Shown piece by piece: positions 1-57,409 of a DNA stretch of 57,409 nucleotides. The position numbers were made by a program, and so were the translations under genes. Every line of letters starts with the position of its first letter. The first letter of the stretch is position 1. The stretch comes from Hydrogenobacter hydrogenophilus. Its GTDB lineage: Bacteria > Aquificota > Aquificia > Aquificales > Aquificaceae. The notes under the pieces were generated by a model. It had not been told where the DNA came from. It made no database searches and worked only from the letters and a program-made list of their open reading frames with translations. The stretch spans positions 1 through 57,409 of the forward strand of contig NZ_OBEN01000010.1 in NCBI RefSeq assembly GCF_900215655.1. The letters run 5' to 3'.

Positions 1-95
1 TGGTGCTTTGGGGGATTTACTTATTTTTTGAGCTTTTGAGGGCTGTTTTTAGAAATCAAGTTTTGTCAATGCTCTGGGATTTTTCAAACAGCCTC
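1..95. repeat. 95-base terminal inverted repeat, left copy
   Basis: Bases 1-95 are identical to the reverse complement of 57315-57409, and the two copies diverge immediately inside. The repeat contains an imperfect dyad: CTTTTGAGGGCTGTTT near base 34 answers AAACAGCCTCAAAAG ending at base 100. It codes for nothing visible. It could be a solo end or MITE of an insertion sequence present in several copies, or simply the repeat at which the assembly broke. The perfect identity and the placement exactly at both window ends favour a multi-copy repeat acting as an assembly boundary. Confidence 0.85.
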
Positions 96-103
96 AAAAG
101 AAC

Positions 104-132
104 TTGACTTTACTTAGCCTTTGCTTTATATT
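104..132 (+). promoter_or_regulatory. sigma-A type promoter next to the left repeat
   Basis: TTGACT at 104-109 and TATATT at 127-132 are separated by 17 bases. The promoter lies directly inside the left repeat and faces the membrane-protein gene starting at 167. Confidence 0.6.
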
Positions 133-166
133 TTAATAATTAAAATAAACATAAGGGGGGTTGGCT

Positions 167-751
167 ATGACACAGCAGAACGGCTTAGCCACAGAAAAAG
201 TAAATATATCCACTCAAAAACTGCTTGGTGGTATAGGATCTCTTCTTATGTTGCTAAGCTTCATACCAGTAATAGGAATTCTTCTTGGCATATTGGGAAT
301 AGTTTTTTGGCTTGTTAGTATGTATCAAATTAGTAGCAAAATCAAAAAACCAGAAATTTTCAGTAAAGCTATAATAGGTTTCATTTTAGCGTTGTTGGGT
401 TGGATTATAGCGCTTATGTTTGGTTTAATGAGTTTTGTAAGCTTTTTTGCCTCCTCAGGATTTACGAGAGATGAGGGACAGGTAGGTTTAGGTATAGGTA
501 TAGGTATATTTATTGCGCTGTTGGTAGACTATATAATTTCTATAGTAGCTGCCTATTTTTATAAAGAAGCCTACAAAATTCTTGCAGTAACCATAAACCA
601 CAACCTCTTTAGGACAGCTGGCCTTCTCATGTATATAGGTGCGATTACCGTAATTCTGTTTGGCATAGGTATAATTTTATGGATTGTAGGTTGGATAATA
701 CTTGTAATAGCATTCTTTACAGCACCAGACGAGGTAGAAATTAGAGCATAA
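167..751 (+). CDS. DUF996-like polytopic membrane protein
   Basis: A protein of 194 aa with about five hydrophobic segments rich in Gly, Ile and Leu, and short polar loops. The layout, with GILGIVFWLVSM and later a GIGIGIF stretch, resembles the DUF996 family of integral membrane proteins known from archaea and thermophilic bacteria; the function is unknown. The ATG at 167 is preferred over an in-frame TTG at 161 because AAGGGGGG ends six bases before it. A promoter is visible at 104-132. The gene stands alone, followed by CRISPR leader 1. The family assignment is from memory of the pattern, not from a search. Confidence 0.6.
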   Translation: MTQQNGLATEKVNISTQKLLGGIGSLLMLLSFIPVIGILLGILGIVFWLVSMYQISSKIKKPEIFSKAIIGFILALLGWIIALMFGLMSFVSFFASSGFTRDEGQVGLGIGIGIFIALLVDYIISIVAAYFYKEAYKILAVTINHNLFRTAGLLMYIGAITVILFGIGIILWIVGWIILVIAFFTAPDEVEIRA

Positions 752-810
752 GAAAAAGCCTAACGCTTGATTTTTTCCTGTCAAGTGTGGTAAGTTATTT
801 AACAAGTTTA

Positions 811-1095
811 AACTGAGGGTCAGAAAACTGACCCTTGTTATCTTGGCAGTTGAATAGGGTTTGTGTTTGTAAGATTATAAGGGTGGTATGGCTTTAATGT
901 CTTCATCAAAACATTTTGGCATTTTGATGTTTTGATGAAACACTTTTGGAACAGTTGAGTTTCAATAGTTGGAAATGGCACTTTTTAGCCCATTTTTGGG
1001 AACTGAAAATTTCCGAAAATTAACTTCATTTGAAGAGGGTATCCCTTTGACAAAAGGCTTGAAAGAGAATAAGATCAAACATGTAAGGATTTGGG
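811..1095 (+). promoter_or_regulatory. CRISPR leader 1 (duplicate of leader 2)
   Basis: About 240 bases from 811 to about 1055 match 48816-49055 with scattered substitutions and small indels. In order the leader holds a perfect hairpin (GGGTCAG, loop AAAA, CTGACCC; 817-834), a boxA-like block (832-859) and a large dyad with 12-base arms (903-914 and 927-938). A-rich sequence of no match then leads to the first repeat. Only a weak promoter is seen (TTGATT 767-772, TAAGTT 791-796, 18-base spacing), poorer than that of leader 2. Confidence 0.85.
817..859 (+). promoter_or_regulatory. Hairpin plus boxA-like antitermination element, leader 1
   Basis: The block 832-859 contains TTGTTATCTTGGCAG then TTGAATAGGG. 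It differs from the 16S rRNA leader block at 57142-57169 (minus strand) at only four of 28 positions, all transitions. A seven-base-pair hairpin lies directly upstream, as in rRNA leaders where boxB precedes boxA. The core CTTGGCA agrees with the boxA used, as I recall it, in Aquifex NusB/NusE work. Function as a NusB/NusE site is inferred. Confidence 0.6.
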
Positions 1096-1325
1096 GTTTT
1101 TAGCCCACCGTGTGGGATTGAGACAAAATATGTAGGCTTTTCTGCGGGGATTAGTTTTAGGTTTTTAGCCCACCGTGTGGGATTGAGACAAAATATGTAG
1201 GCTTTTCTGCGGGGATTAGTTTTAGGTTTTTAGCCCACCGTGTGGGATTGCGACTTCCTTACCTTAGCTAAGAATTTGTGCACATCTGTTGGTTTAGTTC
1301 CTAATGTACCGTGTGGAATCAAGAG
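1096..1325 (+). CRISPR. CRISPR array 1, short and degenerate
   Basis: Three 29-nt type A repeats (GTTTTTAGCCCACC... ending GATTGAGAC) lie at 1096-1124, 1161-1189 and 1226-1254; the third has one change near its end. Each can form CCCAC-CGT-GTGGG. The two 36-nt spacers (1125-1160, 1190-1225) are identical, so a repeat-spacer unit has been tandemly duplicated. After a 42-nt third spacer, a type B repeat like those of array 2, with four changes, closes the array at 1297-1325. The next gene begins 16 bases later. The array looks inactive or slowly decaying, but its leader elements are intact. Confidence 0.9.
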
Positions 1326-1341
1326 ATGTTAAGATTATGAG

Positions 1342-2073
1342 ATGAGCGAAATTTGGCTAAACTCCCTACTCCTACTTGTAGGCACATCTGTAGGAAGCTT
1401 GGTAGCTGTGTTTTTTAAAAAAATCTCCGTAAGCGTAAACCTGAATCTGTCCTTTGCAGGTGGAGTAATGATGGTGGCGAGTTTTACGAGCCTCATACTA
1501 CCTGCTCTACAAAGAGGAGGTTTTTTACAAACTTCCTTAGGTATAATCATGGGGTTTGCCCTTATAGGACTTATAGAGTATCTCTTCCCTCACGAACATG
1601 TGATAAAGGGTGAGGAAGGCATTATAAAGACCGAAAAACTTAAAAAACTCTTCCTCATAGTTGCAGGTGTGATTATTCACAACATACCAGAAGGTTTTGC
1701 TGTAGGTGTATCTTCCGCTTATTCTTTGGAGAAAGGTACCGCAACCGCAATAGCTATAGCCATTCAGGACGTACCAGAAGGTCTAATAGTTAGTCTCGCT
1801 CTAATAGTTGCCAACAAAGGGATTGTAGTTCCTGTGTTAGCAGGGATAATAAGCGGAATTGCTGAATCCCTGTTTTGCCTTCTTGGTTTTTATACTTTTG
1901 AGTCTTTTAGTGCGCTTCTTCCTGTAGGTTTGGGACTAGGTGGTGGAGCTATGATATACATAACGGTAAAAGAGGTCTTTCCAGAAGTTTATTCCCAAGG
2001 TTCCCACGTTGTATCCACATTAGGCTTTTTAGTAGGCTTTCTCTTGATGCTCTTGCTTGACACTACACTGTAA
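1342..2073 (+). CDS. zupT: ZIP-family metal transporter
   Basis: A 243-aa inner-membrane permease for divalent metals, most likely zinc or iron uptake. About eight hydrophobic segments are seen, with a His/Glu-bearing loop (PHEH near residue 83) between segments 3 and 4. The metal-site motifs are HNIPEG at 113-118 in TM4 and QDVPEG at 142-147 in TM5, the hallmarks of ZIP/ZupT proteins. Length matches the bacterial ZupT class. The ATG sits 16 bases beyond the last CRISPR repeat, so any promoter must lie in or beside that degenerate repeat; a TAAGAT box six bases before the ATG suggests little or no leader. pgpA follows after 22 bases. Confidence 0.85.
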   Translation: MSEIWLNSLLLLVGTSVGSLVAVFFKKISVSVNLNLSFAGGVMMVASFTSLILPALQRGGFLQTSLGIIMGFALIGLIEYLFPHEHVIKGEEGIIKTEKLKKLFLIVAGVIIHNIPEGFAVGVSSAYSLEKGTATAIAIAIQDVPEGLIVSLALIVANKGIVVPVLAGIISGIAESLFCLLGFYTFESFSALLPVGLGLGGGAMIYITVKEVFPEVYSQGSHVVSTLGFLVGFLLMLLLDTTL

Positions 2074-2095
2074 AAGTATCTAAAATTTTTCAGGC

Positions 2096-2527
2096 ATGTG
2101 GCAAGAGTTAATAGCTACAGGATTCTATTTAGGAAGGTTTAGGTACGCTCCGGGAAGTCTTGGGACTCTCCTTGGTGTACCTCTGGTGTATGTGTTTGCT
2201 GTCAAATGGTGGCTTGTGCTTTTTGTAGCTTTGCTACTTTACCTGCTTGGTGTGTGGGCATCTGGCTATGTTATAGAAATGCGAAAAGAAAAAGACCCCG
2301 AGGATGTAGTTATAGATGAAGTGTTGGGATACCTTTTGTCTTACACCTTTGTAGAACCTACTTTCAAAACCTTGCTGGTGGGTTTTTTAACTTTTCGCCT
2401 TCTTGACATACTAAAGCCATATCCTATAAAGCTTTTTGAAAACTTACCTAATGGACACGGCGTGATGGCTGATGATGCGGTAGCAGGTATGATAAATGCC
2501 TTTGTGCTATTTTCCCTCTTTCATTAA
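2096..2527 (+). CDS. pgpA: Phosphatidylglycerophosphatase A
   Basis: A 143-aa membrane enzyme that dephosphorylates phosphatidylglycerol phosphate to phosphatidylglycerol. Near the N-terminus GRFRYAPGSLGTL matches the family signature, and DPEDVVIDEVLGY and GVMADDAVAGM supply the conserved acidic residues. Three or four hydrophobic helices alternate with these motifs. It follows the ZIP transporter closely and is likely co-transcribed with it. Its 3' end overlaps the convergent YihY-like gene by about 20 bases. Confidence 0.9.
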   Translation: MWQELIATGFYLGRFRYAPGSLGTLLGVPLVYVFAVKWWLVLFVALLLYLLGVWASGYVIEMRKEKDPEDVVIDEVLGYLLSYTFVEPTFKTLLVGFLTFRLLDILKPYPIKLFENLPNGHGVMADDAVAGMINAFVLFSLFH

Positions 2528-3289
2528 CTTTATAAACTTTGCCCCTGCGAGGATCAGAGTAAAAGACAGATTTATCCATATGAAGAACAGAAGTACAGAA
2601 CCCATAAAACCGTATAAAGGATTTAGCTTGACAAACTTTACCACAAAGGTAGAGAAAATTTTATTAAGAATCAAAAGACAAGTAGACGTAAAAAAAGCAC
2701 CGGGATACACACCCCTAAAAGTGTACTTTTTAGGTAGAAATAGAGCGTATATTATTACAGTTAAGCTGAATATAGCAAAAAAGTTTATTAGGTAGAAAAG
2801 GTAAACTGTATAGTTTCCCAGGTAAGCCTTAAGTAAAGAGCTTACAAGGAAAAACAAGGAAATTACTAAAGTGTAGGCAATTACTATCAAAGGTGTTTTT
2901 ATCCAAAAAGCCCATTCTTTTTCTGACTGTGCCTCTGATAGCGTATAAAGAAAGGCTTTGTAAAGGTCCTTTGAAAAGCTTACGGAAAAAAAATAAGCTA
3001 AGATAAGGGAGAACACAGAGCCAGATGTTCTGTGATGATAAAACTTCATTATTTCAATAATTACTTTCTCTGTTTGCTCCGGAAAGAACAAGACTGCATA
3101 GTTTATCAGCTTATTAAAGTCAAAGAAGGGCAAAAAGGAGGCAAAGAAGCTGGAAAATAAGAGCAAGGAACCTAAAACCATGGTAAAACTATAAGTAAGA
3201 GCAGACGCGTGATAAGCGTAATCCTCTGTAATAGACGTGTAAAAGGTGTAAAAAACATACTTGGCACTTTTAAATATCCTTGACTTCAT
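2507..3289 (-). CDS. YihY/BrkB-family membrane protein
   Basis: About 260 aa with six hydrophobic segments in the arrangement of the YihY/UPF0761 (BrkB) family: an N-terminal YHASALTYSFTMVLGSLLL, a middle SVFSLILAYFFSVSF, and a C-terminal GFMGSVLLFFIWINL. The true role of the family is not settled; the RNase BN name is historical. A longer reading frame opens at 3385, but the family normally begins shortly before the first helix, so the ATG at 3289 is chosen. It then overlaps the end of the upstream kamA-like gene by 20 bases, suggesting translational coupling. Confidence 0.8.
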   Translation of the reverse strand: MKSRIFKSAKYVFYTFYTSITEDYAYHASALTYSFTMVLGSLLLFSSFFASFLPFFDFNKLINYAVLFFPEQTEKVIIEIMKFYHHRTSGSVFSLILAYFFSVSFSKDLYKAFLYTLSEAQSEKEWAFWIKTPLIVIAYTLVISLFFLVSSLLKAYLGNYTVYLFYLINFFAIFSLTVIIYALFLPKKYTFRGVYPGAFFTSTCLLILNKIFSTFVVKFVKLNPLYGFMGSVLLFFIWINLSFTLILAGAKFIKLMKEGK

Positions 3290-4373
3290 ATTCAACTGTG
3301 CCCCCAAAAGGACTTCTAAAGACAAACCTATCACCCTCCCTTTCAAGCACATACTGAGGGGTAATGGGTACTTTACCTCTTCCACCAGGAAGGTCTACTG
3401 CATAAGTAGGTATCCCCATACCTGAAATCCTCCCCCTGAGATATTCCATGATCTCAATTCCCTTATCAATACTTGTCCTAAAATGGATGGCACCTTTTAC
3501 AGGATCACAGTGAAATAGGTACTGAGGTTTAACCTTTATTCTCAGCAATCCTCTGAAAAGCTCTAACATGGTTTGTGGGTCATCATTTACCCCTTTTAGT
3601 AAAACAGTTTGATTATTCACCGGTATACCTCTACGCAAAAGCCTTTCTATAGCTTCTTGGGACTCTGGTGTTATCTCCTTAGGATGATTGAAGTGTGTGT
3701 TTATCCATATAGGTGAGTATTTTTCCAAGAGATCAAGGAGCTTGTCGTCAAAAAAACGTTGGGGGGCTAAAACTGGAAGTCTTGTCCCAAAGCGTACAAT
3801 TTCAACATGTTTTATTTTCCTAAGCTCAGAGAGTATGTAGTCAAGCTTTTTATAGCTCAAAGATAGAGGTTCTCCTCCAGAGATGAGCACATCTCTTACC
3901 TCTTCGTGTTTTTTTATGTAATCTATCATGTTTTTAAGCTCTTCTATAGTGCGAGATCGCTCACCTTGTGAGAATATTCGCTTTCTCATACAATGCCTAC
4001 AATAAACTGCACAAAAAGTAGTGACATTCATAAGGACGCGATCGGGATACCTGTGAGTGAGTCCTACAATAGAACCCTCTTCTTTGAAAGGGTCAGGTTC
4101 ACCCATACTTTGGATCTTTGGGTCCATCTCTATAGCCCGAGGTATGCACTGCAATCTTATAGGATCCTGCGGGTCATCCGGGTCTATGAGAGAAAAGTAG
4201 TAGGGTGTTATAGCAAGGGGATAGATCCCCTTTGTACTTTCTATACCTTGAATTTCCTCAGGAAGTAGCTTTATGTATCTTTCTATGGTCTGCCTTGTTT
4301 TGATACGGTTCTTTACCTGCCAGTTGTAATCTCTCCACAACTCCTCGGGTACTTCTTGGAAAAACCTTCTCAT
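3270..4373 (-). CDS. kamA: Lysine 2,3-aminomutase family radical SAM enzyme
   Basis: A 367-aa radical-SAM, PLP-dependent aminomutase converting an alpha- to a beta-amino acid. The SAM iron-sulfur motif CAVYCRHC lies at 121-128, followed by GGEPLS. The N-terminal DYNWQVKNRIKT is typical of KamA/EpmB proteins. The length sits between EpmB (about 340) and clostridial KamA (about 415), so the substrate may be free lysine or elongation factor P. The ATG at 4373 is preferred to one at 4382: TATAAT occupies 4381-4386, leaving seven bases to 4373, which fits a leaderless transcript, whereas the upstream ATG overlaps the -10 box itself. Confidence 0.85.
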   Translation of the reverse strand: MRRFFQEVPEELWRDYNWQVKNRIKTRQTIERYIKLLPEEIQGIESTKGIYPLAITPYYFSLIDPDDPQDPIRLQCIPRAIEMDPKIQSMGEPDPFKEEGSIVGLTHRYPDRVLMNVTTFCAVYCRHCMRKRIFSQGERSRTIEELKNMIDYIKKHEEVRDVLISGGEPLSLSYKKLDYILSELRKIKHVEIVRFGTRLPVLAPQRFFDDKLLDLLEKYSPIWINTHFNHPKEITPESQEAIERLLRRGIPVNNQTVLLKGVNDDPQTMLELFRGLLRIKVKPQYLFHCDPVKGAIHFRTSIDKGIEIMEYLRGRISGMGIPTYAVDLPGGRGKVPITPQYVLEREGDRFVFRSPFGGTVEYEVKDI

Positions 4374-4413
4374 GAGAGACATTATAGCTTTAAGTTAATT
4401 TATAATTATCCAT

Positions 4414-5616
4414 ATGGACCTTGTGAAAAAACACATAATCAAAAACAACACTAAGCTACTCCTGATTGTCCTTGATGGGTTGGGTGGTCTTCCCGTAGAA
4501 AACGGAAAAACGGAGCTTGAAATGGCCAAAACGCCAAACCTTGACAGGCTTGCAAAAGAATCCGCCTTGGGTATGCACATACCAGTAGATTACGGTATAA
4601 CACCTGGAAGTGGACCAGGGCACTTGGGAATATTCGGATACAATCCTGTTGAGTATCAGATAGGTAGAGGTATATTGGAAGCTTTGGGTCTTGGACTTGA
4701 GCTTAAAGACACAGATATAGCGGTAAGAGGCAATTACGCAACTGTTGAAGAGTTCAACGGAAAGCTCATAGTAAAGGACAGAAGAGCAGGAAGGATATCC
4801 TCAGAAGAGAACAAAAGGATCACCCAGAAGCTTGCAAGCGCAGTAAAAAATATAGGAGATGTGCAGGTAATACTTTCACCCGGTATGGAACACAGATTTG
4901 CCATGATCCTAAGATTTCCAACACCACTGCCAGAAGGGAGTGATAGACTTCCAGACACAGACCCACAGAAAGAAGGTTATGAACCCATCATTCCCCAAGG
5001 TGATGGAGTAGCCATGGTGGTAAGGGAGTTTTTAAAAAGGGCTCAGGAAGTGCTAAAAGATGAACCAAAAGCCAACTATGTACTTCTTAGAGGATTCTCC
5101 CAAAAACCTAAGATAGAAAGTTTTGAGGAGAAGTTTGGCTTGAGAGCCTGTGCCATTGCTGTTTATCCCATGTACCGAGGACTGGCAAGTTTAGTAGGTA
5201 TGGAAGTTTTTAAAGCGGAAAGCTTGCAAGAACAAATTAAGCTCCTCAAAGACCTGTGGGAAAATTACGATTACTTCTTTTTCCACATTAAAAAGACAGA
5301 TTCTTACGGAGAGGATGGCAACTGGAGAGGAAAAATCCAAGTGATAGAAGAGTTTGATGGTCTTATACCTGAGTTTCTAAGCCTAAAACCTCAAGTTTTG
5401 GTTATAACAGGGGACCACTCCACACCTTCTGTGTTAAAAGGACACTCTTGGCATCCAGTACCTGTGCTACTACACTCACCGTATGTTTTAGGTAGAACTT
5501 CTGAACGGTTTACCGAAAGGGAATGTCTAAAAGGGGAACTGGGTATATTCCCCGCTTTCAAACTCATGAACCTAATGTTAGCACACTCTCTGAGACTTTC
5601 TAAGTTTGGAGCGTAA
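4414..5616 (+). CDS. apgM: Cofactor-independent phosphoglycerate mutase, archaeal type
   Basis: A 400-aa alkaline-phosphatase-fold mutase interconverting 3- and 2-phosphoglycerate. VLDGLGG (19-25) supplies metal ligands; PGSGPGHLGIFGYNP (from 64) carries the catalytic serine region; TGDHSTPS and GHSWHPVP near the C-terminus complete the metal site. Length fits the ApgM class rather than the 510-aa GpmI class. TATAAT at 4401-4406 lies only seven bases before the ATG, so the mRNA should be leaderless; kamA diverges just upstream from its own -10 box. trpE follows after five bases. Confidence 0.93.
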   Translation: MDLVKKHIIKNNTKLLLIVLDGLGGLPVENGKTELEMAKTPNLDRLAKESALGMHIPVDYGITPGSGPGHLGIFGYNPVEYQIGRGILEALGLGLELKDTDIAVRGNYATVEEFNGKLIVKDRRAGRISSEENKRITQKLASAVKNIGDVQVILSPGMEHRFAMILRFPTPLPEGSDRLPDTDPQKEGYEPIIPQGDGVAMVVREFLKRAQEVLKDEPKANYVLLRGFSQKPKIESFEEKFGLRACAIAVYPMYRGLASLVGMEVFKAESLQEQIKLLKDLWENYDYFFFHIKKTDSYGEDGNWRGKIQVIEEFDGLIPEFLSLKPQVLVITGDHSTPSVLKGHSWHPVPVLLHSPYVLGRTSERFTERECLKGELGIFPAFKLMNLMLAHSLRLSKFGA

Positions 5617-5621
5617 AGTTT

Positions 5622-7100
5622 ATGCTGAGCCTTAACCTGAACCAAGTGAAAGAGCTTTCCAAAAACTACAGTGTGATACCCTTATTTGCAGAAGTGCTTG
5701 CAGATACAGAAACACCTCTTTCTTTGTTTCTGAAACTAAAGAAAGAAGGTCATTACAACATACTCTTAGAAAGCGCAGAAGGTGGCAGCAAGTGGGGAAG
5801 GTACTCTTTTGTCATAAGGTCTTCCTCATTCATTTTTAAGTACAAGAAGGGATACGGGGAGGTATTCAAAAGAGGTAAGGTTTGGTGTTTTGAGAGCAAA
5901 GATCCGTTAGAAGTCTTAAAGTCCCTAATGAGAGATCTGGTTCCTTACAAAGATGAAAGACTGCCAAGGTTTTGGGGTGGGTTTGTGGGATACATAGGTT
6001 ATGATGTGGTAAAGTGCTATGAGCCAGTAAAAGATGAAAAACCAGACCCTATAGGAACATACGACATATTCATGGTTCTTACAGACTTAGTGGTCATACA
6101 CGATAACCTGACAGGCAAGATAAAAATACTGTCTCCCATCTTTGTGGATGTGGATGTTGAGGAAAGCTACAAAAGAGCAAAAGTTAGCATAGAAACTGCT
6201 ATAGAAGACATATTTACAAAAAGTATATTTCCCGTAAATTACGAGGAAAAAGAGCCCCATCTTTCTGAGTGGCACGCCAACATGAGAAAAGAGGAATTTG
6301 AAAGTCTAGTTATAAAAGCCAAAGAATACATAGCCAGAGGTGATATCATTCAGGTGGTACCTTCCCTAAGGTTCAGTAAAAACTTTAAAGGCAGGCCAGA
6401 GGATCTTTATAGGATACTTAGATTTTTAAATCCTTCTCCTTACATGTACTATCTGGAACTGGGGCATGTTAAGGTTATAGGTTCTTCACCTGAGGTCCTT
6501 GTGAGATTAGAAGATGGTAAGGTAGAAACAAGACCCATAGCAGGTACAAGAAGAAGAGGGCTTACAGAGGAGGAGGACAAAGCTTTAGAAGAAGAGCTTT
6601 TAAGAGATGAAAAAGAGCGCGCAGAACACTTGATGCTTGTAGACCTTGCAAGAAACGACATAGGAAAAGTATCAAAACAGGGTAGTGTTAGAGTGAAAGA
6701 ATTTATGACCATAGAAAGATACTCTCATGTTATGCACATAGTAAGCCATGTGGTGGGTGATATACAAGAGGGTTTGTCTGCTGTAGATGTGATAAAGGCT
6801 ACTTTTCCTGCGGGGACAGTATCTGGCGCTCCCAAAGTTAGAGCTATGCAGATCATAGAAGAGCTTGAACCAGAAAGAAGAGGTATATACGCAGGGTGTG
6901 TAGGTTATATCTCTTTTCAAGGCAATACTGATATGGCAATAGCAATAAGAACTGCAGTAATTAGAGGAGATGAGGTATTCCTTCAGGCGGGAGCTGGTAT
7001 AGTAGCAGATTCAGACCCTGAAAAGGAATGGTGGGAGATCGTCAGCAAAGCTAAAGCTTTAATGAAAGCAGTTAGTATGGCAGAAACTCAAAGAACATAA
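5622..7100 (+). CDS. trpE: Anthranilate synthase component I
   Basis: A 492-aa chorismate-binding enzyme making anthranilate with ammonia from TrpG (encoded at 22724-23314). The LLES motif at 48-51 is the tryptophan feedback-binding element, so end-product inhibition is expected. The chorismate core has PIAGTRRRG, EKERAEHLMLVDLARNDIG and SGAPKVRAMQIIEELEP. It is probably co-transcribed with apgM, five bases upstream; the pairing of glycolysis and tryptophan genes looks accidental. The 3' end overlaps a convergent gene by 13 bases. TrpE is distinguished from PabB (28305-29339) by its length and the LLES element. Confidence 0.95.
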   Translation: MLSLNLNQVKELSKNYSVIPLFAEVLADTETPLSLFLKLKKEGHYNILLESAEGGSKWGRYSFVIRSSSFIFKYKKGYGEVFKRGKVWCFESKDPLEVLKSLMRDLVPYKDERLPRFWGGFVGYIGYDVVKCYEPVKDEKPDPIGTYDIFMVLTDLVVIHDNLTGKIKILSPIFVDVDVEESYKRAKVSIETAIEDIFTKSIFPVNYEEKEPHLSEWHANMRKEEFESLVIKAKEYIARGDIIQVVPSLRFSKNFKGRPEDLYRILRFLNPSPYMYYLELGHVKVIGSSPEVLVRLEDGKVETRPIAGTRRRGLTEEEDKALEEELLRDEKERAEHLMLVDLARNDIGKVSKQGSVRVKEFMTIERYSHVMHIVSHVVGDIQEGLSAVDVIKATFPAGTVSGAPKVRAMQIIEELEPERRGIYAGCVGYISFQGNTDMAIAIRTAVIRGDEVFLQAGAGIVADSDPEKEWWEIVSKAKALMKAVSMAETQRT

Positions 7101-7633
7101 AGAGAAAGAGGCTTTATGTTATAAAGCTTAAGAACCTCGTGTTTTATCATAAGTTTGAATATCTCCTCGTTCTTTCGCCACGGGGAGTATTTTCTAATAA
7201 TCTTTGTCTTTTCTTCCTCTGATAGGTTCTCCCAGAGCCTTTTTACCAACAGGTTTTCCAAATGTTTAAGTTTTTCCTCTGCTTCTCTTTCATTTTGTGG
7301 CTCTTGGGGAATATCTTCTTTTTTTATGTAAAGTTTTATCTTTTCCAAATTTTCCATATAGCGCCTTTTCCAATCTATCTTTACTTCTCTTCCTTTTCTA
7401 AGAGCAAGCTGATGATTAAGCTGATTTATCTTTCCAAAGGAAAAAAATAAGGGTGTTTTGTGTCTCTTTTCTGGTGGCAAGCTTAGATAAAATTCCTTTA
7501 TGCCTTCTTTGACAACCTCCAAAGGATATCCTGCCTCTTCTAAAAAAGACAAGAACCATATTTCTCTTGGGGAAAGATAAAAAACTTCCTTGAGAGAAAG
7601 AATAGTGTCCCTGAGCATTTTGTAATAGCTCAT
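7088..7633 (-). CDS. Protein of unknown function in the dksA-adh-kinase operon
   Basis: A 181-aa, charged, largely helical protein rich in Lys and Glu, with no membrane segment or signal peptide. The N-terminal part contains SPREIWFLSFLEEAGYPLE, and a KLKHLENLLVKRLWENLSEE stretch could form a coiled coil. No family is recognised. It is the last gene of a minus-strand run and starts three bases after the polysaccharide deacetylase stop. An alternative start is the Met at residue 6. Its terminus overlaps trpE by 13 bases. Confidence 0.6.
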   Translation of the reverse strand: MSYYKMLRDTILSLKEVFYLSPREIWFLSFLEEAGYPLEVVKEGIKEFYLSLPPEKRHKTPLFFSFGKINQLNHQLALRKGREVKIDWKRRYMENLEKIKLYIKKEDIPQEPQNEREAEEKLKHLENLLVKRLWENLSEEEKTKIIRKYSPWRKNEEIFKLMIKHEVLKLYNIKPLSLYVL

Positions 7634-7636
7634 GGT

Positions 7637-8314
7637 TTACGCAAGAACCTTAAAGATAAACTTAAGGAGAAAGTCATTTCCAAACACAGTGATTCTTCTT
7701 ATCTCAAAGAGATTAGGGCTCTTTGAAAAAGAACCGTGTTTTGTGGTAAATGCCATAAGATACCCTGCCTTTGCCACCATATCCCTAACCTTTTGGTTGT
7801 AGTCTCCATAAGGATAGCAGAAGGTTTTTATTTCTATACCCAGCTTGTCCTCAAGGAGTTTTTTTGAGTCTTCAATTTCTCTCTTTGCAGACTCTTCGGG
7901 TATCTTAGAAAGATAAGGATGTGTAAGGCTGTGAGACCCTATTTCTATACCTGCACTTACGAGCTCTTTAAGATGTTGCCAGTCCATTATAGTTTTTTTT
8001 ACCTTTAACCTTTCGTAGTCCCACTTGTTGAACTTTCCTACAAGACCTGCGGGTACAAAGACCAGCGCGGGCACTCCCTCTTCCATCAAAAAGGGAAAGG
8101 CATTTTCCCAAAAGTCCAGGTATGCGTCGTCAAAGGTAAGAAGAACTGCCCTATCCTTTGGACTTTTTAGAAGGTCCTGACTTCTTAAAAACTTATATCC
8201 TAATAGCTTAAGTGCTTTTATCTGTTTTTTGAGGTTCCAAGGTTTGACGTAGAGTGTTTTGAGCTTTGCAGATGATGGCGGTTTTCCTATGTTGTGATAG
8301 GTAAGTACCTTCAT
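7637..8314 (-). CDS. Polysaccharide deacetylase (NodB domain)
   Basis: A 225-aa carbohydrate esterase family 4 protein. The NodB motifs are TFDDAY at 60-65 (catalytic base and metal Asp), HSLTH at 128-132 (metal histidines) and the later CYPYGDYN. There is no signal peptide or anchor, so it would act in the cytoplasm or on lipid-linked substrates at the inner face, unless exported otherwise. The start overlaps the kinase stop by four bases (ATGA), indicating coupled translation. Substrate unknown; an N-acetylhexosamine in a surface glycan is the usual kind. Confidence 0.88.
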   Translation of the reverse strand: MKVLTYHNIGKPPSSAKLKTLYVKPWNLKKQIKALKLLGYKFLRSQDLLKSPKDRAVLLTFDDAYLDFWENAFPFLMEEGVPALVFVPAGLVGKFNKWDYERLKVKKTIMDWQHLKELVSAGIEIGSHSLTHPYLSKIPEESAKREIEDSKKLLEDKLGIEIKTFCYPYGDYNQKVRDMVAKAGYLMAFTTKHGSFSKSPNLFEIRRITVFGNDFLLKFIFKVLA

Positions 8315-9114
8315 GCCAATCTTTCCTTTACCATGTACTGTATAAGCTCCTTAGCAGTCATAAACCTTTTAGTGTAGTCGTTGCTTAGCATAATACTTAA
8401 GAGTTTTTTTATGCGGTCTGATAAGCTCTCTTCTATAACGTAAAGCCCTTCCTTATTCCTTCTTAGCTTTTCCTTTTTATCTTGGCATTCAAAAGGATCC
8501 CTGCCTGTAAGCATGAAGTGAAGTACGCAGCCCAAGGAAAATATATCGCTACTTCTATGTACCTCACCTCTGAACACTTCTGGTGCTATGTATCCTATAG
8601 TGCCTTTTACTTCTATAACATTTTGACTACCCCTTATCCTAACAAGCCCAAAGTCGCCAAGTTTCCAGAGCACATCACTGAGCACCTTTTTCCCAAAGAT
8701 ATTTTCAGGCTTGACATCCCCGTGTATGTAGCCTCTACCGTGTAAAAACTCAAGTCCCCTTGCTACATGTATTAAAACTTTCAGAGCATCACTTTCTTCA
8801 AGCCTTCCTTTACTCAACACATACTCCTTAAGGTCACCTACATCCATAAGTTCGTAAAGTACATAAAGCTCTCCTCTGTCCTTCTTGTAGAGATAGCTTT
8901 GGAGAGATACAATGTGAGGATGGTTAAGCAAGAGCAGTGTTTGAACCTCTTTCCACAGGTAGGGAAGTACCTCTGGATTCTTTGCTACCTTTAGAGCCAT
9001 TATTTTCCCTCTGTATCTGCCTTTGAGCACCCTTACTTTATACACTTCTCCGAAAGTCCCGCTACCCAAAAAAGAAAGCACCTGATAAGTGTTTAAGATT
9101 ACATTATCAGCCAT
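8311..9114 (-). CDS. Soluble eukaryotic-like Ser/Thr protein kinase
   Basis: A 267-aa kinase domain with nothing else attached. It has the glycine loop GSGTFGEV (17-24), the ATP lysine K42, the catalytic loop HGDVKPEN (131-138, a Gly in place of the usual Arg of HRD), DFG at 154-156 and GTIGYIAPEV as the activation segment end. There is no PASTA or transmembrane region, unlike PknB. An HGD kinase lacks the arginine that couples to activation-loop phosphorylation, so it may be constitutively active. Its gene overlaps adh upstream and the deacetylase downstream, so a shared function is possible but unproven. Confidence 0.9.
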   Translation of the reverse strand: MADNVILNTYQVLSFLGSGTFGEVYKVRVLKGRYRGKIMALKVAKNPEVLPYLWKEVQTLLLLNHPHIVSLQSYLYKKDRGELYVLYELMDVGDLKEYVLSKGRLEESDALKVLIHVARGLEFLHGRGYIHGDVKPENIFGKKVLSDVLWKLGDFGLVRIRGSQNVIEVKGTIGYIAPEVFRGEVHRSSDIFSLGCVLHFMLTGRDPFECQDKKEKLRRNKEGLYVIEESLSDRIKKLLSIMLSNDYTKRFMTAKELIQYMVKERLA

Positions 9115-10264
9115 AGGCAGTTTCGTAGAGCCTGTATATGTCTTCTGGCGTTGGCTCTACAGGATTTATCTTAAAAGAGTGCCAAGAAAGCATGCAAACA
9201 TCTTCGGTTAGTTTTTCTATGCTTTCTTTTTTAACACCAAGGGATCTTAAGTTTGGAGTTAGATCTACACTTTTCAGAAGGTCTAACACTGCATTTACCG
9301 CTTTTGATGCCTTCCTCTCGTAGCCCATAGCTTCTGCAAAAAGTTCGTACTTTTCTGGGTTTCCTCTGTAATTGAACTCGGTTATGGCAACTGCCAAGGC
9401 GGCAAGTCCTTCTCCGTGAGCTATGTTAGGATAGTGAGCGGATAGAGGGTGTTCCATAGCATGTATAAGAGCTACTCTCTTTTTGTCTATGGCAATACCT
9501 GCAAGCATGCTTGCATAGCTCATCCTTTCTCTGGCTTTCATGTTCTCAGGGTCTTTCACCGCTATGGGTAGCCATTCTTTTATTATTCGTACAGCTCTTA
9601 TAGCAAGCTCATCTGCCATAGGATTATAAGCTCTGTTAGTAAAGGACTCAAGAGCGTGTATGAAAGCATCTATACCTGTGATGGCAGTAAGGTAAGGAGA
9701 CATGGTTTTTGTAAGTGCTGGGTCTATAAGGGCTACCTTAGGATAGTTAAGTGAGTGAGAAATAACAAGCTTTTCTTTCCTTATAGGGTTGGATATTACA
9801 GAGTACCTGTTTACTTCACTACCCGTGCCAGCGGTTGTTGGTATGCATATAACGGGTCTGTTCAAAAAAGGGATAAGTCTTGGTCCTTCTGGATAATTCA
9901 CGTAATCCCATGCGTATCCTTCGTTGGAAGAGACTATAGACACAGCCTTTGCAACATCCAAGGAACTTCCACCACCAAGACCTATAATGAAGTCCACTTT
10001 TTCCTTCACAGCTATCTGGCTTGCATCATTTACCTGCTTATCTGTAGGATTTGGCTCTACGCGGTCAAAAACCAAAATGTCTTTTATACCCACTTTTTCA
10101 AGAGATTCCAAAACAGCATAGAGAGCTCCACTCTCCTTTGCACTTTTCTTCCCAGTAATTATCATAGCTTTAAAACCAAAACGCTTAGCTATATTTCCTA
10201 TTTTTTCAACACTGCCTGTACCGAAGATTATCTCTACCGGAAGGTAGAAATCAAAGGGGTTCAT
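9107..10264 (-). CDS. Iron-containing alcohol dehydrogenase
   Basis: A 385-aa group III NAD(P)-dependent dehydrogenase. GGGSSLDVAKA binds the nucleotide pyrophosphate; the metal ligands are supplied by IDAFIHALES and by HAMEHPLSAHYPNIAHGEG. The substrate cannot be read from sequence; butanol, 1,3-propanediol or lactaldehyde-type reductases all share these features. The start overlaps the dksA-like stop by four bases and the stop overlaps the kinase start by eight bases. Confidence 0.9.
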   Translation of the reverse strand: MNPFDFYLPVEIIFGTGSVEKIGNIAKRFGFKAMIITGKKSAKESGALYAVLESLEKVGIKDILVFDRVEPNPTDKQVNDASQIAVKEKVDFIIGLGGGSSLDVAKAVSIVSSNEGYAWDYVNYPEGPRLIPFLNRPVICIPTTAGTGSEVNRYSVISNPIRKEKLVISHSLNYPKVALIDPALTKTMSPYLTAITGIDAFIHALESFTNRAYNPMADELAIRAVRIIKEWLPIAVKDPENMKARERMSYASMLAGIAIDKKRVALIHAMEHPLSAHYPNIAHGEGLAALAVAITEFNYRGNPEKYELFAEAMGYERKASKAVNAVLDLLKSVDLTPNLRSLGVKKESIEKLTEDVCMLSWHSFKINPVEPTPEDIYRLYETAYG

Positions 10265-10704
10265 GCTTCGGTTATATCTTCTCTCTGTATTTCCATCTCC
10301 TCCGGTATGGTTCCTTCAAAGGTAATAGCTGGATATGTAGGCACTATCCCTTCTTCCTCAACCTTTTCCGCACAATGAGCGTGGTAGCGCGTCCAAGGTA
10401 TAGCTTGTAATCTCTCAAGAGGAATCTCTTCACCACAGTATTCGCATATACCGTACGATCCTGCATCCATCTTCTGCAGTGCATAATCTATTTCTCTTAG
10501 CATGAAAACTTCCCGAGTAGATAGATTGTCCAAAAGTTCCTGAGTGTAAGTCATCTGGCTAATGTCCTCAAGGTCTCCGGGTTCTTTTACCTCCTCTCCT
10601 ATCCTTGCTTGTGTGTCTTCCTTTTTGCGATATCTCTCTAAGATTTTGGCTTTCTCCTCAAGCAACTTAGTTCTTAGGTTTTCAAGTACTTCTTTTGTAA
10701 GCAT
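10261..10704 (-). CDS. DksA/TraR-type zinc-finger regulator
   Basis: A 147-aa protein with an N-terminal coiled coil (about residues 1-90) and a C-terminal zinc knuckle. It binds the secondary channel of RNA polymerase in the DksA family. The knuckle is CEYC followed by RYHAHCAEK, so the third ligand position is His instead of Cys. The ATG at 10704 is chosen over one at 10758 because AGGAGG lies at 10713-10718. It heads the operon dksA-adh-kinase-deacetylase-unknown, divergent from gltB. Whether it acts with ppGpp is not decidable here. Confidence 0.85.
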   Translation of the reverse strand: MLTKEVLENLRTKLLEEKAKILERYRKKEDTQARIGEEVKEPGDLEDISQMTYTQELLDNLSTREVFMLREIDYALQKMDAGSYGICEYCGEEIPLERLQAIPWTRYHAHCAEKVEEEGIVPTYPAITFEGTIPEEMEIQREDITEA

Positions 10705-10859
10705 ATTTTGTACCTCCTGTATTTTAAAGCTTAAAAATATAACCCTTTCTAAGTTCAAGTCAACTTTTGTTCCAATTGCTCTGTTTTAATTGACATATTC
10801 ATAGTCATTGTTTAAGTTAAAATAATAGTCCCTTTTTACTTTTTTGAGAGGTGGTATGC

Positions 10860-13800
10860 ATGGAGATGAGAGAATACGACTCTTGTGGAGTTGGGTTTGT
10901 ATGCAACATAAAGGGTGAAAAGAGCCCACAGATAGTGAGGTGGGGAATAGAGGCAGTAAAAAACCTAACACACAGGGGAGCCATAGGTGGAGACGGAAAG
11001 ACGGGAGACGGTGCTGGCATACTCATAGAGATCCCTCGCTCTTTTTTTTCAGATTACATAAGTAAAGAAAATCTTGAAATATCCCACATAGAAAACCTCT
11101 GCGTTGGAGTTCTCTTTCTTTATGATGATGTAAGGACAAGGATAGAAGATCACATAAAGAATTCTCCTTTTAAGCTGGTAGGTTGGCGTAAAGTTCCTGT
11201 TGATAAGTCCGCTCTTGGTGATAAAGCCCTTGAGGTTATGCCCCAGATATTTCACTTGCTTATTGATGCAGAGGGTGTCCCAGAGGATAGGAGGGAACTG
11301 GAGCTTTACCTTCTTAGAAGAACTATAGAGAGAGATAAAAAGATTATGGACAAAGTTTATGTGGCATCTTTGTCCTCACGCACTATGGTCTACAAAGGTA
11401 TGATGGTAGCCCTTCAGCTAGATAACTTCTACATAGATTTGAAAGAAAACACTCTTGAATCATCTTTCTGTCTGTTTCATCAGAGGTATTCCACAAACAC
11501 ATTTCCTAATTGGAAGTTGGCACAGCCTTTCAGGTATTTGGCGCATAATGGCGAGATAAACACCATACAAGGAAACAGAAATTGGATGCTCGCTCTTCAG
11601 AGCGAACTTGAGCACGAAGTTTTCGGAGAAAGAATAAAGCTCATAACTCCTTTAGTGTCTTACGATGAGAGTGATTCTGCATCCTTAGACAGGGTTTTTG
11701 AACTTTTATGTCTTGTGGGATACTCTCCAGAACACGCCATAAACATGCTCATACCACCCGCGTGGGAAAAAGTGCCAGATATGTCAGAGGAAGTCAGGGA
11801 CTTCTTTGAGTATCAGTCTTTACTTATGAAGCCTTGGGATGGTCCTGCAAGCATAGCTTTCACGGACGGCAGGGTCATAGGTGCTCACCTTGACAGAAAC
11901 GGACTAAGGCCTGCTCGTTATGTGCTAACCGAAGATGGCATACTTGTCTTGGGTTCAGAGGTGGGTATGATAGACCTATCCGGAAGAAAGATAAAGAAAA
12001 GGGGAAGACTCGGTCCGGGAGACACACTGTGTGTTGATCTCCAAAAGGGTGAAGTCAGGGAAACTAGCCAAATACTAAAAGAGCTATCTCAACAAAAACC
12101 TTACAGCGAGTGGCTCAGAAAACATCTGGTGAGGCTCACAGACCTTCTAAAAGACCGCTCTATACCTGAACCTGAGCATGATAAAGAAAGATTAAGAAAA
12201 CAGGTAGCCTTTGGCTACACGCAGGAAGAGATCAAAAATGTCATATCCTACATGGCTCAGGAAGGAAAGGAGCTTACCTTCTCTATGGGTGATGATACTC
12301 CTTTACCTCCCCTTTCAGAAAAGCCTGTACTTCTCTTTAGATACTTCAAACAGAGGTTTGCACAGGTTACTAATCCACCCATAGACCCCATAAGGGAAAA
12401 GGCTGTTATGTCCTTGAGGATGAACTTAGGACACAAAAGAAACTTCCTTAAAGAAACGGAAGAACACGCCAAGCGCTTTCAGATAGAGAGTCCCATACTT
12501 CTTCCTAAGGAGATGGAAACCATAGAGAAGCAAACCTACTTTAAAGTTGCCAAAGTGCCCATGACTTATCCTAAAGAGAGAAGCTACTGCGTGGTGGAAC
12601 TTCAGGATCTTGCGGGAGAGCGTAGGATAACAGACATCATATACGATGCCATGTACGAAGGTGTGCAAATATGCGATCTTAGACTTGGTGTTGAGATAGT
12701 GTGCAGAAGGGTAGAAGAGGCGGTAAGAGAAGGTGCGCAGATCATCATACTCACAGACAGAAACATTTCTCGCTACAGACTTGCAGTCCCCAGTTTACTT
12801 GCAGTTTCTAGCGTCTTTAAGTGGCTTTCGGATAGGGGACTTTCCACAAAAGCGTCCATAATAGTAGAAACGGGAGAAGCAAGGGACCCTCACCACATGG
12901 CTTGTTTGATAGGCTACGGTGCATCTGCGGTTTACCCATACTTGGCTTACGAAACCATATACGAGCTTTGTCAGAAGGGTGATATAAAGATACCCTATGA
13001 GCAGGCTGTACTCAACTACAAGAAAGCTTTGGAAGATGGACTTTTAAAGATCATGTCCAAGATGGGCATATCCACACTAAACTCCTATCAGGGAGCCAAG
13101 ATCTTTGATACTGTATGCCTCAATAAGGACTTTGTGGAAGAGTTTTTCCCCAACACACCCATCACTGTAGAATCCGACGGTATATTTGAGATAGAGGAGA
13201 GTCTGCTCAAAAGACACAGTATGGCTTATGAGGTGGAAACCCCACAGCTTGATTACGGTGGTTATATGAAGTTCAGAAAGGGCGGAGAGTGGCACGCTTG
13301 GTCTCCTTTTGTGGTCAGGGCTCTTCACAAGTTCTTAGAGACAAAAGACTACGAAGATTACAAGTCTTTTTCCAAAATAGCCAACGAGGAACACCCTACC
13401 TTTATCAGACACCTTCTTACCTACAAAAAGGCAGAAAAACCTATACCCCTAGAAGAAGTGGAACCCGTAGAGAGCATACTAAAAAGGTTCGTCACAGGTG
13501 GTATGTCTCTTGGTGCTCTATCACCGGAAGCTCACGAAACCATAGCAGAAGCTTGCAACAGACTTGGTATGAAGAGCAATTCTGGAGAAGGAGGAGAGGA
13601 CCCTCAGAGGTACTGGACTATAAGAAACTCTGCCATCAAGCAAGTGGCAAGTGGTAGGTTTGGCGTCACTCCCACATACTTGGCATCCGCTCAGGACATT
13701 GAGATAAAGATAGCTCAAGGAGCAAAACCCGGAGAGGGGGGGCAACTTCCAGGACACAAGGTAAGCGAGTACATAGCGAAGTTAAGACACGCTCAGCCCG

Positions 13801-15362
13801 GTATCACCCTTATATCACCTCCACCTCACCACGACATATACTCCATAGAGGACCTGGCACAACTCATAAATGACCTGAAAGAAGCCAATCCAAAGGCTAA
13901 AGTCTGCGTAAAGCTCGTTGCAGAAACAGGTGTAGGCACAATAGCGGCGGGTGTTGCAAAGGCTTACGCGGACGTAATTCAAATAAGCGGTGCGGAAGGA
14001 GGCACAGGTGCAAGCCCCTACTCCTCCATAAAGAACGCAGGAAACTACTGGGAGATAGGCATTGCGGAAACCCAGAAGGTTCTGATGGAAAACAGCCTTA
14101 GAGACAAGGTGCGTATACGCGTAGATGGAGGCATGAGAACAGGCAAAGATGTGATCATCGCAGCGCTTTTGGGTGCAGAGGAGTTTGGTTTTGGAACTGC
14201 CGCCATGATAGCGGAAGGTTGCGTGATGGCAAGGATGTGTCACACAAACCAGTGCCCCACAGGTGTTGCCACCCAAGACCCCAAGTATAGGGAAAAGTTC
14301 AAAGGTAAGGTTGAGGATGTGATGGCTTACTTCAAAGCGGTGGCGCAAGAAGTAAGAGAAATCTTAGCTCAAATGGGCTTTAGAAGTCTTGATGAGATAA
14401 TAGGCAGAAGAGACCTCCTTGACGTGCTGAGCTTTGATCACATACCCGGCTCCAAGAGAATAAAGTTAGAGAAGTTTCTCAAAGAGGACTATCCTAAGGA
14501 TAAACCCCTTAGGTGTCTTGTAGATAGAAACGACAACCCAAGACCTTCCTTTAACGAAAGGCTCGTAGAAGAACTGCTTCCCTACATAGAAAAAGCTCAG
14601 AAAGTACACAAGGAATACCCAATAAGGAATACAGACAGGAGCGTGCCTGTAAGGATAAACTACTACATAGCCACAAAGTACAGAGATGAAGGACTCCCTG
14701 AAGACACCATAAATCTTACCTTTGTAGGCACTGCAGGTCAGAGCTTTGGAGCTTTCAATCACAGAGGTGTATCCCTCACACTTATTGGTGATGCCAACGA
14801 TTATGTAGGTAAGGGTATGTACGGCGGAAGGATAGTTTTAAAACCCCAAGATATAGAAGATAGCCAGAACCATGTAATTATGGGTAATACATGTCTTTAT
14901 GGTGCTACTGGTGGTGAGCTCTACGCAGCAGGAAGGGCAGGAGAGAGGTTTGCGGTTAGAAACAGTGGTGCTATTGCGGTAGTTGAAGGTGCAGGGCTTC
15001 ACTGCTGTGAATACATGACTGGCGGAATTGTTGTAGTCCTCGGTAGTGTGGGTTTTAACTTTGGAGCAGGTATGACAGGAGGACACGCCTATGTACTTGA
15101 TGAGCAACTTGAGAAAAAGATAAACACCTCTTATGTGATGGTAAGGAGGCTCAAAAACGAAAAGGAAATGCAAGAGCTAAAAGCGCTGATAACCAAACAC
15201 TACACATATACAGGTAGCCAATGGGCAAAACACATTCTTGAAAACTGGGAGGAGTATGCAGAGAAGTTCTACAAAGTTATCCCCTTTGAACAGTGTAAAA
15301 GGGATATGTATGGAGAAACGGACGAGTGCGAGGTAGGAATAGCTCCTGAGAAGAAAGCTTGA
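10860..15362 (+). CDS. gltB: Glutamate synthase, large subunit
   Basis: About 1500 aa; with the small subunit (not in the window) it makes two glutamates from glutamine and 2-oxoglutarate. In order: a class II glutamine amidotransferase whose catalytic Cys follows REYDS, a central domain, the FMN-binding synthase domain with SGEGGEDPQRY and GGTGASPYSS, the 3Fe-4S cluster cysteines around CVMARMCHTNQCPTGVA, and a C-terminal GXGXG beta-helix (GGIVVVLGSVGFNFGAGM). A GTG opens the frame at 10851; the ATG at 10860 with GAGAGGTGG before it is preferred. The Cys would be exposed by removal of the first eight residues. A TTGACA at 10790 suggests its promoter. Confidence 0.95.
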   Translation: MEMREYDSCGVGFVCNIKGEKSPQIVRWGIEAVKNLTHRGAIGGDGKTGDGAGILIEIPRSFFSDYISKENLEISHIENLCVGVLFLYDDVRTRIEDHIKNSPFKLVGWRKVPVDKSALGDKALEVMPQIFHLLIDAEGVPEDRRELELYLLRRTIERDKKIMDKVYVASLSSRTMVYKGMMVALQLDNFYIDLKENTLESSFCLFHQRYSTNTFPNWKLAQPFRYLAHNGEINTIQGNRNWMLALQSELEHEVFGERIKLITPLVSYDESDSASLDRVFELLCLVGYSPEHAINMLIPPAWEKVPDMSEEVRDFFEYQSLLMKPWDGPASIAFTDGRVIGAHLDRNGLRPARYVLTEDGILVLGSEVGMIDLSGRKIKKRGRLGPGDTLCVDLQKGEVRETSQILKELSQQKPYSEWLRKHLVRLTDLLKDRSIPEPEHDKERLRKQVAFGYTQEEIKNVISYMAQEGKELTFSMGDDTPLPPLSEKPVLLFRYFKQRFAQVTNPPIDPIREKAVMSLRMNLGHKRNFLKETEEHAKRFQIESPILLPKEMETIEKQTYFKVAKVPMTYPKERSYCVVELQDLAGERRITDIIYDAMYEGVQICDLRLGVEIVCRRVEEAVREGAQIIILTDRNISRYRLAVPSLLAVSSVFKWLSDRGLSTKASIIVETGEARDPHHMACLIGYGASAVYPYLAYETIYELCQKGDIKIPYEQAVLNYKKALEDGLLKIMSKMGISTLNSYQGAKIFDTVCLNKDFVEEFFPNTPITVESDGIFEIEESLLKRHSMAYEVETPQLDYGGYMKFRKGGEWHAWSPFVVRALHKFLETKDYEDYKSFSKIANEEHPTFIRHLLTYKKAEKPIPLEEVEPVESILKRFVTGGMSLGALSPEAHETIAEACNRLGMKSNSGEGGEDPQRYWTIRNSAIKQVASGRFGVTPTYLASAQDIEIKIAQGAKPGEGGQLPGHKVSEYIAKLRHAQPGITLISPPPHHDIYSIEDLAQLINDLKEANPKAKVCVKLVAETGVGTIAAGVAKAYADVIQISGAEGGTGASPYSSIKNAGNYWEIGIAETQKVLMENSLRDKVRIRVDGGMRTGKDVIIAALLGAEEFGFGTAAMIAEGCVMARMCHTNQCPTGVATQDPKYREKFKGKVEDVMAYFKAVAQEVREILAQMGFRSLDEIIGRRDLLDVLSFDHIPGSKRIKLEKFLKEDYPKDKPLRCLVDRNDNPRPSFNERLVEELLPYIEKAQKVHKEYPIRNTDRSVPVRINYYIATKYRDEGLPEDTINLTFVGTAGQSFGAFNHRGVSLTLIGDANDYVGKGMYGGRIVLKPQDIEDSQNHVIMGNTCLYGATGGELYAAGRAGERFAVRNSGAIAVVEGAGLHCCEYMTGGIVVVLGSVGFNFGAGMTGGHAYVLDEQLEKKINTSYVMVRRLKNEKEMQELKALITKHYTYTGSQWAKHILENWEEYAEKFYKVIPFEQCKRDMYGETDECEVGIAPEKKA

Positions 15363-16476
15363 CATTCTGTCTTTTGCTCTGTACGATGCAGGAGAAACCA
15401 TCTTAAGCGCTCTTGTCTATTCTACCTTCTTTCCGCTTTTCATAACCAAGTACATAGATACCAAGATGTATTCCGTGTTTTACGGAAGTGCCTTCCTTAT
15501 GTCTTTTATTGTAGCGCTCCATTTGGGAAAGTTAGCAGACAGCAGAGGCATCAGAAAACACTTCTTTGCACTTTTTAGCTTGCTCACAGCTCTGTTTTGT
15601 GCTCTTTTGACACTTCTGACAAACATGCCTTGGATAGCACTATTTGTTTATTCTCTTATGGCAATATCCCACCAACAGGCTCTTGTGTTCTACAACTCCA
15701 TGCTTTTGTCTTTTGAAAAGAGAGGTATAGCTTCCGGCTTAGGAGTTTCCGTAGGGTACATAAGCTCCGCTTTTACTCTTCTCTTTTTAGCAAAGGAGAT
15801 GCACATACCAAAAGTGTTTCTCTATGCTTCTTTGCTTTTTGTCCTTTTGAGCACGCCAGCATTATTTTTTCTGAAGAATCCACCTTATCGTGAAAAGGTA
15901 AGCCTCAGAGAAGTCTTTAAAGACAAGAAGTTTATGCTCGCCATAATATCCATACTTTCACTTACTGAGGTGGCAAACACCCTTATTGCTATGATGGGTA
16001 TATACCTTAAGAAGGTTTACGGGCTTGAAGACGAAAACATCTATAAAGTTATAGGCTTATCCGCTTTAGGTGGTGTAATGGGAGGCGTTCTTTTTGGGAA
16101 ACTCTCAGACAAGATTCAAGCTCATAAGCTCTTTCCTATGGGATTTTTCTTGTGGTCTTTCTTCCTGATAATACTTTACTTTGCTCCAAAAGGTGCTATA
16201 TTGCCAGTGGGCTTTCTTGCGGGACTTTCCCTTGCGCATCTTTGGACCACCTCAAGGCTCTTTATAATGGAAAAATTCCCTCAAACGCAGGTATCCGTGC
16301 GCCTCTCATTCCTTTCGCTTACCGAAAGGATAGCATCCACAACGGGGCTTTTTACCTGGTCCCTCTTTCTATACATAACTGGAGATGATTATAGACTTTC
16401 TGCGCTTTTCATGCTTGTATTCCCCACTATGGGATATGTAGTTTTCCGTAGTGTAAAATTTAAAGGCGAGTCATGA
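15346..16476 (+). CDS. Major facilitator superfamily transporter, probable CTG start
   Basis: A 12-helix MFS permease of about 376 aa; substrate unknown. The first ATG in frame is at 15466, but that would lose TM1: the frame is open from 15343 and upstream codons read as DILSFALYDAGETILSAL and then an FFPLFITKYID helix end, a good first helix. The only plausible initiators upstream are CTG at 15346, with AGGTAGGA seven bases before it, or ATT at 15364. The CTG would lie inside the end of gltB (17-base overlap). The motif GKLADSRGIRK between TM2 and TM3 is the MFS signature. The 3' end overlaps the next gene by four bases. Confidence 0.8.
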   Translation: MRRKLDILSFALYDAGETILSALVYSTFFPLFITKYIDTKMYSVFYGSAFLMSFIVALHLGKLADSRGIRKHFFALFSLLTALFCALLTLLTNMPWIALFVYSLMAISHQQALVFYNSMLLSFEKRGIASGLGVSVGYISSAFTLLFLAKEMHIPKVFLYASLLFVLLSTPALFFLKNPPYREKVSLREVFKDKKFMLAIISILSLTEVANTLIAMMGIYLKKVYGLEDENIYKVIGLSALGGVMGGVLFGKLSDKIQAHKLFPMGFFLWSFFLIILYFAPKGAILPVGFLAGLSLAHLWTTSRLFIMEKFPQTQVSVRLSFLSLTERIASTTGLFTWSLFLYITGDDYRLSALFMLVFPTMGYVVFRSVKFKGES

Positions 16477-17723
16477 AAAGCCTCTGGCTTATAGTTTTAC
16501 TATCCTTTTACTTTTTCATCTTAGGAAACTCATTAATTAGCTTTACTTCTCTTGATGAAGGCAGAAACGCAAGCGCAGTCATAAACATGATCAAAAGTAA
16601 AGACCTTCTTGTACCTTACTATAACTGCCAACCGAGATTTGAAAAACCACCCATGCTTTACTGGATAGCACTTGCCTTTTTTGAGCTTTTGGGAAAAAGC
16701 GAGTTTTCTGCAAGATTAGTATCTGGGCTTTCCGCTATGGGCGTTGCAGTTTTTACCTACTTGCTTGTCAAGAAACACTCAGATGAACAAACAGCATACA
16801 AAAGTGCTCTTGTGCTCCTTACTTTGCCTCACATGTGGATAGAGTCCCGAGCCTTCGTGCCAGAGATGTTAAACACCTTCTTCATGATGGTGAGCCTTTA
16901 CTTTTTCCTTTTGGAAAAGTTCCTTTTGGGATGGTTCTTTTTAGCCTTTGCCTTCCTTACTAAAGGTCCTGTAGGTGTGGTTCTAACTCTTTTGGTTTAT
17001 CTCCTTTGGAAAAGGGATCTAAAGGTGTTCTCTTTGAAAGGGATAGCTCTTTTTCTAATTTTGGGAGGAAGCTGGTATCTTTACATGCTTTACAAGTTTG
17101 GAGAATATTACTTTTTCAGGTTTTTCTTATATGAAAACCTCATGCGCTATACGGGGCAGAGACTTACGCACCCTTTACCCTTTTACTATTACCTCATTGT
17201 GGTACTTGCTACAACCATCTTCTACGCACCTGTATACTTAAAGATAGTAAAAAGCTTCAGGAAGGAGTTAATGCCTTACCTTTTCTGGTGTCTCTCAGTC
17301 CTTCTTTTTTTCAGCTTTGCCAAAAACAAGCTCCACCATTACATACTCTTTGCTTACCCTCCTCTGTCCGCACTAATAGCAAACACAACAGATACAAAAT
17401 ATATAAAGAGGGTTTTAGTATTTAGTGCTTTTCTCCTTTTTGCGCTGTTTTTTGTCTTGCACTACTATGAAAGCATCAGGTTTACTCCAAAGGCGTATGT
17501 CATCGTTAAGGAATACCCTGGCACAGTTTACTTCTACAAAAGCGAGGACTCCTCTTTGGTGTTTTACTCTCAAAGATGCATAAGCACTCTGGAAGATCCC
17601 AACAAGCCATTTTCAGGACTTGTGATCACCAAATACGAACACATAAAGGAACTCCCTACGTGCAAGTTAATCCTAAAAGGTACCGAGTTTGATGGTAGGT
17701 ATGTGCTTTTGAGCTGTCCTTAG
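16473..17723 (+). CDS. ArnT/PMT-like membrane glycosyltransferase
   Basis: A 416-aa integral membrane glycosyltransferase of the GT39/GT83 type, which uses a polyprenyl-phosphate sugar and acts on the periplasmic face. SLDEGRNA (from 26) is the first-loop acidic motif, and PRFEKPPMLYW the conserved second motif. Roughly ten hydrophobic segments follow, then a short soluble C-terminal part. The acceptor (lipid A, protein or glycan) is not known. It is coupled to the MFS gene by a four-base overlap and may be functionally tied to envelope glycan genes such as 20971-22413. Confidence 0.85.
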   Translation: MKSLWLIVLLSFYFFILGNSLISFTSLDEGRNASAVINMIKSKDLLVPYYNCQPRFEKPPMLYWIALAFFELLGKSEFSARLVSGLSAMGVAVFTYLLVKKHSDEQTAYKSALVLLTLPHMWIESRAFVPEMLNTFFMMVSLYFFLLEKFLLGWFFLAFAFLTKGPVGVVLTLLVYLLWKRDLKVFSLKGIALFLILGGSWYLYMLYKFGEYYFFRFFLYENLMRYTGQRLTHPLPFYYYLIVVLATTIFYAPVYLKIVKSFRKELMPYLFWCLSVLLFFSFAKNKLHHYILFAYPPLSALIANTTDTKYIKRVLVFSAFLLFALFFVLHYYESIRFTPKAYVIVKEYPGTVYFYKSEDSSLVFYSQRCISTLEDPNKPFSGLVITKYEHIKELPTCKLILKGTEFDGRYVLLSCP

Positions 17724-17738
17724 CTGTAAAATAGTTAT

Positions 17739-18680
17739 ATGATTTTCATTCATGCTAGCACAAACAGAGGGCTTGAACAATTTGCCCTTGATCAAATAGG
17801 TGAGATACCCAAAGACACCATCATATGGTTAGATGTGGAAAAACCCTCCGAAGAAGAAATAAACTGGCTAAAAAGTGCAGTAAGCTTTGAAATGCCCCCA
17901 AGGGAGGTATTTGGAGATATAGAAATAAGCAGCAAATACAAAGAGGAAGGTGACTTTATATACATGAACCTGTCCTTTGTTATACAGCAAAAAGAGGACA
18001 TATTAGTAGAACCAGTGGTATTTTTCATAAAAGGAAGATACCTTGTCAGCTTAAGATACAGAGACATTCCCACTTTGCTCATATTCCAAAAAAGAGCAAT
18101 TGCTCAGAATATGCACTTCCAATTTCCTGAAGCTATATTTGCAGAGATAGTGAAGATAGAGATAGATCGCATAGGAGACAGACTTGAGATTCTTGGAAGG
18201 AGGATAAGAAACCTGAGAAAAGAAGTCTTTTCAGAACAATCAGAGGAGATTATAAAAGACCTATCTTACTATGATGAACTAAACATAACGCTAAGAGAGT
18301 CCATAAACGAAAAGCTCAGAATTCTTAGCCACTTCATAAAGAGTCCTCGGGTAAACGCTCAGACAAAGAGAGACATGAAAGTAGCCCTTGATGACCTTCA
18401 CACCCTTTTGGACTACACTACCCTCTACATGGATAGGATAGACAGCATACAGAGTTCCTTGCTTGGTCTCATATCCATAAGACAGAACGAAGCGGTGAAG
18501 GTCTTCACGGTACTTGCTACCATATTTCTACCTGCTACCCTTATTGCAAGCATATTTGGTATGAACTTTAAGTATATGCCAGAACTTCATTGGAAGTATG
18601 GATACCCTTACTCTCTGTTTTTGATGGTTTCCACAACTTTGGTGCTCATATACTGGGTTAGGAAAAAAGGCTGGCTATGA
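17739..18680 (+). CDS. corA: CorA-type magnesium transporter
   Basis: A 313-aa Mg2+/Co2+ channel with a large cytoplasmic domain and two C-terminal helices. The selectivity motif GMN is at 274-276, and the second helix ends in a basic RKKGWL tail. TAAAAT at 17727-17732 is only six bases before the ATG, so an own leaderless transcript is possible although the gene lies 15 bases after the glycosyltransferase. The next gene overlaps by four bases. Confidence 0.95.
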   Translation: MIFIHASTNRGLEQFALDQIGEIPKDTIIWLDVEKPSEEEINWLKSAVSFEMPPREVFGDIEISSKYKEEGDFIYMNLSFVIQQKEDILVEPVVFFIKGRYLVSLRYRDIPTLLIFQKRAIAQNMHFQFPEAIFAEIVKIEIDRIGDRLEILGRRIRNLRKEVFSEQSEEIIKDLSYYDELNITLRESINEKLRILSHFIKSPRVNAQTKRDMKVALDDLHTLLDYTTLYMDRIDSIQSSLLGLISIRQNEAVKVFTVLATIFLPATLIASIFGMNFKYMPELHWKYGYPYSLFLMVSTTLVLIYWVRKKGWL

Positions 18681-19114
18681 AGTTAAACCTTAAAACAGAA
18701 GACCTTCTACTGGGCATTTTTGTGTTGTTTGGCTTATCTTATCCTTTTATCATAGGATTAGTCATATTTATACAGGATATGGAAGAAAAAAAGCAAACAT
18801 TACAGGAACTCAGGAACTTTTATACTTTCCTACTTGGTTTTGAGAACTGTAGCAAAAGAAAGGCTTATCATGTGCTTAGGCTTTTAAGTGAAAACCTACA
18901 AGAAGAACTTGGTGGAGAAGACGGACTTTTAAAAACTTGTCTTTACAATAAAAAGGTGTATAAAGGTGTGATTGTAAAGGAGAAATTATCTGACAGTCTA
19001 ATGGTTGTGGAACTCCTAAAAGATGGAAAAAAACTTCTCAGTATGAACATAAGCTACCAAAAAAAGGACGAAGGCTTAAAGATATTAGAGATAAGTTATG
19101 AGAAAGGGTATTGA
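18677..19114 (+). CDS. Unknown protein with one N-terminal membrane segment
   Basis: A 145-aa protein with a hydrophobic segment at about residues 11-31 and a soluble mixed helix/strand domain beyond it. It contains two cysteines (NCSKRK and KTCLYN) that could pair if exported. No family is recognised. Its start overlaps corA by four bases and its stop overlaps the ROK kinase by 17 bases, so it is translated as part of the corA-ROK run. Confidence 0.65.
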   Translation: MKLNLKTEDLLLGIFVLFGLSYPFIIGLVIFIQDMEEKKQTLQELRNFYTFLLGFENCSKRKAYHVLRLLSENLQEELGGEDGLLKTCLYNKKVYKGVIVKEKLSDSLMVVELLKDGKKLLSMNISYQKKDEGLKILEISYEKGY

Positions 19115-19955
19115 CATAGGGGGTACTTTCATAAAGGTGCTGTGGGAAGATGGTCGCAGGCAAAAGGTGTATGTAAAAGACTTATCAAGGAATAGAGAGA
19201 GCTTTCTAAGGACCATAGTAGAGATTTCAAAGGAAGGCAGTCCTGAGGCAGTAGGTGTTGCAGTGGCGGGCTTTACATCTCTTGACGGTGTCATTTACAA
19301 ATCTCCCAACATACCTGCCTTGGATGGTGTGCCTCTTAGAGAAATTCTACTTTCGGAAGGTGTAAAGTGCGTGGTAGGAAACGATGTTAGTTTTGGAGCT
19401 TACGGCGAGTGGTACTATGAGCACAGAAATAGTAAATGTCTGCTTTTTGTGGCTATCGGCACAGGTTTGGGAGCTGGGCTTGTCATAAAGGGCGAGCCTT
19501 ACTTAGGCGCTTGTGGAAGCGCTTTGGAACTTGGTCATCACATAATTCAAAAAGATGGTAAGTTATGCAGTTGTGGAAGAAGGGGTTGCTGGGAGGCTTA
19601 CTGCTCTTCTTACGGCTTTGAAAGAATTTACAAAAATCTCTCAGGAGAGGAGTTAAGGGACTATCAGATAGTCCAAAAAGCAAAGGAAGGAGACAGGAAT
19701 GCTCTTATGGCTGTAGAGGAGTTCAAAAATTATCTAATTACGGGGCTTATGAATGCTGTACACATACTCAACCCGGACACTTTGGTGTTAGGTGGTGGAC
19801 TTCTGGATAGTATGAGAACACTTTTAGAAGGCTTAGAGGACAGTTTAATCTCCTCTGTGGAAAGGCTCCCTGCAAGCTGTCTTTCCGTTTTTTGGTCAAG
19901 CTGTGAAGAGTTTTGCATGGCAAGAGGTGCGCTTGCTATGAGTTTTGGCATTTAG
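19098..19955 (+). CDS. ROK-family sugar kinase (glucokinase type)
   Basis: A 285-aa kinase of the ROK family, probably phosphorylating glucose or a related hexose. The phosphate loop DIGGTFIK (5-12) and a second GIGTGLGAG-like loop (AIGTGLGAG) bind ATP. The ROK zinc motif is CSCGRRGCWE, preceded by GHHII with the ligand His. There is no N-terminal helix-turn-helix, so it is an enzyme rather than a NagC-type repressor. It converges with 19936-20547, overlapping by 20 bases. Confidence 0.88.
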   Translation: MRKGIDIGGTFIKVLWEDGRRQKVYVKDLSRNRESFLRTIVEISKEGSPEAVGVAVAGFTSLDGVIYKSPNIPALDGVPLREILLSEGVKCVVGNDVSFGAYGEWYYEHRNSKCLLFVAIGTGLGAGLVIKGEPYLGACGSALELGHHIIQKDGKLCSCGRRGCWEAYCSSYGFERIYKNLSGEELRDYQIVQKAKEGDRNALMAVEEFKNYLITGLMNAVHILNPDTLVLGGGLLDSMRTLLEGLEDSLISSVERLPASCLSVFWSSCEEFCMARGALAMSFGI

Positions 19956-20547
19956 CCTTAAGTCTTTCCTTTGTCTCTGGATAAACAGGTATGGACTGGC
20001 TTTCCATGTAAGACAAAAGCTTCAAAGCTTTGACATACTCTCCCTTTCTTTCCAAAAGGTAAAGCATAAGGTCAAAAGAGTTCAGGTGAGGTAAGCTTCC
20101 CCCCTCTTTTTCTTTCAAACTTTCTTTGTACTTTTCAAATAGCTCTATGTCTGCTTTCGCATAAGTTTCCATTTTTTCGTAGTTTTTCTCCTTCTGAGCC
20201 AGAATTACCAAATCGTTGAGTATCATGTGAGCTTCAATAGGTGTGCCTTCCATCTTGAGAGCTTCCAAGTATAGCCATTCCGCATTCTTTGTATCTCCTT
20301 CAAGCAGTGCCATCTGGGCGATACTTCCCAAAAAGGTCCTCTTTGTGTAAGGTGTATCTTTTATGTCTCCTGAATCAAAGTGCTTGGCTTTGTAAGGAAA
20401 ACGGAGGTTCTTTATGGTTTTAAGAGAAAAGTAATACTTGACCATCTTTTGTTTTTGTGGATCTAAACTTTCGTACCAATCCCACAGATCAAGGGCTTTT
20501 AACAGTCCTCCCTTTTCCCTAAAGAGCTTAAAAACCTTACCTATCAT
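19936..20547 (-). CDS. Unknown TPR-like helical protein
   Basis: A 203-aa, all-helical protein. The stretches [20 protein letters not shown] and [19 protein letters not shown] have the small/large residue rhythm of tetratricopeptide repeats, suggesting a protein-binding scaffold. No catalytic motif, signal or membrane segment is seen. It overlaps panD upstream by 11 bases and probably shares its transcript. Confidence 0.6.
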
Positions 20548-20926
20548 AAAGAGCCTCTAATCCCATACCTCTCTTGACTTCCAAAATCCTGTTTTCTTCA
20601 TTTACATACACGAGGAGAGGCTTAAAATTAACAAGCTCTTTCTCGTCAAAAAGTGCATAAGAAGCTATAATAATGATGTCACCTACCTCTCCGAGCCTTG
20701 AGGCAGCACCGTTGAGTTGAACTTCACCTGAGCCCGCCGGTGCTGGAATTACATAAGTGGAAAACCTCTGACCGTTATTCACATTATAGACCTCTATCTT
20801 TTCAAAAGGCAGGAGATTAGCTGATGCCATAATGGAAGCATCTAAAGACAGGCTTCCTTCGTAATGAAGCTCCTTACCCGTTATCCTGGCTCTGTGTATT
20901 TTGGACTTTAGCATAAACCTCTGCAT
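20537..20926 (-). CDS. panD: Aspartate 1-decarboxylase
   Basis: A 129-aa pyruvoyl enzyme forming beta-alanine for pantothenate and CoA. The self-cleavage site Gly24-Ser25 is seen in HYEGSLSLD, and Ser25 becomes the pyruvoyl group. MLKSKIHRA near the N-terminus and NGAASR, the chain-wide signature, match PanD. The ATG at 20926 is chosen over an earlier one at 20938 because GGAGGAGT lies just upstream (around 20929-20936) and it fits the family's N-terminus. Confidence 0.95.
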
Positions 20927-20970
20927 GCACTCCTCCAAAAAGGAATAATTATAAACTTAATCCTAAAGTG

Positions 20971-22413
20971 TCAATAAGCACCCTGTTTCTTGAGAACCAC
21001 CCAGAAGGTTTTTGCAAGTATGTAAAGATCCAACCAAAGAGACCAGTTGATCACATAAAAAGTGTCCATAGCAACGCGCGTTGAGTAGTCCACATCATTC
21101 CTACCACTTACCTGCCAGTAGCCTGTTATACCGGGTTTTACCATCTTATACACTTGGGCAAACTCGCCGTAATACTTGTTGAGTTCCTCCTGCGTAACTG
21201 GGCGCGGACCTACCAAACTCATATCCCCTTTTATAACATTGAATATCTGAGGAAGTTCGTCCAGAGATGTCCTTCTGAGAAATCTGCCCACCCTTGTTAT
21301 GCGGGGATCATCTTTTAACTTCCCGTACATATTCCATTCGTGCCTAAGATCCTCTCTCTCCATTAAGAGTTTTTCTAACATGTCCTGAGCGTTCATATAC
21401 ATGGTTCTAAATTTATAAACCTTTATAGTTTTTCCATCCTTGCCTACGCGCGTGTGAGAAAAAAAGACGGATCCCTTAGTCTCTAACTTTATGAGTACGG
21501 ATATAACAGCTGTTAGTAAAAGAACCAACGGAAGAGCTAAAAGGGAGAGAGTTAGGTCAAAAATCCTCTTTATGTAAATGTTGGGGAAGGTACTCAGATT
21601 ATCTTTAAACTTTAGCATAAACACATCAAGCATATAAATGTGCATAGGCTCAGAGTTTACTAAGCTAACTCCTTTTAAAGGCGGTACGAGTATGAGTTCC
21701 CTTACCTTCCCGTAATTGCTGTATACAAAGCGTGCTATATCTTCCTCATCCTCAAAGTAGCCAGTGGAGACTACAATACAGTCTACAAAACCTCTGTCAA
21801 TTAGCTTTTTGAGAAACTTAAGCTTTCTTACCTTAAAAGTTTTCCCATTTAAGCTTATACTTTTAAAAACTCCCTTATCACCGAAGAATCCTACAACCAC
21901 ATATCCCAAATGCTTTTCCGCACTCAAAAAAGAGGCGGACTTAACAGCTATTCCATCAGTTCCTACAACAGCAAATCTCTTTAAACCTATACCTCTTTTA
22001 AAAAGCGAGTTTTTTACCATAGACCTAAAGAATGCCGTTGGCAGAGGTATGCAAAGACCCAAAATGAGAAACATAAGTCTTGATACATCTTCTGAAGACT
22101 TGGTGAGTCCAACTAAGAAAAAGAGTGCTACAGTGCTTATAAATACAGCTTTTACGATCCTTCTTAGCTCCTCAGGAAAGGGATACCTTTTGTGATAAAG
22201 TCCTTCATAAAAGTAAAAGAACACGAAAATAACGGGTATCCACCACATTTTAAGAAAGTGAGAAAGAGGTAATTTAAAGTCTGCGTAATTTATAACTAAC
22301 GGATTTATAAATAGGCGCGTAAGGTAAGCCATAAAGAGAGATAGATAGAAAGCTAAAAGGTCTCCAAGTATAAGAAATACAAAGAATATAAACTTTTCCA
22401 GCTTTTTGCTCAC
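20971..22413 (-). CDS. Polyprenyl-phosphate sugar-1-phosphate transferase (WbaP/exopolysaccharide type)
   Basis: A 480-aa initiating glycosyltransferase for surface polysaccharide. Four N-terminal membrane segments are followed by a nucleotide-binding-like cytoplasmic domain, one more membrane segment (about residue 290), and the catalytic bacterial sugar transferase domain with VYKFRTMYMNAQ, RRTSLDELPQ and SLVGPRPV. It starts at GTG 22413; a TATAAT box on this strand (22422-22427) ends eight bases before, so the mRNA should be leaderless. The same ATTATAAT palindrome serves cutA in the other direction. Confidence 0.92.
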   Translation of the reverse strand: MSKKLEKFIFFVFLILGDLLAFYLSLFMAYLTRLFINPLVINYADFKLPLSHFLKMWWIPVIFVFFYFYEGLYHKRYPFPEELRRIVKAVFISTVALFFLVGLTKSSEDVSRLMFLILGLCIPLPTAFFRSMVKNSLFKRGIGLKRFAVVGTDGIAVKSASFLSAEKHLGYVVVGFFGDKGVFKSISLNGKTFKVRKLKFLKKLIDRGFVDCIVVSTGYFEDEEDIARFVYSNYGKVRELILVPPLKGVSLVNSEPMHIYMLDVFMLKFKDNLSTFPNIYIKRIFDLTLSLLALPLVLLLTAVISVLIKLETKGSVFFSHTRVGKDGKTIKVYKFRTMYMNAQDMLEKLLMEREDLRHEWNMYGKLKDDPRITRVGRFLRRTSLDELPQIFNVIKGDMSLVGPRPVTQEELNKYYGEFAQVYKMVKPGITGYWQVSGRNDVDYSTRVAMDTFYVINWSLWLDLYILAKTFWVVLKKQGAY

Positions 22414-22421
22414 GGAAGTGT

Positions 22422-22429
22422 ATTATAAT
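22422..22429. promoter_or_regulatory. Shared palindromic -10 box for two divergent leaderless genes
   Basis: ATTATAAT at 22422-22429 contains TATAAT on both strands, offset by two bases. Eight bases separate it from the ATG of cutA (22438) on one side and from the GTG of the sugar transferase (22413) on the other, the spacing expected when transcription starts at or next to the start codon. No Shine-Dalgarno sequence can fit on either side. Confidence 0.6.
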
Positions 22430-22437
22430 TCCTTATC

Positions 22438-22770
22438 ATGCATAAGTATTACGTTGTCTTTATAACTGTGCCTATTCAGAAGGCAAAAGATATAGCAGAA
22501 TACATAATAAAAGAAAAACTTGGTGCTTGTGTGAACATAGTTGGTGAGGTGAGCTCCATATACTGGTGGAAGGGAAACATAGAAAGAGACAGGGAATCTC
22601 TTCTGGTGGTAAAGACCTCTGGTAATAAGGTGCGTGATCTTATAGATAAAGTAAAATCTGTACATCCTTACACGGTACCTGAGATAATAGCGATCCCTAT
22701 AGAGGTTGGCAACGAAGATTATCTCAGGTGGATAGACGAGTCCCTTGAGATATCTCAAGGAAATTCCTAA
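22438..22770 (+). CDS. cutA: CutA1 divalent-cation tolerance protein
   Basis: A 110-aa trimeric ferredoxin-like protein. [18 protein letters not shown] and the [18 protein letters not shown] segment are family signatures, including the conserved HPY...PEI. Thermophile CutA1 proteins are known for extreme stability; the cellular role in metal tolerance remains vague. The ATG lies eight bases after a TATAAT box and has no ribosome-binding site, suggesting a leaderless message. Its last 47 bases overlap convergent trpG. Confidence 0.93.
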
Positions 22771-23314
22771 GAAGGTCCATGCCGGCTTCAGAGAGAACAG
22801 ACTCTGGGTGAAATTGTACTCCAAAGACAGGATACTCTATGTGTTGAATACCCATTATTTCGCCATCTTCTGACTCCGCAGTTATCTTAAGCACTTCAGG
22901 AAGACTCTCCCTTTCAATAACTAAAGAATGGTATCTTACTGCGGTAAAGGGGTTCTTTATACCTTTGAATATACCCTCACCTGTGTGGTATATCAAAGAA
23001 GTTTTACCGTGCATGAGCTTTTTGGCTCTTACTATGTTTGCACCAAAAGCGTAGCCTATAGCCTGATGCCCTAAACACACGCCGAGTATGGGAATTTCTT
23101 TGTAGAAACGCTTTATTACATCTACAGAAATACCTGCCTCTTTAGGTGTGCACGGTCCTGGTGATATAACAATAGCATCAGGTTTAGACCTTTGAACCTC
23201 TTCAAGGGTTATTTGGTCATTCCTCCTAACTGCTACTTGGCATCCAAGCATTTGAAAATACTGCACCAAGTTGTAGGTAAAAGAATCATAGTTGTCAATG
23301 ATGAGTAAATGCAT
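22724..23314 (-). CDS. trpG: Anthranilate/aminodeoxychorismate synthase glutaminase subunit
   Basis: A 196-aa class I glutamine amidotransferase supplying ammonia to TrpE and probably also to PabB, as no second copy is present in the window. [14 protein letters not shown] opens the protein, the nucleophile is Cys80 in [10 protein letters not shown], and HPESV carries the catalytic His and Glu. It stands apart from both trpE (5622) and pabB (28305), in line with an amphibolic subunit. Three AAGGG units lie 13 to 30 bases before the ATG and may form the ribosome site. An FNR-like dyad is 34 bases upstream. Confidence 0.92.
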
Positions 23315-23347
23315 TTAATATATTTTCCCTTCCCTTCCCTTTTATGA

Positions 23348-23365
23348 ATATGATTAAAATCATAT
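23348..23365. promoter_or_regulatory. FNR/CRP-like dyad between trpG and acs
   Basis: ATATGATT-AA-AATCATAT is a perfect dyad with two central bases. Its core TGAT-N4-ATCA equals the half-site pattern of FNR-family sites. It lies 34 bases before trpG and 195 before acs, so it more likely serves trpG or a longer acs control region. Binding by a CRP/FNR protein is inferred only from the pattern. Confidence 0.35.
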
Positions 23366-23500
23366 ATTTTCCACAAAGATGAAGAAGTTTTGCACATGAT
23401 ATAAAAATTTAAACTTCAAACTTTATCCTTGTTAGATGGGGTTTATAAGTTTTTTATATGCAAATTTTGATGATTTAAGTTATAAAGATTTGAAAACTTG

Positions 23501-23529
23501 TTGCAAAAATCACCAAATTAAATTATATT
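23501..23529 (+). promoter_or_regulatory. Promoter of acs
   Basis: TTGCAA at 23501-23506 and TATATT at 23524-23529 are 17 bases apart. The transcript would begin about 23 bases before the ATG at 23560, leaving room for the GAGGAGG ribosome-binding site. The rest of the 245-base gap to trpG is A+T-rich without an open frame. Confidence 0.6.
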
Positions 23530-23559
23530 TTTCAAAAAGCACTTAGAGGAGGTCAAAAA

Positions 23560-25455
23560 ATGGTGGAAGATAAGTCTCAGACTCTTTTAAAAGTTGAGGA
23601 AAAGTATTTTCCTCCCCAATCTATAGTAGAATCCGCTTGGATTAAAGATTACGAGAGTCTCTACAAGGAATCCATTAAAGACAGGGAAGGTTTCTGGGCT
23701 AAGGTTGCGGAAGAGCTACACTGGTTTAAAAAGTGGGAAAAGGTGCTTGAATGGAATTATCCATACGCCAAGTGGTTCGTAGGTGCGAAAACTAACATCA
23801 CTTATAACTGCTTAGATAGACATGTAAAGAACGGTAAGAGGAATAAAGTAGCTTACATATCCATTGATGAAGATAATAACGAAAGGAAAATTACATACGG
23901 AGAGCTTTTAGAACTTGTCAATAGAATAGCCAACGGACTTAAATCCTTAGGTGTTAAAAAGGGAGACAGAGTTTCCATATACATGCCCAACACCATAGAG
24001 GCGGTTGCCTGTATGCTTGCTTGTGCAAGGATAGGTGCTATTCACAGTGTGGTTTTTGCAGGCTTTAGTGAAGGTGCTTTAAGGCTCAGGATAGACGATG
24101 CAAAAGCCAAGGTAGTCATAACAGCGAGCTATACCAAAAGAAGAGGCAAAAAGATAGACCTTCTTGCTACAGTACAGAGAGCTATAGATGGGCTTGAATT
24201 TGTGGAAAAGGTCGTGGTGTGGGACAGAGATAAGGATGTCTTAAACGGTGAGAGCAAGCTTTTTGTAAGTCTTGATGAATTGATAAAAAAGAGCTCTCCT
24301 CATTGTGAACCTGAAGCTATGGATGCAGAAGACCCTCTTTACATCCTTTATACTTCTGGAACTACAGGAAAACCAAAAGGTGTGCTTCATACCACAGGTG
24401 GCTATATGGTGGGCACTTACTACACCACCAAGGTGGTTTTTGACATAAAAGAGGATGATATATACTGGTGTACTGCAGACATAGGTTGGGTAACAGGGCA
24501 CAGCTACATAGTATACGGACCTCTTGCTGTAGGCACAACATCACTTATAGTAGAAGGCGCACCAGACTATCCAGACCCCGGAAGGTGGTGGAGCTATGTG
24601 GAAAAGTACAGAGTGAACATATTTTACACTGCACCTACAGCGATTAGAATGTTTATGAAGTATGGCGAGGAATGGCCTGCCAAATATGATCTTTCTTCCT
24701 TGAGAATACTGGGTTCTGTAGGAGAACCCATAAACCCAGAGGCATGGCACTGGTATTTTAAAAATATAGGAAGAGAAAAGTGTGTTATAGTGGACACTTG
24801 GTGGCAAACGGAAACAGGCATGCACATGATAACTACCATTCCCTCATACCCTACAAAACCGGGAAAGTCTGGCAAACCTTTCTTCACCATAGAAGCCTTG
24901 GTAGTAGATAAAAACGGAAATGTGCTTCCTCCTAACACTATAGGCAATTTGGTCATAAAAACTCCTTGGCCTTCTATGCTAAGAACTTGCTGGGGCGAAC
25001 CGGAAAGATACGAAAAGTATTGGAACACTATACCCGGATATTACCTAACGGGCGATCTGGCATCTTACGACGAAGAAGGTTACATAATGATCTTGGGAAG
25101 GGCAGACGATGTTTTGAATGTGGCAGGGCACAGGATCGGAACTATGGAAGTGGAAAGCGCTTTGGTAGATTATCCTGCAGTGGCAGAGGCTGCAGTTATC
25201 GGAAAGCCTCATGAAATTAAGGGTGAATCCATAAAAGCCTTTGTAATCCTCAAAAAAGGCTACGAACCTTCAGAAAAGCTCGTTGAGGAAATAAAGCACC
25301 ATGTAAGACAGGTGCTGGGTCCTATAGCTGTGCCTGATGAGATAGAGTTTGTGGAAAAGCTTCCCAAGACAAGAAGTGGAAAGATCATGAGAAGGGTGCT
25401 AAAAGCTCAGGAACTTGGGCTTCCCGTAGGAGACATATCCACGCTAGAAGACTGA
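23560..25455 (+). CDS. acs: Acetyl-CoA synthetase (AMP-forming)
   Basis: A 631-aa enzyme activating acetate to acetyl-CoA through acetyl-AMP. YTSGTTGKPKG is the adenylation P-loop, DTWWQTETG the acetate/AMP motif, and TRSGKIMRR near the C-terminus carries the catalytic lysine that is acetylated in regulated Acs proteins. The N-terminal ACAS_N region (WFVGAKTNITYNCLDRH) is complete. A clear promoter and strong ribosome-binding site precede it. It is monocistronic, with convergent TonB receptor gene after 41 bases. Confidence 0.96.
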   Translation: MVEDKSQTLLKVEEKYFPPQSIVESAWIKDYESLYKESIKDREGFWAKVAEELHWFKKWEKVLEWNYPYAKWFVGAKTNITYNCLDRHVKNGKRNKVAYISIDEDNNERKITYGELLELVNRIANGLKSLGVKKGDRVSIYMPNTIEAVACMLACARIGAIHSVVFAGFSEGALRLRIDDAKAKVVITASYTKRRGKKIDLLATVQRAIDGLEFVEKVVVWDRDKDVLNGESKLFVSLDELIKKSSPHCEPEAMDAEDPLYILYTSGTTGKPKGVLHTTGGYMVGTYYTTKVVFDIKEDDIYWCTADIGWVTGHSYIVYGPLAVGTTSLIVEGAPDYPDPGRWWSYVEKYRVNIFYTAPTAIRMFMKYGEEWPAKYDLSSLRILGSVGEPINPEAWHWYFKNIGREKCVIVDTWWQTETGMHMITTIPSYPTKPGKSGKPFFTIEALVVDKNGNVLPPNTIGNLVIKTPWPSMLRTCWGEPERYEKYWNTIPGYYLTGDLASYDEEGYIMILGRADDVLNVAGHRIGTMEVESALVDYPAVAEAAVIGKPHEIKGESIKAFVILKKGYEPSEKLVEEIKHHVRQVLGPIAVPDEIEFVEKLPKTRSGKIMRRVLKAQELGLPVGDISTLED

Positions 25456-25496
25456 AGCCTCTGGGGGTCCTCCTCCTTCCCTTCCTTAAGCCAAGA

Positions 25497-27482
25497 TTAA
25501 AAGACATAAGAGGCATTCACATAAAAGGTCCTTCCGGGTTCTGGCACTTTAACACCGCTCCTGAAGGGATCCCTTTGGTAAGACAGGTAGTCGTAGTACT
25601 TTTTATCCAAAAGGTTATCAATACCTGCTGTGATGGTTATACCCTTGTAGTTTCCACCCACCTTGAAGTTTAAGATGCCATAGCCAGAGGTTTTTTGCTC
25701 ATTAAGGTCTTTGTCCACCCTGTATTGGGTTGCAGAAAGGACTGTTTCTACTTCTCCAAAGTAATTGCCCCTGTCGTACCTTATAGCTAACCTGGCTTTC
25801 AAAGGTGGTATCTCTGCAACATTAGAGCTGGTTATATTTTTCTCAGGCTTGGTGTCCTTTTTTGCCTGAACATAAGAGAGACCTCCAAAGAAGAACAGGC
25901 TGTCTGTGATGGCAAGTCTTGAGTCCAGCTCACCACCAAAGAACTGAGCATTTATATTTTCGTAGGAGCGAGCCATGTTGCTCATAACACTCATAACACT
26001 GTTAATTTTTTGTTGGTTGTGAACTGTGATGTAGTCCTTTACATAGCTATAAAAAGCAGTAGCCTTTACGAAAAGCCTGCCCGTAGAGTATTTGATGCCA
26101 AGATCTAACTCTGTGTTTCTGGAAGGCTTGAGGTTGGGATTTCCTACCCAATCAAAGGTCATGCGTTTGAGAGCAAAGTATCTTTCCTGTGGGTCTGGTA
26201 CTCTGACTGAATGACCAAGTCCTGCAAAGAGTTCTGTAGTCTTTGAAAGCTCATAAAAGATCTGTATGTTTCCGGAAGGATAAGTATCTGTCTTTGAGGT
26301 GCTTCTTGTGTTTTTGTAAGCGTAGTAAAGGTCAGTATTTGCTTTGCTACTATCTGCCTGAGTTTTTGTACTGTCTAACCTCATACCTGCCACAAGCCTG
26401 AGCTTTTCTGACAGTTTTTTCTTATATTCGCCGTATACCCCCAAACTATCTGTGTCCACATCGGGTATGATGTATTGAGTATTACCCATCATATAATTGA
26501 CTGCATCCCAGTTTCTTTTGTAAGCCTCAAAACCTACAAGGAAACTTCCCAACTCACCCTCTATCCTTCCACCGTAGGTTTTGCTTTTTGCATCCGTTGC
26601 CATGGACCAAGGCATCATACGAGAACTTAACCTGTAGCGGTCGTCCATCCAGTGATCCACTTTGGTGTAGTAAAGCTCAAAGCGAGCTTTATTTAGACGG
26701 TAGCTTAAGTTAAACCTGTCCGTCTTATCGTAGATGGCGTCCATCAAAAGGTAAGGGTAAAGCACATGCCTTGCATCCTGTTTAGTATAAGCAATCTCAA
26801 GCTCGTGGTTTTCAAAGGGTATAAAACCAAACTTTGTCCAGTATGTGTTTATCTCAAAGGCTTTGGAGTTTATGAACTGGGGCTTATAGTTGGCGTATTG
26901 GGTAAATCTATTTCCATCTCCGTCTTTGTAAGGTTTAGAGTACTTGTAGGAGTGTCCTGCTAGTCCGTAAAATTTGTCATCTGCGTAAGAAACAACAGGT
27001 GAGAGGTTTATAAAGCTAAAAGACCCAGCATTCGCATTGAGCTTGAGGTGAAAGCCTCTCTCTGGTTTTTTGGTAATTATATGGACAAGCCCTGCCATAG
27101 AACCCTGATGTCTTATGTCAAAGGGACCTTTGATCAGCTCTATCTTTTCCACTTCAGAAAAGTCCACATGGAAGGCAGGTGGATCCATCCTGTTGGGACA
27201 CGCACCGTACACCCTCTGATCATCTATGAGTACATTAATGTTATCCCTGTAAAAACCCCTCAGGACCACATCGTTAGCTATACCACCTTTTCTTATCTTC
27301 CATATACCTCCTAGCTTGGTGAGAGCCTCGCCCACATCTTTAGCAGAATTCTCTCTTACCTCCCTCACCTCCAAACTATCCTTGAAAGTTTCTTTCTTGG
27401 CTTTTACTTCCACCTCTTTTAGTAAGAGCTCCTGAGCGTAGCTTACAGATAGCAGTGCGGTTATCATAAAAAACCTCTTCAT
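25497..27482 (-). CDS. TonB-dependent outer-membrane receptor, copper type
   Basis: A 661-aa receptor: signal peptide (1-16), plug domain and a beta-barrel ending in the aromatic FYVNASYVF. In the plug, GACPNRMDPPAFH (93-105) closely resembles the copper-binding plug motif that I associate with the OprC/NosA receptors. Methionine-rich loops (MMPWSM, VMSVMSNM) fit Cu(I) binding. The likely role is copper uptake, relevant to copper enzymes such as cytochrome oxidase or nitrous oxide reductase. GGAGGTAGTAAT lies directly before the ATG. The assignment to copper rather than siderophore rests on one motif and the Met content. Confidence 0.85.
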   Translation of the reverse strand: MKRFFMITALLSVSYAQELLLKEVEVKAKKETFKDSLEVREVRENSAKDVGEALTKLGGIWKIRKGGIANDVVLRGFYRDNINVLIDDQRVYGACPNRMDPPAFHVDFSEVEKIELIKGPFDIRHQGSMAGLVHIITKKPERGFHLKLNANAGSFSFINLSPVVSYADDKFYGLAGHSYKYSKPYKDGDGNRFTQYANYKPQFINSKAFEINTYWTKFGFIPFENHELEIAYTKQDARHVLYPYLLMDAIYDKTDRFNLSYRLNKARFELYYTKVDHWMDDRYRLSSRMMPWSMATDAKSKTYGGRIEGELGSFLVGFEAYKRNWDAVNYMMGNTQYIIPDVDTDSLGVYGEYKKKLSEKLRLVAGMRLDSTKTQADSSKANTDLYYAYKNTRSTSKTDTYPSGNIQIFYELSKTTELFAGLGHSVRVPDPQERYFALKRMTFDWVGNPNLKPSRNTELDLGIKYSTGRLFVKATAFYSYVKDYITVHNQQKINSVMSVMSNMARSYENINAQFFGGELDSRLAITDSLFFFGGLSYVQAKKDTKPEKNITSSNVAEIPPLKARLAIRYDRGNYFGEVETVLSATQYRVDKDLNEQKTSGYGILNFKVGGNYKGITITAGIDNLLDKKYYDYLSYQRDPFRSGVKVPEPGRTFYVNASYVF

Positions 27483-27552
27483 ATTACTACCTCCTTAAGT
27501 GCTGTTAACAATAACATAATTTTATTTTATTTTTAACTTAAAAACAACCGAG

Positions 27553-27558
27553 TATAAT
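27553..27558 (+). promoter_or_regulatory. -10 box for leaderless pabC
   Basis: TATAAT lies nine bases before the pabC ATG with no ribosome-binding site between. No good -35 hexamer is evident in the A+T-rich stretch upstream. Confidence 0.45.
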
Positions 27559-27567
27559 CTTATTCAC

Positions 27568-28308
27568 ATGGTAAATAGAAGCCTTTTTTACGGTGAGGGA
27601 CTTTTTGAAACCATACTCTACAGAGGAAGGACACCAAAACTATTGCGCCACTATAGAAGACTGTCAGAAAGCGCCAAATACTTTCACATACCTTGTCCAG
27701 ACTATGAGACCTTTTGCATTAAGATAGAGGAAAAGACAAAGGGCAGAAAGGATCTTTACGTAAAGGTCTGCCTTTTATCTTATGGAAAGCCAAGATACTA
27801 TGAAATACCTCACGAATACAAGCTTAAAGTTTTTGTCTATAGATATAAGCCAAAGCTTCAGCCTGCAAGTGTGTGCATCTCTCATTTTCTTAGACATTCC
27901 TCTGATCCCATCATAAGGCACAAGACCCTAAATTATCTTTTTAACATAACGGTAAAAAGACACGCCATGCAGATGGGCTATTTTGATGGTCTTATACTAA
28001 ACGAAAGAGGACACATTACCGAGTGTTCTTCTGCAAACCTTCTGATAGTTAAAAAGGGAAACATATACACACCGCATAGAAATTCTGGGCTTCTCTTTGG
28101 TACTACTCTTCAGAGCCTTATGGAAAAGGTAAAAGTAGAAGAAGCAGAGCTAACCTTAAAAGACTTATTTGATGCGGATCACATCTTTTTAACCAATAGC
28201 CTTATAGGGGTTCTGCCCGTTATCACAGTGGAGGACAAGACCCTTAGAATAGACCAAGACCTGGCTAAATACCTGCAAGTTATAGTTCAAGAAGAAAACT
28301 CAGAATGA
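27568..28308 (+). CDS. pabC: 4-amino-4-deoxychorismate lyase (class IV aminotransferase fold)
   Basis: A 246-aa PLP enzyme that splits aminodeoxychorismate to p-aminobenzoate and pyruvate for folate. The PLP lysine is in RHKTLNYL, and ITECSSANLLIV is the conserved glutamate-cofactor motif. Branched-chain or D-amino acid aminotransferases share the fold, but coupling to pabB by a four-base overlap decides the call. The start appears leaderless. Confidence 0.9.
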   Translation: MVNRSLFYGEGLFETILYRGRTPKLLRHYRRLSESAKYFHIPCPDYETFCIKIEEKTKGRKDLYVKVCLLSYGKPRYYEIPHEYKLKVFVYRYKPKLQPASVCISHFLRHSSDPIIRHKTLNYLFNITVKRHAMQMGYFDGLILNERGHITECSSANLLIVKKGNIYTPHRNSGLLFGTTLQSLMEKVKVEEAELTLKDLFDADHIFLTNSLIGVLPVITVEDKTLRIDQDLAKYLQVIVQEENSE

Positions 28309-29339
28309 GGCTTTTATTGGCAGGTTCTTGGCTAAATAGAAGAGGCTTATACGAAGCTCGCGTGCGTAAAGTGATGTTTCTTGACGACCTTGAAAAACTA
28401 CCTACAGATGGCTTTCCTTACTTTTTAGTAGTATCTTATGAAATGACAAGGCAGACCACTAACATCCGTGTAAAAACTTCGGACTTTCCTCCCATAGTTG
28501 TGGCACACATAGATGGTTTTCAACCAGTAGATTTAAAAGAAGGCAATACATATTTGAAATTCATAGGAAGCAGTATGTCAGATGAAGATTTCATAAAAGC
28601 TGTAAAACTCGTAAAGGAATATATAAAGGACGGGGTTGTCTACCAGATAAACATCAGCAGGAGGTTTGATTTTGAGCTAAGAGGAACTCCAGATGATCTT
28701 TTCTATGGCTTTTACCAAAGACAGCCAGTAGAGTATGCTTTTCTGCTGGATTGTGAGGAATTTTATGTGCTTTCTGGCTCTATGGAGCTGTTTTTGGAAA
28801 AAAGGGGAAACACACTAAAAAGCCAGCCCATAAAAGGTACATCCTCCTCTTACAGAGCACTAAGGAATAGCCAAAAGGACAGAGCGGAGAACCTTATGAT
28901 AACAGACATGATGAGAAACGACCTTAGTAGGATAGGTAGCCATGTTGAGGTCAAAGAGCTTTTCAAAATAAAAAGATACAAAACACTGTATCAGATGTAT
29001 TCCACTGTTGAATGTAAAACTTCAGCGTCTTTAAAAGAAATACTTCTTGCGACCTTTCCTCCTGCATCTATAACAGGAGCACCCAAAATAAAGGCTGTTG
29101 AAATAATAGATAGAATTGAACCTCACAGCAGAGCATTTTACTGTGGATGCGCTGGCTTCGTAAGAGGTAATGACTTTACCCTTTCGGTGCTCATAAGGAC
29201 TGCCATAGGAAAGGAAAATAAAGTTTCCTATTACGCAGGTTGCGGTATAGTTTGGGACTCAGAACCACACAAGGAACTGAGAGAGCTTTACCTTAAAATA
29301 AAAGCTTTCAATCCAGAATTTTCTAATCCATCCATTTGA
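28305..29339 (+). CDS. pabB: Aminodeoxychorismate synthase component I
   Basis: A 344-aa chorismate-binding enzyme, shorter than TrpE because the N-terminal regulatory part is reduced and the LLES tryptophan motif is absent. QPIKGTSS, DRAENLMITDMMRNDLSRIG and TGAPKIKAVEIID are the core motifs. PIKGT, with Lys in place of the Ala of TrpE, is the marker of PabB. It works with a glutaminase, probably the TrpG at 22724-23314. The end overlaps the convergent TPR lipoprotein by 17 bases. Confidence 0.93.
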   Translation: MRLLLAGSWLNRRGLYEARVRKVMFLDDLEKLPTDGFPYFLVVSYEMTRQTTNIRVKTSDFPPIVVAHIDGFQPVDLKEGNTYLKFIGSSMSDEDFIKAVKLVKEYIKDGVVYQINISRRFDFELRGTPDDLFYGFYQRQPVEYAFLLDCEEFYVLSGSMELFLEKRGNTLKSQPIKGTSSSYRALRNSQKDRAENLMITDMMRNDLSRIGSHVEVKELFKIKRYKTLYQMYSTVECKTSASLKEILLATFPPASITGAPKIKAVEIIDRIEPHSRAFYCGCAGFVRGNDFTLSVLIRTAIGKENKVSYYAGCGIVWDSEPHKELRELYLKIKAFNPEFSNPSI

Positions 29340-29871
29340 GAGTTATTCTATAGCCCTCTTCATCTTTGGGTTTTTTCTTTAACTTTCCTTTGCCCTTCTT
29401 ATGCTTTTTATCTTCACCTTCGTAATAAACTGCTACAAGTTCGTTTCTCGGGTCTATACTTTTTGCCCTTTCAAAGTAAAGGACCGCATCATCATCTCTT
29501 CCCATGTATAAAAGAGTAAGCCCTAAGGTGGCATAAACCCTCGCTGTCCACACAGGGTCTGGTGCGTACCTTATTACCAAGTTTAGCCTCTCATATGCCT
29601 GCGGGTAGTATCCACACATACCTTCCGCTACACCAAGCCAGTAAAGAGCGTAAAAGTTCCTCGGATCTTTTTCAAGAGCCTTGTTAAATTCATGAATCGC
29701 CTGTTTGCAGTGTCCTTTGGCAAGCTGTTTTTTACCGTTTTCTAATGCCTTTTCTGAAGCTACAGCAAGCCCAGGTGGTCTATGGACAGGCTCCTCCCTT
29801 ACAACTACTGTTTTTTCAGCACAAGAAAACCCAAAAAGCATCACTAATAAAACTAATGACCTTAGCATCAT
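29323..29871 (-). CDS. TPR-containing lipoprotein
   Basis: A 182-aa exported protein with a lipoprotein signal peptide: a hydrophobic run ending LFGFSC with the lipidated Cys17. Three tetratricopeptide-like repeats follow, including KKQLAKGHCKQAIHEFNKAL and DDAVLYFERAKSIDPRNEL, and the C-terminal part is very basic (HKKGKGKLKKKPKDEE). It is probably an outer-membrane-anchored assembly or scaffold protein. The ATG at 29871 overlaps the polA stop in an ATGA, so translation is coupled to polA; a longer frame from 29883 is less likely. Confidence 0.8.
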   Translation of the reverse strand: MMLRSLVLLVMLFGFSCAEKTVVVREEPVHRPPGLAVASEKALENGKKQLAKGHCKQAIHEFNKALEKDPRNFYALYWLGVAEGMCGYYPQAYERLNLVIRYAPDPVWTARVYATLGLTLLYMGRDDDAVLYFERAKSIDPRNELVAVYYEGEDKKHKKGKGKLKKKPKDEEGYRITLKWMD

Positions 29872-31595
29872 TCCTTTACCCACCTGTCTTTTATTATACT
29901 CTCAACTTCCACAGGTACTCGTTTGAGTATAACCTTTCCTGCATGCTTCATAGCTTTCTCCAAAAGCTCCTTTACTGTGATTGCGTCCTTTTCTTCGCAC
30001 TCAACCACTATCTCGTCGTGCACAAGATTAACCACCTGAGCTTTTAAACCTTCCTTCTTTATTTCCGCATCAAACATGAGTACAGATAGTTTGAGAAGGT
30101 CTGCTCCTGAGCCCTGCACTGGATAATTTACCGCATCAGGAAAAGTATGAGCCACATACTTCCTACCCAAAAGAGTATAACCCCTTGATTCTTTAAACTC
30201 TTTTAGCTCTCTCTTTACCTTTTCGTGCCAGTTTTTAAAGCTCACAAAGTATTCAAAAAACTTATCCCTTATCTTCTGGGCTTCATCAACGGATAAGTCT
30301 ATACCGTAGCTTTTTGCATACTCAGAAAGACCTTTTGCAGATATACCGTATATGAGACCAAAGTTCACCGCCTTGGCAAGCTGTCTTTCTTCCTTACTAA
30401 CCTCTTCCTCCCTCTTTCCTAAAAGGATGCTGGCTGTGTATCTGTGAAGGTCTCTTCCTTCTTTGAAGGCTCTTATCATCTTCTCATCTCCCACATACTC
30501 ACTTGCGATCCTCAGCTCAATTTGAGAAAAGTCCGAGATAACGAGAATTTTCCCTTCTCGTGCCTTAAATACGCTTCTTAGCTCCCTTGGTATGTTTTGA
30601 ACGTTGGGATTTAGGCTTGACATCCTTCCTGTTATAGCACCTATCTGTTTAAATTCTGGATAAACGCTTCCGTTTTTTATGTAGCTTTTTATCTCCTCAA
30701 GCTTGTCAAGAAGCTTTTTAATGCTTCTTATCTCAAGAAGCTTTTGGACAACGTGGTGATATGTAAAAGAGGACAACACCTTATCGTCAGTGGATATATT
30801 GCCCTTTTCTGTTTTGGGAAGGTCAAGGCCCAAATTCTTAGTTAGGAACTCTCCCAGCTGTTTGGGAGACATGGGATCCACTCTGTATGCTACCATAAAG
30901 TCCATCACTTTCTTTTGTAGAGACCTTTTGTATTCTTTTATTAGTTCATCCACCTTGCTTTCATCTACACCAATGCCGTTTAATTCTAACTTGGCAACCT
31001 CTTGCACAAAAGCCATCTCTATTATGGCTATGGGATTTTTAAGTCCAAACACCTTAGATGTTCTTGTTTTGAGAAGTATCTCTTCTTGGTGTTTGTCTGA
31101 GTTAAGTTTCTCAAGCATTATAAAAAACAGGTCTTTTACCATCTTAACATCAAGGGCTGCATACTCTAACTGCTCTTTTGAGAGAACCGCCTTTGCCCAA
31201 TTAGACATCTGTAGGCTTTTATCTATCACCTTACCCAAGTAGTGCATAGCAACCTTTTGCAAAGAGTGTCTTTCTATCTCACCAATAAGCTGACTTGCTA
31301 TCATGGTATCAAAGACTGCGTAAGGTTCTATCTCGTATCTGTAAAGGAACTTAAGGTCGTATTTGAGATTGTGCCCCACTATACCCTTGTCCGCAAGCAG
31401 GTTTTTTAAAAACTCCACTCCGTATTCTCCTGTTTCAAAAAGATCCACAATATATATGCTTTCTTTATCTCCTAACTGCACTAACCTTATCTTTTCTTCA
31501 GTGGTTTCTGTGTCAAGGAAAACATAACTTTCGGACTTTAACTTATTTTCCAAATGGCGCAAACCCTCTCTTGATGTTATATAACTGTACTTCAT
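29868..31595 (-). CDS. polA: DNA polymerase I, Aquificae type without 5' nuclease
   Basis: A 575-aa family A polymerase with a 3'-5' exonuclease domain (FLDTETTEE near 26, later YAALDVKMVKDL) and the palm/fingers motifs VISDFSQIELRIAS, KAVNFGLIYGIS and LVHDEIVVECEE. The 5'-3' exonuclease domain of about 290 residues is absent. This shape is characteristic of Aquifex-type Pol I, a lineage reported to be related to thermophilic viral polymerases and to apicoplast PREX. The start overlaps argA by four bases. Primer removal must be done by a separate nuclease. Confidence 0.95.
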   Translation of the reverse strand: MKYSYITSREGLRHLENKLKSESYVFLDTETTEEKIRLVQLGDKESIYIVDLFETGEYGVEFLKNLLADKGIVGHNLKYDLKFLYRYEIEPYAVFDTMIASQLIGEIERHSLQKVAMHYLGKVIDKSLQMSNWAKAVLSKEQLEYAALDVKMVKDLFFIMLEKLNSDKHQEEILLKTRTSKVFGLKNPIAIIEMAFVQEVAKLELNGIGVDESKVDELIKEYKRSLQKKVMDFMVAYRVDPMSPKQLGEFLTKNLGLDLPKTEKGNISTDDKVLSSFTYHHVVQKLLEIRSIKKLLDKLEEIKSYIKNGSVYPEFKQIGAITGRMSSLNPNVQNIPRELRSVFKAREGKILVISDFSQIELRIASEYVGDEKMIRAFKEGRDLHRYTASILLGKREEEVSKEERQLAKAVNFGLIYGISAKGLSEYAKSYGIDLSVDEAQKIRDKFFEYFVSFKNWHEKVKRELKEFKESRGYTLLGRKYVAHTFPDAVNYPVQGSGADLLKLSVLMFDAEIKKEGLKAQVVNLVHDEIVVECEEKDAITVKELLEKAMKHAGKVILKRVPVEVESIIKDRWVKE

Positions 31596-32038
31596 AGCTC
31601 CAATATCATAGCTATCTCATCGCACTGTGGAAATTTAACACAATTTATACATTCTCCCCAAACTTTGTGGGGAAGGGTTTCCTTTTTCACCTCACGGAAG
31701 TTAAACCTGCTAAAAAAATCTGTTGCGTAAGTGAGCACAAAAACTCTCTTTATGCCAAGCTGTTTAGCCTCTTCAAGGCACTTTTCTACCAAAAGGGAGC
31801 CAACACCGTTGTTTCTGTGATCTCTTCTTACCGCAAGACTCTTTATCTCTGCTAAGTCTTCCCACACTATGTGAAGAGCGGAGCAACCTATCACCTCCTC
31901 TTCATCTTCACATACCCAAAAGTCCCTTATATCTTCGTAGATGGAGTTTAGGCTTCTGGGTAAAAGAATGCCCTCCTTGGCGTATTCATTTATAAGTGTG
32001 TAAAGTTTGGGAGCATCTTTCAAAATAGCTTTTCTCAC
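31592..32038 (-). CDS. argA: Single-domain N-acetylglutamate synthase (GNAT)
   Basis: A 148-aa GNAT acetyltransferase for the first step of arginine synthesis. The acetyl-CoA loop is RRDHRNNGVGSLL; the C-terminal HKVWGECINCVKFPQCDEIAM is typical of short ArgA proteins and distinguishes it from generic GNATs. The longest frame starts with ATG 32044, but TATAAC on this strand ends just two bases before it. The GTG at 32038 lies eight bases after that box and begins directly at the conserved RKAILKDAP, so a leaderless GTG start is preferred. Confidence 0.82.
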   Translation of the reverse strand: MRKAILKDAPKLYTLINEYAKEGILLPRSLNSIYEDIRDFWVCEDEEEVIGCSALHIVWEDLAEIKSLAVRRDHRNNGVGSLLVEKCLEEAKQLGIKRVFVLTYATDFFSRFNFREVKKETLPHKVWGECINCVKFPQCDEIAMILEL

Positions 32039-32075
32039 CTTCATGTGTTATAATTTACGCCCGGAGGGAATAAAG

Positions 32076-32324
32076 ATGCTGTTTCAAAAATCCTTTTGGT
32101 TAAACTTAGTTCTCTTGGTAGGTTTTTCCTTTTCTTGTCCAGCAAGCATAAGCATAGAGGATGCTATACGGATAGCAAAACCTTATGTGGGAGAGGTGAT
32201 CCATTCAAGCAAAGGACAGAGCAAGAAAACGGGAGAATGCTACTACAGAGTTAGAGGCACAGAAGGAACCGCTCTGATAGATGCCAAAGACGGAAAGCTT
32301 ATAAGGTTTTACAGGAGTAGGTAG
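32076..32324 (+). CDS. Small exported PepSY-like protein
   Basis: An 82-aa protein with an N-terminal signal peptide (hydrophobic to about residue 20, with a Cys in SFSCPAS) and one PepSY-like domain: ISIEDAIRIAKPYVGEVIHSS and ending GTALIDAKDGKLIRFY. PepSY proteins often inhibit peptidases or sit in membranes with redox proteins. GGAGGG precedes the ATG, and TATAAT at 32049-32054 serves as -10. It diverges from argA and converges with tldD. Confidence 0.7.
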   Translation: MLFQKSFWLNLVLLVGFSFSCPASISIEDAIRIAKPYVGEVIHSSKGQSKKTGECYYRVRGTEGTALIDAKDGKLIRFYRSR

Positions 32325-32325
32325 A

Positions 32326-33741
32326 TTAACCAACATCATATCCGCCCAGCACTAAGGACCTTATGCGCAAAGTAGGTTGTGCATCTGTGACGGGCACTCC
32401 CTGACCATCCTTACCGCAAGTGCCTATGCTCCATCCCAAGTCGTTTCCTACCGCATCCACATCTTGCAAAGCTCTTGGTCCGTTTCCCATAAGCATGGCA
32501 GACCTTATGGGATAAGTGATCTCGCCATTCTCTATGAGATAACCTTCCATAATCTCAAAAACAAAATCACCTGTGAGAGTGTTTACCTCACCTCCTCCCA
32601 TCTTCACAACATAAACACCCCTCTTTGTGTCTTTTAGGATGTCATCAGGATTATCCTTGCCCGGCAGTATAAAGGTGTTTGTCATTCTCACCATAGGTAC
32701 ATAAGCATAGCTCTGCCTTCTACCGTTTCCTGTGGAGCCAACTTTGTCTTTCATGGCACTCAGTCTGTCATACATATAACCCACAAGGTAGCCCTTGTCT
32801 ATAAGAAGGGTTCTTTGAGCAGGTACTCCCTCGTCATCTACAGTAAAAGAACCGTTATATCCTTCAAGGCTTGCATCATCTACTACACTTACAAGCTCGC
32901 TGGCAACTTTTTCACCAAGCCTACCTTTGTACACAGAAAGACCCTTCTGAACCAGGTCCGCCTCAAGCCCATGCCCCACCGCCTCGTGTATCATAGTGCC
33001 ACCAGCCTGAGAGGACATCACCACAGTAAAGCTTCCCGCTGGTGCAGGCTTTGCAGAAAGCATAAGCAGAGCTCTTTTTACTGCTATGTCCGCTATCAAC
33101 TCTGGAGGTTTTTCTTTAAAGATCTCAAAACCTCTGAGACCACCTAATGACTCATAACCCCTCTGCAATGTGTGTCCGTCGCTTACCACCACATCTGTAA
33201 AGAACACCACTCTTTTCTGTTCGTCCTCTGCGGTCTCTCCCAGATTGTTAATTATCAAAACCTCCCTTGTCTTGTCCATAAGCACCACCAGCACCTGCTT
33301 TACTTTGTCTCCGTAACTTCTTGCCCTTTCGTTGGCTCTTTTGAGAAGCTCAGTCCTGTAGGCTATATCCTGAGCATCTATGTCTATTTCCACATGGGTT
33401 TTTCCTCTTATGTACCTTTTGCCTACCGCAACTGGACCACAGGCATTACCCATAGACAAAGCCTTTGCTATCTGTACCAAGTTTTCAAAGGTTATGTCAG
33501 TAGTATAACCATAATAGGTTTTACCATCTTTTATAAGCCTTATGCCTACTCCTTCGTCAATGCCCCACTGGACCTTCTCTACTTTGTTGTTCTCAAAGTG
33601 TATCCTGCAAATCCTAGACCTCTCGTAAAAGATCTCACCGTACTGTCCACCACCCGACATAAGATAAGACAGTATATAACCTGCCTTCTCCTTGAGAAGG
33701 TCTTTAACACTTTCTTGAGTCTGTAGCATCTTAGAAGCCAA
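32326..33741 (-). CDS. tldD: TldD-family metalloprotease
   Basis: A 471-aa cytoplasmic zinc protease. HEAVGHGLEAD (metal motif at 252-257) and the downstream Gly-rich GGGEVNTLTGDF match TldD. In enterobacteria TldD works with TldE on peptides such as microcin precursors and CcdA; no tldE is in the window. Its start overlaps the Nfu gene by 11 bases, so the two are translated together. A long N-terminal region includes YGEIFYERS, typical for the family. Confidence 0.93.
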   Translation of the reverse strand: MASKMLQTQESVKDLLKEKAGYILSYLMSGGGQYGEIFYERSRICRIHFENNKVEKVQWGIDEGVGIRLIKDGKTYYGYTTDITFENLVQIAKALSMGNACGPVAVGKRYIRGKTHVEIDIDAQDIAYRTELLKRANERARSYGDKVKQVLVVLMDKTREVLIINNLGETAEDEQKRVVFFTDVVVSDGHTLQRGYESLGGLRGFEIFKEKPPELIADIAVKRALLMLSAKPAPAGSFTVVMSSQAGGTMIHEAVGHGLEADLVQKGLSVYKGRLGEKVASELVSVVDDASLEGYNGSFTVDDEGVPAQRTLLIDKGYLVGYMYDRLSAMKDKVGSTGNGRRQSYAYVPMVRMTNTFILPGKDNPDDILKDTKRGVYVVKMGGGEVNTLTGDFVFEIMEGYLIENGEITYPIRSAMLMGNGPRALQDVDAVGNDLGWSIGTCGKDGQGVPVTDAQPTLRIRSLVLGGYDVG

Positions 33742-33994
33742 AGGTGGTGGGTATGTCCATATTCACATCCTTGACTTCCTTTATCTCTGGGAACTTGTTC
33801 TTTAAGGCTCTTTCTATACCAGCCTTTAGTGTAAGTACGGACATACCACAACCAGAACACGCACCCATCATACGCACTAAAACAGTGCCATCTTCCAACA
33901 CATCTACAAGCTCCACATCTCCACCGTCAAACCTAAGAGCAGGTCTTATCTCATCAAGAACCGCTTCTACTTCCTCTCTTGTAGGCATAGCCAT
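33731..33994 (-). CDS. NifU-like C-terminal domain iron-sulfur carrier
   Basis: An 87-aa protein that is just the Nfu domain. The pair C46-x-x-C49 in GACSGCGMS binds a 4Fe-4S cluster at a homodimer interface for delivery to apo-proteins. FDGGDVELVDV is the second family motif. The usual start is uncertain between residues 1 and 3 (both Met). It heads a two-gene unit with tldD. Confidence 0.92.
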   Translation of the reverse strand: MAMPTREEVEAVLDEIRPALRFDGGDVELVDVLEDGTVLVRMMGACSGCGMSVLTLKAGIERALKNKFPEIKEVKDVNMDIPTTFGF

Positions 33995-34046
33995 TTTTAA
34001 CCTCCTTAAAGTTTATTAGAATAAAATACTCCAAAAGACGCTAAAG

Positions 34047-34556
34047 ATGGATGAGAAAAGTCAGTTTGTTGTGATAGGTAAAATTGTGGATACTTACGGA
34101 CTTAAGGGATACATAAAGGTGGAACCTTACCTTGAGCCAAAGCATTGGAAAAAATTAAAGGTTGTGTTTCTCAAAAAGAAAGGCGGTGATTACTTACCTT
34201 TTACATTAGAAGATGTTAAAAGGCACGGAAGGTATGTACTGGTTAAGTTCTCTAACTGTGAAGATGTGGAATCTGCTCGCAGGTATGTATCCGCTAAGGT
34301 CTTTCTACCTACCCATCAACTTCCAAAGACGGGAAAGGAAGAGTACTATTACTTTGAGCTGGAGGGTATGGAGGTCTACACGCAGAGCGGAAAGTTTTTA
34401 GGTAAGATCACGGGGATTTTGGAAACACAGCCTTACAACCTTCTTGAGCTTGATGAGGGCAGGGGATACATACCCTTTACTCAAGCCATGGTAAAAAAGG
34501 TGGACAAAGAAAATAAAAAAATAGAAGTGTCTGATCTTCTATCCGAGCTTTATTGA
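34047..34556 (+). CDS. rimM: 16S rRNA processing protein RimM
   Basis: A 169-aa ribosome maturation factor that binds S19 and the 30S head. VIGKIVDTYGLKGYIKVEPY is the N-terminal RimM motif, and the PRC-barrel follows with YYYFELEGMEV and FTQAMVKKVD. No trmD or rpsP neighbour is present, unlike the usual operon. The CRISPR-cas operon begins 33 bases downstream with its own -10 box. Confidence 0.93.
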   Translation: MDEKSQFVVIGKIVDTYGLKGYIKVEPYLEPKHWKKLKVVFLKKKGGDYLPFTLEDVKRHGRYVLVKFSNCEDVESARRYVSAKVFLPTHQLPKTGKEEYYYFELEGMEVYTQSGKFLGKITGILETQPYNLLELDEGRGYIPFTQAMVKKVDKENKKIEVSDLLSELY

Positions 34557-34562
34557 TTATAT

Positions 34563-34568
34563 TATAAT
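34563..34568 (+). promoter_or_regulatory. Probable -10 box of the cas operon
   Basis: TATAAT lies 21 bases before the cas6 ATG, in the 33-base gap after rimM. GAGGGAGGA follows as ribosome-binding site. The -35 region is weak (TATCCG at 17-base spacing), so an activator or low expression is possible. Confidence 0.5.
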
Positions 34569-34589
34569 TATTTTTAACTGAGGGAGGAT

Positions 34590-35324
34590 ATGAGGTTTCT
34601 TGTTAAACTCAAAACAGTAGATAACGAACCTGCAAAGATTAGCCTTGACTACAGAAGCAGGTTTATATCCCTACTCAAAAGAGTGTTTGGGACTGAGGAA
34701 TTTTCAAAAGATCACCCAAGACCGTACACCTTTGCGGTTTATCTGGGAAAAGAAGTAAAACTGGAAGGAGATGCCTTTGAAGGTGTAAAGACTATAAACT
34801 TCAGGTTCTCCACAGGAAACAGCATAACTGCGGTGAAGTTCTACAACGGTATACTCAAGTTAAAAAAGAAAAACTACAAACACAGCATAGGAAGTGGTAA
34901 ATTCTCTATAGAGTGGATAAAAGAAGAAAAAGAAAGACCTATAGGTGAAGTATTTAAAGTGCTCTCACCTGTTGTGGTAGAACGCATGGGTTATAAAAAT
35001 CCAAAAGACCCTGAAGATAGATACGTACTACCTTCTGAAAAAGGTTTTGAGGAATCTCTTCTTGAAAACCTAATAAGAAGATACACGACCATTATAGGTA
35101 AGGAGCCAAAAATCAACACTTTTAGATTTGAACCCTTAGAGGTTAAGGAAGAGGTTATAAGACACTACGGAGGATTACTTAGAGGTTTTCTTGGTAAGTT
35201 TCGTTTAGTGTCAGATTCTGATGAAATCCTCCGTTTTATATATCAGTATGGTATTGGGGTGAGAACAGGTCAAGGTTTTGGCTATCTGGAGGTGGAGAAT
35301 GGAGAAGTTAGAGTTTCAGATTGA
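34590..35324 (+). CDS. cas6: CRISPR endoribonuclease Cas6
   Basis: A 244-aa RAMP nuclease that cuts pre-crRNA within repeats, leaving the 8-nt ATTGAAAG-type 5' tag. The N-terminal ferredoxin fold includes DYRSRFISLLKRVFG, and His42 in KDHPRPYTFAV is a candidate catalytic residue. The C-terminal glycine-rich loop GIGVRTGQGFGYLEV is the Cas6 hallmark. It is the only Cas6 in the window and precedes the whole operon, so it should serve both effectors and both arrays. Its last 26 bases overlap cmr1. Confidence 0.92.
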   Translation: MRFLVKLKTVDNEPAKISLDYRSRFISLLKRVFGTEEFSKDHPRPYTFAVYLGKEVKLEGDAFEGVKTINFRFSTGNSITAVKFYNGILKLKKKNYKHSIGSGKFSIEWIKEEKERPIGEVFKVLSPVVVERMGYKNPKDPEDRYVLPSEKGFEESLLENLIRRYTTIIGKEPKINTFRFEPLEVKEEVIRHYGGLLRGFLGKFRLVSDSDEILRFIYQYGIGVRTGQGFGYLEVENGEVRVSD

Positions 35325-36417
35325 GTTTATAACGCCAGCCTTTATAGGGGGAGCGAACCCTCGTGAGAGTGCAGAGCTAAGACCCACAAGCTTTGTGGGA
35401 TTATTAAGGTGGTGGTACAGAGCTATTCTAAGACACCAGGTAAAAAGTTTTAAAGAGCTATATGAAAAAGAAAGCGAACTCTTCGGAAGTCAAGAAAAGG
35501 CAGGAAGGGTGTGGATAAGGATAAAAGGGAACGTCAAGGGCGAGCTTAAAAACTGTCAAACTTGGAGAGCTAACAATGAAAGAGACACAGACTGGGGAAA
35601 AGTTTACTTGGGCTACGGTAATATTTTGTACATCAATTTTGAGAGAGAAGAGAATCGCGAAAGCTATTCTCAGCTTTATAAGTTATGTGGTAATAAAAGA
35701 GGAAATTTTACAGTCAGAGCTTGGCTTGAGAAAAAGCAAAATGCAAACCTTCAAATCCTTGTGCCAAAGCACCTTAAAGAAAAAGTGGAAGCCTTGCTTT
35801 TTCTCTTTTCCCAAATAGGGAGTATAGGAAGTAGAAATCGCAGGGGTTGGGGCAGTCTTTATCTTAAGCCTCTATACGAGAGCGAGTATAAAAATTGGAA
35901 TAATTGGAATAAAGAAGAATTCAAGAGGGTTTTACAAATTTTAGGTGGTGTTCCGCCAAACATGGAAATCTATAAGCTTAATGAAAGTTATGCAAATCCG
36001 TTAGAAGCTTTAGAAGAAATTGGAAGGAAATATAGGACATTTAGAAGCAGAAGATCGCCCGATTATAGAAATGTGAAAGATTTTCTGCAAACTGGAACAT
36101 TTAAAGGTCATACCGTTGAAAGAGCATACTTTGGTCTTCCTTTGAGCTTCAAATTTAGAAGCTTAAACCAAAAGGAGGCTCAGCTCATTTGCAAAGCTGA
36201 TAGACTCTCAAGCCCAGTGAGGTTTAGGGTCGTAAGACTACCCGATGGTAAATTCACTTGCTTAGTGGTCCATTTTGAAACAAAAGAAGATGAAATGCCA
36301 GAAGACTTTAAGATTTTGGATAAGCAAAATAGAAAACAAATCAGTATAGCTAAACCATCAAGCAAGATATTTAAAGACTTTGTAAACACACATAAATTGC
36401 AAAGGGAGGTTCCTTGA
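35299..36417 (+). CDS. cmr1: Type III-B Cmr1 RAMP protein
   Basis: A 372-aa subunit that caps the crRNA 3' side of the Cmr complex. ITPAFIGGANP and RPTSFVGLLRWWYRA at the N-terminus are the Cmr1 signature; IGSIGSRNRRGWGSL is the second-domain glycine-rich loop. A TTG opens the frame at 35278, but the ATG at 35299 follows GGAGGTGG at a normal distance and gives the family's N-terminus. The stop TGA overlaps the cmr2 ATG. Confidence 0.92.
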   Translation: MEKLEFQIEFITPAFIGGANPRESAELRPTSFVGLLRWWYRAILRHQVKSFKELYEKESELFGSQEKAGRVWIRIKGNVKGELKNCQTWRANNERDTDWGKVYLGYGNILYINFEREENRESYSQLYKLCGNKRGNFTVRAWLEKKQNANLQILVPKHLKEKVEALLFLFSQIGSIGSRNRRGWGSLYLKPLYESEYKNWNNWNKEEFKRVLQILGGVPPNMEIYKLNESYANPLEALEEIGRKYRTFRSRRSPDYRNVKDFLQTGTFKGHTVERAYFGLPLSFKFRSLNQKEAQLICKADRLSSPVRFRVVRLPDGKFTCLVVHFETKEDEMPEDFKILDKQNRKQISIAKPSSKIFKDFVNTHKLQREVP

Positions 36418-38258
36418 TGCCTAAAAAACTTCTCATCTTTTCTTTCTCTCCCGTTCAGGGATTCATATCTGCATCCAGAAGACCTAGAGACCTCTTTACG
36501 GGAAGCTACATCATCTCTTACTTAACCGAGAGAGTAATAAAAGATTTGGGTCTCAAAGACAAGGTGATTTATCCAGTGATAAAAGAGGAAGGTTCACACC
36601 TTGCTAACTATCCCAACAAGTTCATAGCGGTCGTTGAAGAAAACATGTGCGATGAGGTAGAAGGCAAATTCCGTGACATTTGGAAAGGTATATGTGAAGA
36701 AGTTTGGAAGGGACTGGAGCTAAAACACGCAGAAGACCAGTTTTGGAAGCATGTGGATAACTACTTTAATCCTGTATGCTCTTGCTTAGAGTTTTTAGAT
36801 AAAGATAGCTGGGAGGACATTTTGGGAGTTTCTGAAAATTTAGAAGGAGAGCCTTACGCATTTACCTATGACCTTTTGGAAAGGCTTTTGGGAGCCAAAA
36901 AGTCTTGGAGACCTTATAGAGGAATTGTTGATGCTCACAATTTTGAAGGGAAATATCCAAACGGTTGCACTATGTGTGGCGAGCGCTTGCATCTTGCCAT
37001 TGATTGGGATAGGAATAATAAAAAGAAGTTCTTTAAAGAAAAAGATGCAAGGCACATAAGAGAGGGCGAAAAGCTCTGTGGTGTGTGTTTGGTAAAGAGG
37101 TTTGCTGTTAAGTATTACTTTAAAAATCACTTTGGAAAAGACCTGTGGCACTATCCTTCTACCGAGGAAGTGGCAGGTATAAACTTTAAGAAAAAGTTAA
37201 GGAAGTTTAGGGATGAAATAAAAGAAGACTATAAAAAGTTAGTTGGAAAACTTCAAGAAACGCCTTACATCATAAAGAACCCAACAATCAAAACTTTTGA
37301 AGACTTAGAAGAGCTTGATGCGGAGCTTTTTAGAAAAGATGGCTGGGAAGGACTGTTCAAAAGTCTAAAAGACATGTTTGACGAGCAAAAAGCGGAGGAA
37401 ATAAAGGGCTTACTTTACGAATTGGTGAAAAAACTCGAAAGAAAAGGTGTGGAACACACTAACTCGTATTACGCCATTATGATCTCCGATGGAGACGGCA
37501 TAGGTGAGTGGTTGGGAATAAAAAGTGATATAAGGCGAGGACCTCTAAGGGAGGAGTTTCACAGAGACTTTTCAAAGAGCCTTTCCGAATACGCAGAGGA
37601 AATAACGCAAGTAAAAAACCCTCCAAAGTTAACCATATACGCAGGTGGGGACGATACGGTAGCTTTTCTTCATCCCTTTGATGCGGTGGAGTATGCAAAG
37701 GTATGCAACGAAAAGTTTAGAGATAAGCTAAGTAGGTTTGCAAAAGAAGGCAGAAAACCATCCATCAGCGCAGGTATTCTCATAACCCATGCCAAAATGA
37801 ACTTACAAAAAGCGTTAGATGATGCAAGGTCTTTGGAAAAGCAAGCTAAAGGCGTAAAAGGTAAAGGTGCGGTTTGCATTGGCGTGCTAACAAGGTCAGG
37901 TAGTTTGACTTCCTTTGTTTCCAAGTGGGAAGACCTAGAACTTTACGAGGAGGTCTTAAGAGCCTTTATGTCCAAAAGGATAGGCTCCACTATTGTTTAC
38001 GAGCTGAGACCTCTGGCAGAAAAGTTTGGCGAAGAAAGCAGAGAGGATATTTTCTTTGCGTTGATTAAAAGGGTACTCAAAAGAAAGGTGGAGAAAGAAT
38101 ACAGAGATAATCTTTACTCGCTCATAAGGTGTTTCTACGAAAGGTCAAAGACCTATACGGAAGATAAGCCAAAGGAGTTTGCAATAAGAAACCTGCTCCA
38201 TCTTTTTTATGTGGCAAGGTTTGTGGGAACGCTGGAGGATAGAGATGAAAGCGTATAA
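36417..38258 (+). CDS. cmr2: Type III-B Cas10 (Cmr2) without HD domain
   Basis: A 613-aa large subunit. It begins directly with FSFSPVQGFISASRRPRDL, the start of the first cyclase-like region, so the N-terminal HD DNase domain of longer Cmr2 proteins is missing. Zinc ligands are C184/C187 and C221/C224. The palm keeps D358-G-D360 and the GGDD motif at 410-413, so synthesis of cyclic oligoadenylate upon target RNA binding is expected. No CARF/HEPN effector is in the window, so the receiver must be encoded elsewhere. The ATG at 36417, with GGGAGGT before it, overlaps the cmr1 stop. Confidence 0.93.
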   Translation: MPKKLLIFSFSPVQGFISASRRPRDLFTGSYIISYLTERVIKDLGLKDKVIYPVIKEEGSHLANYPNKFIAVVEENMCDEVEGKFRDIWKGICEEVWKGLELKHAEDQFWKHVDNYFNPVCSCLEFLDKDSWEDILGVSENLEGEPYAFTYDLLERLLGAKKSWRPYRGIVDAHNFEGKYPNGCTMCGERLHLAIDWDRNNKKKFFKEKDARHIREGEKLCGVCLVKRFAVKYYFKNHFGKDLWHYPSTEEVAGINFKKKLRKFRDEIKEDYKKLVGKLQETPYIIKNPTIKTFEDLEELDAELFRKDGWEGLFKSLKDMFDEQKAEEIKGLLYELVKKLERKGVEHTNSYYAIMISDGDGIGEWLGIKSDIRRGPLREEFHRDFSKSLSEYAEEITQVKNPPKLTIYAGGDDTVAFLHPFDAVEYAKVCNEKFRDKLSRFAKEGRKPSISAGILITHAKMNLQKALDDARSLEKQAKGVKGKGAVCIGVLTRSGSLTSFVSKWEDLELYEEVLRAFMSKRIGSTIVYELRPLAEKFGEESREDIFFALIKRVLKRKVEKEYRDNLYSLIRCFYERSKTYTEDKPKEFAIRNLLHLFYVARFVGTLEDRDESV

Positions 38259-39240
38259 GGTAAAAGCTTATAACCCTGTATGGTTTGGTGGTCTGAGGCA
38301 CATGACCATGGAAGAGGAGCACTATATGAAAAGTGATGTTTTCCCAAACATTATGAGATTTTTCAAATTCGTCAAAGATTCCGATCGTAAAGGAGCCTGC
38401 TACGGTGTCTTTCTATACGACGAGAGAAAAAACACTTTCCTATTTCCTGCCCCTGCGGACATAGTAGGAAAGAGAAAAACGGGAGGGGATTGGAAGGTTT
38501 TAACTCTGAGAAGATTAACCTTACCCACCTGCAAAGAGGAAAAATTACTACCCCTAATAAGGGGAAGCCTAACTGCCTTTGAAACAGTGGAAGGATACGC
38601 TATAACTTCCAAAGGTTTAGAAGCGTGGATGGAAGCCTCTCCTGACATTGAGCTTGTAAAGCTCAAAGACCTTGTAAAAACCGAAATGAAGGTGGGTCTT
38701 AAGATAGATAAGGACACAAAGACTGCACAGGAGAGCCTGCTGTACTTTCAAGAGAGGGTAAGGTTGAAAGATGGCATAAGCTTTGTGTTTTTGGCAAACA
38801 GAAAGGGAAGCTGGTCTTTCTTGGGAGGGGAGAGAAACCCTGCGGTAGTTGAGGAGGTAAAAGACCTTCCAGAACTATTTTCACAAAGAGTGCAAGTCAA
38901 AAAAGGCAGGTATTACAAGCTCTACTTACTTACACACACTTACATAGAAGAAGCAAAGGAAGGAAAAGAGATCAAGCTCAGAGGTATAGAGGGCAAGATG
39001 GAGCTAAAATTTGAGCTTGCGTGGATCTTTTCAAGAGGAAGTGAGTTCGTATCTGGATATAACAAACCTGCCTTGGAGATGTTAAAGCCCGGTTGTGTGC
39101 TTGTGTTAAAAGCTACTACTGAAGGTGATTTTAGTAGTCTGTGTCAAGTTTTGGTCAGTGAAAAACTTTTTAACATTGACAATTTAAAACGCTTCAACGA
39201 GTCTGGTTGGAATACGGGAATTTTAACTGAGGGAGGTTAA
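38245..39240 (+). CDS. cmr3: Type III-B Cmr3 RAMP protein
   Basis: A 331-aa Cas5-like subunit binding the crRNA 5' tag together with Cas10. KVKAYNPVWFGG and later PSPADIVGK-like FPAPADIVGK match Cmr3; RGSEFVSGYNKPALEML lies near the end. The ATG at 38245 (14-base overlap with cmr2) is preferred to an earlier frame opening at 38209, as GGAGG lies just before it. A 314-base gap with a transposon remnant separates it from cmr4, whereas all other junctions in the operon are tight. Confidence 0.88.
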   Translation: MKAYKVKAYNPVWFGGLRHMTMEEEHYMKSDVFPNIMRFFKFVKDSDRKGACYGVFLYDERKNTFLFPAPADIVGKRKTGGDWKVLTLRRLTLPTCKEEKLLPLIRGSLTAFETVEGYAITSKGLEAWMEASPDIELVKLKDLVKTEMKVGLKIDKDTKTAQESLLYFQERVRLKDGISFVFLANRKGSWSFLGGERNPAVVEEVKDLPELFSQRVQVKKGRYYKLYLLTHTYIEEAKEGKEIKLRGIEGKMELKFELAWIFSRGSEFVSGYNKPALEMLKPGCVLVLKATTEGDFSSLCQVLVSEKLFNIDNLKRFNESGWNTGILTEGG

Positions 39241-39249
39241 AAACAGTTG

Positions 39250-39504
39250 ATGAGAACAGGCAACATGATTACCCTTCAATGCCAGTTAGAGCTTTCTAAA
39301 CAAGATAAAGAAATGCTCTTATCTCTTATGCGTAAATTCTCCTCTTGCATGAGGTATGCTTACAAGAGGCTATTGGAAGGAAAAGATAGAAAAGAGCTTA
39401 AGAAAGAACTGAAGGTTAGTTCCTATGCTTGGTGTAGGGACTATGTCTGCTCCAATACCGCCTGCTGGGTTTGGGAGCAGATTGAAAAGGCGGGATACAA
39501 GTAG
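39250..39504 (+). pseudogene. Truncated TnpB-like (IS200/IS605 OrfB) fragment
   Basis: An 84-codon frame whose first 55 residues (ITLQCQLELSKQDKEMLL, then LMRKFSSCMRYAYKRLLEG and RKELKKELK) resemble the N-terminus of Aquificae TnpB proteins, which normally run near 400 aa. The last 30 residues, with four Cys/Trp-rich segments, match nothing I know and probably follow an internal deletion. The RuvC domain is absent, so it cannot be an active nuclease. It lies between cmr3 and cmr4 just after TTGAT (39247-39251), the pentamer after which ISDra2-type elements insert. Expression in the cas transcript is possible. Confidence 0.6.
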
Positions 39505-39510
39505 CCCAGC

Positions 39511-39537
39511 CGAAAGTGTGAGTTTTACACACTTTCG
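39511..39537 (+). repeat. Palindrome after the TnpB fragment, possible IS right end
   Basis: CGAAAGTGTG, loop AGTTTTA, CACACTTTCG: a perfect ten-base-pair stem, six bases after the fragment's stop. IS200/IS605 ends carry such subterminal hairpins, which are also part of the guide (omega) RNA. In the mRNA it would fold 18 bases before the cmr4 ATG. It has no U-tract, so it is not a standard terminator. Confidence 0.6.
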
Positions 39538-39554
39538 CTAACCAGGTATGGAAG

Positions 39555-40391
39555 ATGAGTAAGACTTACCTTATCAGAACCCTTACACCGCTACATGTGG
39601 GTACAGGGACAGGCTTAGGGTATGTGGACCTACCCATCTACAGAGAAGCGCACACGGACTTTCCGAGCATTCCTGCCTCTGCTATAAAAGGCGTCCTCAG
39701 AACCTATGAGATTAGAAAGCTCGCAAGGGATTTAAAACTGCCTGCAAAAGATGTAGAAAAAAGAGTAGAGACTTGTGAGGAGAAGGAACGAGATGAGAGT
39801 GTTCTTAGATTGGCAAAACTTTTCGGAAACCAAAATTGGGAAGGCTCACTGGTGATAAGAGATGCGAGGATTCTTTTCTTCCCAGTTAAGTCCCTTAAAG
39901 GTGTGTTTGCCTTGATAACCTGCCCTTATGTGATAAAGAGGTTTAAGGAAGATACTGGGAAGGAGCTGTTTCAAGGGAGCTTAGAGATCTCTAATGCGGA
40001 GGAATGCACTGTTGTTAAAAACTCAAGGGCTGTGATGGAGGATAAGGAAGAAAAACTCGTAGTGCTTGAAGAGTTTACTCTAAGGGTCATAAGGGAAGTT
40101 GGTCTGGAAGTTCCCAAGTTGGATGAGGAAAGAAAAAGAAGGATTGTTTTAGTTAGCGACGAGCTTTTTACTCACATGGTGAAAACTTACACGGAGATAC
40201 AGACCCACATAAAGGTAAGCGTAGAGACAGGAACCGTTGAAAGGGGAGCTCTTTGGACCGAAGAGTACGTACCTTCTGAGGCGGTGTTCTACTTCATGAT
40301 TGACGGAGATTATACCATTCCTGAAAAAACACTTCAGATAGGTGGGAACACTACATCAGGAAAAGGCATTGTGGAGGTGGTGGAGCTATGA
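39555..40391 (+). CDS. cmr4: Type III-B Cmr4 backbone RNase
   Basis: A 278-aa Cas7-family backbone subunit that cuts target RNA every six nucleotides. TPLHVGTGTGLGYVDLPIYRE and PSIPASAIKGVLRTY are the Cmr4 hallmarks; an Asp in the first region or near it is normally catalytic. GGNTTSGKGIV is the C-terminal glycine-rich loop. Its ribosome-binding site (CCAGGTATGGAAG) may have been brought by the upstream insertion: removing 39252-39556 would rejoin an ATGAGTAAG start behind GGGAGG. It overlaps cmr5 by four bases. Confidence 0.93.
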   Translation: MSKTYLIRTLTPLHVGTGTGLGYVDLPIYREAHTDFPSIPASAIKGVLRTYEIRKLARDLKLPAKDVEKRVETCEEKERDESVLRLAKLFGNQNWEGSLVIRDARILFFPVKSLKGVFALITCPYVIKRFKEDTGKELFQGSLEISNAEECTVVKNSRAVMEDKEEKLVVLEEFTLRVIREVGLEVPKLDEERKRRIVLVSDELFTHMVKTYTEIQTHIKVSVETGTVERGALWTEEYVPSEAVFYFMIDGDYTIPEKTLQIGGNTTSGKGIVEVVEL

Positions 40392-40780
40392 GAAGTAAAG
40401 AGCAGGAAAGGGTGAGCATAGCTTACGAATTTGTAGAATCCGTTAAAAACAAGGAAATAGAAGAAAAGTACGCAAGCCTCGTGAAAAAACTGCCTGCTAT
40501 GATAGTCCATAATGGGCTATTGGCTACGCTCGCTTTCCTAAAGGCTAAGTCAAACAACGGGAAAGAAAACGAGCACTCACTCCTTCTTAAACATATACTT
40601 GAATACTTAAAAAAGGCTAATCACCTAAAAGATAGTAAATACGATAGCTTTATACAGCTTGTAAATACCGAAAGTTTCACAACAGAGAGGTACTTACACA
40701 TCACAAGAGAAGTACTCAATTTTGCGGTATGGCTCAAAAGAATAGCAGAAGGGGAGCTCAAAGATGATGAACAGGTTTAA
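40388..40780 (+). CDS. cmr5: Type III-B Cmr5 small subunit
   Basis: A 130-aa all-helical small subunit that lines the middle filament of the complex. RVSIAYEFVESVK and AMIVHNGLLATLAFLKAKS are recognisable Cmr5 features. It is coupled on both sides by overlaps (4 bases with cmr4, 17 with cmr6). Confidence 0.92.
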   Translation: MRSKEQERVSIAYEFVESVKNKEIEEKYASLVKKLPAMIVHNGLLATLAFLKAKSNNGKENEHSLLLKHILEYLKKANHLKDSKYDSFIQLVNTESFTTERYLHITREVLNFAVWLKRIAEGELKDDEQV

Positions 40781-41600
40781 AAACTTGCTGGAAAAAGAGA
40801 AGTGGTCTAACTTTTCTTTGGGTTTTTATAAGCTTATAGCGGTTTATGAATTAGATAAGAAGAAGTCTATTTTGGAAACATTAAAGGACAATGTTGACTG
40901 GTATTCAGTAAAAGAAGCCTGCAACATGTTTGAAACCACTATGGAGCAAGCGAAAAGTGGTTTTGAAACAAAGACGCTCAGAGCAAAAACGGGCTACCGC
41001 TTTATAACGGGAATGGGTTATCCCTCACCTGTGGAAAACGGCATGCTTTTGCATCACATTTACGGTATCCCTTACATTCACGGCGAATCTGTAAAGGGTC
41101 TTGTGAGGCATGTGTTTTGTGAGAAGATAGCCTACAAGGAAGAAGAAAACTATGACGAGTTTTTAAAGGCGCTAAAAAACCTTATCCAAAAGCTTGAAGA
41201 GGAGACATACGAAGATGAGAAGGTCCTCAAAGAATACACTCTTCTGTTTGGAACTAAAAAAAGGGAGGGAGCGATAGTTTTCTTTGATGCGTACCCACAA
41301 GAAATCAGAAAAGATAACTTCGTAATAGACATTATGAACCCTCACTATGTGAAATATTACGCAGAAAAGGGGAAGGAACCACCCGCAGATTGGTACAACC
41401 CTACACCCATATTCTTCCTTGCCCTTGAAGATATAGAATTTGTGTTCACAATAGGCTACGACCCTCTTAGGTTGGGAAAGGAGGAAGGTGATAAGCTGAT
41501 TGAAAAGGCTGTATCTTACCTAAGGAAAGGGCTTGAGATGTATGGCATGGGTGCAAAGAAAAGAAAAGGTTATGGGTGGTTTAATGTGTCAGAAAGGTAG
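40764..41600 (+). CDS. cmr6: Type III-B Cmr6 RAMP protein
   Basis: A 278-aa RAMP subunit at the head of the Cmr filament. TLRAKTGYRFITGMGYPSP and PYIHGESVKGLVRHVF are family motifs, and GAKKRKGYGWF at the C-terminus is the glycine-rich loop. Two adjacent ATGs at 40764 and 40767 are equal candidates. It closes the III-B set; cas7 of the I-B set follows after 40 bases with its own strong AAGGAGGG. Confidence 0.92.
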   Translation: MMNRFKNLLEKEKWSNFSLGFYKLIAVYELDKKKSILETLKDNVDWYSVKEACNMFETTMEQAKSGFETKTLRAKTGYRFITGMGYPSPVENGMLLHHIYGIPYIHGESVKGLVRHVFCEKIAYKEEENYDEFLKALKNLIQKLEEETYEDEKVLKEYTLLFGTKKREGAIVFFDAYPQEIRKDNFVIDIMNPHYVKYYAEKGKEPPADWYNPTPIFFLALEDIEFVFTIGYDPLRLGKEEGDKLIEKAVSYLRKGLEMYGMGAKKRKGYGWFNVSER

Positions 41601-41640
41601 GTTTCTGAGCGTTATTAATAAACAGAAGGAGGGTTAAAAG

Positions 41641-42612
41641 ATGGCTGGGCTCACTTTGACCATTATAACCTCAAAGGCAACAAGTCTTAACTACGGAGAG
41701 ACCGTAGGGAATGTTTCCATACTCAAAAAGCTATCTCTTGGAGACAGCTCTCAGATAACCTTTGTATCAGACAAGGCTCTAAAGTACGACATGAAAAGAA
41801 AAGGAAGGGATGAGAAAGGTTGGAAGTTGCTTGATGAAAAACTAAAGGAGTACATAGAGGGAAACATAAAGGACGATAAACTTGATGTTGACCAATTTGG
41901 GAAAGCACTTATTAAAGACTACCAGGAGTTTGACCTTTTTGGAGGGCTCTTTACAAACTTAAAAACAGAGAGGAAGGTAAAACTAAGCTACGGAGACAGC
42001 GTAAAGAGAGTATGTCCTGCGAAGGTCACTTACGCCTTTTCCATATCCAAGTTTTCAGGAGACATGAATTTCATAAACAACATAGATGCATACAATAGGT
42101 ACATCAAGCACATAGAGGACAAGCAGGACCAAGCGATAGCTAACAGCGAGGAACACACTTCTCACTACCTTTACACTCTCACCGTTGACTTAGACAGAGT
42201 AGGTGTATGGGAAAAGGAAGACGGCTCAAAAGAAGAGGTTCTTACTAAGGAAGAGAAGGCAAAGAGAGTCCAAGACCTTTTAGACATCATCATGACCTTA
42301 GACAGACAGATAAGGGGCAGGTGGGAAAATCTTTCGCCTGTTTTTGTGGTGGGAGGAGTGTTTACTGCCAAGCATCCCTTCTTTATGGACTGTGTGGATG
42401 CTAAGGAGGTAGAAGGCAGGCTATGGATAAATGTTCAAAGACTAAAGGAGTGCGTGGAGCTTGTGCCTGAGCAAGAAAAGGTTGTGTTAGGAGTGCTTTC
42501 GGGAACTTTCCTCAATGAGGAAGAGCTAAAAAGCGCATTCACCGTTAAAACCCTGAGGGAAACCTTTGATGAGCTAAAAAGACAGGTGAGAGAGTACTAT
42601 GGAGTGTCTTAA
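41641..42612 (+). CDS. cas7: Type I-B Cas7 backbone protein (Cst2/DevR-like)
   Basis: A 323-aa backbone subunit of the type I-B Cascade. LTLTIITSKATSLNYGETVGN at the N-terminus and the interrupted ferredoxin fold with KVTYAFSISKFSGDMNFINN fit the Cst2 (Tneap) group. Without a search the exact subgroup is tentative. AAGGAGGGTTAAAAG precedes the ATG. It overlaps cas5 by 14 bases. Confidence 0.87.
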   Translation: MAGLTLTIITSKATSLNYGETVGNVSILKKLSLGDSSQITFVSDKALKYDMKRKGRDEKGWKLLDEKLKEYIEGNIKDDKLDVDQFGKALIKDYQEFDLFGGLFTNLKTERKVKLSYGDSVKRVCPAKVTYAFSISKFSGDMNFINNIDAYNRYIKHIEDKQDQAIANSEEHTSHYLYTLTVDLDRVGVWEKEDGSKEEVLTKEEKAKRVQDLLDIIMTLDRQIRGRWENLSPVFVVGGVFTAKHPFFMDCVDAKEVEGRLWINVQRLKECVELVPEQEKVVLGVLSGTFLNEEELKSAFTVKTLRETFDELKRQVREYYGVS

Positions 42613-43234
42613 GTTTGAACTTTTCTCACCTTGCACTACCTTTAAGACCCCCTTCTCTCTGAAAGGTATAGAGACCTACCCTCTTCCTACTTACTCCACT
42701 ATCGTAGGTCTTCTTTATACCGCTCTTGGCGAAAAGTGGAAAGGAGAAGAATTTCTCATATCGGTACAGGGAACTTACGAAACGGTGTTTAGAGACTACA
42801 TAAGGCTGAGGAAGTACAACAGGAAGGATGAAGAGTTAGAAGTTCTGCCTTTGGAAGTGCCAAGGCTTTATAAAATGTACTGCGTAATCCACACAGTAGG
42901 ATCGTCCTTAGAGAAGTTCAAAAAAGCACTGGAAAGTCCCTCCCTTTACCTGTCCTTTGGAGGGGGTGAGTATCCTCTGTTGGTAAAGAACCCTCGCTTA
43001 CTTGGGGCAGAAGAAAAGTATTGGGAAGGAGAGCTACGCTATAATGCTTATGTTCCCAAAAGCAGGAAATCCTCTCTATACGGTGAGGGAATATACTTTC
43101 GCATACCTTCCTTTTACCAAGTTATAGACGGTGAGAGAGTGTGGAAGTGGGAGGAAGTCTATTACTTCCAAAAGGGAACCACCTTTGAGGGCAAACTGTG
43201 GGTTGATGAAGAGGGGGATGTACTATGGTTGTGA
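42599..43234 (+). CDS. cas5: Type I-B Cas5
   Basis: A 211-aa RAMP protein binding the 5' tag of the crRNA. The N-terminal FELFSPCTTFKTPFS and PLPTYSTIVGLLYTALGE are the conserved Cas5 region; the C-terminal part is short, as in Cas5t. No sign of catalytic Cas5d-type residues, consistent with Cas6 being present. Overlaps cas7 by 14 and cas8 by 10 bases. Confidence 0.9.
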   Translation: MECLKFELFSPCTTFKTPFSLKGIETYPLPTYSTIVGLLYTALGEKWKGEEFLISVQGTYETVFRDYIRLRKYNRKDEELEVLPLEVPRLYKMYCVIHTVGSSLEKFKKALESPSLYLSFGGGEYPLLVKNPRLLGAEEKYWEGELRYNAYVPKSRKSSLYGEGIYFRIPSFYQVIDGERVWKWEEVYYFQKGTTFEGKLWVDEEGDVLWL

Positions 43235-44694
43235 GGTTTTACGCAGATAACTGGCTCACCGCTTCCGCTGGGGTTGGGCTCTTAAAGGCTCTTGAACACA
43301 AAGGCATAGAGTGGGAACCCTTCTTGAAGGGAAATGTTATAGAGCTACCCGAAGACCTGTTTAAAGAGATAGGAAAAATCTATGCGGATTACCTTTTGTC
43401 TGATTTCAACCAAGATACACTAAAGAACCTTCTTGAAAAGGAAAGGAAGAAAGAGTTCAATCTTTACAACAGTATAGCTTATCCCAAAATAGGAGATTTT
43501 TATTCCAATAGCCCCATTGTAAATCCCTCAAAGACTGGAAGAGCCAACGCAGAGTTTAAAAAGTTTTACGAAAAGGAGAAGAACATAGAGCTTTTATACT
43601 CTAAGGCAGTAGATGTGGTTAGAAACTTTATTAAGGAACAGTTTGACGAGCTTTTGGGACATGAAAGGAGCCAAAAGGTGTGCTTCTTCTGTAGAGAAAG
43701 AAAGGCTTATATAAAGGACAAGAAGGTAAAGGTCTTTGAAGCAACAAACTTTACCCCTCTTGCTGCAAGTCCAAACACGGTGGAAAACTTCTTCTGGAAC
43801 GGTAAAAGCAATATGTACATGTGTCCCGAGTGTGAGATATTCATGTACTTTTCCGCCTTTGCCTTTCAAAGAACGCTCAGAGGAACTTATATGTTTGTTT
43901 ACACACCAGACCTTAGGGAGACCTTTTCCTTAAACGATATTTTAGCAAAGGAAGGCTCTGTAGGCATAATAAGCAAAACGATTTTGGAGGTAGCAAAGAC
44001 AGTCCAGCAGAGGAAGTCCGAATGGGTCCTTAGGAACATATACATAGTGGAAATTGAAAAGGTAGGAGACGCGCAAGCTAACATACACACTCTTAGCCTT
44101 TCTCCCAGACTTGCAAGTGCTCTAAAGGATTTAATAAAAGATTATCCCAAGTATATGGAAGGTCTTTTTGACCTGTTTATAGAGTATGTCTATTCGGGTA
44201 GGAGTCTCTACGAGTTTCTGTGGAGCGTAATGTCAGGATTTTTCTTTAAAAATCGTTATAAAAACCTGCAGGGAAGGAAAAGTCTTTTGGTAAAGAAAGG
44301 GACGAGCTTTAAGGACTACCTTCCTTACGGACTTCTTTACTTTGTAAAATTTCAGGAGGTGCTAAACATGGAGGACAAAGATAAGGTAAACAAACAGGTT
44401 AACTGGGCTTATGCGGAAGGTAAGAGCCTTTGGGAGGCTTACACACTCGGTATGGGAGAAGAAAGAGCCAAGAAGAAAGTGGAAGTTCTCTCTTACAGGA
44501 TACTTGATGCCATCAGGAGAAAGGACATAGATGCCTTTCAACAGAACATCATAAGAGCTTACCTTGAGGTGGAGAAGGAGATACCCTATGTATTTGTAGA
44601 AGCTCTCAGGGACAGGAGCTTTAACAGAGTAGCTTACGCCTTCTTGATAGGCCTTAACAGTAAAGGAAAACAGGAGGAACAAGAAACTATTTAA
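43225..44694 (+). CDS. cas8: Type I-B large subunit Cas8 (Cst1-like)
   Basis: A 489-aa large subunit that recognises the PAM and recruits Cas3. A four-cysteine zinc finger is visible: CFFC near residue 150 and CPEC near 200. The N-terminal YADNWLTASAGVGLLKALEH and the finger are typical of the Cst1/Cas8a1 group. Sequence conservation in Cas8 is low, so the call rests on the finger, size and position between cas5 and cas3. Confidence 0.85.
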   Translation: MVVRFYADNWLTASAGVGLLKALEHKGIEWEPFLKGNVIELPEDLFKEIGKIYADYLLSDFNQDTLKNLLEKERKKEFNLYNSIAYPKIGDFYSNSPIVNPSKTGRANAEFKKFYEKEKNIELLYSKAVDVVRNFIKEQFDELLGHERSQKVCFFCRERKAYIKDKKVKVFEATNFTPLAASPNTVENFFWNGKSNMYMCPECEIFMYFSAFAFQRTLRGTYMFVYTPDLRETFSLNDILAKEGSVGIISKTILEVAKTVQQRKSEWVLRNIYIVEIEKVGDAQANIHTLSLSPRLASALKDLIKDYPKYMEGLFDLFIEYVYSGRSLYEFLWSVMSGFFFKNRYKNLQGRKSLLVKKGTSFKDYLPYGLLYFVKFQEVLNMEDKDKVNKQVNWAYAEGKSLWEAYTLGMGEERAKKKVEVLSYRILDAIRRKDIDAFQQNIIRAYLEVEKEIPYVFVEALRDRSFNRVAYAFLIGLNSKGKQEEQETI

Positions 44695-44703
44695 AGAACA
44701 AAC

Positions 44704-46848
44704 ATGAGCCTTGATGAGCTTTTAAGTAAGCTTTGGGCAAAGGGGGACGGAACCAGTATAAGGGAGCATACGGACAGGCTTATTGATAACCTCAAAATGA
44801 TCAAAGAGACCTTTGGAGACCTGATTGAAGGGACATTAAAAGAACAAGCAGGGCATTTTTGGAAATGCCTTGAGCTTGCCTGTGAGTATCACGATTATGG
44901 GAAGATACACCGCTACTTTCAGAAAAAAGTGGGAAATCCAGACTTTAAAAATTTCAGGGCAGGGTTTGGTGAGGTAAGACACAATCTTCTTTCTCCTGCC
45001 TTTCTACCAGAAGAACTCTCCGAACCTTGGAAAACCTTAGTAGCATTGGCTATAGTGCACCATCACGATTATGAGCCTTCTGATGAAAATGTTGAGAAGG
45101 TTGAGAAAGTTCTAAAAGAGGAGTTTAAGAAAAGCCTGTCTTTTATGCACAGAAAGGTTCTCAAGAACAGAGAGGAAGAGATCATTGAAAAGCTTGAAAG
45201 TGGTGAGTATACAAATATAAAGACCTTCTATACGCTTCTAAAGGGTTTTCTTTTGCGCATTGACCATGCCAGTAGCTCCAAGTTTGCACCGCATGTAGAA
45301 AGTGGCAGGCTCAAAGAAAACGAGAAGAAAGTTGAAAGCTATCTGAGAAACAACAAAAACGCAAACCTCAATGAACTTCAAAACTTTGTACTTTCAAATA
45401 GAAAGGATAACTTACTCATAGTTGCTTCAACAGGTGCAGGTAAAACGGAGGCAGGTTTTATCTTTTTAGAACACAAGGGGTTTTTTACTATACCTATAAG
45501 AACATCAGCCAACGCAATATACCAAAGAGCCAAGCAAGTATTTGACGAAGAAAGCGTAGGACTTTTGCACTCTACCGCTCATCTTTACCTATTGGGAAAT
45601 GCGGAGGAAGACAGAAACTTCTCAGACGATGCTGTAGTAAAAGACATGTTCCTTACAAAAAACTTTGGAAAACCCCTGATAGTTTCAACACCTGACCAAC
45701 TGTTTCCCTTTATTCTCAGACCTAAAGGCTTTGAAAAGTACTACTCACTGTTTTCCTACTCCCGAGTAGCGTTAGATGAAGTTCAGCTGTTTGAACCCCA
45801 CACGCTTGGCTTCATAGTTAAAGCAATAGAAAAGTTAAGTGAGCTTGATGGAAGGCTTATGGTAATGACCGCTACGCTACCTTCTTACTTGGAAAAAGAC
45901 CTTGAGAAGCTCGGTTTTAAAATGGGAACTTTTTTGACCACCCAAGAGAGGCACAACATAAAAGTCCTTAAAAGCTCCATACTGAGCCAAGAAGGTTTTA
46001 ACCTAATAAGGAAGCTATCCCAAAGGGGTAAAGTTTTGGTGGTGGTTAATACAGTAGGTAGAGCCATTGAGCTTAAAAAGGCACTTGCTTTGGGACATCT
46101 TCTTCACGCTCGCTTTATCTACAAAGACAGAAAGGAAAAGGAAAAAGAAGTAGAGGAGTTTTTCAGAGATTCCAACTGTGGAGTTTGGATAACTACGCAG
46201 ATAGCGGAGGTCTCTTTAGACCTTGATGCGGACTTTCTTATAACGGAGCTATCTACCATTGACTCTCTCTTCCAGAGGATGGGTAGAGTAAACAGGCTTG
46301 GCAGAAAAGAGATAAGCCAGCCCAATGTCTTTGTATTTACCGAAGATTGTTCGGGTATAAGCAGAGTGTATAGAAAAAGCATACACGAATTTACCAAAGA
46401 AGTTTTAAAAGAAGGTCCTTTGAGCGAAGAAGAGAAACAAACTTTCATAAAAAAGGTTTATGAAGAGGTTGCCAAAAGGGATAAAGAATACATGAAAAAT
46501 TACGAAGATGCCAAAAGATACATAGACTCCCTTTGGACCGTAAAAGAGACCTTCAACAAGGAAAAGGCACAGCACATGTTCAGAGATATACTTACCTACA
46601 CGGTGATACCTGAGCGCTTCAGGGACCAAGTAGAAAGGTTGATAAAGGAGTACAAACAAGAAAAGGATTATCTGAAAAGGCTACAGATCTTTTCGAGCAT
46701 AACCGAGTACATGTTTAGCGTACCCGCCTATGTAAAGGTACCTCTCAAAAAGGTAGAAGGGCTCAAAGATGTTTTTTGGATAGAGGGCGAATACTCCGCA
46801 GAGTTGGGATTTGAATTTAAGGAGAATGGTAATGCCAATATCCTTTGA
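44704..46848 (+). CDS. cas3: Cas3 HD nuclease-helicase
   Basis: A 714-aa fused Cas3 that unwinds and degrades target DNA. The HD domain has H63-D64 in EYHDYGKI and HHHDYEP downstream. The SF2 helicase has the Walker A STGAGKT at 242-248, motif II DEVQ at 358-361 (DEVQ in place of DEXH), motif III TATLP, and motif VI FQRMGRVNRLG. All motifs appear intact, so the I-B system can interfere. It overlaps the start region of cas4. Confidence 0.93.
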   Translation: MSLDELLSKLWAKGDGTSIREHTDRLIDNLKMIKETFGDLIEGTLKEQAGHFWKCLELACEYHDYGKIHRYFQKKVGNPDFKNFRAGFGEVRHNLLSPAFLPEELSEPWKTLVALAIVHHHDYEPSDENVEKVEKVLKEEFKKSLSFMHRKVLKNREEEIIEKLESGEYTNIKTFYTLLKGFLLRIDHASSSKFAPHVESGRLKENEKKVESYLRNNKNANLNELQNFVLSNRKDNLLIVASTGAGKTEAGFIFLEHKGFFTIPIRTSANAIYQRAKQVFDEESVGLLHSTAHLYLLGNAEEDRNFSDDAVVKDMFLTKNFGKPLIVSTPDQLFPFILRPKGFEKYYSLFSYSRVALDEVQLFEPHTLGFIVKAIEKLSELDGRLMVMTATLPSYLEKDLEKLGFKMGTFLTTQERHNIKVLKSSILSQEGFNLIRKLSQRGKVLVVVNTVGRAIELKKALALGHLLHARFIYKDRKEKEKEVEEFFRDSNCGVWITTQIAEVSLDLDADFLITELSTIDSLFQRMGRVNRLGRKEISQPNVFVFTEDCSGISRVYRKSIHEFTKEVLKEGPLSEEEKQTFIKKVYEEVAKRDKEYMKNYEDAKRYIDSLWTVKETFNKEKAQHMFRDILTYTVIPERFRDQVERLIKEYKQEKDYLKRLQIFSSITEYMFSVPAYVKVPLKKVEGLKDVFWIEGEYSAELGFEFKENGNANIL

Positions 46849-47350
46849 GGAGATTAAGGAGCTGAAATTCAAAGGTACGCAGGTAGCTTATGCAGTAGTA
46901 TGTCCAAGAAAGCTGTGGCTGTTCTCTAAGGGCATTTCTCTCGAGAGCACCTCTGACAGGGTAGCCCTTGGTAAGTTCCTTGACGAAACATCTTTCAAGG
47001 GTACAAAAGGCTATAGCGATGAGAGGGTAAGCATAGACTTCCTTACTGTAGAAGATGGACTTGTTGTACACGAGGTGAAGCTGTCTAACTCTTTGGAAGA
47101 AGCTCACGAACTTCAGATAAAGTATTACATATACTATCTTAGGTCGCACGGTGCAAACGCAAATTATGGCTTGCTACACTATCCAAGACATAGAAAAATT
47201 AAAAAGGTTCAGCTCACCAGTGAAGATGAGAAAAATATGGATCAAATCCTTTGCTACATAGATTCAATAATCAAAAGCCCAAAGCCTCCACCAGTTATAG
47301 AAAAACCTTACTGTAAAGAGTGTGCCTATTACCATCTTTGCTATGGGTAA
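46832..47350 (+). CDS. cas4: Cas4 exonuclease
   Basis: A 172-aa RecB-like nuclease that trims prespacers and sets PAM and orientation during adaptation. VCPRKLWLF holds the first cluster cysteine, YCKECAYYHLC the remaining three; EVKLSN with a following QIKYY motif forms the nuclease site. The ATG at 46832 is chosen because AAGGAG ends seven bases before; 46826 is an alternative. It overlaps cas1 by eight bases. Confidence 0.92.
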   Translation: MPISFEEIKELKFKGTQVAYAVVCPRKLWLFSKGISLESTSDRVALGKFLDETSFKGTKGYSDERVSIDFLTVEDGLVVHEVKLSNSLEEAHELQIKYYIYYLRSHGANANYGLLHYPRHRKIKKVQLTSEDEKNMDQILCYIDSIIKSPKPPPVIEKPYCKECAYYHLCYG

Positions 47351-48290
47351 GCCCTACTTTTTAATAAGGGACGGTAGGCTTTCCAGAAAGGAAAACACCG
47401 TACTGTTTGAGAGCGAAAGTCTGAGTAAGACAATACCAATAGAAGACATAGACGAGCTGTTTGTACTGTCGGAGGTTTCACTTACATCTAAGTTCCTAAA
47501 GCTCTTATCGGAAAAAGGAGTGGTTATGCATCTTTTTAACAGGTTTGGCTTCTATGTGGGTAGCTTCTATCCAAGAGAGACTGACCCTTCTGGCTACCTG
47601 CTAATAAAACAAGCGGAGCATTATTTGGAACAAGAGAAAAGGCTATATTTAGCAAAGGCTTTTGTTTCTGGAGCTATAGAGAACCTGTCTTTCGTGTACA
47701 ACTTAGACGGTGATGAGTATCTCAAGAGGCTTTCTGAAAAGAAGAGCGTGGAGGAGGTTATGAGCGTTGAAGGAGAGTTTAGAAAAAAGTGTTATGAGAA
47801 GCTTGAGGAAATAACAGGCTTTGAGTTTGGGACAAGAACAAAAAGACCACCAAAGAACCATCTTAACGCTCTCGTATCTTTTGGGAATTCTCTCGTTTAT
47901 GCAAAAGTGTTGGGAGAAATATACTACACCCAACTGAACCCTGCAATAAGCTACCTGCACGAGCCTTCAACAAAAAGATTCTCCCTCTCCCTTGACCTTT
48001 CGGAGGTTTTTAAACCTATACTTTCTGACAGCTTGATCATAGAGCTTGCAGGTAAAACCATAACCGAAAAACACTTTGTGAATAACTCAGGACTCGTATA
48101 CCTAAACGAAGAAGGAAAGAGAATATTCTTAGAAGAATTCAATAAACTTATTGAAAAAACACTAAAGCATAAAAAGCTCAAGCGTAATGTATCCATTAGG
48201 AGCTTAATCAGGATAGAAGCTTATAAGCTCATAAAGCACTTCGTAGGAGACGAGATGTACACACCTCTTATCTACAGGAACCTGTTATGA
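47343..48290 (+). CDS. cas1: Cas1 integrase
   Basis: A 315-aa Cas1, catalytic subunit of the spacer integrase. NALVSFGNSLVYAKV and LHEPSTKRFSLSLDLSEVFKP bring the catalytic Glu-His-Asp environment. The ATG at 47343 follows the cas4 reading frame's end with an eight-base overlap; an earlier frame opening at 47322 would add residues outside the family. It is the only Cas1 in the window and must serve both arrays. Confidence 0.95.
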   Translation: MGKPYFLIRDGRLSRKENTVLFESESLSKTIPIEDIDELFVLSEVSLTSKFLKLLSEKGVVMHLFNRFGFYVGSFYPRETDPSGYLLIKQAEHYLEQEKRLYLAKAFVSGAIENLSFVYNLDGDEYLKRLSEKKSVEEVMSVEGEFRKKCYEKLEEITGFEFGTRTKRPPKNHLNALVSFGNSLVYAKVLGEIYYTQLNPAISYLHEPSTKRFSLSLDLSEVFKPILSDSLIIELAGKTITEKHFVNNSGLVYLNEEGKRIFLEEFNKLIEKTLKHKKLKRNVSIRSLIRIEAYKLIKHFVGDEMYTPLIYRNLL

Positions 48291-48568
48291 AAGTGATCTT
48301 GGTTTATGACATATCTATTGAGGAACCCAGAGATCAGAACAGACTAAATAAGGTTAGGCAGGTGGTTAGAAAGTACATAAACCATGTACAGAAGTCTGTA
48401 TTTGAGGGGGAACTAAGCCCTTCAAAGTTGGAAAGGTTAAAAAACGAGGTGCTAAGGGTTGTTGACAAAAGGAGGGATTCTGTAATTATATATATCCTTG
48501 AAGACGGAGCCTTTTATGAGCGTCAGATCCTAACAGACACACCTGACCCTACGGATAATATCATCTAA
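48287..48568 (+). CDS. cas2: Cas2
   Basis: A 93-aa Cas2 that bridges two Cas1 dimers. VILVYDISIEE carries the conserved strand-1 Asp, and KYINHVQKSVFEGELSP is the typical middle. It overlaps cas1 by four bases and ends one base before the stop of the convergent RHH gene; no terminator is evident between them. Confidence 0.95.
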   Translation: MKVILVYDISIEEPRDQNRLNKVRQVVRKYINHVQKSVFEGELSPSKLERLKNEVLRVVDKRRDSVIIYILEDGAFYERQILTDTPDPTDNII

Positions 48569-48569
48569 T

Positions 48570-48755
48570 TCACAAAGAGCTAAAACCTACTCTCTTCCGA
48601 AGTTCTTTAAGTTCCCTTATCTTCTTAGCTATTAGGTCTCCCATGGTGATTTTTTTGTCTATGCTTTCTACCCTAAGCTCTCTCCATACATCCTCAGGCA
48701 AGGATACAGTTGTTCTTACATACTTTTTTGAAGTCTTCTCCTTCCTTTTCTTCAT
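48570..48755 (-). CDS. Ribbon-helix-helix DNA-binding protein
   Basis: A 61-aa protein. RTTVSLPEDVWRELRVESI is a clear RHH strand-helix, preceded by a basic tail, and TMGDLIAKKIRELKEL is the second helix. Such proteins are often antitoxins or small repressors; no toxin partner is adjacent. It is antisense to the cas transcript and divergent from CRISPR leader 2, with its start only 18 bases from the leader's -35 box, so it could regulate itself and the array promoter. Confidence 0.75.
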   Translation of the reverse strand: MKKRKEKTSKKYVRTTVSLPEDVWRELRVESIDKKITMGDLIAKKIRELKELRKRVGFSSL

Positions 48756-48772
48756 AGATAAAAATTATACTC

Positions 48773-48800
48773 TTGCCAGAAGGAGAAAGTGTGATATAAT
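48773..48800 (+). promoter_or_regulatory. Promoter of CRISPR array 2
   Basis: TTGCCA at 48773-48778 and TATAAT at 48795-48800 with 16-base spacing. Transcription would start about ten bases before the leader hairpin. Confidence 0.6.
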
Positions 48801-48815
48801 AATAAGCGTTTGGGA

Positions 48816-49103
48816 AACTGAGGGTCAGAAAACTGACCCTTGTTATCTTGGCAGTTGAATAGGGTTTGTGTTTGTAAGATAAGAGGGGGGTGATATAGCT
48901 TTAATACCTTCATCAAAACATTTTGGCATTTTGATGTTTTGATGAGGTACTTTTGGAACTGTTGAGTTTCAATAGTTAGAAATGGTAATTTTTCAGCCCA
49001 TTTTTAGGAACTGAAGATTTCCGAAAATTAACTTCATTTGAAAAGGGTACCCCTTTTAGCAAAGTGTTGATGTACAATGTTTTTCTTGAATATCCCTTTT
49101 GGG
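48816..49103 (+). promoter_or_regulatory. CRISPR leader 2
   Basis: The first 240 bases match leader 1. Elements are the hairpin GGGTCAG/CTGACCC (48822-48839), the boxA-like block, and the dyad TCATCAAAACAT (48910-48921) with ATGTTTTGATGA (48934-48945). The last 45 bases before the first repeat differ from leader 1. The dyad could be a hairpin in the RNA or a binding site guiding integration. Confidence 0.88.
48822..48864 (+). promoter_or_regulatory. Hairpin plus boxA-like antitermination element, leader 2
   Basis: Identical to the element of leader 1 over this block. The core at 48837-48864 shares 24 of 28 bases with the 16S rRNA leader element. It lies some 20 bases after the promoter and 240 before the first repeat, suitable for protecting a long untranslated transcript from Rho. 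Confidence 0.6.
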
Positions 49104-49882
49104 GTTTCTAATGTACCGTGTGGAATTGAAAGCCCACCAGCTCATTGTTATACACTGTGAGAATGTATAGTTTCTAATGTACCGTGTGGAATTGAAAGAA
49201 GGTCGTGTGGGCAAATTCCAAGAGTATCTGGCTGAGTTTCTAATGTACCGTGTGGAATTGAAAGTCTTGCGAGGGTTGTTGCCCTCATTCTTTACAAGTA
49301 TGTTTCTAATGTACCGTGTGGAATTGAAAGTCATGCTTTTGATCTCTATGATATAAATGTTGTCTTTGTTTCTAATGTACCGTGTGGAATTGAAAGCAGA
49401 ACCTGCAATCCCTTGCAAGTCCTCAAGCAATCTGTTTCTAATGTACCGTGTGGAATTGAAAGCGGGATCAAAGCTAAGGAAGTCAGTTCCATAATCATGT
49501 TTCTAATGTACCGTGTGGAATTGAAAGAGGAAATATCTTTTCATGGCTTTGGACGAACTCGTAGGTTTCTAATGTACCGTGTGGAATTGAAAGTTCTAAA
49601 GCTTGCTCTTTTTCTCTTTGTTTTTGTTCGTTTCTAATGTACCGTGTGGAATTGAAAGTCCTTTGCAAGAAGGTACCCTTTCTCAACAAACTTTTCAGTT
49701 TCTAATGTACCGTGTGGAATTGAAAGGACATCTCTCAAACCTACTGGGTAAGCACTATAGGAGTTTCTAATGTACCGTGTGGAATTGAAAGCTGGAACAC
49801 CATGTTAATTTTCTTAAGCAATTCTCGGGTTTTTAGCCCACTGGGTGGGATTGGGACTTATCTATCGTGTAGAATTTGAAAG
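49104..49882 (+). CRISPR. CRISPR array 2, eleven type B repeats plus a terminal type A repeat
   Basis: Eleven identical 29-nt repeats (GTTTCTAATGTACC... ending GGAATTGAAAG) start at 49104, 49170, 49236, 49302, 49368, 49434, 49499, 49565, 49630, 49698 and 49763. Spacers are 36-39 nt, all different. After spacer 11 comes a type A repeat with three changes (49829-49857), directly followed without a spacer by the degenerate 3' half of a type B repeat (about 49861-49882). The 3' ATTGAAAG tag fits type I-B/III-B handling by Cas6. The uniform repeats near the leader indicate recent activity. Confidence 0.97.
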
Positions 49883-49971
49883 AAGCAGTTATCCCAGAAT
49901 AAGAAAATCTTATAGCAGGGAAAATAAGGGAGGATAAATTAAATCCATCATTAAAAGTGGGAGGTAAAAGT

Positions 49972-50457
49972 ATGAGGAAAACTCTGTTTGCTCTTTTAGG
50001 AATTGTGGGAGGTTCTTTTGCTGTGCCTGTGTTTATGGATGGGGAGTACGCAAAGGCGCTTTGTAATGAGTGGAACAAGACTCCTCAGCTTGTTGACAAT
50101 CTTGGTAAAAGTGAAAGCTGGGTTGCTGTTCCGGAGAGAAAAATATTTATCTACAGAGAGGATTGTGGAGATTCCAAGCAGATACAACTAACCATAAAGA
50201 ACGAGCAAGGTAAAGCCATGTGTGTGTATGGTGGTCCTGCCAAAGACAAACGCGGACCTAATGACTTTCTTATGTATGCAGAAACCAAAAGATGGTTAGA
50301 GATGGGGAAAAAAGAGTATGGACCCATGAAGGCTATGATGTTAGGAAGGCTCAAATTTGAAGGTCCTAAGTTTGTAGCTATGAAAAACATGGGACCCTTT
50401 GAGGCTTTCTTAGACATCGTGGACAATCCTCCGCACGATGCAAGCAAATGTCCTTAA
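49972..50457 (+). CDS. Exported SCP2-like protein
   Basis: A 161-aa protein with a cleavable signal peptide (about 1-19, ending SFAVPV). The mature part has four cysteines (ALCNEW, REDCGD, KAMCVYG, and SKCP at the end) that could form two disulfides. The stretch EYGPMKAMMLGRLKFEGPKFVAMKNM resembles the lipid-pocket segment of SCP2 sterol-carrier folds. A hydrophobic-ligand carrier in the periplasm is a fair guess only. GGGAGGT precedes the ATG. It stands alone between array 2 and truA. Confidence 0.6.
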   Translation: MRKTLFALLGIVGGSFAVPVFMDGEYAKALCNEWNKTPQLVDNLGKSESWVAVPERKIFIYREDCGDSKQIQLTIKNEQGKAMCVYGGPAKDKRGPNDFLMYAETKRWLEMGKKEYGPMKAMMLGRLKFEGPKFVAMKNMGPFEAFLDIVDNPPHDASKCP

Positions 50458-51179
50458 AGAATTACCCTTTCTAAAGTAAGCCCCTTAGCTTTGGCTGTAA
50501 AAGGACAGTGTTTTTCGTTGCGAAGGTAGGACTGTATGTCCTCCTCTTTTATTTTTCCAAGACCGAGCTGTACGAGGCTTCCTACTATCCTTCTCACCAT
50601 ATACCTAAGAAAGCTCTTTGCTCTTATTCTTATTTCAATAAGCTCTTCAAGCTTTGATAGTTTAACATCTTCAAGCTCTATTAGAGTGTTTTTTTCCTCA
50701 TCATCTATCTTTGCAAAGGCTGAAAAATCCCTTCTTCCCAAAAATAGACTGCTTGCTTTTTGCATAAGGGAAAAGTCCAGTGGTGTGGGTATTCTCCAAA
50801 CAAAGGGTTCTATGAAAGCGTCCCTTGAGTGGGAGTTTAGTATTCTATAGAGATACACCTTACCCTTTACCGAGTAGCGTGCGTTAAATCCTTCTTGTAT
50901 CCACACTTTTTTTATCCCTATGTCCTGTGGAAGCATGGAATTCAGAGCTTTTAGGACTTGCTCGGGTTTTATCTCTTTTTGTGCGGAAAAGTTTGCTACA
51001 AACTCTTTGGCATGCACGCCAGCATCCGTCCTACAACAGCCTATGAGCTTTATCTCTTCCTTAAACATCTTCTGTAAGTTTTCTTTGAGAACGCCCTGAA
51101 CAGTCCTTAGGTTAGGTTGTATCTGCCATCCGTGAAAGTTAGTACCCACATAAGAAAGCAAAAGCACATAATTAGGCAT
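50454..51179 (-). CDS. truA: tRNA pseudouridine synthase A
   Basis: A 241-aa enzyme making pseudouridine at tRNA positions 38-40. Catalytic Asp52 lies in GCCRTDAGVHAKEF; SYVGTNFHGWQIQPN is the N-terminal signature and RIVGSLVQLGLGKI a C-terminal one. A TATAAT abuts the ATG at 51179; if that is the promoter, a GTG four codons in (51167) would be the start of a nearly leaderless message. The terminal four bases overlap the SCP2-like gene. Confidence 0.93.
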   Translation of the reverse strand: MPNYVLLLSYVGTNFHGWQIQPNLRTVQGVLKENLQKMFKEEIKLIGCCRTDAGVHAKEFVANFSAQKEIKPEQVLKALNSMLPQDIGIKKVWIQEGFNARYSVKGKVYLYRILNSHSRDAFIEPFVWRIPTPLDFSLMQKASSLFLGRRDFSAFAKIDDEEKNTLIELEDVKLSKLEELIEIRIRAKSFLRYMVRRIVGSLVQLGLGKIKEEDIQSYLRNEKHCPFTAKAKGLTLERVIL

Positions 51180-51279
51180 ATTATAATTTTCTCATACGCG
51201 GTTAGCTGTTAATCAAATTATCTCTTACTTTGTGTTTGCGTTAAGCTTATTGAGTTCCTCCTTATTTTACAACTGCCTT

Positions 51280-51430
51280 TTGTTCTTGCAAGCATTTTTT
51301 AGATCAAGGGATATGCTTCATTCATCCACTAATATGAATCCTACAATACAGTTAAAGAGTGGTTTTTCCAGCTCCGTTGTCCTCTCTCCCTTTGTACTTT
51401 TTCCTCGCACATTGAGCTATGAGCATAGGG
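51280..51430 (-). pseudogene. Possible fossil of an ABC-transporter ATPase
   Basis: On the minus strand DNGAGKTTL (51355-51381), the commonest ABC Walker A sequence, is followed by a stop; 17 bases farther, in another frame, FILVDE (51321-51338), a Walker B sequence, is followed by a stop and then SISLDLKN. Normally some 120 residues separate these motifs, so an internal deletion and frameshift are implied. The rest of the 290-base gap between truA and 5S shows nothing else. Short motifs can arise by chance; the order and strand are the only further support. Confidence 0.35.
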
Positions 51431-51472
51431 ATCATTCTAAATTACGAAGTTTGCTAAGTATAAATATTAAAA

Positions 51473-51593
51473 CCCCCGGGACGACCTACTTTCCCGTGCC
51501 GTTCGCCCGGCACAGTATCATCGGCGCTGGAGGGCTTAACTGCCGGGTTCGGAATGGAAACCGGGTGTTTCCCCTCCGCTATGGTCCCGAGGG
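51473..51593 (-). rRNA. rrf: 5S ribosomal RNA
   Basis: About 121 nt. The ends CCCTCGGGAC and GTCCCGGGGG pair perfectly over ten positions (one G-U). The interior has the conserved CCGAACCCGG-type loop B/C sequence (TTCCGAACCCGGCAGTTAAG). It is the last gene of the rRNA operon; no strong intrinsic terminator is seen after it. Confidence 0.95.
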
Positions 51594-51600
51594 AAACTCT

Positions 51601-51638
51601 GACAACTCAATAGGTTTTCCTTCCTGTGGGTGTGCAAG
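51601..51638 (-). other. 3' strand of the 23S processing stem
   Basis: This strand pairs with 55271-55309 over about 37 bases with few mismatches, enclosing the 23S gene as an RNase III substrate. Confidence 0.75.
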
Positions 51639-51748
51639 CCGAACGGGCTATTAGTACAGCTTGGCTTCACCCCTTACGGAGCTTCCACCTGCTGCCTATC
51701 AACGTGGTAGTCTTCCACGGCCCTTCAGGGAGTCCTTATCTTGAGGTG

Positions 51749-51781
<33 letters not shown>

Positions 51782-51949
51782 CGTAGCAGGATGGCTACCC
51801 GGCGCTACCTCTGGAGAGATAACCGGTACACCAGAGCCTGCCCCGTCCCGGTCCTCTCGTACTAAGGACGGACCCTCTCAAGACTCCTGCGCCCGCGGCG
51901 GATAGGGACCGAACTGTCTCGCGACGTTCTGAACCCAGCTCGCGTCCCC

Positions 51950-51983
<34 letters not shown>

Positions 51984-52445
51984 GCTTCAGCCCCAGGATG
52001 GGGGGAGCCGACATCGAGGTACCAAACCTCCCCGTCGATGTGGGCTCTCGGGGGAGATTAGCCTGTTATCCCCGGAGTAGCTTTTATCCGCTGATCACCG
52101 GCCCTTCCCCAAGGAACCGGTGGGTCACTAGGCCCGGCTTTCGCCTCTGCTCGGCCTGTCGGCCTCACAGTCAGGCACCCTTCTGCCCTTGTACTCTACG
52201 GCGGATTTCCGACCCGCCTGAGGGTACCTTTGGACGCCTCCGTTACCTTTTAGGAGGCAGCCGCCCCAGCTAAACTGCCCATCTGGCACGGTCCCCGCGG
52301 AGGTTAACTCCGCTGGGTTAGGGTCTCAGCCTGTCCAGGGTGGTATCTCACCGGCGCCTCCATCCCTCCCGGAGGAGGGACTTCACAGGCTCCCACCTAT
52401 CCTGCGCAGGACAGGCTAAGACTCAGTACCAGACTACAGTGAAGC

Positions 52446-52476
<31 letters not shown>

Positions 52477-52596
52477 GCCGGCATCTTGACCGGCATTACA
52501 ATTTCGCCGGGACTCTCCTCGAGACAGCGCGGCACTCGTTGGGCCATTCATGCAGGTCGGAACTTCACCCTTTCTTGCCTTTCGGCAAGGGGTAGA

Positions 52597-53061
52597 CTAT
52601 ACCTTCTCACCACCAAGGACCTGTAGGAGGTACTCCTTGGTATGTTTACGCTTACCAGAAGGGTTCATAGAGTACGCTATCTCTATTATTTCCCTCAGGT
52701 ATTTGGGTGAAAGGTGCAGGTTTGCTCTTACCATTTGACAAACCCTTTTAAACTTTTCGTAATCTTCTTTTTTTGAGCCTTGTAAGGGATATGCTTCAAA
52801 GTGAGGTATTACCTTCCTTACTATGTCCTTTACATCCCTCACTTCAAACTTGTAGGTATTATCACTTTTTGAAAATCTTATTCCTCCACACTGGAAGAAT
52901 TCCCTAAGCTTCTTTATAAGCTCCAGGTCCCTTCTATTTAAAGACACAGAAAAGGAAGGTCTCGTTTCTATACCTACTTTTAGCCTATCCCTTAGGCTGA
53001 AGCTTACCGAAAAGCACCCTTCACCCTCAACGAGTCCCGTAACATACCAAGGATCAAGCAT
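52597..53061 (-). CDS. Single-motif LAGLIDADG homing endonuclease
   Basis: A 154-aa intron-encoded endonuclease, homodimeric by its single motif TGLVEGEGCFSVSF (8-21), in which the second Glu is the metal-binding acid. Size is near that of I-CreI (163 aa), which also targets a 23S gene. It should cut intronless 23S alleles at the insertion site. GGAGGT lies nine bases before the ATG, in the loop of a six-base-pair hairpin. Codon use is like the chromosome and the frame is intact, so it is probably functional. Confidence 0.9.
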   Translation of the reverse strand: MLDPWYVTGLVEGEGCFSVSFSLRDRLKVGIETRPSFSVSLNRRDLELIKKLREFFQCGGIRFSKSDNTYKFEVRDVKDIVRKVIPHFEAYPLQGSKKEDYEKFKRVCQMVRANLHLSPKYLREIIEIAYSMNPSGKRKHTKEYLLQVLGGEKV

Positions 53062-53063
53062 AT

Positions 53064-53081
53064 GGCTATACCTCCATAGCC
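53064..53081 (-). promoter_or_regulatory. Hairpin whose loop is the endonuclease ribosome-binding site
   Basis: GGCTAT-GGAGGT-ATAGCC: the six loop bases are exactly the Shine-Dalgarno sequence of the endonuclease gene, and the ATG follows two bases after the stem. It may also be an intron structural helix. Confidence 0.6.
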
Positions 53082-53271
53082 CTTTCTGCGCTTCCCTACG
53101 GAAGCGGGTGGTGGCCGGCGTCTTGCAGGCTAAAAAGCCTGCCTCCCCTTTCGGGTCAGTCGTTACGGGGCTCTGTTTCCCTCACGAGAAACAGGCTTCC
53201 CTCGGGATTACCCCACACCCTTTATGGGTAGGAGGGCTCCCCCGATATGAGCCGGACACGGGCAAGTCCGT

Positions 53272-53322
<51 letters not shown>

Positions 53323-54715
53323 GCGTTTACCCGGGCTTCGGTTCGGAGCTTGCACTCCTCCCCTTAACCTACGGGCACTGGCCAGGCTTCAGACCACATA
53401 CATCCCCTTTCGGGTTTGCGTAGTCCTGTGTTTTTGATAAACAGTCGGCACCGCCCGGTCTCTGCGACCCGCAAGAGCTTACACCGTAAAGGTTTCACTC
53501 CCACGGGCCCCCCTTCTTCCGAAGGTACGGGGGCAATTTGCCGAGTTCCTTGAGGAGAGTTCCCCCGACGCCTTAGGCTACTAACCCAGCCCACCTGTGT
53601 CGGTTTGCGGTACGGGCAGCGATGCTTCAACGCCAGCGCCGTTGTTTCTTGGCAGTGTGGCGTCAGGAGAGTTACCCCATCGGCTCTCGGAGTATGGGGT
53701 GACGGATTTGCCTGCCACCCCCTCCTACTACCTTAGACCACCATTCCATAGGTGGCTCTCCCTAGCCTCCTGCGTCACGACTCTGGCTCCACACCGCTGG
53801 CGCGGGAATGTTGACCCGCTTCCCATCGGCTACGCCTTTCGGCCTCACCTTAGGGTCCCGGCTAACTGGCGGCTGATTTACATTGCCGCCAAAACCTGGG
53901 GCTTCCGGCGGACAGGTTTCTCACCTGTCTTCGCTGCTACTCATGCCAGGATTCTCACTTCCCTGCAGTCCATCCCACCTCACGGTGAGACTTCAACCCA
54001 CAGGGAACGCTCCCCTACCGCTCGCCTTTAAGCGAGCCCGCAGCTTCGGTACCGGGCTTGAGCCCCGCTAAATTTTCGGCGCACGGCCGCTCGGCCGGTC
54101 AGCTGTTACGCACTGTTTAAAGGATGGCTGCCTCTAAGCCAACCTCCCAGCTGTCTTAGCAGCCGCACATCCTTCCCCACTTAGCCCGGATTTTGGGACC
54201 TTAGCTGGCGGTCTGGGCTGTTTCCCTCTTGTCCTCCGGAGCTTATCCCCCGGGGACTGACTGCCACCCTACCTATCTCGGCATTCGGAGTTTGGCAGGG
54301 TTCGGTACCCCTTTCGAGGCCCTAGCCCAACCAGTGGCTCTACCTCCGAGAAGGAACGGGTGACGCTAGGCGTCGACCTATTTCGGGGAGAACGAGCTAT
54401 CACGGAACGCGATTGGCTTTTCACCGCTACCCACACCTCATCGGACGGTTTTGCAGCACCGACCCGTTCGGGCCTCCAGACGGCATTACCCGTCCTTCAC
54501 CCTGGGCATGGGTAGATCGTTCCGCTTCGCGTCTGCCCCCAGCGACTAAAGCGCCCTATTCGGACTCGCTTTCGCTACGGCTTCGCCTTACGGCTTAACC
54601 TCGCCACTGAGGACAACTCCCTGGCTCATTCTGCAAAAGGCACGCAGTCGGGCCACAAGGACCCTTCCACTGGCTTGTGGATCCGGGGTTTCAGGTTCTA
54701 TTTCACTCCCCTTCC

Positions 54716-54746
<31 letters not shown>

Positions 54747-55270
54747 ATGCGCTATCGGTCTGCCCGTAGTACTTAGCCTTGGAGGGAGGTCCCCCCTGAT
54801 TCCCACGACCTTCCACGGGGGCCGTGGTACTTGGGATCGCATCCCCAGGAGACTTCTCACTTTTAGCCTACGGGGCTTTCACCCTCTGTGGCGGAGCGTT
54901 CCAGCTCACTTCGGCTAAGTGGAAGTTTTGTAACTCCCTGAGAGGCTGGCAGACCTCTCCGGATGCGTCCCGCTACCCCGTGCGAGCTAAGGCTGCCACC
55001 ATGGCACCCGCACGGTTTGGGCTGATCCCCTTTCGCTCGCCGCTACTCGGGGAGTCTCGTTTGATTTCCTTTCCTGGGACTACTAGAAGGTTTTACTTCG
55101 TCCCGTATTGGCTCCGCTTGCGCGGATGACAGGGCTCAACGCCCTGCCGGGTTTCCCCATTCGGGCATCCGGGCCTCACAGGCTTTTTGCGCCTCCACCC
55201 GGCTTATCGCAGCTTAACACGCCCTTCGTCCCCTCGGGCAGCCGAGGCATCCACCCCGGACCCTTACTAA

Positions 55271-55318
55271 CTTGCACACCCACAAGGAAGGAAAACCTAT
55301 TCAGTTGCCAAGATTACA
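55271..55318 (-). promoter_or_regulatory. boxA-like element and 5' strand of the 23S processing stem
   Basis: On the minus strand, between tRNA-Ala and 23S, TAATCTTGGCAACTGAATAG repeats the core of the 16S leader element. A second boxA before 23S is the norm in bacterial rRNA operons. The downstream part pairs with 51601-51638. Confidence 0.6.
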
Positions 55319-55390
55319 TGGAGATGGTGGGACTTGAACCCACGACCTCCTGCTTGCAAAGCAGGCGCTCTCCCGCTGAGCTACATCCCC
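55319..55390 (-). tRNA. tRNA-Ala (TGC)
   Basis: A 72-nt cloverleaf with acceptor GGGGATG/CATCTCC, including the G3-U70 pair that identifies alanine tRNAs; anticodon loop TTTGCAA (anticodon TGC); T loop TTCAAGT. CCA is not encoded. It lies in the 16S-23S spacer, after tRNA-Ile. Confidence 0.97.
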
Positions 55391-55409
55391 TTGGACCTGC
55401 CCCAGATAA

Positions 55410-55483
55410 TGGGCCTCGGTGGACTTGAACCACCGACCTTGCCCTTATCAGGGGCACGCTCTGACCAACTGAGCTAGAGGCCC
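55410..55483 (-). tRNA. tRNA-Ile (GAT)
   Basis: A 74-nt cloverleaf with acceptor GGGCCTC/GAGGCCC, anticodon stem CCCCT-GATAA region with anticodon GAT, T arm GGTGG-TTCAAGT-CCACC and discriminator A. CCA is not encoded. First gene in the 16S-23S spacer. Confidence 0.97.
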
Positions 55484-55491
55484 AAAGGAAA

Positions 55492-55518
55492 GGCAGCTCA
55501 ATAAGGAGGAAGGACCCT
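55492..55518 (-). other. 3' strand of the 16S processing stem
   Basis: Complementary to 57130-57156 over 27 bases with two mismatches, enclosing 16S rRNA for RNase III cleavage. Confidence 0.75.
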
Positions 55519-55564
55519 AAAGAGTTTGATTGGCTAAACAGCCTGAAAACTTTTTACTCCGTAT

Positions 55565-57116
<1,552 letters not shown>

Positions 57117-57129
57117 AACCCCAAGTAAA

Positions 57130-57184
57130 AGGGTCCTTCCTCCTTATTCAGTTGCCAAGATGACAAGGGGCTTTTTACACCCCT
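57130..57184 (-). promoter_or_regulatory. rRNA leader: hairpin, boxA-like element and processing stem
   Basis: On the minus strand a short hairpin (AGGGG/CCCCT, 57166-57184) leads into the 28-base block 57142-57169 containing TTGTCATCTTGGCAACTG and then AATAAGG, the sequence shared with both CRISPR leaders. Its downstream part is also the 5' strand of the 16S processing stem. Confidence 0.65.
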
Positions 57185-57206
57185 CAATTATCACTGCAGA
57201 ATTTTA

Positions 57207-57235
57207 ATTATATACCCAATTTTTTGCTTTGTCAA
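57207..57235 (-). promoter_or_regulatory. rRNA promoter P2
   Basis: On the minus strand TTGACA (57230-57235) and TATAAT (57207-57212) with 17-base spacing: a consensus sigma-A promoter. Confidence 0.8.
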
Positions 57236-57278
57236 GTCCTTCAAGGGACCTTTTCGATCCCTCACAAAACTATAAAAC

Positions 57279-57306
57279 ATTATACAAAGTTTTCTGCCCT
57301 TGTCAA
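57279..57306 (-). promoter_or_regulatory. rRNA promoter P1
   Basis: On the minus strand TTGACA (57301-57306) and TATAAT (57279-57284) with 16-base spacing, just inside the right terminal repeat. Tandem promoters are usual for rRNA operons. Confidence 0.75.
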
Positions 57307-57314
57307 GTGGAAAC

Positions 57315-57409
57315 GAGGCTGTTTGAAAAATCCCAGAGCATTGACAAAACTTGATTTCTAAAAACAGCCCTCAAAAGCTCAAAAAATAAGTAAATCCCCC
57401 AAAGCACCA
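57315..57409. repeat. 95-base terminal inverted repeat, right copy
   Basis: Exact reverse complement of bases 1-95. Here too it ends within about ten bases of a TTGACA promoter element, that of rRNA P1, pointing inward. Confidence 0.85.

Follow-up and report, generated by a model that had tools for sequence, protein, structure and literature searches.

A block of sequence shared by the rRNA operon and the CRISPR arrays of Aquificota, a phylum of bacteria from hot springs, is, with high probability, a cis-acting RNA signal for processive antitermination of the rrn type. From its distribution, nearly every CRISPR array in this phylum appears to begin with such an rRNA-type signal. The window referred to below is the whole stretch of DNA analysed, 57,409 nt in length, and corresponds to contig C10 of a genome of 1.6 Mb. 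The module is promoter-proximal and consists of a short hairpin, a boxA-like (A)TCTTGGCA and ACTGAATA(R)GG. The earlier note had remarked that the block is longer than boxA itself, and this is accounted for by the boxC-like ACTGAATA that abuts boxA.

Copies of the block were located at four places in the window. The first is in CRISPR leader 1 (832-859, plus strand, CCCTTGTTATCTTGGCAGTTGAATAGGG) and the second, identical to it, in CRISPR leader 2 (48837-48864, plus strand). The third lies in the 16S leader (57169-57142, minus strand, CCCTTGTCATCTTGGCAACTGAATAAGG), and the core is repeated before 23S (55318-55296, minus strand, GTAATCTTGGCAACTGAATAGGT), where it abuts tRNA-Ala (55319-55390). 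The CRISPR and 16S-leader blocks agree at 24 of 28 positions and differ by transitions at the other four, as claimed in the earlier note, whose placing of the copies was correct. Its further claims, that the core recurs before 23S and that short hairpins precede all window copies but the last, were also borne out (815-836, 48820-48841 and, on the minus strand, 57185-57165), and all three hairpins give stable folds. When the window was searched for TCTTGGCANYTGAATA with up to two mismatches, exactly four sites were obtained, two before CRISPR arrays, one before 16S and one before 23S, against 0.38 expected, and none of 100 shuffles reached four.

CRISPR leader 1 has a weak promoter-like sequence upstream, TTGATT-18-TAAGTT (767..796, plus strand, read from the sequence). 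The boxB-like hairpin GAGGGTCAG-AAAA-CTGACCCTT (815..836, plus strand), which covaries, folds with -15.5 kcal/mol. The boxA-like ATCTTGGCA (840..848, plus strand) is identical in the rRNA leaders of this genome, and in the boxC-like GTTGAATAGGG (849..859, plus strand) the TGAATA is nearly invariant among CRISPR and rRNA leaders of the phylum. Array 1 has three repeats of GTTTTTAGCCCACCGTGTGGGATTGAGAC (1096..1254, plus strand). At leader 2, all on the plus strand, the promoter TTGCCA-16-TATAAT agrees with the consensus at 11 of 12 positions (48773..48800), the boxB-like hairpin (48820..48841) equals 815-836 in sequence, and boxA-like ATCTTGGCA (48845..48853) and boxC-like GTTGAATAGGG (48854..48864) precede array 2, with repeats GTTTCTAATGTACCGTGTGGAATTGAAAG (49104..49857). 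The latter adjoins a type I-B cas operon, cas7-cas5-cas8b1-cas3-cas4-cas1-cas2 (41641..48569, plus strand), with Cmr2 and Cmr4 of a type III-B module further upstream (36414-40391; both by NCBIfam). In the rRNA operon, 16S-tRNA-Ile-tRNA-Ala-23S-5S (51473..57116, minus strand; Rfam, ARAGORN), the 16S-leader copy comes after a P2-like promoter TTGACA-17-TATAAT (57207..57235, minus strand, likewise read from the letters) and a boxB-like hairpin GAGGGGT-N7-GCCCCTT (57165..57185, minus strand). It is made up of boxA-like ATCTTGGCA (57161-57153) and boxC-like ACTGAATAAGG (57152-57142), together 57142..57161 on the minus strand. A boxA and boxC-like block is present again before 23S, right after tRNA-Ala (55298..55314, minus strand). 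The module is thus found both between the rRNA promoter and 16S and before 23S (minus strand 57161-57142 and 55314-55298), and the same placement was seen in further genomes.

The two arrays of the window are hybrids. Array 1 carries at its end a degenerate repeat of the family of array 2 (1297-1325; region 1096-1325), and the last repeat of array 2 (49829-49857) is from the family of array 1. Mixed-repeat arrays are seen in relatives too (L106, L130). Within array 1, the same spacer occurs twice in succession (1125-1225). The CRISPR leaders also contain a long dyad CATCAAAACATTTTGGCATTTTGATGTTTTGATG and a conserved leader-proximal AACTGAARATTTCCGAAAATTAACTTCATTT (900-950 and 48905-48945). The ends of the window, 1-112 and 57298-57409, are mutual reverse complements located upstream of rRNA promoters, and a related copy of this sequence lies upstream of a C8 array (L018).

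CRISPR arrays were called by simple repeat detection throughout. In the window's own genome, the exact pattern occurs at five sites, namely before the C3 array, the two window arrays, 16S and 23S. One-mismatch sites (TCTTGACAGTTGAATA and similar) were found before arrays on C1, C2, C4 (two), C6 and C11, so that apart from the two rRNA copies all exact or one-mismatch sites of this genome are in CRISPR leaders. A repeat search gave the converse: all nine arrays of two repeat families have the module about 240-260 nt upstream. In the two C8 arrays neither the repeat, GTTTATTAAGTACCTATAAGGAGTTGAAAC, nor the leader is related to those of the nine; this leader, about 55 nt long, contains TTGACA-N17-TATATT, a hairpin AGCC-ATAT-GGCT and then ACTTGACAACTGAATA. 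The presence of the module on this unrelated leader indicates that it is not merely a by-product of duplicated leaders. The module thus precedes 11 of 11 CRISPR arrays found in this genome, a count that took in arrays of three known repeat families only, with boxA on the transcribed strand, downstream of the promoter and ahead of the first repeat.

A covariance model was built from five sequences of this genome and applied to relatives. Matches were obtained in 57 of 64 genomes of the family, often 5-17 in each. Loci of the relatives were picked by score or by pattern and then classified by what follows; among the 158 modules so selected, 88 precede arrays of at least two repeats and 9 stand before one repeat only or a degenerate one; 42 belong to rRNA operons (16S or 23S), 12 lie at contig ends and 7 elsewhere. 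Three of these seven resemble decayed leaders (L083, L115 and probably L204). In G036, of which 390.5 kb were scanned without preselection, the module was found at five of five arrays and in the 16S and 23S leaders, and no copy was detected elsewhere in that sequence. The block is present in the CRISPR leaders of every Aquificaceae genus examined closely that has classifiable arrays, and the relatives carry it on several repeat families and leader types. The earlier note had named absence of the block from such leaders in related genomes as a refuting outcome, and the opposite was observed; its proposal that Aquificaceae share an antitermination module is supported by this distribution. The same block precedes arrays, 16S or 23S in other families of Aquificota as well (G089, G091, G093, G094, G101, G111, G113). 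Hydrogenothermaceae-like genomes (f2) have two blocks per CRISPR leader, about 550 and about 40 nt before the first repeat, and no hairpin was seen at the f2 CRISPR copies examined. In these f2 loci (L176, L182, L188, L193, L198, L203) the proximal block comes after a TATAAT of its own, and G093 has about 40 model matches. In several g6 genomes a second module follows an earlier promoter, in an upstream rRNA leader; its variants include CTTTAGAGTTGAATA (second-module or variant leaders at L076, L089, L112, L134, L153 and L154), and the similar CTTTAGAGCTGAATA was seen in sequences of G027 that look like leaders.

When 84,980 genomes were scanned for exact occurrences of the 19-mer TCTTGGCAACTGAATARGG, 15 contigs were returned, of which 11 bear the labels Aquificaceae, Hydrogenobacter or Aquificota. 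Three of the four remaining matches look like chance. The fourth, in 'Acidobacteria' J001 (L253), is an Aquificaceae-type leader with the block, probably on a misbinned contig. The eight exact matches of an 18-mer in viral contigs are near the number expected by chance. One-mismatch matches of the G029 type at L158, L167 and L173 (G031, G032 and G029) were also taken as chance; they share one conserved, coding-like context with no promoter, hairpin, array or rRNA.

Protein genes follow two modules, L057 and L122. An extra module in the window's own genome, CTTTATAACTGAATA with a hairpin, scored 43.5 bits (C8:74341-74388, minus strand) and stands ahead of a small ORF resembling sigma-70 region 2. 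The strong hairpin-boxA module with CTTTATAACTGAATA on G000:C8 (L137:8822-9389, minus strand) precedes an ORF of 159 aa of this sigma-like kind, which is a possible protein-coding target of the Nus complex. A search for viral relatives of the sigma-like ORF that follows L057 found none. At L122 (G053:C137:10124, plus strand) the module stands ahead of an ORF of 265 aa with a structured 5′ UTR, for which no Pfam or PHROG match was obtained.

The position of the module was compared among loci. A TATAAT-like element lies 45-75 nt before TGAATA in most homologous loci, and a strong -10 match was present in 96% of loci, compared to 48% of shuffles and 19% of downstream windows. The distance from the block to the first repeat, about 245 nt for array 1 of the window, ranges from 22 to about 560 nt. 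With a near-constant distance to the promoter and a variable one to the repeat, the module is tied to the 5′ end of the transcript and not to the integration site. Among 87 distinct hairpin sequences, 96.8% of cells are paired and all seven pairs have double changes (82 observed against 26 in shuffles; 0 of 500 shuffles reach the observed values), from an alignment fitted to the structure, which favours covariation. The signal is lost when the partner strand is slid. In an independent fold check, native hairpins gave -11.3 kcal/mol and chimeras of 5′ halves with the 3′ halves of other loci a mean of -7.1 kcal/mol. Pairing is thus kept while the sequence changes, indicating that shape outweighs sequence. 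The f2 CRISPR leaders examined, where boxA has no stem-loop upstream, show that the hairpin is not an obligatory part.

The block varies by lineage, and CRISPR and rRNA copies vary together. In g2 and g3, GGCTCCTTGGCA or GGCTCCTTGACA is found in nearly all copies of both kinds, and G051 has ATTGGCA in CRISPR and rRNA copies alike. TCAACTTGGCA occurs in the CRISPR and rRNA copies of G052 and G053 and in the CRISPR copies of G054, TGACATCTTGG in most CRISPR and most rRNA copies of g6, and ACTTCAATAGCTGAATA in both kinds in G029. The match of CRISPR copies to the rRNA copies of their own lineage gave a trace of 169.5 against a permuted mean of 143.0, with 4 of 362,880 permutations at least as good, in a test that ignores relatedness among lineages and in which one of 15 g1 entries is a 23S copy (window, minus strand 55298) entered as CRISPR. 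The g11 CRISPR copies fit their own 16S copy more poorly. This concerted change suggests that one trans-acting factor probably reads both RNAs.

Other explanations for the block were weighed against these results. The block could be one strand of the RNase III processing stem, with the CRISPR leaders copied from the rRNA leader. The earlier note had placed the rRNA copy partly within the 16S processing stem, and the 3′ half of the block together with the sequence after it does pair with a segment of the 16S trailer (55492..55518, minus strand; duplex prediction against shuffled trailer); in f2 a complementary copy of the 23S-leader block lies before 5S. The RNase III alternative raised in that note suits the rRNA copy and not the CRISPR copies, for which a complementary partner is lacking. 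Across 88 CRISPR leaders, complementarity of the block to the next 400 nt does not exceed that to shuffles (mean z 0.09), yet ACTGAATA is conserved in them, and the 5′ half of the block, CTTGGCA, pairs more poorly even in rRNA. An RNase III stem fails to explain copies that lack a pairing partner, and this reading is very unlikely. Retention of ACTGAATA in such leaders suggests instead recognition in single-stranded form, with NusA as the most likely reader. Slightly less probable still is a DNA leader element for spacer integration (Cas1-Cas2 or IHF-like anchoring), to which the rRNA likeness would be secondary. The block does sit in CRISPR leaders, where integration signals are expected, but it keeps its distance to the -10 element (mostly 45-75 nt) and not to the first repeat, lies in every case on the transcribed strand, follows a hairpin that covaries and recurs in rRNA leaders, where it changes along with the CRISPR copies. 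A leader-anchoring element was rejected since it would be expected to stand close to the first repeat at a constant distance, which the block does not.

Alternatively, the hairpin could stop or stall the polymerase as an intrinsic terminator or a pause signal, and the block would serve as an anti-terminator or as a regulatory site that ties CRISPR and rRNA output to growth. The leader 2 hairpin plus TTATCTT did score as terminator-like in a scan, but most lineages have no U-tract after the hairpin (e.g. CCGGCTCCTTGG, TTGACATCTTGG), on which ground an intrinsic terminator was rejected, and the f2 CRISPR leaders keep the block without any hairpin. Such an attenuator is therefore highly improbable. 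A lineage-specific RNA-binding protein other than NusB/S10, acting on stability or processing of rRNA and pre-crRNA, would also suit the co-variation, from which no more follows than that both RNAs are probably read by a single trans factor. The order and place of the elements (promoter, hairpin, boxA, boxC, and again before 23S) match the described rrn signal and the gene for NusB is present; we consider this alternative unlikely, though a shade less so than the others.

Antitermination is accordingly the preferred reading. Hairpin, boxA and linear element, in this order after the last rRNA promoter and again before 23S, correspond to the rrn signal boxB-boxA-boxC. The Aquificota block appears similar to the boxC RNA of M. 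tuberculosis, GAACUCAAUAG, and to the boxA region of Firmicutes, CTTTGAAAACTGAATA, and the RNA in the crystals of A. aeolicus NusB-NusE (3R2C) appears to resemble GGCUCCUUGGCA. Genes for NusB and Rho are present in the genome, the closest solved NusB entries being 3r2c, 3r2d, 2jr0 and 4eya, and 3R2C is a NusB-NusE-boxA complex (PMC5773889). In the rrn layout boxB-boxA-boxC, NusB/NusE (S10) bind boxA and NusA binds boxC (PMC6614801, PMC10250234); the NusA-bound boxC of M. tuberculosis doubles as a strand of the RNase III stem (PMC6614801). In the window's genome, the linear element after boxA pairs with the 16S trailer in the rRNA copy, and the CRISPR copies lack a partner. In the mechanism proposed here, the polymerase would transcribe, soon after leaving the promoter, the boxB-like hairpin, of which only the shape is conserved, boxA CTTGGCA and the adjacent boxC-like ACTGAATA. 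BoxA would recruit NusB-S10 and the boxC-like part NusA, and the polymerase so modified would resist Rho across the untranslated leader and array. A counter-point is that arrays of only one to three repeats, where protection from Rho seems less needed, keep the module.

A fuller proposition, to which we give an even chance, is that the CRISPR arrays of Aquificota are read by the complete rRNA-type antitermination complex, which would use a NusA-type boxC site in addition to boxA. Unrelated leaders would have independently kept or gained the module, so that array transcription would share the Nus-factor control of rRNA and co-evolve with it. If true, the CRISPR copies, being without a stem, would allow protein binding by single-stranded boxC to be told apart from its part in the stem, an open question in rRNA. 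The leaders are in effect natural experiments on the rrn parts: boxA and boxC without processing stem, with a hairpin in Aquificaceae and none in f2. What boxB and boxC do in rRNA has been called puzzling or unclear (PMC10250234), a matter that the CRISPR leaders open to direct test. The module doubles as a marker of CRISPR leaders, strand and array decay in Aquificota genomes. CRISPR antitermination would also be extended to a deep-branching phylum in which it may be nearly universal across repeat families. There, boxA would act as it reportedly does before other arrays, where it is thought to shield the long untranslated CRISPR transcript from Rho.

A boxA upstream of CRISPR arrays, promoting their transcription, is known (Stringer et al. 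2020, as presented in PMC7862264), and the Aquificota arrays are alike in having it. They add an adjacent boxC-like segment and, in Aquificaceae, an upstream hairpin, giving the rrn-type order; their module spans a deep-branching phylum and unrelated leader types, and co-varies with the rRNA copy. The literature searched contained no report for Aquificota, which Stringer et al. 2020 may possibly cover, and a genome-wide study of ncRNAs in Aquificales mentions neither leaders nor boxA (PMC4227106). What appears to be new here is the complete rrn-type module, phylum-wide, independent of the leader and co-evolving with rRNA. Outside rRNA, boxA is also known before suhB and a ParE-like toxin gene, where it represses or regulates protein genes (PMC5725501). 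Nearly all non-rRNA copies in Aquificota are in CRISPR leaders, although one or both of L057 and L122 may be comparable. With the rrn signal of E. coli and M. tuberculosis (PMC10250234, PMC6614801) the module shares the hairpin, boxA and the following linear element, and its site just after P2 in the 16S leader and again before 23S. The Enterobacteriaceae boxC lies 18-19 nt from boxA (PMC10250234); the Aquificota element abuts boxA, and the name boxC is therefore used by analogy. Unlike the rrn signal of E. coli and M. tuberculosis, the Aquificota module also fronts CRISPR arrays, and does so there without a processing stem.
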